Below are positions 1 to 64,000 of a stretch of 64,000 bases of DNA, piece after piece. The notes beneath the pieces were generated by a model. The model was given only the letters and a program-made list of their open reading frames with translations, searched no databases and had not been told where the DNA came from. The position numbers and the translations under genes were made by a program. The stretch's first letter is position 1, and every line of letters starts with the position of its first letter. The DNA is taken from the NCBI GenBank assembly GCA_949126835.1, contig OX421494.1, forward strand, positions 17,965,538 to 18,029,537. Reading direction: 5' to 3'. Origin of the DNA: Anisus vortex. Taxonomy: Eukaryota > Mollusca > Gastropoda > Planorbidae.

Positions 1-1410
1 TGATTAAGAAAAAAAAATGAAAACTATAAATGTATGATTCATAAGTAGATTTGTTTTTTGAATGCATAGTAGAAAATGTATACATTTTAAATAATGTTAA
101 CAAAAACACAAGAAACCAATTAAGGATGAAAAAAAATTCATAAAAGGTAAAGCAAACAAAATACACACAGGAAGATAAATGCATGAAGTAGTTTTTTTTT
201 AAAAACAGTTTGTCACCTAAATAAAACACAATGAGCAATGCAAACAAAATATCTGAGCTTTTCAAATGTATACATAATGGTTTCATATAAATATTGTTTC
301 TGCACTATTAGATGAGGGTAGCAGATGCCACTAAGACAGATAAAATAGTATATTAAAATAAAAATAATTCAAAAGATGAATACAGAGACCAGCCTTGTTA
401 GTTTCCAATTTTGATGGGAGGAGAGGGGGTGAAGAATCTAAGTGACTACCAGCAATTAGAGAACTGCGGCAAATGTTAACATCGCAGCTAACGTTCTTAC
501 TATTCATACTATTATTACCCAGAATGAATTTTTATTTTAGATTTAATAAGAAAACAATTTGTATTTGTTTTTTTGTATTTTACATTGTAATCAATTTTGT
601 TTAATAGATTGGATATTCTCACTCTATAGTCTATAAGTCTAATGCAATTTGATTCCTTAACACTTAAATTGATTTCCAATTACATTTAAAAAAAAAATTT
701 CTTTGCAATAGTACTTAGAACTACAACCCATAGAGTGCGTGACCAGTTCTAGCAACAGGATATGATGAATGAAATTGGAGTCGAATGAACCGGCAAATAG
801 CTACATATAAACATTTTCATTTTGTTGCTTTAATTTCTGAGGTATTTTGATTCATTTCTCACTACATTCTTTATTGTGGGATTAAACCAAATGATACTTT
901 CTACAAATTTCTTTTTTTTATATGAGTTATAAGTAACAAAAGTGAAAGGAAACATTATTTAAATATCATATCCTTTAGACCCTAAGGATTAAGTACAAAA
1001 ACGTAAAAGCCAAATCAACATTAAAACATTATTAAAAAATCTTTGTGAATATTATACACATATATTCTTTTTTATGTACAAAAAAAATATATAAATACAA
1101 TCTTTATATAAATTTTAAGAAACATTTTTCTGCTAACTTTATACAAACTTAATTTTGACAGTCTTGTTTGAATCACACGCATTAAATTGACACTGTTTTT
1201 TGTTTCATCTAAAATGTACCCTGGTAACAATATAACAGCTCTATGTACAGAGAATACAAGTCATTTTGTCTTTTGAGAAAAAAAATCTAACTAAAGCACA
1301 TATACAAACAATGAGGTCACATGCATTAGAATTAAAAAAAATAAAATATAAACATACTAATCTAATCCAGACTTTTAAAAATGAGACAGTATCCATTTGT
1401 GGTTGGGTGG
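1..1410. other. Non-coding 3' flank, no gene seen
   Basis: AT-rich DNA with many A and T runs and no supported gene. It lies downstream of the minus-strand tetraspanin stop at 2581, so it may hold distal 3' UTR, but no poly(A) site can be fixed by reading alone. Confidence 0.5.
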
Positions 1411-1521
1411 TAGGGATGTTAAAGGAAAACCGGAATACCGGATTTTTAACTGAAACTGGTTTTAAACCGGTTTTATAGAACCAAAAACCGGTTTTGAAAA
1501 AAAAAGGTTTTAACATCCCTA
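1411..1521. mobile_element. Short MITE with terminal inverted repeats
   Basis: The stretch begins TAGGGATGTTAAA and ends with its inverse TTTAACATCCCTA. Between the ends are several copies of the palindromic word ACCGGT/AACCGG. Length (111 bp), inverted ends and lack of coding capacity fit a non-autonomous DNA transposon; TAGGGATG-type ends are common in hAT MITEs. The flanks (GTTGGGTGG / GTTGGGGGT) are similar but not a clean target duplication. A lone end of the same type (TTTTAACATCCCTA) occurs near 4920-4934. Confidence 0.6.
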
Positions 1522-2580
1522 GTTGGGGGTAATGGGGAGATAAAGTAAAACATAAATTGAAGCATTGTAAAAATGGATGCTTTCATGTAACTCTTGGTAT
1601 TTTGTCAAGAGGTCTAGTCTGACAGACAGCACAAGACATTTTGCCATCAAACGTCAACAGCAGACATTTCTTTATAACCTATCTGTGAAGTTCCTTGCTG
1701 GGTGTTACTAAACACAAGGGTTAGCAAGTTTTGATTCAGATTATTGAGCAAACTTTTTGGGTTACAATTTAGTTATAATGCAAAAGAAATGTATTTTAAT
1801 AACAATAAATTATCGGATAAATTTGCAATAAAAATAATTGATTTATCTTTTATTTCAATCTTGTCAATAAACATTCTTTTAAAGGATTTCTTGACACATA
1901 ATAAGTATATTATAGAAGTTCCATTCTAGATATGACAAATTCTTTTGCTTTGCAAAAAAAGAAAAGTAGAACTATATGCACCTGGAATTAACTATTTTAT
2001 ACTTATCACCAATATTTTAATTACATTTTTTTTAGCAAAGTTTTACTGTAAGCCTCGACAAAAGTAACTTTTTTTCTTCTAAATACAAAATAAATGATTC
2101 CTTTTGTGGTGATTTTTATTGCTTAACTTCTATTAATATGGCTGAATGTAGTTAACATACAGCCCAATATTTAATACTTTGGTGTTGAAATAATTTTTTT
2201 TTTTTTTTACAAATTTTAAGAAAATTAAATTATATATTTTTTTTTTCATTAAAAAAAAAGTTAAAAAAAGTTTATAGTATTATAGTAGAGTAGTTTCCCT
2301 TCGATTAAGAAATATAGTCCAAACTTAGTCAAAAGTAGGTCATGCATTAGTTTTAATGGATTAAATCAAGTTAAAAAAAGATCTGGTAATGAGGGAGTGA
2401 AACATTTTAAAAGAGAATTGAATTAAACCAGCCTGAACAAACAAAAATATATAGCCTCAAGTTAGATTTTAAAATGAGGTTCGTACTAGTCATGGCATTA
2501 GATTTTGTTCCCCCTTGTTTTGATGATGCAAACCCCTAGCTGCTGCTTTAAGAAAGAATCGACTAGACCTCAGCTCCTTG
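1522..2580. other. Probable tetraspanin 3' UTR / flank
   Basis: AT-rich, homopolymer-rich DNA immediately downstream (minus-strand sense) of the tetraspanin stop codon at 2581-2583. It presumably includes the 3' UTR. No other gene is seen. Confidence 0.45.
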
Positions 2581-5500
2581 TCAGAGAGTCCACTTGGCCT
2601 TCTGGGACTGAATATCACTGCGGAGGTTCTGTGCAAAGCAAATGCCCAGGATCTGCAAGAGCGCCACGCCCACTGCGACGCCGGCCACAAGGATCAGATT
2701 GCTCTCCAGCCATTTCTCCCCGGCTGGGATGCAGCCTATGGTGTTGATTCTTGTTGCCCTGTCAAAATCCTGGAATAAAGACAAAGGTCTTTCATGTTCC
2801 TTTCCATATTTATATACTATATATAACAAACTATAGAGGGCAGAGTCTACTCAGCTGTAATGGGTACCTACTTGACAATAGCAATAGGCTAGTAAATACT
2901 AGTAATAGGAAAAAAATTAAAATTGTAATAGTAACAAGTGAAATAGTAAAAAAAAAAACTAAAGCTGGCCACTCAATCCCCTAGTATGCCATGGCCACGT
3001 AAATTTGAGAATCCTGCTCCAAAGGGCCCATACATCAAATAGGTTTGACAGAGATACTTCGCTGCTACTTACTTTATATTACCAATATCATAATGAAACA
3101 ACGCACATACACAAAAAGTCCTTCTTTCAAGACACCAAAGCTCCTCACTGAAGTATTACTACTGGCATCATGGTATAGAAGAGCACTGAGTGGCTAACAC
3201 TATCCCCCATCCAGTTCTATCCCCTAATTAAATGTCATGAGACCTGGTTGAGCTATTAGGGGCCATTATCATTGTCAGGGAATAACTTCTAACCAAACCA
3301 CTGGACTACCCTTTGTATTGACTGTCTGGAATTAAAATTAATTTCAGCACTATTAGTCAATTTCAGCACTATTAGGGGACGTCCATTAATTACGTCAACA
3401 AAATAGGGGGGAGGGGGGGTCTGAAAAAGTTTGACAATTGTTGACAAGGGGGAGGGGGGGAGGTCAAGAAAAGTTGACGTCAACAATGTTACTTTTTTAA
3501 AATAAATAATGATACAAATTTATTACAAAATTCTAGGCTACATTTGTCATGTGCCACTTACATAGCAGACATAATATATAAACATGGTTTTACGTTAATA
3601 CAAATATATTAATTAAATATACGGACGCTACTTATGTCCTTTTTGTGTTCATCTTGTTAGTTTGTAGATCTATGTATGAGTGGAAAGTGAAAACTATTGC
3701 AATTGTTAGCTTGGCAAAATGACCGACCAATTGTAAAAAAAACTTCACCTTCGCTGTAGTCTAGCGAGCCATTGTGACTGGAATAACAAGAGAACATAAA
3801 CACACCAACAAACATTCTGCAGAGTACGTTCAGAAACAGAAACCCAGTTTTTTGCCGCTCAGTAGGCCTACATCTAAATTAGGCGCCGTACTGTTATTGA
3901 GTCCTGAAAGGACTATGAACACCGTCCGAGAGTCGACTGCTTTAATTCAACGACCATGGTTGAGTCTTTTCCAAGTTCCAACCCTTGAAACCATGTTTGG
4001 ATCAGCGTTAGCAGGCCATCCACTCCGACACGGAAAGATATGAGTAGGCAGGCGTTGTCCTACAAGGCCGTAGCTTGTTGGGTCGGCTTGCTTTGTTCGG
4101 ATTGTCTTTTACGAACGTACATTTGCTCGAGCCATCCATGGCTTGCCTCGTATTCCTGTAATGTGGGCTGACGGTGTGTTGGCCGAGCGAATTTTGTCTG
4201 ACACGGAGATGTCATCCCCTCAAGGCCACCTTTGAAAGCAGCCGTCTTTACAGGACGTTTTTGTATACCTTTCCGTACGTCGCATCAGCCCCCACCCCGG
4301 AGACGCCAGAAATCGGACAATGGGGTAGGCCTACCTCACAGGCCCCCTCTAATGGAAGAACAGAACAAGCCGATTAATCTCCAGACTTGCAGCTCGGGAT
4401 ACCACGCCTCTCTCCGTCACTTACAGAGATGGGAGTGGAAGTATCTCGGCGACCGCTTGTCCCATGCTTTAGCTCACTGGTCAGACTCGGGGAACCAAGT
4501 TAAAAGGTCTCAAAAAATAAAATCAGACGAGCCCGTCTTGTGTCCAGGGCGTAACGTTTAGCGTTGAGCTCAGCTCTGTCCGGACCCACTGCGGGAGCTC
4601 TCCCCCATGCGTTCGCCCGCTGGTGTATGCTTAATGGGAACGTATCGGCGGTTTACACACTTCGCCAGCTTTGGGGCTCATAGGTACAGAAGTGAAATTA
4701 GGCGCCAGAGACTGGCGTTCCTTATATATACCATGTAAGCGATAGCTGGGATTGGCAATAGAATTAAAAACAACAATAGGCCCTCTCTGAGACTATGTTT
4801 GAATTGCATTGAATTTGAATGAAGTGTATTGTGTGAATCCAACATGGTTATTTTAAAATATTTCCTTCAGAAAAATAATTCGTCGCCCATGAAGTCCGAA
4901 ATACTTAGCCTACCATTCCTTTTAACATCCCTAATTCTGATATATAAACTAATATATTTTTGCTGACACGTTATAATGGGTGAAACATTAAAATTTGGTG
5001 ATTAGGCTAAATATAGTAATTTTTTTGTTTTAATTTCTAATTTTGTAAACAAAAAATTTATGAGATAAAAATGTATTAGTAGGCCTATAGATTGCAAGAT
5101 TGCAAGGTGTGGGTGGCAAATAGTGCAAGGTAGGAAAGTTAGGGGCAAGGAAGCCAACTACCGTTTGTATAATCATATAATGTGTGTGTGTGTGGGGAGG
5201 GGGGCCCTAATGCAAGAAGGAATAGTGAGCATATGGTTAAAATAGCAGGTTAATTTGCAACTGGTGCACAGATTCCCCCTAAGCTATTTAACAATTAACA
5301 TTGCACTTAAAGCTCATTAGTGAAACGTACAATCAGAAAGTATTCAATATTTCTATATATAAAGCACAATAGGAAATAAAAAGGAAATAAATATTGTTAA
5401 AATCCTCGGATTGGAAAAAAAAATTGGGAGGGGCGATGGGGGGTAGTAATTAAACATGTTACACCCCTTTAGTGGCAAACGCCTATGAGAGTTCTATCTT

Positions 5501-8120
5501 GTCAATATAAAATCTTTAAAACAAGTCTTAAAATGTATTACAATTAATTATAGTAAAGATCTAGACCTTTCCGTTTCAAATCTATTTTAAACATAAAAGC
5601 CAGCGTTTAATATTTTTTTACTTGTTATAAGGGGGGGGGGGGGGTAACGAATTGTTGACGTAATTATATAGGGGGGGTCTCTGAAAGTTTGACAGTTGTT
5701 GACAAGGGGGAGGGGGGGAGGTAAAAATCGCCAAAAAATTGTTGACGTAATTAATGGACGTCCCCTTAGTCAATTTCAGCACTATTAGTCAATTTCAGCA
5801 CTATTAGTCAATTTCAGCACTATTAGTAAATTTCAGCACTATTAGTCAATTTCAGCACTATTAGTCAATTTCAGCACTATTAGTCAATTTCAGCACTATT
5901 AGTTAATTTCAGTACTATTAGTCAATTTCAGCACTATTAGTCAATTTCAGCACTATTAGTCTTCTCTTGATGAAATTAAAAAATCTTTAGTCAAAATTCT
6001 AAATTTTGAGAGAAAACAAAAAACGTACATGATCAGGTTTCATCATTTCAAATCCACAGTGGCGATTGATCAGTTCTTCCTGTGTGATGAAAAACAAACA
6101 TCTAATTTTAGATTTTGATTTGAAAATAGCTTCAAAATTTTAAATAGAAATTCATGCATTTTATTCTTTTGGACAAATAAGTCTTGCTCTACATTTAAAG
6201 CTAAAAATCTAAATCATAAAGAAGGTAGAAAACACCACGAGTATAATGTGACAATATGCATTGAATAATACGACTATATATATATGCCTACTTCAGCGTT
6301 AGGTCTACAGCAAGAAAAAGGCACCCCACAAGCCTCAACACCTGGTGAGGAACAATTGAAGTAGATATTGGATTCCCAGTCTCGAAAGTTTTGTACTCCA
6401 CAACAATTCAGCTGAAAAGTTTGTAAAAAAAACTACAACATTTAATTTTTGGAAAGTAAATGAATGACAAATGTATAATTCAGTTTAAGGCAAATATAGA
6501 TTTTAATCATTTACATTTCTTTTACAAAACTCTATTAAACCAATTGAATGATTCATATCATAGTGTGTAAGTAAGAGACAAAATTCCATTGACTACATAG
6601 TAAATATAATATAATTTGTATACTGTTTGTAACTGTGCATAAGTCGCAATAGTAGATAGGTCACACCTTTAGTTTAGAGTTATTTTAGTAATACTTTGTA
6701 GTTGATTTAATCTAGGGAATTACACTGGCCATTCTTAACATTATTGTTTTTTTTTAAATCACATTTTCAAAGACATAAAAGTTCCAAAATATTCATCTAA
6801 ATTTTGAACCTTCTTTGAATTATAATTACAAGCTGATAATTACCAAGGGAGCTTTAGTAAATCTTATTGTTTTTAATGATTCTATAGAGAAAATTATTGC
6901 TCTTCCCTTAAAGGCACAAACTTTTCATGACCAGCAAATTTTGGTATCTCTCTCACATTCAAACTAATTATACATATCAACTGTTATTTCTTGATTAAGT
7001 TTGAATTATAAAACTACATGATAAAATTGCTCATTGAAAATGAACTATGTTTAAGGTATTTTATTTTTCCTGCCTGGTAAAAAAAAAATGGTGCAAACCA
7101 ACTGGTGTATTTTTTTTTTAATGAAGGCCTACGCTGATCCTGGTAATTCTGCATTACCTATAATCACCAATATGAATGGTAGTTGCAATTTTATGACGGA
7201 GTAACTTTTTTACAATAACTTTTTTACAACTGTACAGACATTTTTGGTAGAAAAAAAAAGTGTGACCTATATATTGTGTTTATATTGATAGATTCTTTTA
7301 CCCAATCTCTCTGGACCCAGTCTACTAAATTGTTCAAGTCAAGGTCGTCCCTGTAGTTGACAATCATGTTTTTCACCTGAAACTGGATGGAATCTCTCAC
7401 CTGTTGGAAAAAAAGAAAAAACATTTTTCTGGATGAATTGGTGTTGTTACAATTGTGAAATTGTGACATTAACTCAACAATTGTCAAATTGTGACATTAA
7501 CTCAACAAATCTACAGTTCAGGGTGGATCTAATGCATGAAGTCATATTGAACAATAAAAACATTATCTTAGTGAACTGTAATTAAAAAAGAAACAATTGA
7601 TGTTTCTCCATGGGTCTAAACAATTTTAGTTGCTTCCCTTGAATTATTTATATTTACATGTCCTATAGACTGCTGAGGACATTATTACATTCTGCATTCA
7701 TGTCCTATAGACTGCTGAGGACATTATTATTACATTCTGCATTCATGTCCTATAGACTGCTGAGGACATTATTACATTCTGCATTCATGTCCTATAGATT
7801 GCTGAGGACATTATTACATTCTGCATTCATGTCCTATAGACTGCTGAGGACATTATTATTACATTCTGCATTCATGTCCTATAGACTGCTGAGGACATTA
7901 TTACATTCTGCCATCATGTTTTAAGACAAGGGTGGTAACAAACAACACCAAAGTTTACAACAATTTTTTTTACCCAGTCTTTGTAAACAAATCCCAGAAT
8001 TCCAATCAGAAGTTCAAGCGAAAAAATGAGTCCAAGTGAGATCATAAACTGTAAAAAAAAATATATAAAGGTCAGTGTACATTCAATATAAGACAATGTT
8101 ACTTGTTATCATCATTGAGC

Positions 8121-8152
<32 letters not shown>

Positions 8153-11100
8153 GAAGTGCACATGGTCTCTTTTTATTAGAAGAAAAAGTTCCATCAGGAA
8201 TTGTTAGAAGTCTATCTACTTGGAGTTGGAGTTAGATGGTTAAGCAGCAACCAGCATTATTACGCTGCATTCTGTACTACTCATCATCTTTTTTTGTAAA
8301 GAATACCTTGTCAGACGCGACATTCTTTACACCTTCCTTGTTGGAAATATTCAAGTTGATGATTTAGTAAATTAATTTTAAACAAAAAAAGGCTGAAGAG
8401 CTCCTGTGGTATGTGTTTTCAACTCAAGTAGATCTGTGCCAATTTGCTTAATTAACATACTCTTCCAAAAATGCCAGAAGACACTTTTTCTTCCAATCAA
8501 TTATGGCATCATAAAGAAAACTTTTTCTCATCTACACAAACAGTTACAAACCCATAATAATAAAAGAAATAGATCTACCAACACACACATACATAGTTAA
8601 ACACATATACATAGCATAACAAATTACACCTTATACAGTGGGGTCATGCAATAAGAAACAAGTGTATAAAGAGCGAGAACTTACAAACAATAAGAGACAA
8701 GTGTATAAAGAGCGAGTACTTACAAACAATAAGAGACAAGTGTATAAAGAGCGAGAACTTACAAACAATAAGAGACAAGTGTATAAAGAGCGAGTACTTA
8801 CAAACAATAAGAGACAAGTGTATAAAGAGCGAGTACTTACAAACAATAAGAGACAAGTGTATAAAGAGCGAGTACTTACAAACAATAAGAGACAAGTGTA
8901 TAAAGAGCGAGAACTTACAAACAATAAGAGACAAGTGTATAAAGAGCGAGTACTTACAAACAATAAGAGACAAGTGTATAAAGAGCGAGAACTTACAAAC
9001 AATAAGAGACAAGTGTATAAAGAGCGAGTACTTACAAACAATAAGAGACAAGTGTATAAAGAGCGAGTACTTACAAACAATAAGAGACAAGTGTATAAAG
9101 AGCGAGTACTTACAAACAATAAGAGACAAGTGTATAAAGAGCGAGAACTTACAAACAATAAGAAACAAGTGTATAAAGAGCGAGTACTTACAAACAATAA
9201 GAGACAAGTGTATAAAGAGCGAGTACTTACAAACAATAAGAGACAAGTGTATAAAGAGCGAGTACTTACAAACAATAAGAGACAAGTGTATAAAGAGCGA
9301 GTACTTACAAACAATTAGAGACAAGTGTATAAAGAGCGAGAACTTACAAACAATAAGAAACAAGTGTATAAAGAGCGAGTACTTACAAACAATAAGAGAC
9401 AAGTGTATAAAGAGCGAGAACTTACAAACAATAAGAGACAAGTGTATAAAGAGCGAGTACTTACAAACAATAAGAGACAAGTGTATAAAGAGCGAGTACT
9501 TACAAACAATAAGAGACAAGTGTATAAAGAGCGAGTACTTACAAACAATAAGAGACAAGTGTATAAAGAGCGAGTACTTACAAACAATAAGAGACAAGTG
9601 TATAAAGAGTGAGAACTTATAAACAATAAGAGACAAGTGTATAAAGAGTGAGAACTTATAAACAATAAGAGACAAGTGTATAAAGAGTGAGAACTTACAA
9701 ACAATAAGAGACAAGTGTATAAAGAGCGAGTACTTACAAACAATAAGAAACAAGTGTATAAAGAGCGAGAACTTACAAACAATAAGAAACAAGTGTATAA
9801 AGAGCGAGTACTTACAAACAATATAAGACAAGTGTATAAAGAGTGAGAACTTACAAACAATAAGAGACAAGTGTATATAGTGCAAGTACTTACAAACAAT
9901 AAGAGACAAGTGTTTAAAGAGCAAATACTTACAAACAAAAAGAGACAAGCATATAAAGAGTGAGTACTTACAAACAATAAGAGACAAGTGTTTAAAGAGC
10001 AAATACTTACAAACAAAAAGAGACAAGCATATAAAGAGTGAGTACTTACAAACAATAAGAAACAAGTGTATAAAGAGAGAGAACTTACAAACAATAAGAG
10101 ACAAGTGTATAAAGTGTGAGTACTTACAAACAATAAGAGACAAGTGTTTAAAGAGCAAATACTTACAAACAATAAGAGACAAGTGTATAAAGTGTGAGTA
10201 CTTACAAACAATAAGAGACAAGAGTTTAAAGAGCGAGTACTTACAAACAAAAAGAGACAAGCATATAAAGAGTGAGTACTTACAAACAATAAGAGAAAAA
10301 GGTATAAAGGGGAAGTACTTATAAACAATAAGTATTGTATTACTGTATTGTATTTATTATTATTACTGAATACAGTAGCACAGACTTGAGCACACGTTAG
10401 ATCAGGTTCAGATGAAAGTTTATTACATAGTATACAAAACATCATTGGACGAATAAGATAATTACACACAGTTCTCAATAGTCTTTCGAATCTTCACTTA
10501 TATGTTACTTCAATAATATCATTACTTCTCACTAGAACACTGACTGTATCTAGCTCTTTAAAATAGACTTTAATTATACAACAATATTCTAAGTCTCACT
10601 TTGGAATTGAATCACTTAAGTTTTTATTACACTTAGTCCAATAGAACTTATTATAAAAAATGCACCTTCTATCTGAAGGATCCAACATGTACTGATTATT
10701 CACACATTATATAATAATATATTATAATATATCTGTATGTTTAAAGTAACTTTTCTTATTCATTTTCTCTTCATTCATAATCTTCAATGCATAACTAAAT
10801 GTGTTTTTCATCAATTAATAATTAAGTTATATTTTACAATTGTATGAAGAGCGAGTACTTACAAACAATAAGAGACATGTATAAAGAGGAAGTACTTATA
10901 AACAATAAGAGACATGTGTATGAAGAGCGAGTACTTACAAACAATAAGAGACATGTATTCTCCCTGAGTGCACCAACACAGCCCGTGAAGCTCATACAGA
11001 ACATGGACATGCCCACCACTATGAACAACAGGGCAGGGTCTAAGGCAATGTTGGTCAGCCGAGACACATTCTGGAACACGTCCTTCTCTGACCAGGCCCA

Positions 11101-14100
11101 CAGGCCTATGGCTAGCAGAAGCAGACCAATCACCTGCAGCGAGAACAGGCGGTCAGATTAATTTGATTTGTGTTTCACTTAAAAGGTATTTTTCATACAT
11201 GTAGATCAAGACAAATCCAATATTGAGAGCATAGCAATACAAGAAGGAATAAATAGCAAAAGCTACGTTATGTTGGCACATTCAAATGCAATATAATTAA
11301 ATCAACGCTTGGACCAGTGCTCCTGCTCGGAACAGTGAACTAATATTATCTTATATTATGTTATCTTATTTTGTGTGCTCTTGTATTATTTTATGTGTTA
11401 TTATGTTGCAGATGTTAATTCTGAACCGAACAAGACTGCCTCCTGTCCTATGCTGGTATGTCTAGTCTTGTGTTTTGATTTATATAAGGATTTCTAATGC
11501 TGTTAAGCTTTTAATTTTCCAAAGTTTGTTCGGGCAACCCATTCATTGTCTAAATGCCATTTAAGTGTGAAAGATAATTTAGATCAACGTCATATATGAA
11601 TTAGTCCTTGCATATAGGCACAATACTAAAAAAAAAAATATTTTTTACTTTTCTGGTGAAAGAAAGAAATTTAGCATTTTAATTTTATCTTTAATAACTT
11701 ATTTTTATTTAAGACCCTCTTCACAATGTAGGCCTAAGTCTAGACGGGTAAACAGGTAAACGTAGGACGCAATACTCTTCAGCATAGAAGGACCGTCTGT
11801 AACATATAAGATAAGGTTGAGGGGGGATGGTGAGTATTTTTGTGGGCCATAATGAATATAGATCTGTGAGTTACACAACATCCTCCCCCCCCCCACCACT
11901 ACCACCCTGGCTGTCTCCTAATATAATCAAGATAATAATATATAATCAACTGTATTACATTTTTGTTAAGGTTTCATTTGAAATCATTTCATTCATTTCC
12001 TATAAATTGTACTTTTGCCACTCTTTCTGCACGTGAAGTTTGTTATAATTTCACAAAAAGTTAACGTCCCTTTAGGGCATGGGTTCTCACTGGGGGCGTT
12101 ATCGCCCCCCCCCCCCTGGGGGGCGGCGATAAGCTTTGGGGGGGGGGGAGAGCGCCGATGTTCCCGGGGGTGATTGGGGGGGGCGGTGAATGGCAAGTGG
12201 GCGGTACAAACGTACCTGATATAATTTGAACACCTCAGCTAATTGAATCGATTAGTTTTTGGATGAAATGTGATAAAAACGCAAGTGCTGCTAAATATCT
12301 GATATCCCCCAACAGGAGGCATACATAGTATTATACTAATAAGAAATAGGAATAGCATGAACTTTTCGAAGAAGCAGGGGTCAGTATTGGACACGTATGG
12401 TGTGCTGCCACCTGGTCCTGTGGTTAGTACACCGGACTCTCAAAAGTCGCGGGTTCTATCCCTGCCGCCGACCGATCCCTGTCTTCTAATATTAATGATA
12501 TTTTAATTAATATTAATGATATTTTGATCTCAGTTTAACTGAGATGACCTTATATTTATTATGCATAGGCCGAAACATATGACAAAAATATTATAGTTAA
12601 GCGAAATAGATATGTAATAATCATTCAAACTGGGTAGTTAATGTAATGTTTGAAAAATAAATACAATTTTCGTCATATAATATGGAAATATTCTAAATAA
12701 TTCTGAATAATTTAAATACTTTTTACAGTTCGATCATTTCAAATGTATAAATTGGAAGCCATTTTTGTTTATAAAAGAAAAAAAACATTAGAAATATTGG
12801 CTCAAATAAAACGGGATAATTATCTCCCTTTAATAAAAAAAAATAATTGTTTCCACATTTGATTCAATAGTGATGCAAAACAAGTTCTGTTTTGTAGTAT
12901 AACAAATATTACTGACTAATTAATATTTTTTATATACATTCAATATTATGGTATTGATAACAAGATTTAATTATTTGAGGATGTTTGAACATTTGATATG
13001 TAGTTAAATTGTGGACTCTTTTTTCCTCGGTCCTAACGGGGTCTCCACAATAATATGATGAAGAAGAAGGATTAAAATAATTAACGTTAAACAGTTGTAA
13101 ATAAACATTTCCTGCTTAATTGTTTGTCCATTTAAGCAGTTTAAATTTTAAACATTAATAATTACACAATATAACGTTATTAAATAAGTCTATTACGTTT
13201 ATTAAATTAATAATACAAATAAATTCGTTTTAGAATTAATTATATTTATGTTTAATTAAAGAAGATAATGGTATGAAAAAATTATAAACGCAACTGTATG
13301 GGAAAGGACAGCCCATATTCCAATAGAACAAGAAATACAAAAAAAGGAGATGGAGATGGATAGGACACACAAGGAGGAAACCAACTACAAATTTGACTAG
13401 ACAAGCTCTTTCATGAAATTGACAGGGTGCAAGACGAAGAGGTAGACCAAAGAACACCTGGCGGAGAGAAGTAGAAAAGGGTGTGCAGATGATCGGGAGA
13501 AACTGGAAGGAGTTAGAGAAGATAGCCAGAGACAGGAGGACATGGAAAGAAATTGTTGATGGTCTATGCTCCACTAGGAGTTGATAATGGCGAAGAAGAA
13601 GAAGAAAGAAGATGAGCATAAAAACTCGTTTCAATGTAATAGTAATTAGTCTCTATCAATTAATGACGGTCAAGTGTAGGTGACTTCCTGTGCGCGTACA
13701 ACAGTTTCAATGTTATAGTAATTAGTCTCTATCAATTAATGACGGTCAAGTGTAGGTGACTTCCTGTGCGCGTACAACAGTTTCAATGTAATAGTAATTA
13801 GTCTCTATCAATTAATGACGGTCAAGTGTAGGTGACTTCCTGTGCGCGTACAACAGTTTCAATGTAATAGTAATTAGTCTCTATCAATTAATGACGGTCA
13901 AGTGTAGGTGACTTCCTGTGCGCGTACAACAGTTTCAATGTTATAGTAATTAGTCTCTATCAATTAATGACGGTCAAGTGTAGGTGACTTCCTGTGCGCG
14001 TACAACAGTTTCAATGTTATAGTAATTAGTCTCTATCAATTAATGACGGTCAAGTGTAGGTGACTTCCTGTGCGCGTACAACAGTTTCAATGTAATAGTA

Positions 14101-17100
14101 ATTAGTCTCTATCAATTAATGACGGTCAAGTGTAGGTGACTTCCTGTGCGCGTACAACAGTTTCAATGTTATAGTAATTAGTCTCTATCAATTAATGACG
14201 GTCAAGTGTAGGTGACCTCTTTGTGCGCGTACAACAGTTTCAATGTTATAGTAATTAGTCTCTATCAATTAATGACGGTCAAGTGTAGGTGACCTCTTTG
14301 TGCGCGTACAACAGTTTCAATGTTATAGTAATTAGTCTCTATCAATTAATGACGGTCAAGTGTAGGTGACCTCTTTGTGCGCGTACAACAGCTTTGATGT
14401 GCGATAAAATCTGTTCACATGTATAAGTTGAACCAAAAGCTGAAAGTAAAAGAGCGAATGCCTAGCAGTTGAGAATAGCATATACGACTTTCCTAAGCAG
14501 CTACCTTGCAGATTTTTTCCGCAAATGGGCACATTTGGATGCCTATTTTTAAAAGGTTTAAAATTCAACTTGCTCCATTTTTAAATCACTAATATTCCTC
14601 CACTTAAAAAAAGATCTACATCTAAGAAGGTTCTAGTAATAACAAACCAGTTAGGCTTGGTGAGTGTGGTATGAAAAAATGATTCCATCAATTTTAAAGT
14701 CTTGCCTTTGATTAGAAAACTCTATGAGTGCTATGATGTTCTTCTGAAAAAGACGAGCTATCTATCCTAAAAGATTCTTTAACATAACTGTATGTACATA
14801 TAGTTAAATGCTTTGAAATTGATTTCACGGCAAGATATATCCAGTTTCAACGCAAACCTATTCCAGTGGTCGTTGTAAATGCAAGTTCAACTTACTAACT
14901 AAAATGTGTCAGAAACATCGGCTTCAACAGTCAGTTTTCCTCATTCAGAACCGGAAGAGGTTGTGGTTTTTATTAATAACAACACATCTTGGAGGTCTCT
15001 CGCGTGCCATTGAAAATTGCTCTGCGTGCCAAGTTTGTCACGAAATCCTTTGGTTGCCGAACCCTGATTTAGAGTGAATTGTGAGATGTCCTTAAGACAT
15101 TCAAATTTCCTTTCGAAAAATAAATAAATAGAAAAATCTATTTGACTACTTGTACTAGAAGACTTTTTAGTGTAAAAGAAATTCCTCCAGCGGCGATGGT
15201 ATGGCATATCGTAGATTGACGTTGTAGTTAAAAAGTAGTCTGTTCCAGATGTAGCCTATTGGCTGTCTATTGTGTGACAACATTTAGTTACTAAAAGTCT
15301 TGGTGATTATCTGTATCGCTCACTACAATTTTACAGCCATTCACAAATAAGAAATACTTGCAAAGATTTTTTAGACAGCTTTACATTGATACCTTAAATT
15401 AATTTATTCCGTCGTCGTCGGCATCCGTCCGTCTCGAGAGACGATGGTGTAGCCTCATGGGTGAGGTGTCCAACTGCATCGCCGAGAATGGCTGTGTAGA
15501 CCAACCCGGGAGTGGCAATCCCTGCAGCACTTGAGGCATTTGAAGGCGGATGGCTGTTGTAGCAGGTGTTTCCGCCTCGCTCTTTTCTGAATGGCAGGCT
15601 CATTGCGCCCAGTTTCTGCGCTGGATGTGCCACCCCTGACTGCGAGCCTCCAGGTTGGTCGGTCAGCAGCTTGACATTCCCATGTGTCAAGGTCAATGGA
15701 GCTCTGGATCAAGTCTCTTTTGCATAGGTCCTTGAAGCGCAGTTTCGGGCGCCCTGTCTTCCTTTGACCTTCGACCAGTTCTCCGGAGAGGAGGTCTTTG
15801 GGAATGCGGCCTGCATTCATTCTCTTTACATGGCCGAGCCACCTGAGTCGTTAAGCACAGCATGAAGGCTGCTCATGTTGGCTCTCTCCAGTACCTCTGT
15901 ATTGGAGACCCTAGCCTGCCACTGGATCTGCAATATGCGCCGTAGGCACCTCATGTGGACGCTGTGAGCTTCTTTTACAGTTCATGAACTTTTCAGCAAA
16001 ATTAAACCAAAACATATAATAAACTATATTAAAGACATACAACTGTACAACAAAATCTAAAGATATAAGAACAATAAAATGAATACAAGAGAAAAATGAC
16101 AACAACGTTATCAAAAAGGCCCTATATAACCTTCGATGTTGATGAGCCGGAAATTCAACAATTCAATTCAATTCAATGCCTCGCGTAGGTGGTCCACGAC
16201 TCACAGCCATACAGGAGAGTGCTGAGTAAACAGGCGTGGTAGAAGCGCAGTCTGGTCTTCTCGGTGAGGCTGGAGTTGTCCCACACTCACTGTTTCAGTT
16301 GGGCCATGACTGTGGCTGCCTTGGCGATCCTGTTGTTGATCTCCGAGTCGATGGACTGCGAACTCGAGATAGTGGACCCAAGGTAGGTGAAGTTCTCGAC
16401 AACCTCCAAGGTGTGTCCATCGATGACAATATTTGGAGGGGTCTCTGTGCCCTGAGCCATAACGTTAGTCTTTTACAGGCTTACGGTCAAGCCGAACCCC
16501 TTGCATGCATGGGAGAAGCAAGTGACAAGCTGCTGGAGTCCCTCTTCGGTATGTGATGTCAAGGCTGCATTATCAGCGAAGAGCATCTCGCGAATGAGGA
16601 CCTTTGTGACTTTGGTCTTGGCACGAAGACGCCCTATATTGTAGAGCTTGCTATCAGACCTGGTGTGTATGAAGACACCCTCGCCGCAGTCCTTGAAGGC
16701 GTGTTGGAGGAGCACAGACAAAAACATCCGAAGAGTGTAGGCGCGAAGACGCAGCCCTGCTTTACTCCGCTGCTGACTGGGAATTCCTTAGAGGTTGCGC
16801 CATCGTAGCAAACAGTGCTGTGCATGAAGGACCTGACCACCGCAAGCAGGTGTGGGGGACATCCAATCTTCTGCAGCAAGCTGAATAGTCCACCTCGACT
16901 GACCAGATCAAATGCCTTTGTGAGGTCGATGAAGGCTATATAGAGTGACCTCTGCTGTTCCTGACACTTCTCCTGGAGCTGGCGTAGTGAGAAGATCATG
17001 TCCACTGTTGATCGACCAGCCCTGAAGCCACGCTGTGACTCTGGGTAGATGCGTGAAGCGAGGGCCTGCAGGCGGGCAAGGACGACGCGGGCGAACACTT

Positions 17101-20100
17101 TACCAACGATACTGAGGAGGGAGATGCCCCGATAGTTGTTACAGTCGCTCCTGTCACCTTTGTTTTTATACAAAGTGACGATGTTAGCATCTCTCATGTC
17201 TTGAGGAATGTAACCCTTTTACCAGCAGAGGCAAAGGAGGTCGTGGAGTGGCTGTAGTAGGGCTGGCTATTAATTAATTATTATTATTAATATCTGTATT
17301 ACTATTATTGTCTCGATATAAATTTTTTTATTGTTTGCCAATTTTATAATTTTCTTGTTATGTCTTTGACTATACCTTTAGTGTCTTTATTGTACTTATT
17401 GTTTGTACTATGTGGCAAAATAAATATTGTTCATTATTCATAGACGAGGACTACAAGTGATGGCTACTGCACACACTGGTGCGTTGGTTAGTAAAAGATG
17501 AATGACCGTTTAAATATAATGAATGAGATTTGGATTCGGTGTTTTTGAAAAGCAAATGCGATTCTTTGGTGGAAAATCAATCCGTTTATCTAGGTCTGTG
17601 AGTTTTGGCAACAATTTTGTATTGCATTCTTATCAACTTCTTTTGGGGAAAATGGATTTTATGCTAATACCATTTTTTTTTTCAAAAAAGAAAAACAAGA
17701 CAAGCTGCAAATAGTGAGGCGTGGAGACCTAAGGCTTTTGCAACCAAAATTGAAACAAATATAGACAAACTACTAGCAACACACCGGGCAAACGAGTGAC
17801 ATTAATATTGAATTTTTAAGCCTCTTGTTTAGGTAATTTTTTGATCTATTAATTCTTACAATAAGTTTTCTTTTCAGTTTTTTTTTAAAGATAATAAATA
17901 AGCTCAAAAATCTAGTCGGCCTTAAAAAATTGCTGAAACTATAATGACCCTTTAATTTTCAGAAGATTGGCGGTGATGGGGGGGGGGGGTGGACGCTAAG
18001 GAAAAGATGGGGGGGGGGTGCGGTGAGCATAAAAAAATGTAAAAGGGGGTGGTGAGCCGAAAAAGGTTGAGAACCTATGGTTTAGGGTTATTCTTGAGGC
18101 TGAGCCCCGAGACCCAAACCCCTCCACCATCACCCCCCCCTGCCCCAACAACCTCATGGTTAATCCGGAGCTTATTCTGAGTTCATATATTAGTAGGCCT
18201 ATACATATAAATATAAAACATCTATCTAACAGAGTCTTCAGGCAGCCACACGCAAAGAAAGAAAAAAAAGCTTTAAAAAGCTTTAAAATCTTCTGAAACT
18301 AATGAAAGAAAAATTAGATCTACGTCAGGCAACAAGAATATAATAAACACCATGTTATTGATAAGAAGTGTCTTAGCCAAGGGAGCAAACCCACAAGTCG
18401 ACAACTTTTATTAATTTCGCGTGCATCCATTTCTTTATTTATAATTTAGGTCTCGATCTATCGTCACTTTCAGGACTTCACAATTATTTATCACCCGATC
18501 CATCATTTGTATCCAATTTAAAAACATATATATTAGCCCTTCAATATTTCTCTCTTTTAATTTTCTATGCTTGCTTGTAGCTAGACTATATCAAGTTATT
18601 CACACAAACCTCAAAGCAAAAATATCGAATTATAAGCCAATAACTCATTATTAAAAAAAAAAAATTATATAAAAGATTAAAATTATAAGTTATTATCCTA
18701 TTTGTATTAGATAACGAAAATATAAAAATGACTTAAGAAAATACACACTGAAAAAAACAATGACACAAAAAGTAAATCTTAAAAAAAATAAACAATTAGG
18801 CCTAGTCTATTGAGATTTTAAAATATAAATAGCGTGGTTAACTAAAATGGAGCAAAAAGAAATGGTCTATTCTCTAGTTAAAATATTTAAATAGAGTATG
18901 TTTAGATCTACTGCTGGCTTCGTCGCCTCATTGTTTGCATGCAGTTTAAAATATGAGGATAACGGTTACATCTTATTAACACACTTAAAGAATATCATTT
19001 GAAGAATTTATTGGACTGGAAGTGCATGATTATATGTGTGTGTGTGTGTATCTGTGTATCTGGATATGAGGTACAGAAGGAGTGTGTGTGTGTGTGTGTG
19101 TGTGTAGGAAGACAGACCAAAAGAAAGATGTTGAGTCATATACAAACATTTGGGGGTGGGGGTGGGTGGGGGTCCAATAGATCCAACTTAGATCCAAGCG
19201 ATCCCGTGCCACGTGACAGTCTACTGCGTGACGGAAGACGTCGCGCGTGCAATGAGCCAGCCGTATAACTAAATTAGCAGAAGACAAGTGTCGTCATAGA
19301 GAACTTTTTTTTCTCCATTTCGTGTCTATCAGAACAAAACAAACAAAAAAAAAATTGGAAGGAGTTGAGCTTCACATTAAAAAAAAACTGTTCCACGGAG
19401 TTGGCTATAGACAAAATCATGTCACGAACTAGTCTGCGTTATGGAGAAATGCAGAAGAATGGCGTCGTGTGTTTATATTTCAAATAAAAATGTTGTTGGC
19501 AATATTTTACCAATAAAAAAGTCCTTCTTGGCTTTCATTTTAGAATCAGATGACAGTCGTGGGTCCAAGTCGAACTAGAACATATTTCAGCATGGGTGTA
19601 ACATTATTACTTAAAACTCTCAATTTATAGATTTATATTTATATTTATAGAAACACTTCAGAAAAAAACGAATCGTTGTAATACTATATAAAGCATCCCT
19701 CATTGTATGTCGATGATGCTTCCAAAGTGAGAATTGGTAAGGCGAGAGCTGCATTCAACCAATTGAAAGAGGTCTAGACCTGCGGCAACTTGACCCTCAA
19801 GACTAAAGTTAGGATATTCAACACCACTGTGAACTTGTGAAGCCTGTCTTGTTGTATGGAGCAGAAACATGACGAACAACAGCAGCTTGTTCTAGAAAAC
19901 TACAGACATTTATCAACTCATGTCTCCGAAAGATCCTCAGAATCTGCTGGCCCAACGTCATCACTAACGAGGAACTCTGACGAGGCACACGGCGGGAACC
20001 GGTGGAAGAACTAATCCGACAGCGCAGATGGAAATGGATTGGCCACACTCTTAGAAAACCCGCATCCAGCACCACGAGACAAGCCCTTACTTGGAATTCA

Positions 20101-23100
20101 CAGGGCAAGAGAAAGGGAGGTCGACCCAGAATGACCTGGAGAAGGGAGCTGGAGGCAGACACCAAAAAGAGTGGTCACAACCACAGAATAGGTATATATA
20201 TATATATTTATTTATTTTGTGGTCACAACTGGTGACAGTTTGAAAGACTGGCCTAAGACCAAAACGCATGGAGAGCCTTTGTTCGTGGCCTATGTCCCAG
20301 ACGAGACGACAGGCGTGGATGATGAAAGATGAAAAGAATTCTAAAATATGTAGTTTTTTGTTACATTTTCTTCTACCTGTTTATAATGGAAAGATTCATA
20401 AATGTGTATGCTTTGGGCTCTACGTCAACTGAACTCATTGCCCATTATATTTTATCTTATCTGCGCTTAGGTACCGTGAACTGGCCCTCGGATCAAAAAA
20501 ATTTTGGGAGAAATCTATTAATGGACTGGAGGTGTTTCAAAAAATAACCGAATGTATTTTTTGTAAGAATGTGAGTTACATAATAATTACGGAAGTGACG
20601 TTACAAACCCCCGCCCCCTTTTCATTCGGTCCTTGCACTAAGAAGTTCTTAAATGCACTTCTGGGGAAAAAAAGTCCTTTTCTACATTTGACATTTAATA
20701 TACGAACATTGCCACCAAATGAATGACCATGATACCCTAAATTCACAAATAGGAATGTACTTTTGATCAATATATGATTGTTCTCGAAAGATTGCCACCA
20801 AAATGTGTCTTTTGTCACATTACACAGGGAAATAAAAAGAATAAAATATTATCAGAGTCCAAAAATGAGTGGCCTTTACACACACACACACAGAAAAATC
20901 AATATATAGGCCAGTTGAGATGCTACAAGTGATGGGGGGGATGTGGGGTTAAAGAGCAAGCCTAAGAAATGTAGGATCAATAAAACGGCCCACCACACCT
21001 ACTACTAACTAGATCTACAAGAAATGTGAGCTGCTATCAGAAAACAAAATTATTTCGAGTCGATATGACGGTACTCCTCTTTGCAATTCAACAAATAAGA
21101 CATCTTTAAAGGGCTACACGCCCCTTTCACGGGGTTTCCCCAACATCAACTATGTGTAAAGATGTTTCATTTTCGTTATTCCCCCCCCCCCACCTTATGC
21201 CCTTCAGTAACCCTTCCTTCCCAGTTGTTTACCCTTCCTTTGCAGTTTGTTTGTTTGTTTGTTTGTTTGTTTAGTCCACATCGTAGGAAGGAATAATTCA
21301 AATCTGAAACCGCATGCAGCATTGTTAAGTTTCCATTATCAGGTTATTTGGAAACAAAATGTGATTGTTAACACAAACAAATGCTTAAATACTCATGTTC
21401 GACTCACTTCGCAGGTATAGATCTACATTTAACTGAGGGGCGCAAGTGGGGCTCTTTACCCGCCTTACCACTCTGCAAGTTGATGTAAGACCTCCCCTTT
21501 CCCCATTAGAAATTTAATGTATCAGCGTTTCCGGAACTATTTTTTTTTCTTCACGACTCGTTTACCGTTTAGTTGTATATTTCTACTGCTGTGATGCACT
21601 AAGCTTTGTATCGCACATACTGGCCGGCAATTTATAATACTATAAATAGAACAGGTTAACCTTATAACGGATAGAGGGCAGTAGAGGCCTATGAATTTCT
21701 ACACACTCTTCATTTATCATAATATAGTGACTAGAATCGGGTTGAAATAACACAATGTATTCGTTGGAGGGGGGCGGGGTATATCGGTATCTATTTATTG
21801 CCATAGGAAGCTTACATCATAAAAATCTGACCTACATTTTGAACTTTTTCACCCTTTCTTTGTAACCTTAAGCCCCGTTAATTTTGCTTCCAGGTGCCAG
21901 GTCGAGACTCATAGCATTGGGGAAAGGGGGGGGGGCTCTGGTTTAAATGTAAATGCTTATACTTTTTATTATTCAATGGGAAGAATGAATATGGTAACTG
22001 GCTCTAATTAAAGAAGAGCTGGGTATTCCAACATTTAAACTGCAGGGAAGAATAAATGGCTGGCTCTAATCACATAAGAGATGGGTATTCCAACATTTAA
22101 ACTGCGGGGAAGAATAAATAATTGGATCTAATTAGAGAAGAGATGGGTATTCCAACATTTAAACTGCAGGGAAGAATAAATGGCTGGCTCTAATCACATA
22201 AGAGATGGGTATTCCAACATTTAAACTGCAGGGAAGAATAAATGGCTGGCTCTAATCACATAAGAGATGGGTATTCCAACATTTAAACTGCAGGGAAGAA
22301 TAAATGACAGGCTCTTATCACAGGAGAGATGGGTTTTGTTTACATTGTATGTTTATAATGTAGGCTATGTTGTATTTTTTTCTATTGTTGACCATGCTTT
22401 TTTCCTTTTATTATACGCACATTTATATGGACACATATTGTCTTTGAGCCAACATTTCTAATTAGTAAATTAAGCCTACAAATATTTTTTACAATTTAAA
22501 TTAAATTGTTACTGCAAACTGCCATATAATGTAAAAAAAAAAAAGATGTATTTATTATTTGATTATAGAACTATGTGAAAGAATATTGGCTTGGGGTGAG
22601 CACACAAATAGAATATATATATTTTTGTTAAAAGATCATTCAAATAAAAAATGATTGCCAAATATACCGTAATAGAGGCATTTGTACAAAAATGACAATT
22701 AAATTAAAGGTATTTAATAGAAATAAGTTAATGAAAATGTTTTAATATATGTTGCATCTGCAGTATTAAGTATACTTCTCCGAGAAGTTCTCCCCCCCCC
22801 CCCCTTCTCTACCCATTAATATGACTGTACCAAACCAGTATTTATTTTGGTGTTGAATTAAATTTGTAAGGTATAACAATATTTAAACTTGTTCTTTCCA
22901 AATCAAATTAAAAATAAATTATAGCCTAAGCTCATTCATAAAAATTAAAATGTATACAAAATATTTAGCATTTAATATTGTTCTTAAGTCATACAAATGT
23001 GTTATGTTTGCATAGTAAAGCAGGACAAATGTCTTTGTAAAACATGAAAATTTGAGCTAGTTGAAAGTTAAGCCTTTTGTTAAATGTATTAAGATATCGG

Positions 23101-24597
23101 GCACTACAACTTAAGGCAGGCATCCTTTGAACAGTCTGAGCAGACTTATATGTGCATTTGTGATGGCTCATTTCATTTAGACCAATATTCAACCCCCTCT
23201 CCACAATTGTCACAATTCATCTAAAAAAAGTAACACCCCCTCGTAATATGATGCCACAAAACTCCCCTCTGCCCCCCCCCCCCCCCCAAAAAAAAAAAAA
23301 AAACAAAAAAAAAACAAAAACAAAAAAAAAAAAAAAAACATTACATATCCAATTTCAGAATCAGTTTGTTTTTAAATCTCTTTTATTCTTATTGTAGTAG
23401 ATCTAAACTGAAAATCTGACTGTTTATTGTTTCAGTTTAAAAAAAACATGTTTTATCTGCAATCATAGGCAACTACATTACATTGACAAATAATTCAATT
23501 AATCATCAAATGTTGAAGATTTGAAGAGTTTTGCTCTTATTCTTCAAAAGCCATTTTATGCTTTTCAATACCCTTGATGACCCACTTGATGCACAGTGTT
23601 CAAAGTTCTTTTTTTTTTTCAATACAAAAAAAATGTATAATTAATAACTTTGGAATTATAAAAAGTTAACTGTAGGCCCTGCCAACATTAAAAGGACCTA
23701 ATATATAATTATTTTTTTTCTATTCAGAAAAGGATTATATTTATGTCCTACATATCATATAGGCATATTATTAATATATTAAAGGCCTATTATAGGTTTG
23801 AGTATGGTATTAGTATTGCAATTTGATTAGAGTGTTAAATAAGGTTAAGTTTTAGGTTTTCAATGATTAAATGCCACATTAGAAACATTTATCGTCAAAA
23901 TTATTAGTTATAGTTATAGATCTTAGTTGTAATGATGCACTGTCACTCAGCTGCTGAATGATACATTAATTTTCATAAAACAAAACTTTAAAACCTATTT
24001 TTGTTTGTTTTCTTCTTATAAAGACTAATGTTATATGTAGACCTAGTATAGACTAGATCTAGAGTGTAGAGTCTAGAGGCCTATGTTTTACTCCTTTTTA
24101 TAAAATTTCTAATTTATATTATTTTATTAGATAAAATTAAAGACTAGTCCAAGCAGGCATCAGCAGACTGTGCAGACAATTACTATTATTATCCTTAGGC
24201 CTAGAACTAAGACAAGTAGTCTATTCTATTTTAATCTAATTAATCTATTATTAACTATTAGGCTACACTATTATTAACTATTACTACTATACTTAGTATT
24301 GATTCGTATTGAATTGGCCTAATTATTAAAATAAAAATTTTAATTAAATATAGAGTAAGAATAATAAAAATTACAAGAAAACATTATGGAGATGAAAATT
24401 AAAATTCATTTAATATTTTAAATAATATAGGCCTATATATATATATCTATATAATCACACTAAAACATAAAAGTTCACATAGGTTAAATACTCACCCAGA
24501 ACAAAACATTAAATCCGAACATCAAATATTTGATACAGCAACTGACTTCTGTTCGGTCCCTTCTGGATCTGTAGCCGTAACGTCTTTTGCTTGGCAT
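2581..24597 (-). CDS. TspanC8-type tetraspanin (TSPAN5/14/17/33-like), 7 coding exons
   Basis: Four-pass membrane protein of the TspanC8 subgroup, whose known members bind ADAM10 and steer its exit from the ER and its substrate choice. Exons in coding order: 24496-24597, 10939-11133, 7974-8048, 7302-7400, 6292-6411, 6029-6079, 2581-2769. All introns are phase 0 with GT..AG ends; total 276 aa (vertebrate relatives about 270-285). The start gives [13 protein letters not shown] then [18 protein letters not shown], like the TSPAN5/14/17 N-terminus. TM1 is about 18-46, TM2 about 66-90 with [11 protein letters not shown]3 about 95-119, and TM4 about 235-260. The large loop has the CCG motif at C160-C161, IYFNC (C177), CGVPFSCC (C185, C191, C192), HCG (C205) and GCIP (C227): exactly eight cysteines, the mark of C8. 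The loop after TM1 ([16 protein letters not shown]) looks more TSPAN33-like, so orthology within the subgroup is open. Intron 1 is 13.4 kb. Confidence 0.93.
2836..3066 (+). repeat. SINE-A copy, head missing, diverged
   Basis: Matches the body of the SINE-A family (see 25975-26262) in the plus orientation: a GTCTACTCAGC..ATGGGTACCT block, then GCTGGCCAC..CAATC..CTAGTATGCCATGGCCAC near 2968-2999. An AT-rich insertion separates the blocks, and the tRNA-like head is absent. It sits in tetraspanin intron 6. Confidence 0.5.
3337..3374. repeat. 19-bp minisatellite, left part
   Basis: About two copies of a 19-bp unit (AGTCAATTTCAGCACTATT). The array continues at 5766-5962, and the two parts are separated by the 2.4-kb inverted-repeat element. 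Confidence 0.8.
3375..5765. mobile_element. PIF/Harbinger-like non-autonomous DNA transposon, 2.39 kb
   Basis: Perfect 27-bp terminal inverted repeats, starting GGGGACGTCCATTAATTACG on each strand, flanked on both sides by TTA (3372-3374 and 5766-5768). The 3-bp TTA duplication interrupts one unit of the 19-bp minisatellite, so the empty site can be read directly. TWA target duplications are typical of PIF/Harbinger. Both ends also carry G-rich subterminal blocks containing TTTGACAATTGTTGACAAGGGGG or close variants (about 3405-3470 and 5630-5730). No transposase frame is visible. The interior at about 3770-4740 is clearly richer in G+C than its surroundings. The element lies in tetraspanin intron 6. 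Confidence 0.75.
5766..5962. repeat. 19-bp minisatellite, right part
   Basis: About ten head-to-tail copies of AGTCAATTTCAGCACTATT with single-base variants (for example AGTAAATTT, CAGTACTATT). This is the same array as 3337-3374, split by transposon insertion. It lies about 70 bp beyond tetraspanin exon 6 in intron 6. Confidence 0.9.
7653..7918. repeat. 42/45-bp minisatellite in tetraspanin intron 3
   Basis: Six copies of a unit beginning ATGTCCTATAGACTGCTGAG. Copies differ by one ATT triplet (42 or 45 bp), so a plus-strand frame stays open across it by chance. The array lies between coding exons 4 (7302-7400) and 3 (7974-8048) and has no similarity to either exon. Confidence 0.9.
8120..8147. 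repeat. (TA)n microsatellite
   Basis: A run of alternating T and A in tetraspanin intron 2. Confidence 0.9.
8650..10330 (-). repeat. 39-bp minisatellite made of copies of the exon 2 / 5' splice-site boundary
   Basis: About 43 tandem copies of a 39-bp unit. On the minus strand (gene sense) the core reads GTCTCTTATTGTTTGTAAGT, matching the last bases of tetraspanin exon 2 plus the intron 2 donor (GTCTCTTATTGTTT|GTAAGT at 10939/10938). Almost all units keep GTAAGT; at least two near 9616-9660 and the last near 10318 have ATAAGT instead. Because 39 is a multiple of three, both strands give long repetitive open frames, which are not genes. Units toward 9840-10330 are more diverged than the near-identical units at 8650-9600. 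Confidence 0.95.
10331..10843. other. Unique AT-rich intron sequence
   Basis: Intron 2 DNA separating the main 39-bp array from the three exon-adjacent units. No feature is seen beyond AT-rich sequence. Confidence 0.5.
10844..10963 (-). repeat. Three 39-bp-type units including the true exon 2 donor
   Basis: Three tandem units of the same sequence as the large array. The one nearest the gene contains the real exon 2 end and donor (cut between 10939 and 10938). The next has the donor GT changed to AT (10899), exactly 39 bp on. The third has an intact GTAAGT at 10862, 37 bp further. These link the exon boundary physically to the minisatellite. Confidence 0.9.
11440..11820 (+). repeat. Diverged copies of dispersed repeat family C
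   Basis: Blocks TCTAGTCTTG..TTTGTTCGGGCAACCCATTC..TAAATGCCA (11460-11560) and GGACGCAATA..AGAAGGA..CGTCTGTAA..ATATAAGATAAG (11764-11814) match parts of the better-preserved copy at 58340-58570. The second block is inverted relative to that copy. Family C has no visible coding capacity. Confidence 0.4.
12409..12490 (+). repeat. SINE-B head (tRNA-like), truncated
   Basis: Reads like the tRNA-derived head of SINE-B (full copies at 35503 and 51408): an A-box-like GTGGTTAGTACACCGGACT followed by a B-box-like CGCGGGTTCTATCC, then GCCGACCGATCCCTGTC. It is cut off before the SINE tail. Confidence 0.6.
13262..13615 (+). mobile_element. LINE 3' end (RTE-like), pseudogenic
   Basis: The plus strand encodes, across stops, the conserved C-terminal block of an RTE-like reverse transcriptase: [23 protein letters not shown], then [15 protein letters not shown], then [21 protein letters not shown]. 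It ends in a short GAAGAAGAAG tail typical of these elements. Stops replace codons before and within the block, so it is dead. The related fragment at 19730-20330 has the same block. Confidence 0.7.
13628..14395. repeat. 76-bp minisatellite, about 10 copies
   Basis: Tandem array of a 76-bp unit starting GTTTCAATGT(T/A)ATAGTAATT and ending GTGCGCGTACAACA. Copies are almost identical except for a T/A variant near the start and a shared change (GACTTCCTG to GACCTCTTTG) in the last three copies. It lies inside the hAT-like element, directly after the LINE tail. Confidence 0.9.
15397..17262 (-). mobile_element. Non-LTR retrotransposon, 5'-truncated, broken
   Basis: Minus-strand reverse-transcriptase remnant. 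The best frame (17197 down to about 16700) has [58 protein letters not shown] and SSGVKQGC, i.e. RT blocks up to the region before the YADD box. The frame then shifts ([32 protein letters not shown] at 16727-16473 carries FADNA in place of FADDA). The C-terminal part at 15820-15455 includes [16 protein letters not shown] and [16 protein letters not shown] blocks and a [17 protein letters not shown] zinc-knuckle motif. The 3' end is near 15397. A foreign block at about 15975-16178 interrupts it. Confidence 0.8.
15975..16178. other. Insertion inside the LINE
   Basis: AT-rich block of about 200 bp that splits the otherwise continuous LINE sequence (GTGAGCTTCTT.. before, GCGTAGGTGGTCC.. after). 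It ends in repeated CAATTCAATTCAAT. Its origin is not recognised. Confidence 0.45.
18080..19729. other. Tetraspanin intron 1, low-complexity DNA
   Basis: No gene seen. Contains AT-rich DNA and GT-repeat tracts at about 19036-19050 and 19082-19105, followed by a G-rich run near 19150-19173. Confidence 0.5.
19730..20335 (+). mobile_element. LINE 3' end (RTE-like), pseudogenic
   Basis: Decayed C-terminal part of an RTE-like retrotransposon on the plus strand. Recognisable blocks, with stops and shifts between them, are [81 protein letters not shown] and a final [13 protein letters not shown] 40-bp AT-repeat insertion at about 20190-20230 is flanked by GGTCACAAC on both sides, like a small insertion with target duplication. 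Confidence 0.75.
20336..21990. other. Tetraspanin intron 1, no gene
   Basis: AT-rich DNA with scattered C and G runs and a (GTTT)n tract at 21247-21272. No supported coding region. Confidence 0.5.
21998..22335. repeat. 62-bp minisatellite, 5-6 copies
   Basis: Tandem units containing GGCTCTAAT, GATGGGTATTCCAACATTT, AAACTGCAGGGAAGAATAAAT. Copies differ at a few positions; the first and last are most diverged. Confidence 0.9.
23271..23340. repeat. Poly-C / poly-A low-complexity tract
   Basis: A run of C followed by a long A-rich tract with occasional C. Confidence 0.9.
23341..24480. other. Tetraspanin intron 1, no gene
   Basis: Very AT-rich DNA with many AGGCCTA words. Nothing else is seen before exon 1. 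Confidence 0.5.
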
Positions 24598-24604
24598 GAC
24601 GTCA
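24597..24604. promoter_or_regulatory. CRE-like palindrome TGACGTCA at the tetraspanin start
   Basis: A perfect TGACGTCA overlaps the first base of the tetraspanin start codon (minus strand). CREB/ATF sites of this form usually act near transcription starts. A second perfect site lies 74 bp before the ADAP start. Function is not shown. Confidence 0.3.
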
Positions 24605-25360
24605 AAATCAGCGCAGCCCAAAGGGCTCACTTTTAAAGATGTTTATCTGTACATTTTTATTAAAATTATAATGACATTAATCATTTAAATGTCTAATTTA
24701 ATTGTCCGATCAGGGAAAATGACAACAAAGACCCCTGGTAACTCTTCTTTTTGTAATAATCAGCTGTTGAGAATTATCTTTTCTTGAATGTTTTTACCAA
24801 ATCTATCCTCAGGTCGTCAGACTCTAAAATGGTCAAATTGCTATTGGTACTTGAAATAAATTTTAGCGTAAATAACGTGCAAATTTTAAAAAAAAAATTG
24901 AAATGTTATATTTTTTTACGTGGATTTAATTTTCATTCTATGTTGTTGTTTTTTTTTAAATTACTTTAACGAAAACTATGTATTTTAAAATGGAAAAATT
25001 GTGTAGACTCTAGGCTTACTTGTAACATAATATGAAATATGGGTTGCCCTACTGTCTACAAGAAAAGATATTTTCCTATAGGCCTACAGGCTATATTGAC
25101 TGTTAGTGTAAAGCCTGCACAATAGAATATATAAAAAAATTTACCCATGAAAATGTAAAAAAAATAATAAAAAAAATAAACCATTATTAAGTAAGAAAGT
25201 TATTCTTACTTAAATTGTTTTATCTCCCATTCCAACCATTTTTTATAAAAATAACTAGACAAGCTTATTTACAATCAGTTTGGATGTGTTTGTAGCAAGA
25301 GAGCTTAAAGTACAATAAAGTTATAGGCAGGACATTTTTCACCAAAGAGGGCAATGTCTA
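24605..25360. other. Upstream region of the tetraspanin gene
   Basis: Region 5' of the tetraspanin start on the minus strand; promoter and any untranslated exon should lie here. No TATA box or conserved element could be fixed by eye. Confidence 0.35.
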
Positions 25361-25933
25361 TAGGGCGTTTGCAATCCCGTGACAAAAAGCACGTGATTTG
25401 TGTTTACTTTGAGTAATGGTGTACAATTAAATATGGCCGCTGTATTAATAAAGTTCCATATAGGCTCGAGCTTTTTTTAAATGATGTGTTGTGTTTTAAG
25501 TCTTATTAAGATTTAAGCTGTATTATGTATGTTAAATAAAATAGGCTATTTTATTATTATCATAGACATAGATCATAGACGATGTGAGCCTAATAGTTAC
25601 TTGACTAGATAGCCTGTTCACCAACAATATCGCTTGACATCGTAGCCTAGCCTACGAAACATTAAAAGTGTATGCCTATAAAGTGAAATTGAAAGTGTAA
25701 ATAGGTCTAGCCGGCCCTAGCCTAATCACATTAATCAATTAATCTACAGTACTACTATTTACCTCCTTATTTTTGAGTAGGATAGCCAATATTCAAATGT
25801 GAATTTTGCATGATAAAGAAGTAATTTACTTTCACCACGTTATGTTTGTACCTCAAGTGGGTTCTATATTTACACAAATACGTCACTAAATGTACACAAA
25901 AAAACTTAAGCTCCACCTACTGAAAACGCTCTA
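25361..25933. mobile_element. 573-bp TA-flanked MITE, copy 1
   Basis: Starts TAGGGCGTTTGCAATCCC and ends CTGAAAACGCTCTA, with short imperfect inverted ends (TAGRGCGTTTkCA). The copy at 55770-56342 has the same length, the same orientation and near-identical sequence. TA at both borders would fit a Tc1/mariner-type target duplication. No coding capacity. Confidence 0.75.
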
Positions 25934-25974
25934 TAAGAAGGGGGCGGGGATCAGAAGGTGGATCATATTTAATA

Positions 25975-26262
25975 TTGTAAGTAAGTAAAGTTTCCCGACT
26001 GACCTACGTAATTGATCCATATGTCCGATGAAGCAGCATTCACCACTTTCTGTGGCCACGGCATACTAGGTGATTGTGTGGCCAGCACTATGCACAGCCG
26101 CCTTTACTTTACCCCAACTAATGTCAGGTACCCATCAGGGCTGGGTAGACTCAGGGACACCCTCCAGACCTGGGAAAAAATCCTAGCCTGCACCAGGATT
26201 CGAACCCGGGACCTTCGGCTCGCCAGTCGATTGTGCTGCCACTCGGCTACCATGCCCCCTAT
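25975..26262 (-). repeat. SINE-A, full-length copy
   Basis: tRNA-derived SINE in the minus orientation. The head reads GGCATGGTAGCCGAGTGGCA (A-box-like) then GGTCCCGGGTTCGAATCC (B box). The body contains CTGAGTCTACCCAGC, ATGGGTACCTGACATTAGTT and GTATGCCGTGGCCACAGAAA; it ends in a tail rich in AAGTAAAG/CTTTACTT. Other copies lie at 2836, 37503, 48425, 57985 and 63014. Confidence 0.85.
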
Positions 26263-29200
26263 ATAATATTGAGTACCGGTATATTTATGTTGTTAAGTGA
26301 AAAACTAATTCTGTAGGGTTAAAGACCATGGCAAGTCCTATGTTGTTAGTGTAAAAAACTAATAATATATAGAGATAACTTTCAATTAGAGTGTTGTCTA
26401 ACACTTTCAATTACAAATTTCTTATTATTGTGCATAATTTTAACAGTAACCATATAAATAAAACTACATCTTTATTTCTGTTTTTTTTATGAAACTTTCT
26501 TTTTAAATAGAGGGGGAAATATCATGTTCAAGTTTAGTCCCAAAATGTTGATTGATCTTTAAAAAAGACATTCCTGGTAGATTCCTGGGCGGCAGCAATT
26601 CAAGACAACTCTTCTTACCTGACAAACTCTCATAACTAGGAGTGTGAGAATTAGAGAAATAAACTCTTCATTCAAACAAGTAAATAAAGTAGTTAAAATG
26701 GTAAAAACAAACTTAACTTTATATTGTTATCAAAACTTTAAAAACTAAAGATAAATATTTTCTTACCAATGATTGCATGCAACAGCTAACCAACCAATAG
26801 CAAACAAAAAAAGAAAAAAAGGACAAAATACTTTTTCATCCAATGCTCTTTAATGAATAAAACAAACTCATTCACCCATACAGCAAAAGAATCATTCATA
26901 AAAATGTAAAGACTATTTACATTAACATTAGAAAATATGTTCTCACAAACAAATGCAAGTCTAAAAAAAAATGAATTTAGAAAACTGTTTCACAGGGTCT
27001 TGCCTAACATTTATTTTTATATAAAGGCACATATTGTTAGCAGAAAATTTTGAAGAAAAAAAAAGTATTTAAAAAGTGGCTTTTCTTATAACAAAATGTA
27101 TGAAACTTTTATTTCATAACAATAGATGATAAGTGACATTAGTTCACAGAAGATTTAAGGACGAATAAGTGTTTGTATAATCATTCACAAACCTTTGATC
27201 AGAAAATTGCTGAAAATTGTTATATCATTACAAAAACTGCATTTCAAACAAAATAGAAAAAAAAATTGTATACATATATTCTTTCAAAGTCCTTTACATT
27301 AAGCTTTGTTAAATTTACCAAAAAAAAAAATGCTATTCACTTCTCTTGTGTTTTTTTTACTTTAGCACTCTTTTGTCATTCAAAAAATAAACTTTCACAA
27401 CCCTCTATACCGATGACTGTTAATCTAATAAATTAAATGACACTGAGACTTTTTATAGTGTACAAATGGACAAAAGGTTTAAATGCATTAATATGTATAT
27501 TTGTATTCTGTTTATGATAGATGAAGTGAAACCCAAGACGAATTGACAGTAGTAGTGAATTGAAAACAAAAAATGCAAAATGTGTCAAAAAGACTAATGA
27601 GTGGTAATGATTGCAACCAATTAGAGTCAAGTATGAGATCTTGTCAGTGTAAAAAGGAATGACAAGAATGGGCAACACATTATATTTAAAAAAAAACACA
27701 CCTACATCATCACTCTTTGCTAATTAAATAAAGTCTTACCATGATTCATTATATATAACTGATTAATGTCTCACAATATATTATAGGGTGACTAGTCTGA
27801 AATTTGAAGGAAAAAAAAAGTAAAATATTTACAGCAAATGGTTGAAAAGTTAAACTGTTCAACGATAAATCAATAAATTAAAAAAAAAACAACATACTGT
27901 GGCAAAAAAACCTATGCCAAAATTTTTTAAAAAAAGATACATTTTTCTCATTCTGTTCTTAGAGACATATGTGTGTATACCCAATTCAAAGCAATCATTC
28001 CACACACAAAAATATAACACATATTTCTTCATCAGTTCATTGTTTTCCCTGTGGTCTTTAAAATAATAGTTTTGGTCTTACATGGAAAAGAAAAATAAAG
28101 AAAGCTGAAAAGGACAAAAGCTACAAGTTCAATGCAGGCCTACCTTACAGTATATCTGATTCACTATCAGAAAACAAAATATAATTCTTCAACTCTCGTA
28201 CAGCATTAGCTATATACTCATATATAAATAGGCTTTTTTTTATTTGTAAAACTTCCTTTTAAATTATGTCAAAACAAAAAGTGTGTATACATAGACAGTT
28301 CACTTTTCATCTCGTAAATTGTAAACATATTTAAATAAAATATTCAGCCAATGATAGAAATGAATCAGCTAGCTGTATTGCATGTGTAAGTTTAACTTAA
28401 TAGCAGTAAATAAGAGCAACAGTGTCAAACATTCTGAATAAAATGAAGTGAAACAAATTATACACTAACATTTGATTTTTTTTTAAAAAAGTTCTTTCAT
28501 TCATTTTCAGATCTGTAACACAAATTCATACGATAAAGTAAAAGAGAACAATTATTTTAATGACTTTCAAGCACATGTGTAATGTTTTATTAAGAAATAT
28601 ATTCCCAAGTTTTTTTCTATTGCCAACAATCAGTTATCATTTTAAATTATTAGTATTCAAAATTTGGATCAAAATCAGTCAAAGAAAACTGGCCTTATTC
28701 ATACATTTTGTTTTTTGGATTACTACTCTTCTAAAAAAATACTTTTTTAGTTTTTGGGAAAATAAATACACACCTATATGTTATTTTATTTTTGAATGGA
28801 ATGCTTAATTACTTTAACAAATATATGGATAATAATTTTTTGTTCTAAATGGTCCAGAAACTGGTACTTGGGTCCCCAAACTGGTTTTCAACAAAAGAAT
28901 GACATAAATAAAACATATATGTATATATATCAATATCAAAGTAAATAAACACTATCATTATCATAAGTTTCAATGTGATAATTCACAGAATAAACAGTAA
29001 TCTCAGTTCTTGTTATTTAAAATATATATGTATGAATAATACTTAACCAAATAGCTACATTTTTGTATCTTTTCAGTTATAACAATAATTTATGTACACA
29101 GACTTCACACAAACTCATTTACTGTCATATTGTGACATTACAAAGTGACACATATTGTGACAAGAATAATTCCTTTTTTTTTAATTAAATCCTAGCAATT

Positions 29201-29470
29201 GAAAATGGATGATAATAATAAGATGCAAAATAGCACCAGACTCAGTCTCATTAGGTGTACACTTTTAACTTTATTATAATTATATTTTCTTTTACAAATG
29301 ATTAAAATTATGTTAATCTAAGATGGATTTCCCAAATGAATTGCCACTGCAACAGATGGGATGAACAGATTTTCAGACAGGCTTCATTGAAGCTCCAGTG
29401 TTCTGTTTGTTTTTATCGTGTGTACATCTAAACATCTGAAATAGGAACACTTGTTTGCTTGAATGTTTCC
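26263..29470. other. Intergenic, downstream of ADAP
   Basis: AT-rich DNA without a supported gene between the tetraspanin upstream region and the ADAP stop. Part nearest 29470 should be ADAP 3' UTR. Short plus- and minus-strand frames here have no recognisable motifs. Confidence 0.5.
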
Positions 29471-32400
29471 TTATCTTTTTATAAGACGAAAGGAATTGGA
29501 TGATTTCTTGGGAACCAATAAGCCAGCCACTGTAAATAAGATACAAAAAAAAAAGATTTCATCATTAGTTTTCAGCAGTGTTGTTTTCAAGAAAGTTTTA
29601 GACATTGATTCATTATAAATAGAGAGCAGATATCACACGCCTCTTACATTTACTGTCTTGTGTTGTTAATGGCAACTCCACCACTTTGTGCAGTTCCATT
29701 AGCCATTTGTGCATCTCCTCTTGTGTTTCAGCTCTCAGCACAAACTTTCTATCAGGAGTATGCAATGTAAAGCAATAGCTACTGTTGCCATTCTGACTGT
29801 TAGAGCCTCTGTCTCCTTCTTCACCACCAGTACTTATGCTGTAACCACCATCTTTGTGCCCAATAAACACTTCACCTTTAGCAAAAGCATTCTGTGGTAA
29901 ATACAATTAAAAGTATTATCAATTGAAAGCTCCTTAGAACAGCCAGATAAAAATAATTAATAACCTGATTAAAATTAAGTCTTGTTAATGTTCAAAATAT
30001 AAACAATATCCCTCGCTAGACATACCAGAGGCTCTTCAAAGTACATCAGCTTTCTACGATCCAAAGTAAACCAGCGTCTTCTAAAAGGTTCATTTTTAGG
30101 TCCCATCTTACTAAGCCAACCTTCAGTTAAGAAATCTTTAGTTAAGTCTTCAGCAAGCTGAAAAGAAAGAAAAAGTTAATCTTTACATTATTCAGGGGTG
30201 TAAATGGCAGTCGGAAAAAAAATCTGAAAATACCGGGGTCCAGGGGCCGTGAAGGCCCCTGGCAGGGTCAAGGGGCAGTGCCCCTGTGGGGAGCCCAGGG
30301 GGGCAAAGCCCCCCTGGACGAAAAGAATTACGCTCAACAAACACAATTCCTCTCCTAGCATTGGCAGCCATTTTATCAACTTTTCTCAAGTAAATTTGTT
30401 TGATTAGATTATTAGAGTTATTTCCCTTTATCTTATTTTCACACTTTTTTAAGGCTATTTACCTAATTTTCCCTCTGACAAATCTGAACTCTCTGAAATA
30501 ATCTGAATGGCAAGCTCCATACACAATCAGATTTTCAGATTTTTTTCCTCTGACAATGAGTTGTGGGAATAGCAAACTATGTTTCAGAGTGTAAATAAGA
30601 CATTTTAATTGTGTAAGCAATATAGTGTGATTGTTAGTACTTTATATGCTTCGACTTTTTGCTAATTTGGACTCGAAACTATATAATTTTTTTTTTCAGA
30701 CTTTTAAAATAAAAAAAAAAAAAAAAAAAAAAAAAAAAGATGTAAAAGTACTAGAGATGTAAAACACACACAAAAAATCACATCAACACAAAAAATCTGA
30801 TTTCAGAGAAAATCTGAAAGATTTACACCCCTGATTATTATCCTTGAAATTATTCTCTGCCTTAAACCACTATCAATAATAAAAATATAAATATATTGAC
30901 CTGTGAGAGATCTCTGTCAGGAAAGGCTATCCTCCTTCTCTCCCATTTAGCTGCCCTTATGCACATAAACCAATCTACAATATCCTAGGAAAATGACACA
31001 AATTGTTTTAATTCATAAATTAAAAAAAAAACAACATTTATTCAGAATTTTTATTAGGTCCAATTATATATGAGCTTTTTTTCATTAAAATTGTTTAATT
31101 TGATGTAGGTGAAGTTAAATACTATTTTTTAAAAAAAGGAAAGATTTTAAAGCCCCAAATACTTTATCATAGCATTTAAAAAAAGATATTTAAAAAATGC
31201 AGTCTTACTTTGGAATTTTCTGAATATACAAACAAGTTCCTTGTAGAGCCATTTTTGAAATATGTGATTTGGAGTCCATAAGGATTGCCAATTTTTTCTG
31301 GTACAAACACAGCATTTAAGAAATCCAAGTCTGCTTCAGCTTTTGGTTGTTTCTGCTGAAAAGGTGAAGGCCAACAAATTCATTTTATTGTCATTAAAAA
31401 GCTAAATACCAACATGCAACTGCCATAAATTGTCTAAATTCTTAAGTGTATTTACAGTAGCAGAACCTAACATTTTCTAGTGGGAATCATGTTGTTGAGC
31501 ACAGATATATCCACAGCGAATTTCTAAACAAAATGACATTTATTGTTCATTAATTTAGTTACCTTGCCATTATCTTCATTCACATAATAATACAACTTGT
31601 TTTCAGATCTAGAGAGGACGAAACGCCTCTGTGCGAACTGCTTCCTGTCTCTTCCAAGCTTCCAAAGCATGCCAGTTTTTTCTGCAACATTGTAAGAACT
31701 CTGCTTGTCAGGGTCTGTGAACTCTAGCCTCTGGTACTTTGCAAGGATCCACTCCTTTTTTAAAACACTATAAAAAAACAACAGAAACAAATCATAAATA
31801 ACACTGCAAAAAGTAAAAGCACAAAAGAACTATTTTTTAGAAAACCACTTTACTAAATAATGTCAAATAATGTTAATATAAAATATTGTTAAAAGAAAGA
31901 GAAAAATTGTACTGACTCAACAGTCTGACTAGTTGGTCTCTTGTAGTAAGAAGGAACATACATTTCATATTTCTCTTTAGCTTTATTGTTGCCTATCATT
32001 TCCATTACCTACAGAGAAAAAGAAAGTAACTCAATTGAAAAAAACAAACAACTTTTTATGCATCCTTAATGACAATGAATATATTATGATCATAACAAAA
32101 AAAAATATTAAGTTAAAACTAAAATATAATTTTTCATGACAGTGTATTGGTTAGTAACCTGCACTTGGTCTTTATCCCAGTTATCCAGGTGTATTGACTT
32201 TATCCGACTTTGGGATGAGCCCAAACTTCTATGTATTCCTGCACATACATTGCAAAGGAATACACCTATAGTACACGAGGCCCAGTCTGGATCTGGAAAT
32301 AAAACATGTATTATTAAAATAAAAGTGAAGAGTAACTGTATGACCATACAGAACATAACACGAGAACAATGAGTACAATATACTATTATTGTGAGCACAT

Positions 32401-34863
32401 AAGAGATTTACAAAAACATGTCAGTAAGATATACCTCAGCAAATTTAGATATTATATTATCATCAAGATATAACTTGCAAAAACAGTCAATACGTATCAA
32501 GCAAGTTTGCAAACAAAATAAAAGAACAAGAGGACTAGGAGAGCAGGAAGAATGTCATATACATAAGCATACAGATAAAAGAATCTAAGCCAGGATGATC
32601 CAATTATTCCTTCTTCTACCAATACCAGACATGATTTAAATCATTGCAGATAAGTTCACCTGCAAAGAGATATATATCCTTTCTGTCACAATAAAAAATA
32701 TCATGATATTGTTAATTGTGTTAAAGGTTGGGTTCAAATCCAGGTTATGAATGGTGTCTCTGAGTTACCTACGAATATTTTTTTCTTTACAGATTTGTAA
32801 GTCTAGATTCAGTTGCTTCAGCATTTTATTTCTGCTAACTTTTTCTTTAAGGCATTAGTTTAAGTTTCATTTGCTTAAAAAAGATTTTTTAAAGTAGAAC
32901 TAGTGATTCGGGATAAGTACAGGTTAAGTAGGGAAAGGCTTTTTTCATACATTTATAAAGTATAAAGACTGATAGATTGAGACATTAACATTAATTATTT
33001 AAATTTAGTCTTTAGTAATAACATTAATTATTTAAATTTAGTCTTTAGTAAGTAAAGAGTAAAGATTTTATTTATTGTTACGAATCTCGGTCATAAATGA
33101 ATGACGTAGTAAGGCATTGACCTCTTAACAAGTGCGTATCAGAGTCCAAGGCGACCAAGGTTTGACCTTTATGCCCTGAGGGCAGTTTAAATAAAATAAT
33201 TCGTCCAACCCCGTGGAAATTGGAGGATAATTCTGGATCGTAGTAATTATAGAGAAAGAGGTTAAAATGCGTATTAAGACCCTGTAGAATCTTCGATGAT
33301 AGTTTTCTTTGTAAAGTTCCGACCTCCTTAAAGTTAGTTCAGTTTAAACGTTTGTAGAGTGAAGTCGCTATATTAATACTTGTACATATAATGTCATTTT
33401 ATTGAAACTTATGTTGCCATCAGTTGATAAAGTTTATTGATCGTTTATATTGAGTCTACAATTTAAATAAAATTGTTTATTCAACAACTGGAGTTGTTTG
33501 ATCTATCATTGTTGAGAAATGTGTTGAAGATAATTATCACGAATATAACTACATTACTGCATAGACCTGTCAGTCAAGGAACCCCTAGCTTGGGCTACAG
33601 ATTAGCAGAATCTAGAGACTTCTAATAAAGATACAACTATATTCATTGAATCCGATTTAACGAGTCGTAATCATAGTCATCATAATAGAGGGCCATAATA
33701 TTATAGTTTATAGTATTTATAAATTAATTATAGATAAGAATACTATAAAAATATACTTTTATATTGAAATTTTATACTGTAAAAATGTTCAGTTAAAGTA
33801 TTATTGCATGCACAAGTATTATAGTCAGTATATTAGGTATAGTAAAGTCAATAGTCTAATACAGGGGCCAGCAACCTTTTGATTAGAATTAGAGTGTACC
33901 AAAGTAGGTTTTTTAATTCATTCACCGTTCCAACAGGCTTAAAGTCAACTCGCTCTAAAAATTAATTTCTTTTAGAAGAGACTTAAATTGTGTTTTTATG
34001 AGTCTTTTGCATCAACTGCATGCCAATGAAAATTGCTCTAGGCGCTAGGCACACCTGACACCGTTGCCGACCCCTGGTCTACTACTAGTACTAGTAACTA
34101 GTGTGTACACTACTACTACTAGACTAGTCACTAGTTAGTTAGTTTATTTATATTTATAGTAATAGTAGCCTAGGCATATTAATTCGAATGAGATTATGAG
34201 CAGATCTGGAAAAAAACAAATAATCATTCAAATCATTGACTTGGACTATCTGGAAAAAATACAATCTTATTTCTTATCAATTATTTTAAGGGATCCGTTA
34301 TTTTAAACTTGAGTCACTTGCCTCTTGACTACTCAACTACCACCTGACTCAACCTGAGTCTTGACATATCTTATAAGTTTACAGACGTTCCTTCTAGTTC
34401 TAGATAGAAGATTATTACGTCCACTAGGCCCAAAACTCCTGCAGGGCGACACTGGCGACAGGGATAATGATAATGTAAGAGCTCAATAAAATTACATTTA
34501 AAAAAAGGGAAATTGTGAAATAGTAATACCGTCATTATAAAAAATGATCACAAAGCAAGCCGTTAGATTTTTAGATAACTTAGAGAGTAAATTAAGAAGG
34601 CTTGACCCCTGACTGAGTCAGTGCCTGAACCAAAAACCCGTGCGTGATACCCAACAACTCATAAACTGACCCTTGCTAAACTAAAAGGCCATTGGGGTTT
34701 AATTTGATTATCATAAGAATTGATGTGCCAATGTTGTAGAATGATGGTGAAATGTATTATTAAAGTGTAATAGTTACTAACTTTTAGATCCGCAATCTGC
34801 ACAGTGATCATTTCCATCTTGTTGTGTGAGCTCAATAAGTCTTGCTCTTTGCCGCTCCGCCAT
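29471..34863 (-). CDS. ADAP1: Arf-GAP with dual PH domains (ADAP/centaurin-alpha), 9 coding exons
   Basis: GTPase-activating protein for Arf (Arf6 in vertebrates) recruited to membranes by phosphoinositides. Exons in coding order: 34782-34863, 32159-32292, 31917-32008, 31563-31767, 31209-31355, 30901-30984, 30026-30157, 29648-29891, 29471-29529; about 392 aa (human ADAP1 374, ADAP2 381). The Arf-GAP zinc finger is CxxCx16CxxC at C21, C24, C41 and C44, with the arginine finger R49 in GIHRSLG. PH1 spans about 133-236 (GMLWKLGRDRKQFAQRRFVL onward) and PH2 about 260-365 (EGWLSKMGP, RRRWFTLDRRKLMYF, HTPDRKFVLRAET, MHKWLMELHK). PH2 has a Ser/Gly/Asn-rich loop (TGGEEGDRGSNSQNGN). Vertebrates have ADAP1 and ADAP2; this could be the single invertebrate counterpart. 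The last exon (LAGLLVPKKSSNSFRLIKR) is inferred from splice sites only. Confidence 0.93.
30193..30834. mobile_element. MITE with CAGGGGTGTAAAT ends and a triple-hairpin core
   Basis: Inverted ends CAGGGGTGTAAAT / ATTTACACCCCTG bound a 642-bp element in the ADAP intron between exons 6 and 7. ATTATT flanks both sides. The ends resemble hAT MITEs, although the duplication is 6 rather than 8 bp. Inside, 30240-30317 is a GC-rich block of three consecutive perfect hairpins, and a poly-A tract lies at 30713-30738. Words such as AATCTGAAAA and TCAGATTTT recur through it. Confidence 0.6.
32998..33052. repeat. Direct repeat pair
   Basis: Two adjacent copies of a roughly 30-bp AT-rich unit (ACATTAATTATTTAAATTTA..GTCTTTAGTA) in ADAP intron 1. 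Confidence 0.8.
33076..33560 (+). repeat. Possible solo LTR remnant
   Basis: Begins TGTTACGAATCTCGG, a start resembling Ty3/gypsy LTRs, and continues as a moderately complex block unlike its AT-rich flanks, to about CACGAATATAACTACA. No clear 5-bp target duplication, primer site or internal region was found, so this is tentative. It lies in ADAP intron 1. Confidence 0.3.
33862..34076. mobile_element. hAT MITE, 215 bp
   Basis: Ends CAGGGGCCAGCAACC and GGTTGCCGACCCCTG are inverted repeats of a common hAT type. Flanking 8-mers GTCTAATA (33854-33861) and GTCTACTA (34077-34084) match at 7 of 8. The subterminal GCCAATGAAAATTGCTCT block recurs at about 14996-15035, 51640-51665 and 61470-61500. Confidence 0.7.
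34368..34458 (-). repeat. SINE-B 3' part
   Basis: Matches the tail half of SINE-B (TCTTATAAGTTTACAGACGT, TTCTAG, GATTATTACGTCCACTAGGC, CAAAACTCCTGCAGG). The tRNA-like head is missing. It lies in ADAP intron 1. Confidence 0.7.
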
Positions 34864-34936
34864 GTTTTTTTAGTGAATCACTTCCCTGTCAACACCACCT
34901 ACTATTTTGGGTTATTTAAATGAGGAAATTCCATCG

Positions 34937-34944
34937 TGACGTCA
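34937..34944. promoter_or_regulatory. CRE-like palindrome TGACGTCA upstream of ADAP
   Basis: Perfect TGACGTCA 74 bp upstream of the ADAP start codon on the minus strand, where the promoter or 5' UTR is expected. Functional relevance is inferred from position only. Confidence 0.3.
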
Positions 34945-35502
34945 TCCAAACGTAACTGGAGCATGGTCATGTTTTTTTCCAAATAGATCTAGGTTTCTTT
35001 TCTCCGTAAGCTTTATTTTATGTAAATATCCCTATCATGGACTTGTGGACACAGAAAACCCACTTTATTGCGAAATCAAAATATATTATAACATTTAATT
35101 TAAAATGTTTAACATAAGGATGCTGAAAATCGATTAGTCAGAAGCTTGACCTTCATTGTTCAAAGTCTGTGTTGTTTCTGTGTTTTAATTTCTCTTGTAA
35201 TCTGTTCGGAAATATAGGCTACAATCCGCAATCGGAATGGCAGTGAAGTCACAAATGTAAATAAAAATAAATAAAAATAGATCTAGGCTAGATACAGTTA
35301 TGTGAAGTAGGCTACTTAATAAAACTTAATCAAAGGAGCTGTCTCCAAATTTCAATAACTTACACTTTCTCTAATACTAATGGGTACCCGACCATATAAT
35401 ATAGGTCTACTCAGTGCTTTTTTTTTTTTTTGTGACGGTACGCAACGGTACGGCGTACCGGCACCTTTTTCAATAAAGGGAAAATATTATTACTTTTCTT
35501 GT
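34945..35502. other. ADAP upstream region, no gene
   Basis: Contains AT-rich DNA and an ACGGTACGCAACGGTACGGCGTACCGG block near 35436-35461 made of repeated GGTAC words. No coding region. Confidence 0.4.
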
Positions 35503-35685
35503 CTTGTATCTTGTAAGTTTACAGACGTTCCTTCTAGGTAGAAGATTATTACGTCCACAAGGCCCAAAACTCCTGCAGGGCAACAGGGATCCGTTGGTGG
35601 CAGAGATAGAATATAGAACCCGCGACCTGTCAGTTGTTTTTGGTTGACAGTCCGGTGAACTAACCGCTGGACCAGCCGGCCTACA
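35503..35685 (-). repeat. SINE-B, full-length copy
   Basis: tRNA-derived SINE on the minus strand: head GGCTGGTCCAGCGGTTAG (A-box-like), then GGTCGCGGGTTCTATATTC (B-box-like), then a body with GGATCCCTGTTGCC and CAGGAGTTTTGGGCC, and a tail ending in ACTTACAAGATACAAG. It is close to the copy at 51408-51578. Confidence 0.8.
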
Positions 35686-36359
35686 CACGGTTTTGTTTTT
35701 ACCCACATTCCACATGTATGTAAGACGATGTGATATATCTACTTTTCACATAGATTTTTTTTATTAATAATCGCACTGGCCTGAACAAAAAAACAACTCT
35801 GAGTATACGGTATAGGCCTTATTAGCCTTATAGGCCTACATAACATTGAATAACAATAAGTTATTATTTTAATATTTTATGCTATACTATTACTATTTTT
35901 ATTATATTATAATTATTATAATACAATATATCAATATAATATATACTATACGCATTGCATTGCCCCATAACATTTAAATTTAATTTATAATAATAATAAT
36001 AGGCCTACCCCTTGGCCCTAGTAAGTAAAGTCAGGATAGTCACTAGCCCAAGCATTAGGCCTATTTAGGCATTTGATATATTGATATTAATAGGCATTGG
36101 CCTTACTTATTCCTTGTATTTTATATTATTAATACTGTTTTAAATAATTTTAACAAATTAGTAAATGAGGCAGACACATTTTTTATTTGTTGGCCTATGG
36201 TATAGTTACAAGAGGCCTATGTTGGCTACTTATTTTTATATGACATTATAATATTTAATAAAAATTTAAATATTGTCAGTGTAGGCCTAACCCTATTTAA
36301 TTGTCTAAATTATAATTATCTTAGGCCTATTTTTTTTACTTTTGTGCATTTTCAAGAGA

Positions 36360-37147
36360 ATGGCATCTATAACAAAAGAGGACTTTGAAAGTTTTGTTGC
36401 AAGTTTTGCAGATGATGCATCCTTAGGTATTTTGAGAAATGGCTTTGCTCTGTACCTTATGAATAAACATTCTCACAATGTGAACTTAGCTTCCTCTGAG
36501 CTGGACATGTACTTTCAAAGTGCTGACAGCAGCTACATATCAAATCAAATAGCAGTATTCAAGAACATGAAGTCATTGATCAACAAAGTTTCTAAATATA
36601 AGAAGAGGTTTGTTGTATTACATTTTTTTTAAGCATTTGAAAAATGTGTTAAAATTGTGCATGTCTGTTGAGAATCTTTGAAAGAGTAATATTTTTGGAT
36701 AATTATGTTTTGTCTCACTTTTAGAAAAGGTTTAATCATTTTTTTCCTTATCAAAGTTTGAAAACTTATTGGCACCATATTTAACGCCTGCTCATGGAGC
36801 CTGTTATTGTGCCACAAAAAAGAAAAAGACCATCACCAGCAGTTGAAAATTTGCCAGGGACATGACATCAAGATAAGGAGCTTTCACCCCCTCAAGCAAA
36901 AAATTTACGATTTGATTGTGACAAGTGCTTGTCAACTAGAGAAGAATGGAGTTCCAAGTACAAAAACTTGGAGAGTAAGTTAAAAGAGGTAAAGGTAATG
37001 CTCAATACTGTGTCAAGGAAGTACAAGGTAAGGTCTGTAAATAGATGTAATAAAAGAATGCACGAAAGAATTGCAAAACTAAAGAATGAGAATAGTGAAC
37101 TGAAGAATCAGATCAGTGAGATGCAAAAGTCTGATAATAATGGTTGA
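36360..37147 (+). pseudogene. Unrecognised two-part open frame broken by one TGA
   Basis: Not recognised as a known family. The first part (ATG at 36360) encodes MASITKEDFESFVASFADDA.. through VSKYKK and ends at a possible donor AAGAG|GTTTGT (36607/36608). The second part starts MEPVIVPQKRKRPSP at 36794, meets TGA at 36863-36865, and continues in the same frame to 37147 with HQDKELSPPQAKN, a CDKC pair and a long charged heptad-like stretch (about 36929-37140) that looks like a coiled coil. The TGA could come from CGA by CpG decay. No clean acceptor joins the two parts in frame, so this is a decayed or young gene, or a sequencing or assembly error. The frame lies upstream of and divergent from ADAP. 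Confidence 0.35.
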
Positions 37148-37189
37148 TCTGTTTAAACTGTTATAGAAGCACCTTCAATACAAAAGATT

Positions 37190-37330
37190 ATCAGTGGTTT
37201 GATTCTAGTCTTGCATGATGATTAGTATTTTAAATGATGTTATCTTAATAGTTTTCATGTTTTGTTCAGGTAGCCCATTACATGTAATGGATTGTTGGTG
37301 TTTTGTAATTCTAAGTTAGAATTTAATGCT
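37190..37330 (+). repeat. Family C fragment
   Basis: TTGATTCTAGTCTTGCAT..TTTTAAATGATGTT..TTTTGTTCAGG(T/C)A(G/A)CCCATT matches the copy at 58430-58510. Confidence 0.5.
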
Positions 37331-37502
37331 TTATGAATTATTGCTCTTTGCCATTCTTTACTATTTCATTGTTTAGTGATTTAAATATTGGTGTTACTCT
37401 AAGTAACTCTTGTCAGTTGTTAATAGTAATGAACCTTGAAACTCTTATCCGTATTTGTTCTAATTTTTAATGTTTTCTTTAATTGATGGTCCCATACAGA
37501 AG

Positions 37503-37762
37503 ATAGGGGGGCAACGCCTGTAAACTTGTATACCAAAGGTTCCAATCCTGGTGAAGACTAGTTGTTTTTTTTACACTGCCTGGAGGTTTTCCCTAAGTCT
37601 ACACAGCTCTGATGGGTACCTGACCCTAGTTGGGGTAAAGTAAATGTGGCTGTGCATTGTGCTGGTCCCAAAATCACCTAGTTTGCCATGGCCACAGAAA
37701 CTGGGGAATGCTGCTTCACTGGGCCTATGATGAATTCAGTCCAACGGGTCCTTTACTATACA
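37503..37762 (+). repeat. SINE-A, near full-length, diverged
   Basis: Plus-oriented copy. A degenerate head (GGTTCCAATCCTGGTG) is followed by CTAAGTCTACACAGCTCTGATGG, GGTACCTGACC, GTTGGGGTAAAGTAAA, TTGCCATGGCCACAGAAACT and a tail ending in CCTTTACTAT. Confidence 0.75.
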
Positions 37763-38659
37763 GAAGATGACTATTCTAGAATATGTCTTAACTAATATGA
37801 GATAGTATTTTAATTTTATGTTCTTATTTATTGCATTTGTAAAAGTTAAGCAAGTTTGATGTCTACATAGACATTTTCTACACCAGGAAGTTTATGATGC
37901 TAATCAGAGTTGTGTCGAACCTTTTTATTAAATTGTGCAGCATTCTCAGTGCTCATTTTAGGAAAACATTTCAAATTTGTAAATATTAATTTATAATATA
38001 ATAGTTGTTTTTTTTTTAAACATTCAGTTTGTAAAAATTAAAGTTTTTTTTTCCTATTTGTATTTTAATGTTCTTTTTTTTAATCATATAGTCAGATGTT
38101 GTTAATGTTGATAAAAGCAATCTGTATATATCATTCAATATAATAATTTTCAGTAATTATAGTATAACATTTCTTCTTAAATATAAAGTGAATTAATACA
38201 TTGAAAATAAGCAATACATTTCGATGCATCTAGATTAAATTTGTCTGAACTTTCAATTCCATTATTGTAGTGTCACATCTAATAGAATGATATAGGTATA
38301 TATATATATTATATATACCGGTATAAATAATAATAAATTTTAAATGTTATAAGTTATCTGTGCATATCCTATTGTTGTTGATTGTATAATACATGTACTG
38401 TGCAAATTTTATCAAAATATCTTTACTAATTAAAAAGTTATGGTAAAAAAAGTAAAAAGTTGGAAAAAAAGGGTACCATTTTTTTTCATTAAAATACAAA
38501 GCCAAAGAAGGAGACAAAAGTACGTCAAAAAATCATTTGTAATTTCTGTTCTACTTAAGCTAGAACAATAATTTTGGTGGTTTTGGGAATCTCCAGACCT
38601 ACTCTTTCATGTGATATACAATTTAATTCTAGAAATCCATTTTTTTTTTGTTGAAGTGC
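37763..38659. other. Intergenic AT-rich DNA
   Basis: No gene seen. A (TA)n tract occurs near 38297-38318. Confidence 0.5.
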
Positions 38660-38872
38660 CTACTCAAATGGCTACGAGATTTGGATTTTTCCTCCGAAAA
38701 ACACACATTTTATAAATTTTAGTGCAAATAGTGAACTAATTACTTTAAATGTATCTTTAATATCTTGTATATATGATTTTTATTAACGTTCAGATGCTGA
38801 ATACACTATTTAATATCAAAATGAAATGTTAACTCAATTTTGATAAAAGCTCTTCACTTGGTGTTTAACTAT
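38660..38872. mobile_element. Right half of the TTAA-type MITE
   Basis: Aligns with the right part of the element at 50367-50823: AATGGCTACGAGATTTGG, GCTGAATACACTATTTA, GTTAACTCAATTTTGATAAA, then a degenerate end GCTCTTCACTTGGTGTTTAA. No left end was found. Confidence 0.65.
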
Positions 38873-39224
38873 TGACAATTGTAGATACTTTTATTTTAAA
38901 ATGTCAACAACTAATGAATTTAAGTTACATATTTAATCACCTGTCAATTATTAGTTTTGGTTTTGTGAAATCCGGTAAGTAATTTTTTTTGAGATTGGGA
39001 TAAGACGAAGTCAACAAGTTTTTAGCTGCTGACCAAGAAAGTCCACCGTCAGATGACATTAATTTATTATATTATTAATTTGTTAAAATTGAATTATTTT
39101 AAAATTGCGCGCAATAAGAATTAAAATATAAAATACGAAACTGCTTTAAAAGTTAGGCAATCCATCACTGAGTACCGGCACCTATTTTTTTTACAAAAAA
39201 AGCACTGGGTCTACTTTGCCTATA

Positions 39225-39440
39225 TGTAGTGTTGCGGTCACGTGTTGCCAAAAACAATCCTACAAGGCACTGTAGAATGTAGAAGGTGGACGTCGGAGAG
39301 GTCGTCAGCGGAGATGCTGGTAAGACAACATAAATTATTGGACAGGGCTGCAGTTGATTAAACTATTGACAACTGCTCAAGATAGGCAACGACCCCAACG
39401 ACCACTAACGGTCAAGGAATTGATGATGATGATGAGTGGG
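39225..39440 (+). mobile_element. LINE 3' end with (GAT)n tail
   Basis: Degenerate C-terminal coding sequence (CGHVLPKTILQGTVE.. in one frame, RRGRQRR-like and TTAQDRQ..RPQRPLTVKE in others) ending in GATGATGATGATGA. The opposite-strand fragment at 46990-47125 shares the AACTGCTCAAGATAGGCAA / CCCAACGACCAC region. Confidence 0.55.
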
Positions 39441-39599
39441 GGAAAGTAAAAGCGACTGGCATAGTGCTTGTCAAACGAGGTCCTAATGCCATGGCCTATG
39501 CCACATGATATGACCAGGACGCATACTTCGGATCTCTTGGAAGGACAGCATAACATACAACAAGGTCTTGCAACGGGCTAACATGCCTAGGAGATAAAC

Positions 39600-39750
39600 A
39601 TAAAAACACTTTCCTTATCCCTTAGGCGAGAACAAATGCATATAAGTAGGCCTACTCTTTCTTCCTGAGTGGCATGCTGACATGGAATGGGTTACATGAA
39701 CAAACGAGGAAAATGAAAACCAGTAACTTAACATCATTTAAAACACTAAG
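39600..39750 (-). repeat. Family C fragment
   Basis: Reverse complement of the 58430-58565 copy: AGTGTTTTAAATGATGTTAA, TTTGTTCATGTAACCCATT, AGGAAGAAAGAGTA, TATGCATTTGTTCTCGCCTAAG. It directly abuts a SINE-A scrap and a LINE fragment. Confidence 0.65.
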
Positions 39751-40650
39751 TTTCTGTGGCCACAGCATACTAGGTAGTGGCGCATAGGTCAGCAAATCTT
39801 TCTCCGTTGTCGTTCATTTCACCCATTCCTTGCTTCCCCATGGTCCATTCAAAACCCGTATTGTCGCTACCAATCTTGGCATTGAAGTCCCCCATGAGGA
39901 GGATGATGTTCTTTCTGGGACGACCCTGGACCACAGCTAGAATTCTGTCATGCAAGGCATCCTTATCCTCCTCTTCACTTTCATAGCACTGAACAACATC
40001 TAGGTTGATGCTTCGCTTCTTCGTTCGGAAGGATGCTGTCAGGATTCTGGGCCCATGCGCCTCCCATCCGATGAGCGCTCTTTGGGCTGTCTTTGATAGC
40101 ATCAAGGCCTTTCCCTGGGTGTGTGGTGCATTGTCATCCTCGTGGCCTGAGAAAAGCAGCAACTCTCCTGAGATCAGCCTCCTCTGTCCAGAGCCAGTCC
40201 ATCTTGCTTCACTAATCCCAAGTATGGCGAGGTTATTGTTTCTCATCTCGGCCGCTACTTGCGCAGTCTTGCCTGTCTCGTACATTGATTCTGGTTTTCA
40301 CCACTCAGCGTCATATATTCCTCAGCTGGGAATCTATCCTCTCCCAGGACCGAAATGTCTTTAGTTTTCCTTCTTGTCTGCGTTTTTGTAACATAGTGTT
40401 TTTTATGTGACAGGGTTGTTAGCCCTGTGCACAACCATCTGGGGGGATGCCCCTCACAGCTATCCGGGGAGCTGCCCTTAATTTTGGGAAGGGTACCCTA
40501 GCCTTTGTGGTTCCACCCACTTCCTGCAAGGCAGCAGGTTGTGATTTTGGTCCGGCCTGGGTATTTGATTTCCCCAGTACCTACCATATATGGTGGGCAT
40601 TTCCCTATCCGCCACCCGGGGAGATCAGAAACTCCACTCAGTTCTAAGCA
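39751..40650 (-). mobile_element. RTE-like LINE, 5' part only (endonuclease), 3' deleted
   Basis: From 40650 downward on the minus strand: a GC-rich leader, a start-like block (QKRRQEGKLKT..) and the AP-endonuclease domain at 40285-39787: MYETGKTAQVAAEMRNNNLA, ILGISEARWTGSG, and MGDFNAKIG with the catalytic D and N. It stops at ERFADLCAT, where the next 25-36 bases (39751-39785) are a SINE-A fragment. Retrotransposons usually lose their 5' end; here the 5' end is kept and the whole RT is missing, so a later deletion or recombination is likely. The endonuclease frame itself is open. Confidence 0.75.
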
Positions 40651-41588
40651 TAATAATTAATGATAAATTAATGTTTATATTTGGAATTTAACGTGGATGT
40701 TTAATCAATGCTTTATATTTGTTTCTTAAGAATTAGGAAGTCGAGAATGGTACTGTTTTGTTGAAGTATTAATTGAGATGTTAATTATTAAACTGCTTAC
40801 TGCCCAACCTAAGTAAATTGAATAAAAGTTGCAAGCCAGGTGACATGAATAACTTTGGGCCAACTAAAAAAATGCCTTTAAAGAACATCAGAATCATATG
40901 TATAACAATCATTCTTTTTATTATTAAACATAAATATTGACAGATGTTACATGGTTTAGGTAATTAATGTATCTTTCATTCTCAAACATTTATAAAAATA
41001 AATATGTAATTTATAAATTAAATAGTTTAGATAAAGTACCATAAAGGGTATAACCAAGTGGTTTTCAATTTTGCTTCATTTATCTCCCCTTGTCCAGTCA
41101 TATGCAATGTTTACATTTGAGCCACCCTTCATGTTTATCTCCCCTGTCCTTAACCTCAACCACCTTGGCTACAACTCAGGCCGTTTGAACACTGCAGGAC
41201 CCTACTTTCTTAACACAAACATACAGTACGGTCGACACTATATACTGGTACAGCAAATATATGCATTCAGTCATTCAGATTTTAAACCAATTTCATTTCA
41301 ATTTCACAGATTTTTTAAATATATATTTGAATTTTTCCAAACATAACTTAAATAGTTTCCTTTTAAAAAAACAACAACTATACACCTGTGCACTATATTG
41401 AGCACATACATACAAGTCATACAATAAATACATGTGTTTAAAAATAAACTTGGTATGACAAGTATGGCCATGATTAAAGTCAAACTCATTGTACAAAGAC
41501 TGTTTGCTTTCAATATTAAATAACAAATCCCAAACAATGTTTGTTAATAAGCATACAATTACAATAAATACATGAAACTCATTCAGCT
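40651..41588. other. Probable CCZ1 3' UTR and flank
   Basis: No gene recognised. It lies directly downstream of the CCZ1 stop (41589-41591) on the minus strand. A plus-strand frame at 41071-41346 has no recognisable motif and is treated as chance. Confidence 0.4.
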
Positions 41589-44500
41589 TCAATCCAGGAA
41601 AAAAATGCTATTCAGATAAGTACTGCACAACTTTTTCACTTCTTCTGAAATCAAAAAAGAAAATGTTTGCTTGAGTTAAACTGTGAGATTTATATATTAT
41701 ATGCACTTCATATTCCTTGGATAAACACTAAACATAATTGCATGTATGAATATTAATCTGATAGTTTTAAGTTATTATGATTAAAATTAATTATCTTTAC
41801 CGTCAAATTAACAAACAGGGGAAGAAAAATAATTCCATCTTAAATTGAATGATGATTTTAAAATTTAGTTATGAAGTCTAAAAAATCATGACAAAGACTA
41901 AAATTTAATGAGTTAAATTAAGTCTTTTGTGATAAATAGGAAAAATGCTGTCTCAGGCTTACTCTAAGCTTTGGCAATACAAAATCAGTCCAAAAGTTCA
42001 AAAAGAAAGGGTGGGGTGGGTCTGAAAATCTAAAATATTTGTCCATTTTAATCTCAGCTATATTATATAAAGATATTATATTTACATCTATGAGAGTTTT
42101 CTTAATGTTAAATTAAGCCTAAGCAATAGCCTAGTAATTCTACATCATAATAATCACAGACACTGGCAATTTGTCAAAACTATGCTGAGTGTATTGGTTA
42201 AACCCCTGGTTTATATAAAAAAAAAATTTAAGTTAAAAATGTGCGACCTATAGGCGAGTATATATAGTATGTTACATTAGTAAACTATTTGTAAAAATGT
42301 CAAGCTCAATTGGCAGATGCAAATTAAAATTTATGTAGACAGCATAACAAAAATCAAGGAAATGAAAAGTTTAGATTATTTAATAGACATTTTTTTGTAT
42401 AGATCTTTAGTGTCAGCAAGAAAGTAAATAGCCTACAAGTACCTTAAATGTAATTTCTATGCAGAAGTTTTCTTAATCTTAAGGTGAGGATAGGAAGATG
42501 AAAGGTAAGCCAATTATGAAAAATTACTTTCTATGCGATATAGAATGACAAACACGTAGACTGGAAACTCACCATTAATTTCTATCAAGTTAGCTGTCCT
42601 CTGAGTTATGATGACATAAAATTCTCTTTGATCTGATTTTTTGCCAACAACCCAGACATCCGAGGTTGTTTTTACAATTGTCTCGCCATCTTCATTTTCT
42701 CTACATGGAGGGGAAAAATGTATCAAAAATCAAGAAAATAAAATATTCAACAATTATCAAAAGAATCATAATGTATCTTAGGAGAATAATCAGAACCTTC
42801 CCAGGGACTTTACCCCACAAACTCACAATAGCTTATCTAGTACAGCAGTCATACTGTTACATAAGAACATCAGAATCAGTTATACGTTTCTTACTTTGTG
42901 AGGTCTGCATTTATGTCCCCTAGCAGTCGCAGGATGTCTTTTGGAATATTGACTCCTGACCTTTTCTGAAGGTCAATGTGCACAGTTGTCTGTTGAGCTA
43001 AATTCATGTGGTTGAAGTAGACATATTTAAAAACAGGTTCCGCTGAGCTGATGGAAAAACAACAGATAGATTCATTTCTTGACTCACACTTATCCAACAA
43101 GAACAATTCATGCAATCCAAACATTAAGATTTTAATTATAGCTATAAACCATTCTTACACTAAAAATATTTTAAAATTCCCCAACTATTCCCATACGTTA
43201 TTTAAAATTCAGAAATAAATATTGCTCTGGGGAAATTACTTAATGTGTAGTGGCTGTGTATTTAGGTAGTCCTATTAAAAACAATTTAGCAGATGTTAAG
43301 TACTTATTTATGAAAAGTACATGATGGGAGTTTTATCAATGACTTCTCTACAACTACAAGTATTTTTCATGCTGTTTTGTCCATTTTAGTAAAATTCAAA
43401 GACTTTCCCAAACTTTAATCAGTTTTTCCCAAACTTGTACAAACTTATGAACCCTACTCAATCAAAACAAAAAATCCAGATGTTTATTAACAAATTTTCT
43501 TACTTCAAAGCAGCCACTCGTTTATTGTACTGTTCACTTATGTCAGAGGCTAGTTTGGTAATCTGAGGGCCCAACATGGAATCCAGCTTACGACACAAAG
43601 GCACAGTTAGAGAACTTCTTACTGCAAGTCAATTGAATGCTCAAGTAACTTTTACTAATAAAATAACAATTTACTAATAAATGTAACAATGTAACATTTT
43701 TTAGCCTACCAGTAGCCTATCATTTGAACTTGATTTTTCAATCAGGATACAAGAAAGAAAAGTTTATCAAAGATTACTTCAAGTAAAAAATTCTATAAAA
43801 ATTAAAATACTTTTCTGATGTAATAAATGAAATGAAAATAGAAATCTCTAGGTTGCAAAATAAAGTTCTTAGAGAAAATATAATAACTTTACGTATAAAA
43901 CATTAAGTTTGGTGATTTAGATTTTATGCAAGGAAAACTATTGACTTACACAAGAGTTACATTAACTTACATTGAAGGAAAAAATTGCTCTATGTTAAAG
44001 TATTATTGCTAAGTATAATTGACAACATAAAAAAGTTTTCAATAACTATACTGCATAGAGTAAATTAGTTTCTTCTGACAAACTAATGCCATTGCAATAA
44101 AGTATCACCTACCATTGACTAGCAAACATATAGTGGCACTCAAAGCAGTATATACAATAAGATAACACTCTTCATCTATTTCCTCTGTATTCACGTAGAC
44201 TCTAGGCAGTTTTCCCATGTTACGATCATCATTCAGATTAGTAGGGCCTGTCATGAATCTAAAGGGAAATAAATAAAACAGCACACATGAAAAAAACAAT
44301 AACCCTGTAATCTTAAGAAATCCAACTTAAGCATAGAAAGAGTTCTTGCTATGTTGATAGATTGTTAAATTTCTGACTAGTAGTAGATACAATGGGTAGA
44401 AACTTTTAATATAAACCTACATTAAGTTTTTAGTATCTTTGTTTTACACTTTAGATATTCACACAGAATAAGATCTGGTCTAGTAATCACTACAGAAGCA

Positions 44501-47500
44501 GTGATCTCTTAAAAAAAGATGTCCATGAAAATCTCTATATCATTCAAATGTGTAACAAAACATACACAAATCTATTTTCCAATATTACAATTTTAAAAAG
44601 TTATACATACTATAGTTAATCAATAAAAAAACATACAACTAACTTTCCATAATGCCCTGAAGTGACTGGGGGTCTACTTTGGCCACCATGTAACTCTGTC
44701 TCCATAAAGGTAGGAAACAAGCTGTGTGTTAAATACTTGTACATAATTCTCATATCTTCTTGTTCTAGTCCACTCCTTAAAAAAACAAAAAAATATATCC
44801 GTAACATTTAAAATATTTATAAGATGGATATGTTTTTCTAGTGGTGGGGTCTTAGAATGTCATTGCATGGTGTCAAAAACACCAGTACTGTTTCTCTATG
44901 TCTGGAAATTGTCCCTTGTATTACATTGGTCTACATTGTCATTTTGAAACAGTGCCTTAGAATCCAACCTGAAATGAAATACCTAACATGTGACCTATCA
45001 TATAGACTTGTATCATAGGAGTCTGCCCAGTTTTACACCAATAGGGAAAAGTTAAGGGGGCTGGGCAATGTGTTGACCACAAAATCCATGTCTACAATGG
45101 CCATAGAGCTTTAAGTCGTGGCCCTAAGGACAAAAATGGTGTGAAAGAGATACCGGTATCAAAAAGTAGAAATCCAAACTGACACACCAGAATATATTTC
45201 ACAGAATCTTAGAACCTTTTTATTAACCCAGGGCTTGTAAAGAGAGCAACATTTTTGATGCATTCCTCAGTTTACCATTGTATGCATTATTATTATTACT
45301 ATTTGCCAAATATTGTGATCATATTTTTTAAATTGAGTATCTCAGTAAGAGAGCTAATACCCATTGCCATTGTTAAACTAATAGGCCTACTAATATAACA
45401 ACTCAGAAGAAAAACTCCTACATAATGTCACTTTACAATACCAAGTAATGTAATCATTGACATACAGGTTTAAATAAATATACAACAATATAATCGTTTA
45501 AAAAAATGCATAACGTACCAAACTAGCTTTTCATTGTATAAAAATGCTGTGTACTTGACAAAAGGAAAAGTTGCTTCAAGACTGTTAATGAAACACTGGA
45601 TACGAAGATATGTATTTTTATCCAGGGGCAGGAAATGAATGCCATTGAAAACATCTAGTATATCGCCTTCAGCGAGTTTCAGCGTCAGCAGATACTTTAC
45701 AATTACAGAGGAGTGAATTTGAATCATTGCATGTACAAATTGCTCAATATGAGCTTAAAAAACAAACAAACAAAAAAACACAGGAAAAATGAACAAGCCC
45801 ACCTTATACTGAATTAGTTTAATAAGTATTGTAATGGCATAAATATTTAAAAATATAGTTACCGGGTACTATTATTGTTATTATTAGGGATATCAAATTT
45901 TTCAAAAGCATTTGTAGAAATGTGATTTTGAACTGATTATTGTTTTTTTGTCTTTGATACACATCAAAGAAAACATTTCCACCCCACCCTCACACAGCAT
46001 AGGCAGGGAAAGTCAATATGGCATTGTTTATATAATATCAAAAGAGAAAGGAGAAATTAAAAAAACAAAATGTTTAAGTCTATATAATGTTTGCAAGGAA
46101 CTGAATGATTTGTTCTGTTTAACCCAAACATAGTTATATAAAAATATTTCTTTCAAAACAAATAAAATTGTAGGGCACTAAATGTAAAAGATTACCATTC
46201 AACAAAACTGATAATATCTTTCAAAAGCCTTAACAGGATTTTATGATTATTGTTTAACATCCCAAAATTAATATTACTAAATCCCTTGTTATAACTATTG
46301 CAATAACGCAAAAAAAAAGATATAGTTTATATAACTATTGCTGAAGTTTTTTATGATAAATATTTATTTGTTTGAGAAATAAATATTTTAACAAATATTT
46401 TTAATAAGGTATTTTTAAAAAGGTATTTTTAAAAAGGTATTTTTAAAAAGGTATTTTTAAAAAGGTATTTTTAAAAAGGTATTTTTAAACAGTAAGTGAA
46501 ATATCATTTCCATTAAAGTGACATTATAAGTCAATATAAAAATAAACTTTAAGAGTTGAAGAGAGAATTAACATATCACAGTTACTGACCTTGTCATAAA
46601 AGTGTTCCAGTCTGTGCTTCAAAGCTCCGACGTCACCATTGGCTCTGCCAAGTATTGTTGTGAATGTTCCGTTGAATAGCTTTAATAACCAGAATATTGT
46701 AAACATCACTGATTACCCAAGCCCAACGTTTTTACATAATAAAGAAAAATCATAATACACTCTCTATGGACTTTATTTAAATGATCTGAAAAAATTTAAT
46801 ATCGTGACAGCTATATTTCTCATGCTATACGGACACAAAGTGGTATATATATGTATATGTGGCTGGGCATGTTTCTGGCCACACTGTCCCCATGTGGCCA
46901 ATGAAAAAACTGGTGAGCCCTATAAACATGCACTGGAAACTTTATATTTACTTTTCTTTATACAGTCACAGCCCCAATAAACCTGCAAAGGAAACTTTAT
47001 TTTACTCTTTTGTACATAATCATCATCAGACCCTTGACCATTGTGGTCGTTGGGGGGAGCGAATGGACACCTCAGCAGTCATTTTTCTCCATTTTTGCCT
47101 ATCTTGAGCGGTTGTCAATAATCACAATTATTGTAATAATCATAAATAAATAATCATCTTATCTATAAACCTGCCCGGAAAATTTTATTTTTATATTACA
47201 CAGTTACATTGATTTTTACTAAAGGTGACACAGAAGTAAATTTTAATAGTTACCTTAAACATTTTGTAAGCCTGTCTCAGTATTGCCTCGTACACAGAAT
47301 CTTGAACATGATCCTCCCTGTATTCTGTAACCATCTGACCATCTTTAGTTTTCTCTTTGAATGGGATGGCAACAGTCTAAATGTTTAATAAATAACAGTT
47401 GAAAAAGCAGTATAACAGTTTAAAAAAAAATAGCTGCAGATTTTAAATAAAAGTTATAATTCAACTGCTGTAATCCAGTTCACTTTATCCATTTACCATT

Positions 47501-50500
47501 ATGATCCAAAAACAGGGCTCAGGTTCAAAAAATACTTGTCTTGTCTTTTGAGTATGTATACTTTGGCAAGGTTTGTCAGCAAAAGTTCTGTTAAAGGAAA
47601 AGAGCAAAAGAAGTAAAACACTTAAATTTAATAATTTAATTGCCATATAGTTCAGTTATTTTTATAATTATAAGCTACTTATTTACCAAACAAACCCGTA
47701 GAAATTTATAAAACATTTAAGTTTAAGGAAAGAAGGTAAAAAAAACAAGAAGACGTAATACAAAAGTGATTATACTAAAACACAATAAAGTAATACTCAG
47801 AAAGAGGGAGAGAAAAAAAAAGTTTTCTTGTCGCATATGCAAGGACAAAACTTCCGTGCGTGAAGACTATAAATTGTGGAAAATAGAACATGGTACACCA
47901 AAAGGAAATTGATGAAATTGTCATAGATTTTCCTTTACTAGTCTTACAGTATTGAATATATTTATAATATCACAAGACATGGACACAGTTATAATTTACC
48001 TGTGTCGTAGCAAAGAACCTCATCCATGAAACTAGATTATTGATTCATCTGCCTATCTTGACTTTATTATTAGTTTACTTATCCTAGAGCTTAAAAAGGT
48101 GCAAACTATTTGCACAATAAAATTTTTTTTTTTTAAGTTACTAATGTGGTTTTCTGAAATTGATTCTCTGAGATCTTTGGAATAGAAATCTAAGGTCTAT
48201 TGTTATTTATCATCAGAAGGATAATTATACAGTAGTTTTTTTTAGTTTTTATTTCTCAAACATTTTGTTTCATTAGCAAGCACTAACAGATATTAGGGAT
48301 AATTCAAGGAAAAAAAAATAATTTTATTGTCAAATAACTTTAAATAAGTGAATGTTGTTTCACTTGTCTCCATAGATCAACACAGTAAAAAAAATGTCCT
48401 ATTTTATGAAACATGCTGACCTAGCAGCAGTGGGTTTGGGCTGTCATGATGAAGGATGAAGGCTTTGGGTTGAATATTGAGGTTAAAGCTCTAATGGTTT
48501 TTCCCAAGTTTGGCGGGGCTTCCAATCTACACACAGCTCTGACGGGTACCTAAACATTAGTTGGGGAATGTAAAAGTGGCTGGGAATCTGTGCTGGCAAC
48601 ACAATCCCCCTTTTATATGTGATGGTGATGGGAGCTGGTAAATGTTGCTTCACTAGACCTAGGAACCATTATGATTATGGTCTAAGAGGATACTTTACTT
48701 TTCTCAGTAGTTTTAATGGTGATAAACTGTTTTTTGCTTTAACCAGTGCTTTTCAATTTCATATAGATATTTATCAATAAAAAAGATTATATAAGATTCT
48801 TACTCTGAGAACTTGATTATTGCCTCACTTAAACCCACTCTCTTTATTTTTGTGTCTATATTCACTTCTGCAGGGTGATAAAACAATATTTTTTTTTCTT
48901 CCTGAAAAAAAATGCATTAATTATAATTTCCATTTCAAAATCTAAAAAGTTTTATGAAGTAAACTTTCATTAAAAAGTTCAGTAATTTACCTGTAGATAA
49001 AATTAAACCTTACAGTCCCAGGCGCGTATATTTCCATTGACCTAGTTTTCCCCTTCACTCCCATGCGCATACCGTATATTTCCATCAGCCGATGCAATTT
49101 CCTGTGGCATATATTTCCCTCAAGGAAAGGTGTTTTTTTAAAGAACAAAAATAAGGATTTGACCTTTCAGGATAGTCTCGAGCAGAATATTTATTCGATA
49201 GGTGAATAGTAGAATTTTATTTTGCTTTTTAAATGATGAAAATTTACCAATTACTGAGTTTTTTGTGTGAAAATGAAAGTCCGATTCCAATGTCGATACC
49301 GACTTATTTTCCGCCATTATGGACATGGGTCATGGGTGTTGATGAAACTTTTTCTTATGAATTAATATTACCAATAAATCCCATTATTTTGTGACTTAGA
49401 TTATTCTAATAAGATAAGATATTAGGTTTAAAACAATTTACTCTCTACATGTAATTATCACTTTTTAAAAACAAAAAAAGTACAAATTTAATTTTGGAAC
49501 CCTATTGATGTTTTAGCCATTCTAAAATAAAGTCTGGGCCATGGGGGAGTAGGCTAATTACTAAAATAATAGCCGGTAAAGGAAGTATATTTAGCAAGAA
49601 AGTAGGTCGGGAAAGAAGGGTTAAACTTAAAATAATATGAAATTTTTTTTTAAACAGATGAATACATTTATAAAAGCCTAGGCCTAGTTGTATTTCTTCA
49701 AATTTCTATAGCTTTTACTTAACAGTGCCATCATAACTACATATAACTGATACTAGCCTTATTAGCCTTTAGTCTAATTAAGTCATTTAGTAAGATAATT
49801 CTCAATGATTTTGAATTTAAAAGGCAGGTACTGTGTGATCAGCGTTACCCTTACTTACCGGTGCTTTAAAACTTACATTCATAATCATGGTGTCATGGTC
49901 TTCTTACTAACTAAAAATACTAAAATTGTGTTTTAAATAGAAATTGAAAATATAACATAGGGGTCATAGGACTACATAAAATCATTAAAATTTTGGCTGC
50001 CGCTATTCGGACCCGGGTCCCTTTAGCATGAAATGGCTATTCGGACCCGGCTTCAGTCAGAATTCCTTAAAACTCATAGAAAACATCAAAAAAGAGGGAA
50101 ACAAACACAAAAAATGTTTGTTTTACCATAGGCTAGCCTATGTCCCTATGACTATGACTATATATTAATAATATTATAAGAAGTAGCAGAAAACACCAAA
50201 TCTATCCCTATCCTTTATAATCTAACCGATACTAACTATTACCAAAAATACTACAAATCCATCCCTAACCTATATAAACTAACCGATAATAATATTTATC
50301 ACCAAGTCTACCGGGTCCGAATAGCCACTTCGAAAATTTTTAAATGAACAACAAAATAATTAAGACTTAAAGACCAAGTGAAGAGGTTTTTCTCAAAGGA
50401 ACGAGATTTGGAATAGCCTCAAACGGAGGTGACGTATCACAAGGGAAATAAATAAATAAAAATAGACGCTATAAATCTATATTTAACCATTTTGTTAAAA

Positions 50501-51065
50501 ATAAGAACCGGGAAAAGATTCAAAACATGTGGCAATAGATTCAAAACACGTGACAATATTCATTTTTCCTAGTCGGAATCCTTTATGTTACGTCACTTTC
50601 CTATATTGCCGGAAATAAAAACATCTCAAATGGCTACGAGATTTGGAGTAATCATCCGAAAAACACACACATTTAAGTGCAAATATTGAACTAATTACTT
50701 AAAATGTATCTTTGATATTTTGTATAAATGTTTTTTTTAACATTCAGATACTGAATACACTATTTACTATCAAAATCAAATGTTAACTCAATTTTGATAA
50801 AAAGCTCTTCACTTGGTCTTTAAGACTAAGAGCCAGACGGTCTGGTCGAACTTCTTGCAAAATGCCTAACAGTGAATTTGATTTGGCTTATTAAGTAAAG
50901 TTCAATTATAACACGAAAATGTAAATGTATCAAATATTAAAAAAGATTAATTAAGACTTTTTAAATTTTAAGACCCACCTCTCCTTCTCTTGGTCCATAT
51001 TCCGAATTAAAAACAAAGAAATTCAGAAGGGTAATCTGGCCCTTGACATCAGTTTCGGCGGCCAT
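41589..51065 (-). CDS. CCZ1: Vacuolar fusion protein CCZ1, 12 coding exons
   Basis: CCZ1 pairs with MON1 to form the exchange factor that loads GTP on Rab7 during endosome-to-lysosome and autophagosome maturation. Exons in coding order: 50979-51065, 48804-48901, 47497-47587, 47254-47376, 46590-46679, 45519-45742, 44644-44775, 44113-44258, 43504-43621, 42895-43047, 42573-42700, 41589-41644. Total 481 aa (human 482). All junction phases agree. Conserved blocks in order: LLNFFVFNSEYGPREGE, KILFYHP, SIHTQKTRQVFFEPEP, LRQAYKMFKLFNGTF, DILDVFNGIHFLPLDK, VKYTAFLYNEKLVWSGLEQE, MYKYLTHSLFP, GPTNLND, YVNTEEIDEECYLIVY, CRKLDSMLGPQI, FKYVYFNHMNLA, LLGDINADLT, VWVVGKKSDQREFYVI and a final NSIFFLD. The exon 6 acceptor (ATTGAG|CAATTT, 45742) was chosen because the earlier AG gives an early stop. 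Confidence 0.95.
45015..45130 (+). repeat. Weak SINE-A-like fragment
   Basis: GGAGTCTGCCCAG, GGCTGGGCAATGTGTTG and ACAATGGCCATAGA loosely follow the SINE-A body. Heavily diverged; it lies in CCZ1 intron 6. Confidence 0.25.
46405..46492. repeat. 13-bp tandem repeat in CCZ1 intron 5
   Basis: About six copies of AAGGTATTTTTAA in the intron between exons 5 and 6 of CCZ1. Confidence 0.9.
46990..47125 (-). mobile_element. LINE 3' end fragment
   Basis: On the minus strand, one frame gives DNRSR then KMTAEVSIRSPQRPQWSRV, the end of a non-LTR retrotransposon protein, followed by a short ATGATGATTATG tail. It lies in CCZ1 intron 4 (46680-47253). Confidence 0.6.
48425..48708 (+). repeat. SINE-A, full-length, diverged
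   Basis: Plus-oriented copy in CCZ1 intron 2: GGCTTCCAATCTACACACAGCTC, TGACGGGTACCTAAACATTA, GTTGGGGAATGTAAAAGTGG, GAGCTGGTAAATGTTGCTTCAC, ending in ACTTTACTTTT. The tRNA head is very degenerate. Confidence 0.6.
50034..50327. mobile_element. MITE with GGCTATTCGGACCCGG ends
   Basis: TGGCTATTCGGACCCGG (50034-50050) and its inverse CCGGGTCCGAATAGCCA (50311-50327) bound 294 bp in CCZ1 intron 1. A third copy of the end (CGCTATTCGGACCCGGG, 50001-50017) lies just outside, as if a second element or a duplicated end abuts it. No clean target duplication. Confidence 0.6.
50367..50823. mobile_element. TTAA-type MITE, 457 bp
   Basis: TTAA followed by AGACCAAGTGAAGAG at the left, and CTCTTCACTTGGTCT followed by TTAA at the right (50820-50823). 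TTAA target duplication plus a 15-bp perfect inverted repeat fits piggyBac or Kolobok non-autonomous elements. It lies in CCZ1 intron 1. Confidence 0.75.
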
Positions 51066-51407
51066 TTCTGTAATGAAACACCAGTATCATTTACAGATAT
51101 CGTTTTTTAAAACAGTATTATCGACTGTAGTTGTTAGAAGGATTGTTTTTTATTTTTACAATCATTTGTTTACGACTTTACAACATCAGCCATTTTGACA
51201 ACGGACAAGGGACGCTACTACAAAAAAATAAATGATGGCTAAGAAATGGATAAGAGTTACTGCAACTGAATCACTGTGTATTTATAATAATATAGTTCAG
51301 TGATGTGAACTGATCTATATATTTCCTGAGACATTTTGGAGCGAGTTTTCGTTTCGATAAGTGAAAGTGGTATTTAATAAGTTAAATAAGCCTTTACACT
51401 GAGCTGA
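51066..51407. other. CCZ1 upstream region
   Basis: Region 5' of the CCZ1 start on the minus strand. A CAAAATGGCTG motif (minus strand, near 51188-51198) resembles a YY1 site, common near animal promoters; this is position-based inference only. Confidence 0.3.
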
Positions 51408-51578
51408 CATATCTTATAAGTTTACAGACGTTCCTTCTAGATAGACGATTATTACGTCCACTAGGCCCAAAACTCCTGCAAGGCGACAGGGATCCGTCGG
51501 TGGCAGGGCTAGAACCCGCGACCTGTCAGTTGGTTTTTGGTTGACAGTCCGGTGAACTAACCGCTGGACCAGCCGGCT
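51408..51578 (-). repeat. SINE-B, full-length copy
   Basis: Best-preserved SINE-B. The minus strand starts GCCGGCTGGTCCAGCGGTTAG, with GGTCGCGGGTTCTAGCC as B box. It continues through ACGGATCCCTGTCGCC and GGAGTTTTGGGCCTAGTGGA, and ends ACTTATAAGATATG. Confidence 0.85.
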
Positions 51579-51607
51579 TCACATATCATATAGTTAGTTA
51601 TATAGCA

Positions 51608-51680
51608 GTGATCGGCAACCTATGCGACGCGTGCCAGACTTGGCACGTAGGACGATTTTCATTGGCACGCGGAGCATAGA
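51608..51680. repeat. hAT MITE end
   Basis: CAGTGATCGGCAACC followed by GCGTGCCAGACTTGGCACG and TTTTCATTGGCACGCGG, the left end of the hAT MITE family seen at 33862-34076 and 61234-61537. The right end was not found. Confidence 0.5.
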
Positions 51681-52744
51681 GCATATTATTTTAATTTTAG
51701 GATGATGCTGTGATTACTAGGGTACAGCAACAGGCAGTAACCTGTTATACGTATTAAAGTCACGCGCCTTCTATTAGGGTATTATAAGGGCCTATACATT
51801 GTTTAAGGTCCTATTTTTTTCACCTTACTGCAATAGTTTGTCAGACACTTAGGCCTAATAAAACTGCATAAAAAAGGCATAATTGAAAATTGAACTCAGA
51901 TGACAAGAGCTTTGAAGTTTTCACTAAATTCCATACACAGTTTATCTAGGACTATGCCTAAAATGTTCTTTTTTTATAATTATCAACCCAATAGGGCCTA
52001 GGCCTAAATACTCCCAGTGTGTATTTTTCAGCTAAAAGAAATATTTGGTAACAAATCTTATTGACATATATAAAAACATTCCCTGGTTTTCAGAAAACAT
52101 TTTTAATGTTTTGAGTATAAAATTTTCAACTTACGTTGAACCTATGTTGGTAACAAATGAAATTCACACAGTAATTTAAGCTACCGCGTTACTGTCTTGA
52201 GACGAAAAAAGCCCATGATCTCCTATTGTAGATCTACAGGCCTAAGTCTACATATGAAATATGAACGTCTCATCACAATAATTTTCAAAGATCGCATTTA
52301 TTAAAATTGAAATTGAAAGTCTATTTTTTTTTAATCACTTTAAAATCTGTTTTACATTGTATGATGCGTTAATTGTTCTTGTGTTCTTTTAAATGCATTT
52401 TTATATTGTTTCTTTTGTAAAAAAAAATTATCTGTAATTCTCATACAAATTGTAGACAGTAGACTTATTCCTGTGTGACTTTTTTTCTTTCCTGGTTAGT
52501 GAAAAACGTAGATCTATTTGAATAAGCTAGGCTTATGTCGAATTAATATTGAATAGCTTCAAACAAATTTGCTTCATAAAAATGTAGCTACAATTAGGCC
52601 TAATAATGTAAAATATTTCTGCAGCTTGCCGAGGCCAGAAACACAGCTTTATATAAAACAATGGTCATGACTTTTAGGTAAAAATAGCCTACCAGGTTGA
52701 GGAGATGGATGTTTATTGTAGTAGCGAATAATTTACTTGTCTTA
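51681..52744. other. Intergenic, no gene
   Basis: AT-rich DNA between a hAT MITE end and the CR1/L2-like LINE. Nothing supported. Confidence 0.5.
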
Positions 52745-55402
52745 TAGATAGCCGAACTGTTGCTCTCTACACACCACCGCCTTCTGCCACAAATAAACTG
52801 AAGGATACCTAGCATGTTTCATGAAGACTTTGGAACGTTGTGTCCTCCATCAGCAACAAAAATCTTCTCATTATCGGGGATTTTAATTTTCACTGGGATA
52901 TTCAAGACAATAGGCAAACGTGTCTGCTTGCACAGCTGTGTGACTCTGCTGACTTAGTGCAGCATTTTGTCGAACCAACTCACAGAGATGGTCATATCTT
53001 GGACTGGGCTAGCCTATATCAAGATCGGACAAAGCGATATTTGTTCAGTCAGTGACTGTTGATGACCTACTCTTGTCAGATCACTTCCTTGTATCGCTAA
53101 CTATAAATATGATTAAGCCTGTTGCTCAAAAGATAAAAATTCAGGCGAGGAATTTAAAGAGGATGGATATTAATTCTTTCCGTAAGGACCTGTCTGAGTC
53201 TAAGTTAGTGATGTCACCACCAGATGATGTGGAACAGCTAGTCCTCTTGTACAATCATACTCTCTCATCTCTGTTGGATACATACGCCCCAGTGACAGAA
53301 AAGTTTGTTAGAGACAGACCTGATTCCTTTTGGTTTACCCCTTCAGTTCGGAAGGCTAAGTTGGCCCGGCGTATAGCTGAGAAGCGCTGGAGAAGAAGTG
53401 GCATCGAGGTGGACAAACAAATGTTTCGGAAGGCAAGAAACAAGTTTGCACAAGATATCAGGCATGCGAAGTCTGAGCATGTTCAGGCTGTTCTAAAGGC
53501 TGCTGGCACCGACTCTCGCAAGATGTTTTCCGTGGTGAATGACCTTCTCGGGAAGAAATCGGCACCCCTTGTTTTGCCTGACCTGAGCAGCGAGCTAGCT
53601 GCAGCAACACTGTGCAACTACTTCAATGACAAAGTTGAAACAATCAGACAAAGCTTTGGAGAACATTGTGATTTGCCTGCAGTGGAAAATGTCTTTGTAG
53701 GCACCCCTCTAGAAGAACAATTTCCAGTTTCCCATGAGCAGCTGAGTCATCTCATCATGTCATCCAAACCTACCTATTCCATTGTCGATCCCATTCCAAC
53801 CAAGATTGTGTTGGATTGTCTGAGTGTTCTGCTTCCTGTATTGGTACGCATTGTGAATAGTAGCCTTCAATCTGCAACAGTCCCACGCCTCTTTAAGGCT
53901 GCGGTCATAAAGCCCCTGCTTAAGAAAAATGGCATGGACCCAAATGATTGCAAGAGTTTTCGCCCTGTCTCTAACCTCTCCTATGTATCTAAACTTCTGG
54001 AGAGAGTTGTGTCTCAGCAGCTTGTACAGCATCTTAACATTCATAACCTGCTTGATAAGTTTCAATCAGCCTATCGACCTGGGCACAGCTGTGAGACAGC
54101 CTTACTCCGTGTCCTGAGTGATGTTCTTTGCAGTGCTCACCGAGGTGATCTGACACTCTTAGTCCTGCTGGATCTCAGTGCTGCCTTCGATGTAATCGAC
54201 CATGAGCTTCTTCTGTCGAGGCTTCAAAATGAGGCGGGCATCTCCGGAACTGCACTTCGTTGGTTTAATTCCTACCTGGAGGACATGACTCAGCGTGTTG
54301 TTGTTAATCAGGCCTCATCACGGGACACGCCTCTTACCTGTGGAGTACCGCAGGGCTCGGTTTTAGGGCCTATCCTGTTCTCTTTGTACACTAGTCAGCT
54401 GGGCAGAATTGTTGAAAATCATGGAATTTCCCGGAAAACATTTGCTGACGACACAGAACTGTACAAGAGCTTCAAGCCTGATCCTTCTGCTTGCGGTGAT
54501 GCTATTCGGGCTGTGGAAGACTGCTGTCTTACAGTAAAATCATGGATGGCAGCAAACAGACTCAAGTTAAATGATGAAAAGACAGAGGCAATTCTGTGTG
54601 GTCTCAGAAAGGTCGATATTGAATCAATCAAAGTTGGTGTCTCGGATATCCCCTTGTCCAACACTGTTAGAGACCTTGGGTTTTTTATTGACAATAAGCT
54701 TACAATGGTTCCGCACATTGGTACTGTGGTAAGGGCTTGTTTCTTTCATCTACGCGCCCTGGGTCAGCTGCGTCCTCAACTTAATAGGAGAACAGCTAAT
54801 GCCGTAGCAGTCTCTCTAATTCAATCAAGGCTGGACTATTGTAATAGCTGTCTGTGGGGTCTGCCCCAGAACCAGCTCCAAAGACTCCAGAAAGTACAAA
54901 ACACTGCGGCACGCATTGTATCAGGGATTAAGAAGTCGGATCACATAACCCCAGTACTTAAAGATCTCCACTGGCTCCCTGTGACCAAGCGCATTGACCA
55001 TAAAATTCTGTCACTTGCCTATAGCTGTATGGAAGGCACTGCCCCTCACTATCTTCAAGAACTTGTTCCCAAGCATGTGTCCACTAAGGTGCTGCGCTCT
55101 TCATCACAGTCACTACTCAAAGTACCCAGTGTGGACGGTCATAAAAAGAAGTCATTTGGTGTGCGCTCTTTCGAGTCAGCAGCGCCTTATTTATGGAATA
55201 AATTGCCTCAGACATTGAGGATTCCGGAAAAAAAGAGTCATTCAAGAGAAGTTTAAAGACCTTCCTCTTCAACTAGGCTTATAGTTTTTTGTTTTGTTTT
55301 TAGCACATTCACAACTGAAACGTGGAACCAGAGCGCACTGAGCATGCTAACATAGCATGGATAGGCGCGCTATATAAATCATCATCATCATCATAGCCTA
55401 CA
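52745..55402 (+). mobile_element. CR1/L2-like LINE, 5'-truncated
   Basis: Begins inside the endonuclease domain (ALYTPPPSATNKLKD, then LLIIGDFNFHWDI, then PTHRDGHILDW), with stops near 52810 and a frameshift near 53040. It continues with a long RT frame and ends with a 3' UTR containing GCGCACTGAGCATGCTAAC and GGCGCGCTATATAAAT, then a (CAT)n tail at about 55378-55396. Such microsatellite tails are typical of CR1/L2 relatives. A second 3' end of the same family lies inverted at 56498-56670. Confidence 0.88.
53052..55256 (+). CDS. Reverse transcriptase of the CR1/L2-like LINE, 734 aa open frame
   Basis: Encodes the linker and complete RT domain of a non-LTR retrotransposon, which would copy element RNA at a nicked target. 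Visible blocks: FRPVSNLSYVSKLLERVV, AYRPGHSCETALLRV, LLVLLDLSAAFDVIDH (catalytic Asp at about residue 380), GVPQGSVLGPILFSLYT (from about 431), and the catalytic box FADDTELY (from about 464, F in place of the usual Y), followed by SWMAANRLKLNDEKTE and LDYCNSCLWGL. The true start is upstream: the endonuclease is separated by a frameshift near 53040. A run of A at about 55228-55234 shifts the frame, so ESFKRSLKTFLFN, the expected C-terminus, is read in another frame. Probably inactive but young. Confidence 0.85.
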   Translation: MTVDDLLLSDHFLVSLTINMIKPVAQKIKIQARNLKRMDINSFRKDLSESKLVMSPPDDVEQLVLLYNHTLSSLLDTYAPVTEKFVRDRPDSFWFTPSVRKAKLARRIAEKRWRRSGIEVDKQMFRKARNKFAQDIRHAKSEHVQAVLKAAGTDSRKMFSVVNDLLGKKSAPLVLPDLSSELAAATLCNYFNDKVETIRQSFGEHCDLPAVENVFVGTPLEEQFPVSHEQLSHLIMSSKPTYSIVDPIPTKIVLDCLSVLLPVLVRIVNSSLQSATVPRLFKAAVIKPLLKKNGMDPNDCKSFRPVSNLSYVSKLLERVVSQQLVQHLNIHNLLDKFQSAYRPGHSCETALLRVLSDVLCSAHRGDLTLLVLLDLSAAFDVIDHELLLSRLQNEAGISGTALRWFNSYLEDMTQRVVVNQASSRDTPLTCGVPQGSVLGPILFSLYTSQLGRIVENHGISRKTFADDTELYKSFKPDPSACGDAIRAVEDCCLTVKSWMAANRLKLNDEKTEAILCGLRKVDIESIKVGVSDIPLSNTVRDLGFFIDNKLTMVPHIGTVVRACFFHLRALGQLRPQLNRRTANAVAVSLIQSRLDYCNSCLWGLPQNQLQRLQKVQNTAARIVSGIKKSDHITPVLKDLHWLPVTKRIDHKILSLAYSCMEGTAPHYLQELVPKHVSTKVLRSSSQSLLKVPSVDGHKKKSFGVRSFESAAPYLWNKLPQTLRIPEKKSHSREV

Positions 55403-55519
55403 TGTTTATTAAATAGTTTTATGTGACGATAAATTAATAAATGAATGTTGCTTTTTATTTGTCTTTTTCTTCTTCTTTATATTTTGTATTACATGTAAGC
55501 TTATTTGCAAACAATAACA

Positions 55520-55623
55520 CAGCGGGCACACCACGTCGTATCGACGGGGAAAAAACGTGATTTCCAGGTGTTTTCGTGATTTTCACGTTGTTTCTTCGGC
55601 GATACGACGTGGTGTGCCCGCTG
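55520..55623. mobile_element. Palindromic MITE, 104 bp
   Basis: CAGCGGGCACACCACGTCGT and its exact inverse bound a short core; the arms ATCG/CGAT extend the match. The whole unit would fold into one long hairpin. A related 86-bp copy lies at 61258-61343. The superfamily is not assigned. Confidence 0.75.
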
Positions 55624-55769
55624 GGAAAATAACTATAATAAGCTTATAGCCTACTCTCGGTGGTTATCGCCTCATTGTGGAGCCTAGGCCTAATATCAGT
55701 TTATTGGCACATTGTTTGAATCTTGACAAAATATGGACTCAAATAGGGTCTAGACTAAATGTAGGCTAA

Positions 55770-56342
55770 TAGGGCGTTTGCAATCCCGTGACAAAAAGCA
55801 CGTGATTTGTGTTTACTTTGAGTAATGGTGTACAATTAAATATGGCCGCTGTATTAATAAAGTTCCATATAGGCTCGAGCTTTTTTTAAATGATGTGTTG
55901 TGTTTTAAGTCTTGTTAAGATTTAAGCTGTATTATGTATGTTAAATAAAATAGGCTATTTTATTATTATCATAGACATAGATCATAGACGACGTGAGCCT
56001 AATAGTGACTTGACTAGATAGCCTGTTCATCAACACTATCACTTGACATCGTAGCCTAGCCTACGAATCATTAAAAGTGTAGGCCTATAAAGTGAAATTG
56101 AAAGTGTAAATAGGGCTAGCCGGCCCTAGCCTAATCACATTAATCAATTAATCTACAGTACTACTATTTACCTCCTTATTTTTGAGTAGGATAGCCAATA
56201 TTCAGATGTGAATTTTGCATGATAAAGAAGTAATTTACTTTCACCACGTTATGTTTGTACCTCAAGTGGGTTCTATATTTACACAAATACGTCACTAAAT
56301 GTACACAAAAAAACTTAAGCTCCGCCAACTGAAAACGCTCTA
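55770..56342. mobile_element. 573-bp TA-flanked MITE, copy 2
   Basis: Same length, orientation and near-identical sequence as 25361-25933. Differences are scattered single bases (for example GTCTTGTTAAG against GTCTTATTAAG, and GACGACGTGAG against GACGATGTGAG). Ends are TAGGGCGTTTGC and AACGCTCTA. Confidence 0.8.
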
Positions 56343-56497
56343 TTGAGGGATTTGGAACAACCGTTTTAATTATGGAGCAAATATTAAAACGAGATCATTT
56401 TCAATCAATCAAACAAAGTAAAACAAAAAATTAAGTAGGCTACCGACAAATTTTGTTTTAATTAATGTAATTCCAGGTGTTTGAAAAAGCCTTATAA

Positions 56498-56670
56498 TAA
56501 TAATGTTCATTTCTTATAGCGCTTCTATCCAAGCTATTAAATTTAGCATGCTCAGTTCGCTCTTGGTGTGAATTGGCAGATGTATTAGCCAAAGAGAAAG
56601 GTCTTTAAGTTCTTTTTAAAAGACTATCTTGTCTCAGATTCTCCCAATGTCTGAGGTAAACTTTTCATAA
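56498..56670 (-). mobile_element. CR1/L2-like LINE 3' end, inverted
   Basis: The reverse complement reads GAGCGAACTGAGCATGCTAA, then GCTTGGATAGAAGCGCTATA, then AATGAACATTATTATTAT, corresponding to the 3' UTR and tail of the LINE ending at 55402. The coding part is reduced to about 60 bp (DLSL.. region near 56600-56670). Confidence 0.65.
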
Positions 56671-56792
56671 AGAAGGCGCCACTGTCACTGACTCAGCATG
56701 GCCCTCTTAAGTAGCCTACCACTGTATAACGTTGGTCGTGTTAGTCGTGTGACAAATTCTGCACTAACACAATCGGCAAACTCTGTAGACAC

Positions 56793-56796
56793 ACAT

Positions 56797-56862
<66 letters not shown>
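56793..56862. repeat. (CA)n(TA)n microsatellite
   Basis: A compound run of CA followed by TA dinucleotides. Confidence 0.95.
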
Positions 56863-56867
<5 letters not shown>

Positions 56868-57984
56868 ACTTAAAAATTCGTGTTGGAATGTAATGTCCCC
56901 TCCTTTTTTAATGCACGAATAGCTATACCAAATGAACGAAATGATTGAGCGTTATAAAATGTATCTAAAAGAATAAGAAAACGTTCTGAATAAATTATAA
57001 CAGCGTACACTGACACACTTAATGTGCAGTAGTTGTCACCGAATCGAAGAAAGTGAGATTTCTTGGAAAATAAAATGGGACTAGATTGGCGGGAACAAGA
57101 TTATTTGCATACATGAGGCCAGACGTATAGCCTACTTTCGATATGATTGGAATAAATAAAATAGATTTCTAGATCTTTTAGTTTAATACAATTTACTGAA
57201 CTGAAGAAATTGCTTTTTGTAATAAATCATCATGCATTTTAGGAAATTGAAGTAACTTAATAAAAAAATTATGTTTCATTGTAGAAAAGTCATCATATTT
57301 TGAAGGCTGTACATCTGTTAACTTTATTTACTGTCTTTTTCCCGATTGCTATATTGCCGTCTTGTTTTGGCTGGTTTATATATTAGGTACCTACCTATAT
57401 TATTATAGGCCTACATGTCCGGTATTTTTTTATTTGTTAGCCTATTTTTTAATCTACTGAAATGCCGGACTGTCCGGCACAAAACCGATCACCTGGCAAC
57501 TAACGTCCAGGGCATTCGTTTAGAGGCGATCGCCTGTGTTTTACCATTTAATATTTTAGTTAGTCTTACTGAGACTTTCCATATCCCCATTGGTTAGCTG
57601 ACCATCTTGTTGTAACTGACGATAGTTGATCTGACACTATTTAAATTCCGGAACCACCAGCAGAATGTCTTTTCCCGCGTTAGTGACTGGGCTCTCGCTT
57701 ACATGTTGGCTCATCAATCATGTCTATACAATTCTATTTTGGAGCCCAAACTCTTGCCAAAGTATGTGTTAAAGCAGCGTTTCCCAAACATTAACGTTTT
57801 CGTCACCAGTTTTTTTTATTACTTCTGTATCGCGACCCACTGACATTTTTTATTACTAACGTATAGACTAAGTAAAACAAACAAATAAAAGATGAGTTTG
57901 CACACAATTTTTACTTCTCTTTTTGCGACCCAGTGATTTGGTTTTTCTTGGCCCGATACATGGTCGCGACAATAAAAAGTAAAA
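56863..57984. other. Intergenic, no gene
   Basis: AT-rich DNA without a recognised feature. A block at 57770-57975 (GCGTTTCCCAAAC.. / TGGTCGCGAC) has the look of an old hAT-type repeat but could not be bounded. Confidence 0.4.
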
Positions 57985-58163
57985 TATCCCGTCAGACCAA
58001 ATTGATCCATAGGGCCGATGAAGTAGCGTTCACCAGTTTCTGTGGCCACGGCATATACTAGCTTATGTGTGGCCAGCACTATGCACAGCCGCCTTTACTT
58101 TACCCCAACTAAGGTCAGGTAGGCCTACCCATCAGAACAGGGTAGACTCAGGGACACAACAAC
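57985..58163 (-). repeat. SINE-A, head missing
   Basis: Minus-oriented copy: GATGAAGTAGCGTTCACCAG, TTCTGTGGCCACGGCATA, GTGGCCAGCACTATGCACAG, CTTTACCCCAACTAAGGTCA. It ends at GTAGACTCAGGGACAC, before the tRNA-like head. Confidence 0.75.
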
Positions 58164-58339
58164 AGTTCAAGTAAAAAGGTACACCGTTAGGCCTATATAG
58201 TTGGTATTGACTCTGATCCTTTTCAATTTAAATAGTCTTTCAGCAGATTTGGTAAATATCCAATATAGTTAGATTTCAGACGCTATGAGTTTTCAGTTCC
58301 ATATTTTCATATTTGGTGCATTTTAAAAAATACTTTTGA

Positions 58340-58570
58340 CATTTAATGAATATTCTTATCTTATCTTATACATCACAGACGCTCCTTCTATAAAGAAGAT
58401 TATTGCGTCCTACGCTCATCCGTGGTCCGAGTCTAGTCTTGCATTTTTTATTAATGTTTTAAATGATGTTAAGTTACTGGTTTTCCTGGTTTGTTCAGGC
58501 AACCCATTCAATGCCCGAATGACACTCGGGAAGAAAGAGTACTTATATGCATTTGTTCTTGCATAAGGGA
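58340..58570 (+). repeat. Dispersed repeat family C, best copy
   Basis: Contains TCTTATACATCACAGACGCT, CCTTCTATAAAGAAGATTAT, GTGGTCCGAGTCTAGTCTTG, GTTTGTTCAGGCAACCCATT and GAAAGAGTACTTATATGCAT. Parts recur at 11440, 37190, 39600 (inverted) and 63395. The first 50 bases resemble the SINE-B tail in inverse. Confidence 0.65.
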
Positions 58571-59820
58571 TAAATATTGAATGTTAAGGTAACTATGTAG
58601 GCTAATCTAAGCTTATCTTGTAATATTTGTTTTCAGATAAATATTAAATTTTAAAAAGAAAACATTAAAAAAAAAAAAAATTGTAAGATTATATTAGGTT
58701 TAATAAAGGACATTTTAGGTGGTCATAATTTGGAACATACCTTTCTAAAAAGCTAATACCTTTTCCTGTGTTTGATTGTCTAACAGTAAGCTTAAGTTTG
58801 TTTTTTGTTCTTATTTTATTGGTTAAAAAACAACAACAGTAAGTTAAAGCCATTAAAATATGCACTTTTAAAAAGTCTATAGGCCTATAGGCCTAAATAG
58901 CACTGATCGCTAATTTCAGCAAAAGCCCTGGGTCCACCAATGAGAAACGAGTAAGAGCGCTTGGATTACTAGGCCTACCCTTTATACTTTAATTATACCA
59001 TACAAGCACTTCAAGACTTGGAATATAGTGTTCAGTCTACCGTAACTAGGCCAGGGTTTAACTACCACATAGCTAGGGATGTATTGTTTTTAATAATAAT
59101 GTTCTATATTCTTTAGGGCCTTCATAAGACACCTTCGTATAGACCTTATAGAGACTAGATCGAGGCCTAACGTTTAAAAACAAATACTACCTGTTATATC
59201 TTTGAAAACAGCAATAATTTAATAAGTCTTACAATACAGTGACTTGGGTCTTGAAGTATTTTTTTTTTACCAAGCCGGTCCAGGTTCAAGCGAAGTATTT
59301 TTGTACCAAGATGCCTAACTGTTGTAGATTAAGAAAGGCCTATACATTTTTATTTCCTGTTAAAATGTTTTTAGTGTGTCCTAATTCCTAATATAAAAAT
59401 GGATCAAAATTGAGCGGTCTTATTTTATCTAACTGGGAATTCCAAAAGTCACATCACGTTAAAGCGGCAAATGCTGTTTTGAAAAAAAAAAAAAGACAGA
59501 AATAAAAACCACACGAAGCGACTCCACCCTCGTTACTAACTGTGACTTTCCACCCCTTATGATACCCCCTTCCGCCGTCACACAATCCTGTCAATAAAAA
59601 CATATCCTGGTTTCGCAACGTCCTTTTTAGTGTGGACCCGCCATGTGTCGGATAAGGGTTAAAGAGCACGGCGTAACGACACACGCCGGGATTTCCACGC
59701 AGAGCGCGGGAAGATTGGACGGTTACATCAATGACATTTAGAGATATTACAGTCATGTCCATACATTTTGTTGGCCCAATGCTTTTGTTCTTGTAGATGG
59801 TTTGTTTCCGTAAGATAATC
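58571..59820. other. Intergenic, with a GC-richer block
   Basis: AT-rich to about 59450, then a GC-richer stretch (59510-59720) with several CpGs. No coding motif was recognised in the minus-strand frame that spans it. Confidence 0.4.
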
Positions 59821-59909
59821 ACATTAACCATTCACGCTGAAGAGCTCATTGTTTCATTTCGTGGAAATGTTCAAACTCGTGGTGTAAATAGCAAAGCAAC
59901 TTCACTGGT
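59821..59909 (+). promoter_or_regulatory. Possible untranslated first exon ending in a strong donor
   Basis: A CpG-containing region upstream is followed by AACTTCACTG|GTAAGTAATAG, a good 5' splice site on the plus strand at about 59908/59909. This could be the 5' end of a gene reaching beyond the window, but no coding exon follows that I can recognise. Confidence 0.15.
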
Positions 59910-61233
59910 AAGTAATAGATCTACACTAGACTAGTAATTTAGATCTTTTATTGGCGTTTTTGGCATATTGCTTGTTAAATTTAGATGTATCACGTTTGAT
60001 TTGCTTTATTTTGTTATATCGCTAAAAAGAAACAAACATTATAGACTAGCTCGCTTTTTAAAAGTATAATATACTATAATATAGACTAGTATTTATAACA
60101 ATCCCATTGTTTAAAAAAATTAAACAAAAATGATGATTTAATATCATATTAATGGTAATAATAGTTTGTTTTAGTTTACATAAAACAATTTTTCGGTTTG
60201 AAATAAGAGAAAAAAATTAGATGGTTAGATCTATATTTTAAACGTTTTGCTAATATAAAAAGTTGTCCTTTATTATCCCGTCTGATTTCTGGGAAAAACT
60301 CCATGCCATAAGTACTTTCTTAGTACAGGGGTCACGAACGGAAATATGTTTTGTTTTTGTCTAGAAGAACTGTCTCCATCAAGTGGTTTGCCTAATATCA
60401 TTTCTGATTTCAGTTTTTAACAAATTTGCGTTCATTTCACTTAGTCCCTTCCAGTAAAACAAAATGTGTCAATTTTGTGTGTGTGTGTGTCAGACATTGA
60501 AATCAGGAAGTTTAAACAAATCAAATGTAAAAACTTATAACCTTGACCGTTAACCCCGCACCAAGTGCTATTACCCAGCATTCACCGCACACACGCTGAT
60601 TTTGATTGCATGAATTGCATGGGCGTACACCGGAAATTGTACTGGCTGGGAGCTGGAAACGTGGGGAAAGGGGATGTTTGCAGTTGTGTATGAGTATGAT
60701 GCAGTGGAGTTGAGTGGAGTGATCGGGTCGGAGATACAGGGTGGTGGTGGGCTAACGCAGCGAACAGAATCTATTTTTATTTTTGACTCTTAAAAAATTG
60801 ACGTTCATTGACGTTCCGCATAAGAACCCCCAATATCTTGCCACGCTACTGAGATGTCTACACGTTACAAGAAGGAAGCAAATAGTCTACACATTTTAGT
60901 ATTTTTGTTTAATTATAGGCTAAGTTCTCCACTATTCCCATTTCCAAAAAAAAAAATCGGCAATAATTAAGCCTAAATTATATGAATGCGCCATTGTTTC
61001 TATAATAATATAATAATTTAAATAATTCAAAAATGCATTATACGAAAACAATGATAAAAAAAAAAAGAAGACAAAAACTCTGATTTCCGGTGGCCAGATC
61101 TCTGGCGTAACTTTTAGAAGGTAGTTAATTCAGATACGGCTTGGTGTGGTCAGGCAGCTTATAGACAACAAATTATAGAGTCTAAGTAGGCTATTATAGT
61201 AACAGTATGGGGTAGGCCTACACTGGTCTAGCC
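59910..61233. other. Intergenic, no gene
   Basis: AT-rich DNA with a short (GT)n at 60476-60490 and a G-rich stretch at 60650-60760. No supported coding region. Confidence 0.45.
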
Positions 61234-61537
61234 CAAGAGTCGGCAGCATTATGTTCTCGGCGGGCAAACCACTTCGTATCGACGGTGAAAAAAACGTGGA
61301 AACCGCGTTTTTCCAACGTCGGTACGACTTGGTGTGTCCGCTGGGTTAATAGAGTGCCAAAGTAAGGCTTCTTATTTATTCAGTGTGACTGAGTGTGCCT
61401 AGAGCATGACAGTCATTATGCACTAATATTTTCTCGTAGAAGAGAATTAGAATGCCTTTCTAGGGGTCTTCCGCGTGCCATTGAAAATCGCTCTGCCTGC
61501 CAAGTCTGCCACGCGGACCGCAGGTTGCCGACCCTTG
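61234..61537. mobile_element. hAT MITE with a nested palindromic MITE
   Basis: Ends CAAGAGTCGGCAGC and GGTTGCCGACCCTTG are of the same hAT family as 33862-34076. The flanking 8-mers GTCTAGCC and GTTTAGTC match at 6 of 8. The 86-bp palindromic MITE at 61258-61343 (CGGCGGGCAAACCACTTCGT and its near inverse) sits inside it. Confidence 0.65.
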
Positions 61538-63013
61538 GTTTAGTCAATAAGAAAGATATCGGGTTCAGATCTAGGCAAATAAAAAAAACCGGCAGGGTAT
61601 TTCTCGGAACTGGAGGGCGTCCTCCGAGTCTAGTACACATCTCTATTGGGTAACAGACACAGGTTGGGGAGAGTTGAAGGAGGTTGACCCCCCCCCCCCC
61701 CCTTGTGTGCGGATCCCCATACAAACACACAGAAACAACAATAACAACAAAAAAACACACAAACCAACAACAAAAATCGATTGGCTTGACATTCCAATAA
61801 ATGTAGGTCAACGCCGAACTGCCCTACTTAAATATAATAAAATACAACATGTGCCAAATTAGCGGATCTAAACGTATGTGTTCTGTACTCTGCAGCGTTC
61901 ACACCTTTCACCAGATGTCAACATGGCCCGTTTCGACCTAAATACCGTTTGCTAAAGTAAATTGATAGATATAGGTCTAAATCTATATTGTATCCCAAAA
62001 TCGGAACCTAGTTCAACTGATTTAGGACGATAAATAATAGCAGTGGAGCATTTACAATTCAGAAATCCCCTGAAAGTGATTCGCACCTGAAACGGTGGTA
62101 GGTTTACTTTTTTGGGGATATAAATTCACTCTTATCTTGGGAACCCTTGCGGGTAAAATCTGGCCCAATATTTAGGACACCATAACGCGGCAAGGTCTGC
62201 CAACGTGTGTTGTGAATCCAAGAACTGCCAATTTGGGCTTCGGTGTTGGGTTAGTTTGGCCTGTACTTTCAGTAGTCCTTGGCCTGTACCTAAAATTAGG
62301 TCTACCCGTCCCGCCTTTGTCGAACGGTTACATTTCCTGTGCACCGTTTTGAAAAGAAAAAAAAGTTCAATTTGTGTTCTTAATAGGGGCGAGGTTATGG
62401 TGGCGGTTGTAGTGTTTTAATTTGTAATACGACCACCCTCATAAGCGCCACACCTTAGCTGAACAGGTTGTCAAGAGGAGTCTATTTCTTCATTCGTAAC
62501 TTTTTTTTTAAATATTAAAATTTAGGATAATGTATAATCTATAGGCCCTACAAAATGAAAACAATAAATAGGGCCTACCCATTTGCAATTTTAATTACAA
62601 TATCAATTTACAATCAACATGTGCCTCGATAGTTAACGTCCCTATAAAGGGGGATTCCCCTTCCATTCTAGTTCTGCACCTCTTCCCTCCTCGCCGCTTT
62701 CCATACGCCAAGAAGGTACATGCCATGTCAAATGTTCATTAATTCTTTAGTCTTGTATATTCATAAAAAAAATGTCTTACCGTTTTTCGCTTTTTAAACA
62801 TTATACACTATATTTAGAATTTATTCTTTATTTCACCGATTGCTCCAGGATTAATTTTCGACGAAGTTTGACTGTATATTGGACAAGACAAACACTTGCA
62901 AGCAGACACAAACGCACATAAAAGCATACAGTCATACAGTCGCAATATTCTACAATAAATCAGATTATGATAGAAGAAGACCCTCTTTCACGTCCAATTA
63001 AAACAAATGGATA
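61538..63013. other. Intergenic, no gene
   Basis: Contains a C run at 61688-61702 and otherwise unremarkable AT-rich DNA. Short frames show no recognisable motif. Confidence 0.45.
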
Positions 63014-63278
63014 TGTAAGTAAGAGTAAGTAAAGTAGCCTTCGGACCAAAATGATTAAAAGACCGGTGAAGCAGCGTTCACAAGTTTCTGTGGCATATTA
63101 GAGGATGTGTGGTCAGCACAATACCCAGCCGCATTTACTTTACAACTAATGTCAGGTACACATCAGATCTGGGTAGACTCCGGGACACCCCCTAGTCCCG
63201 GAAACAAATCCTAGCCTTCACCAGGATTCGAACCCAGAACATTTGGAACGCCAATCGAACGCGCTACCACCGTGCCCA
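63014..63278 (-). repeat. SINE-A, near full-length
   Basis: Minus-oriented copy with tail AAGTAAGAGTAAGTAAAG, body TTCACAAGTTTCTGTGGC and CCAGGATTCGAACCCAGAAC (B box in inverse), and head region ending GGTAGCGCGTTCG in the minus sense. Confidence 0.8.
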
Positions 63279-63394
63279 ACCAAGGATATGTAATTACACC
63301 ATAGTTCTGGAACCAGAAGTCGGTCATTTACTTTTCATATCTGTTATTCGTAGACAATTTCCTGGTTGAGGTTGCCCCTTGGATGCTCACATGA

Positions 63395-63480
63395 TCATTC
63401 GTACACAGAAGACTATTTCTCTTATCCGTGGTTGGAGTCTAGTATTTGCATTTTGATTAGGTTATGTATTTTGTAAAATT
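63395..63480 (+). repeat. Family C fragment
   Basis: ATCCGTGGTTGGAGTCTAGT..TTGCATTTT matches 58418-58450. Diverged. Confidence 0.4.
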
Positions 63481-64000
63481 TTGAGATTTCCTGCGACCGA
63501 TTCAACAAGAACCGCGTTCCCAAATCCGAAGAAATAATAATGTGTATGACTTAGTTCTTATATAGGCCTATGGAATAAAATTCTTTGTCTTTCTGAGTAT
63601 TCTAATAGATTTTTAAGATAATTGTGTTGAATTTGATCGTCTTTAAGCCTTTTGGCTCAGATGAAAGTAAATAATAAACGTTGGTATCGTCTTTTCTTCG
63701 GGGCACTTTTTATTAGACGTCTTAAGTGACAGAACTGTAGCCTACTTTTATTTTACAATTAAAAAAAAAGCGTTAACAAAGACTTTTCAAGCTGAATATG
63801 CTATACGGAAAACGAATAGTTAAGTTTGCGAATTTTTCTTTGTTGTTTTTACGGCCTTAAAGCCTACATTTAATTTTATACCATGTAAGCCTTTTTTACC
63901 ATCCCCTCCCCACTATTAAAGAGAAAACACAGACTACTTATTTCTTGATATATGATCCCGTCCTCTATTTTTTTTATTGTCGAACTACTGTCGCGGAAAT

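Follow-up and report, generated by a model that had tools for sequence, protein, structure and literature searches.

Minisatellites (VNTRs) are arrays of head-to-tail units, each roughly 10-100 bp long and present in many copies, the number of which varies among individuals, and their ordinary intronic representatives constitute a known class of repeat. In the human gene IFI6 (synonyms: 6-16 and G1P3), such a minisatellite reportedly provides multiple splice donors, a finding credited to Turri et al. in 1995. The portion of PMC4526556 that concerns this gene states that two of the downstream repeat units serve as donors; hence a donor-supplying minisatellite is already in print, and the opinion of the first-pass annotation that an array of this sort belongs to no standard class does not hold. 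A second set of precedents comes from human segmental-duplication genes where, according to the relevant extract of PMC2812944, internal tandem repeats at exon-intron boundaries alter gene structure. Intronic minisatellites also figure in an earthworm paper (PMC12783039), the extract of which describes no donor array, and among the literature matches listed there was no snail case of a donor-seeded array.

Here, we examine an array located in intron 2 of a tetraspanin gene of the snail Anisus vortex. Like the IFI6 repeat, as the extract portrays it, this is a minisatellite that gives multiple splice donors downstream of an exon end, but whereas two downstream units are reported to be used in IFI6, 43 of the 45 tetraspanin copies would, to judge from the sequence alone, lead to a premature stop. 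The tetraspanin array is further distinguished from what is related of IFI6 by its 39-bp unit, its 45 copies, its interruption by an insertion and the existence of sister cases in the same genome. It shares with the cases in the PMC2812944 extract the presence of minisatellite-size repeats at an exon-intron boundary; those cases, however, involve novel introns or longer exons, many of them supported by transcripts, whereas the tetraspanin repeats lie inside an existing intron. The 39-bp unit, its head-to-tail arrangement and the homogenization of one end are all features of ordinary intronic minisatellites, from which the array differs in that its unit contains a complete 5' splice site together with that site's own exonic flank. 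Measured against these extracts, what is new is the recurrence of exon-seeded arrays in one genome; the donor-supplying minisatellite itself was already known from IFI6.

The window, by which we mean the whole stretch of 64,000 nucleotides that was analyzed, carries on its minus strand a Tspan5/17-like tetraspanin gene. Its exons 2-4, when joined, match the Pfam Tetraspanin domain (PF00335) with an E value of 4e-25 and a score of 89.2 bits (cut-off 32.1), and the closest protein match is a tetraspanin-17-like protein of Biomphalaria glabrata (92% identity). Intron 1 is 13.4 kb long and intron 2 is 2.9 kb. The two exons that matter most here are:

10939..11133, minus strand: tetraspanin exon 2 (195 nt), which supplied the exonic half of the repeat unit (from protein alignment and donor comparison)
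7974..8048, minus strand: exon 3, the downstream partner of exon 2 (from protein alignment and frame analysis)

Exon 2 ends in TCTCTTATTGTTT and is followed directly by GTAAGT (10939/10938). That the exon stops at 10939 had been assumed by the first-pass annotation; since a protein alignment of 20 rows (the host gene, molluscs, one annelid and one brachiopod) runs across the exon 2/3 junction without a gap in all 20, this assumption is confirmed, and the protein also aligns to TSPAN15. In the homologous protein model of Plakobranchus ocellatus, a block around NRHCGFDMMKTE is duplicated. The tetraspanin introns contain several other minisatellites, at 7657-7919 (42 bp), 13628-14391 (76 bp), 21998-22334 (62 bp) and 5766-5961 (19-bp unit). 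In intron 1, at about 17218-16176 of the minus strand, there are open stretches whose translation resembles, by eye, a reverse transcriptase, and these are probably what is left of a non-LTR retrotransposon.

The repeat unit of 39 bp joins the final 18 nt of exon 2 to the 21 nt with which intron 2 begins. With 43.2 head-to-tail copies and 93% matches according to TRF (8649-10332) in the one assembly analyzed, the array has the unit length and repetition of a minisatellite. A scan with the 19-base core TCTCTTATTGTTTGTAAGT, allowing at most 3 mismatches, located 45 copies, three of them proximal to the exon (P1, P2 and P3) and 42 in a main array; GTAAGT is intact in 42 of the 45 and replaced by ATAAGT in the other 3. 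The copies are arranged as follows:

10918..10956, minus strand: copy P1, 18 nt from the end of exon 2 and 21 nt from the start of intron 2, with the true donor GTAAGT starting at 10938
10881..10917, minus strand: copy P2, 37 bp, its donor destroyed (ATAAGT at 10899)
10842..10880, minus strand: copy P3, the same as P1 over all 39 nt, with a GTAAGT donor at 10862 that would shift the frame if used
8649..10332, minus strand: main array of 42 full copies (donors from 10283 to 8684; 40 GTAAGT and 2 ATAAGT), preceded by a partial first copy, M0 (ATAAGT), delimited by TRF and the core scan

The first-pass annotation had equated the unit with the junction of exon 2 and intron 2, and had named a merely chance level of identity between the two as grounds for abandoning the idea. 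The 36 bases surrounding the exon 2 donor recur perfectly (36/36) at P3 and with at least 27/36 identities at 44 positions over the following 3 kb, as against at most 21/36 for five other tested donors of the same gene and at most 23/36 for 200 letter-shuffled queries. This recurrence is far beyond chance, and the proposal stands. The repeat starts at the exon/intron junction and its units contain a 5' splice site, which gives it the anatomy of a donor-supplying minisatellite, and the claim that there are dozens of copies of a genuine donor with its exonic flank was correct. That three units adjoin the exon was accurate as to their number, but one of them, P2, has a dead donor and lies 37 bp from P3.

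The translation of the unit's exonic 18 nt is TCLLLF. Two of these residues, L96 and L97, do not vary in the 20-row alignment and T94 hardly does, and all six are the same in 9 of the 20 rows, the host gene included. The exonic half is thus coding sequence that is common to relatives, so the exon must have come first and been the source of the unit. Moreover, all 32 exact matches to the 18-mer TCTCTTATTGTTTGTAAG in the 863-Mb genome fall within the tetraspanin array and its exon; the confinement of the 18-mer to this locus, taken with the coding nature of the exonic half, argues that the array arose in place. Within the scope of this exact 18-mer search, we also rejected a dispersed repeat as the origin of the unit. 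Both observations bear on the converse scenario, in which an unrelated repeat replaced the original exon end: we found no point in its support, and since the exon end is coding sequence also present in relatives and the exact 18-mer is private to the locus, we regard it as highly improbable.

Although the first-pass annotation was right that some 500 bp separate the large array from the proximal copies, the gap appears to be a later insertion and the two arrays to be one. M0 differs from P2 at only 1 of 30 bases and from any other copy at 4 or more, and within the window GTTTATAAGTACTTCC is found in P2 and M0 only. A partial copy so close to P2, and so unlike all the others, indicates that the array was once contiguous; most simply, P1 and P2 were duplicated as a pair, which would have given P1, P2, P3 and M0 in series. 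What now separates P3 from M0 is:

10341..10838, minus strand: insertion of about 500 bp that splits the array (from repeat matches and the flanking ATACAAT)

Positions 10705-10341 of this insertion are a dispersed repeat that is present at no fewer than 39 other places in the genome (among the 40 of 410 candidates scored, its own locus included). It is truncated at its 5' side, as all 29 of the other copies compared extend further 5' with shared sequence, and at its 3' edge 24 of the 29 repeat-copy alignments stop at 10337-10341; three of the 29 (L014-L016) have common flanks and may not be independent. For the first ~134 bases of the insertion (10838-10706), there was no counterpart among the matches listed. 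The insertion is bordered at either end by ATACAAT (10845-10839 and 10340-10334), seven AT-rich bases that constitute moderate evidence for a target-site duplication. Insertion of the dispersed repeat between P3 and the next copy, after the array had grown, is thus largely supported by the sequence.

The main array is not uniform along its length: diversity is concentrated in the copies close to the exon, and those at the far end are almost the same. Among the 42 copies there are 18 unit types, the commonest of which, identical to the consensus, accounts for 16, all of them within the distal 24. It is a reasonable inference that the array may have grown at one end.

The first-pass annotation had also suggested that use of array donors in register would lengthen the protein in frame with hydrophobic repeats. 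The unit length of 39 and the long stretches of the array that are open in one frame are favorable to this idea, but it was rejected after a frame test of all 45 copies. When exon 2 is read through, the first in-frame stop occurs at 10834..10836 of the minus strand, ahead of the main array, and all 42 main copies are therefore located downstream of it. The frame remains open through exons 3-5 for only 2 of the 45 sites, P1 and P2, and the other 43 give a premature stop. P2 is the sole downstream copy that keeps the frame open, yet its donor is ATAAGT. P3, situated 76 nt downstream of P1, is out of frame because of the 37-bp spacing between P2 and P3, and its use would shift the frame and result in a stop early in exon 3. 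Nor was there any in-frame cryptic exon of at least 25 nt that follows a YAG and ends at an array donor. At the level of sequence, protein extension is thus refuted, unless one invokes an acceptor other than YAG, editing or a further allele, and we accord it a next to negligible probability.

Donor strength, as predicted from pairing with U1, does not separate the copies, since those with GTAAGT range from -5.4 to -7.3 kcal/mol and so resemble P1 at -6.8. This similarity, together with the integrity of GTAAGT in 42 of 45 copies, would be expected if the array acted on the RNA, its ~40 GTAAGT sites holding U1 snRNP on intron 2 and either blocking premature polyadenylation or slowing and tuning splicing by means of unproductive isoforms; the inserted repeat contains an AATAAA. 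The pattern of variation among the main copies, in which 17 of the 39 columns are variable, can be read in the same direction: only 1 of the nine donor bases from -3 to +6 varies (p = 0.027), as does 1 column of the 12-base block TTGTTTGTAAGT (p = 0.004, for a block chosen after the fact). The donor hexamer taken alone, however, is unexceptional (1 of 6 columns variable, p = 0.16), as is the best 12-base window anywhere in the unit (p = 0.06). Moreover, the main copies share ancestry, so that these p values are not clean tests of donor selection and recent homogenization accounts for much of the sameness. Low variation near the donor is suggestive and could mean that there is selection on U1 pairing; selection on the donor by this route is possible. 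The loss of the donor in P2, the nearest rival of the true donor, could also mean selection on splicing. Given as well that donor-bearing arrays are not in excess over a reversed-pattern control, albeit a weak one (see below), we consider an action of the array on the RNA to be unlikely.

The IFI6 precedent suggests another outcome, that some of the downstream copies function as low-level alternative donors and generate truncated or frameshifted isoforms. P3, identical to P1 over 39 nt and close by, would be the obvious candidate, and two of the downstream IFI6 units are said, in the extract of PMC4526556, to act in this manner. But P2 is dead, P3 alters the frame, and P1 ought to be favored by exon definition, and we hold such usage to be quite improbable. 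The relevant extract of PMC9225289, on an alternative-splice-site database, indicates that when two 5' splice sites are near-equal and exon definition operates (long flanking introns), the upstream one is preferred, although this is not a rule. By analogy with this preference, exon definition would predict the use of P1, exon 2 being flanked by introns of 13.4 and 2.9 kb.

Since nearly all of the copies would ruin the message if used, the array looks like a tolerated expansion rather than a device for lengthening the protein. Our preferred reading, to which we assign a probability of about three in four, is that of a tolerated minisatellite that was seeded at the exon/donor junction and later split, with the first donor still in use. 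The array would have begun when 39 bp spanning the boundary of exon 2 and intron 2 were duplicated in tandem, and would have expanded, probably by slippage or unequal exchange. It would once have been unbroken from the exon onward, as its sequence supports, and the dispersed repeat would have inserted later, between P3 and the next copy. Exon definition, by favoring the 5' splice site that lies closest to the acceptor of the same exon, may have kept the first donor in use, and transcripts that employed later copies would presumably have met a premature stop and been lost.

Other exon ends in this genome may have seeded arrays likewise, as would be expected of position-blind starts, although the sample is small and selected by motif. 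One genome search, for three AGGTAAGT at short spacings, gave 15 arrays when the matches listed, all on one contig, were grouped by eye, and each of the 15 was examined; a second, for CAAGGTAAGT three times, gave 16 by eye, of which 3, not chosen at random, were examined. The reversed patterns served as controls, and no clear genome-wide excess of donor-bearing arrays was seen, or only a slight one (2022 matches against 3604 reversed in the first search, 86 against 60 in the second), but these controls are weak, as long arrays dominate the matches and the reversed 8-mer is the more frequent of the two (18 occurrences against 4 in 161,754 bases). Of the 18 other arrays inspected, 3 start from an exon end that is backed by a protein-family match and 3 from an exon-like end; 2 are unclear (L074 and L085), and 10 showed no exon upstream. 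The six in the first two groups are:

L069: starts at the end of a PDZ exon (Pfam E 4e-10, above the cut-off; the match spans the repeated residues)
L081: starts at the end of a NEMO/TNIP-like coiled-coil exon (E 1e-6, below the curated cut-off; best PDB match TNIP2, E 0.0075; the match spans the repeated residues)
L082: starts at the end of a TRPM-like exon (E 1e-4, below the cut-off; best PDB match TRPM1, E 0.026; the match stops before the repeated residues)
L083, L084 and L086: exon-like ends without family support

In L069, L081 and L082, the exon end is repeated along with its donor. For L083 and L086, PDB searches were empty and Pfam gave nothing over the cut-off, and in the ten remaining arrays no exon was found within 300 bases upstream (the edge of L075 being ambiguous; L076, the only one of the ten put through Pfam, matched nothing), though the ten may yet include exon-seeded cases. 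Read-through continues for 1 codon before a stop in L069, L083 and L086, for 4 in L082, 9 in L084 and 19 in L081, and L081 is the only one of the six in which the second copy can be reached in an open frame.

Because a donor-like motif governed the choice of the sample, the proportion of 3 to 6 in 18 should not be taken as a rate for the whole genome. The genome is expected to contain, as a very rough figure, 20,000-33,000 AGGTAAGT sites (an extrapolation from 4 sites, and from base composition), and we take a large part of them to be true donors, which is a guess; if so many are, 3 to 6 of 18 would fit position-blind seeding. Counting the tetraspanin array, there are 7 exon-seeded or exon-like cases, and in 4 of them the intron contributes no more than 4-8 nt to the unit, which consequently stops inside or right after GTAAGT. 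The second copy has become ATAAGT in 2 of the 7, tetraspanin (10899) and L084, and the nearest rival donor is thereby destroyed. The units of L074 and L083 join an acceptor-like end straight to a donor (TTTTCAG/GTAAGT or CTTTAG/GTAAGT), an arrangement that resembles recursive splice sites. A broader proposal, that minisatellites seeded by exon and donor form a recurrent class here, spread over several gene families, some of them serving as U1-binding platforms that set splicing or prevent premature polyadenylation within introns, appears unlikely to us.

The presence in a single gene of ~40 near-identical copies of its own donor constitutes a natural test of the spliceosome's choice of 5' splice site, and arrays of this kind are natural multi-donor competition experiments. 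Their recurrence in other genes would permit the exon-definition rule to be tested on sites with a common exonic flank, and if the class of U1 platforms were real, it would provide a natural series of identical competing donors at fixed spacing. The tetraspanin array illustrates one route by which introns can grow and by which exon ends can seed repeat arrays.
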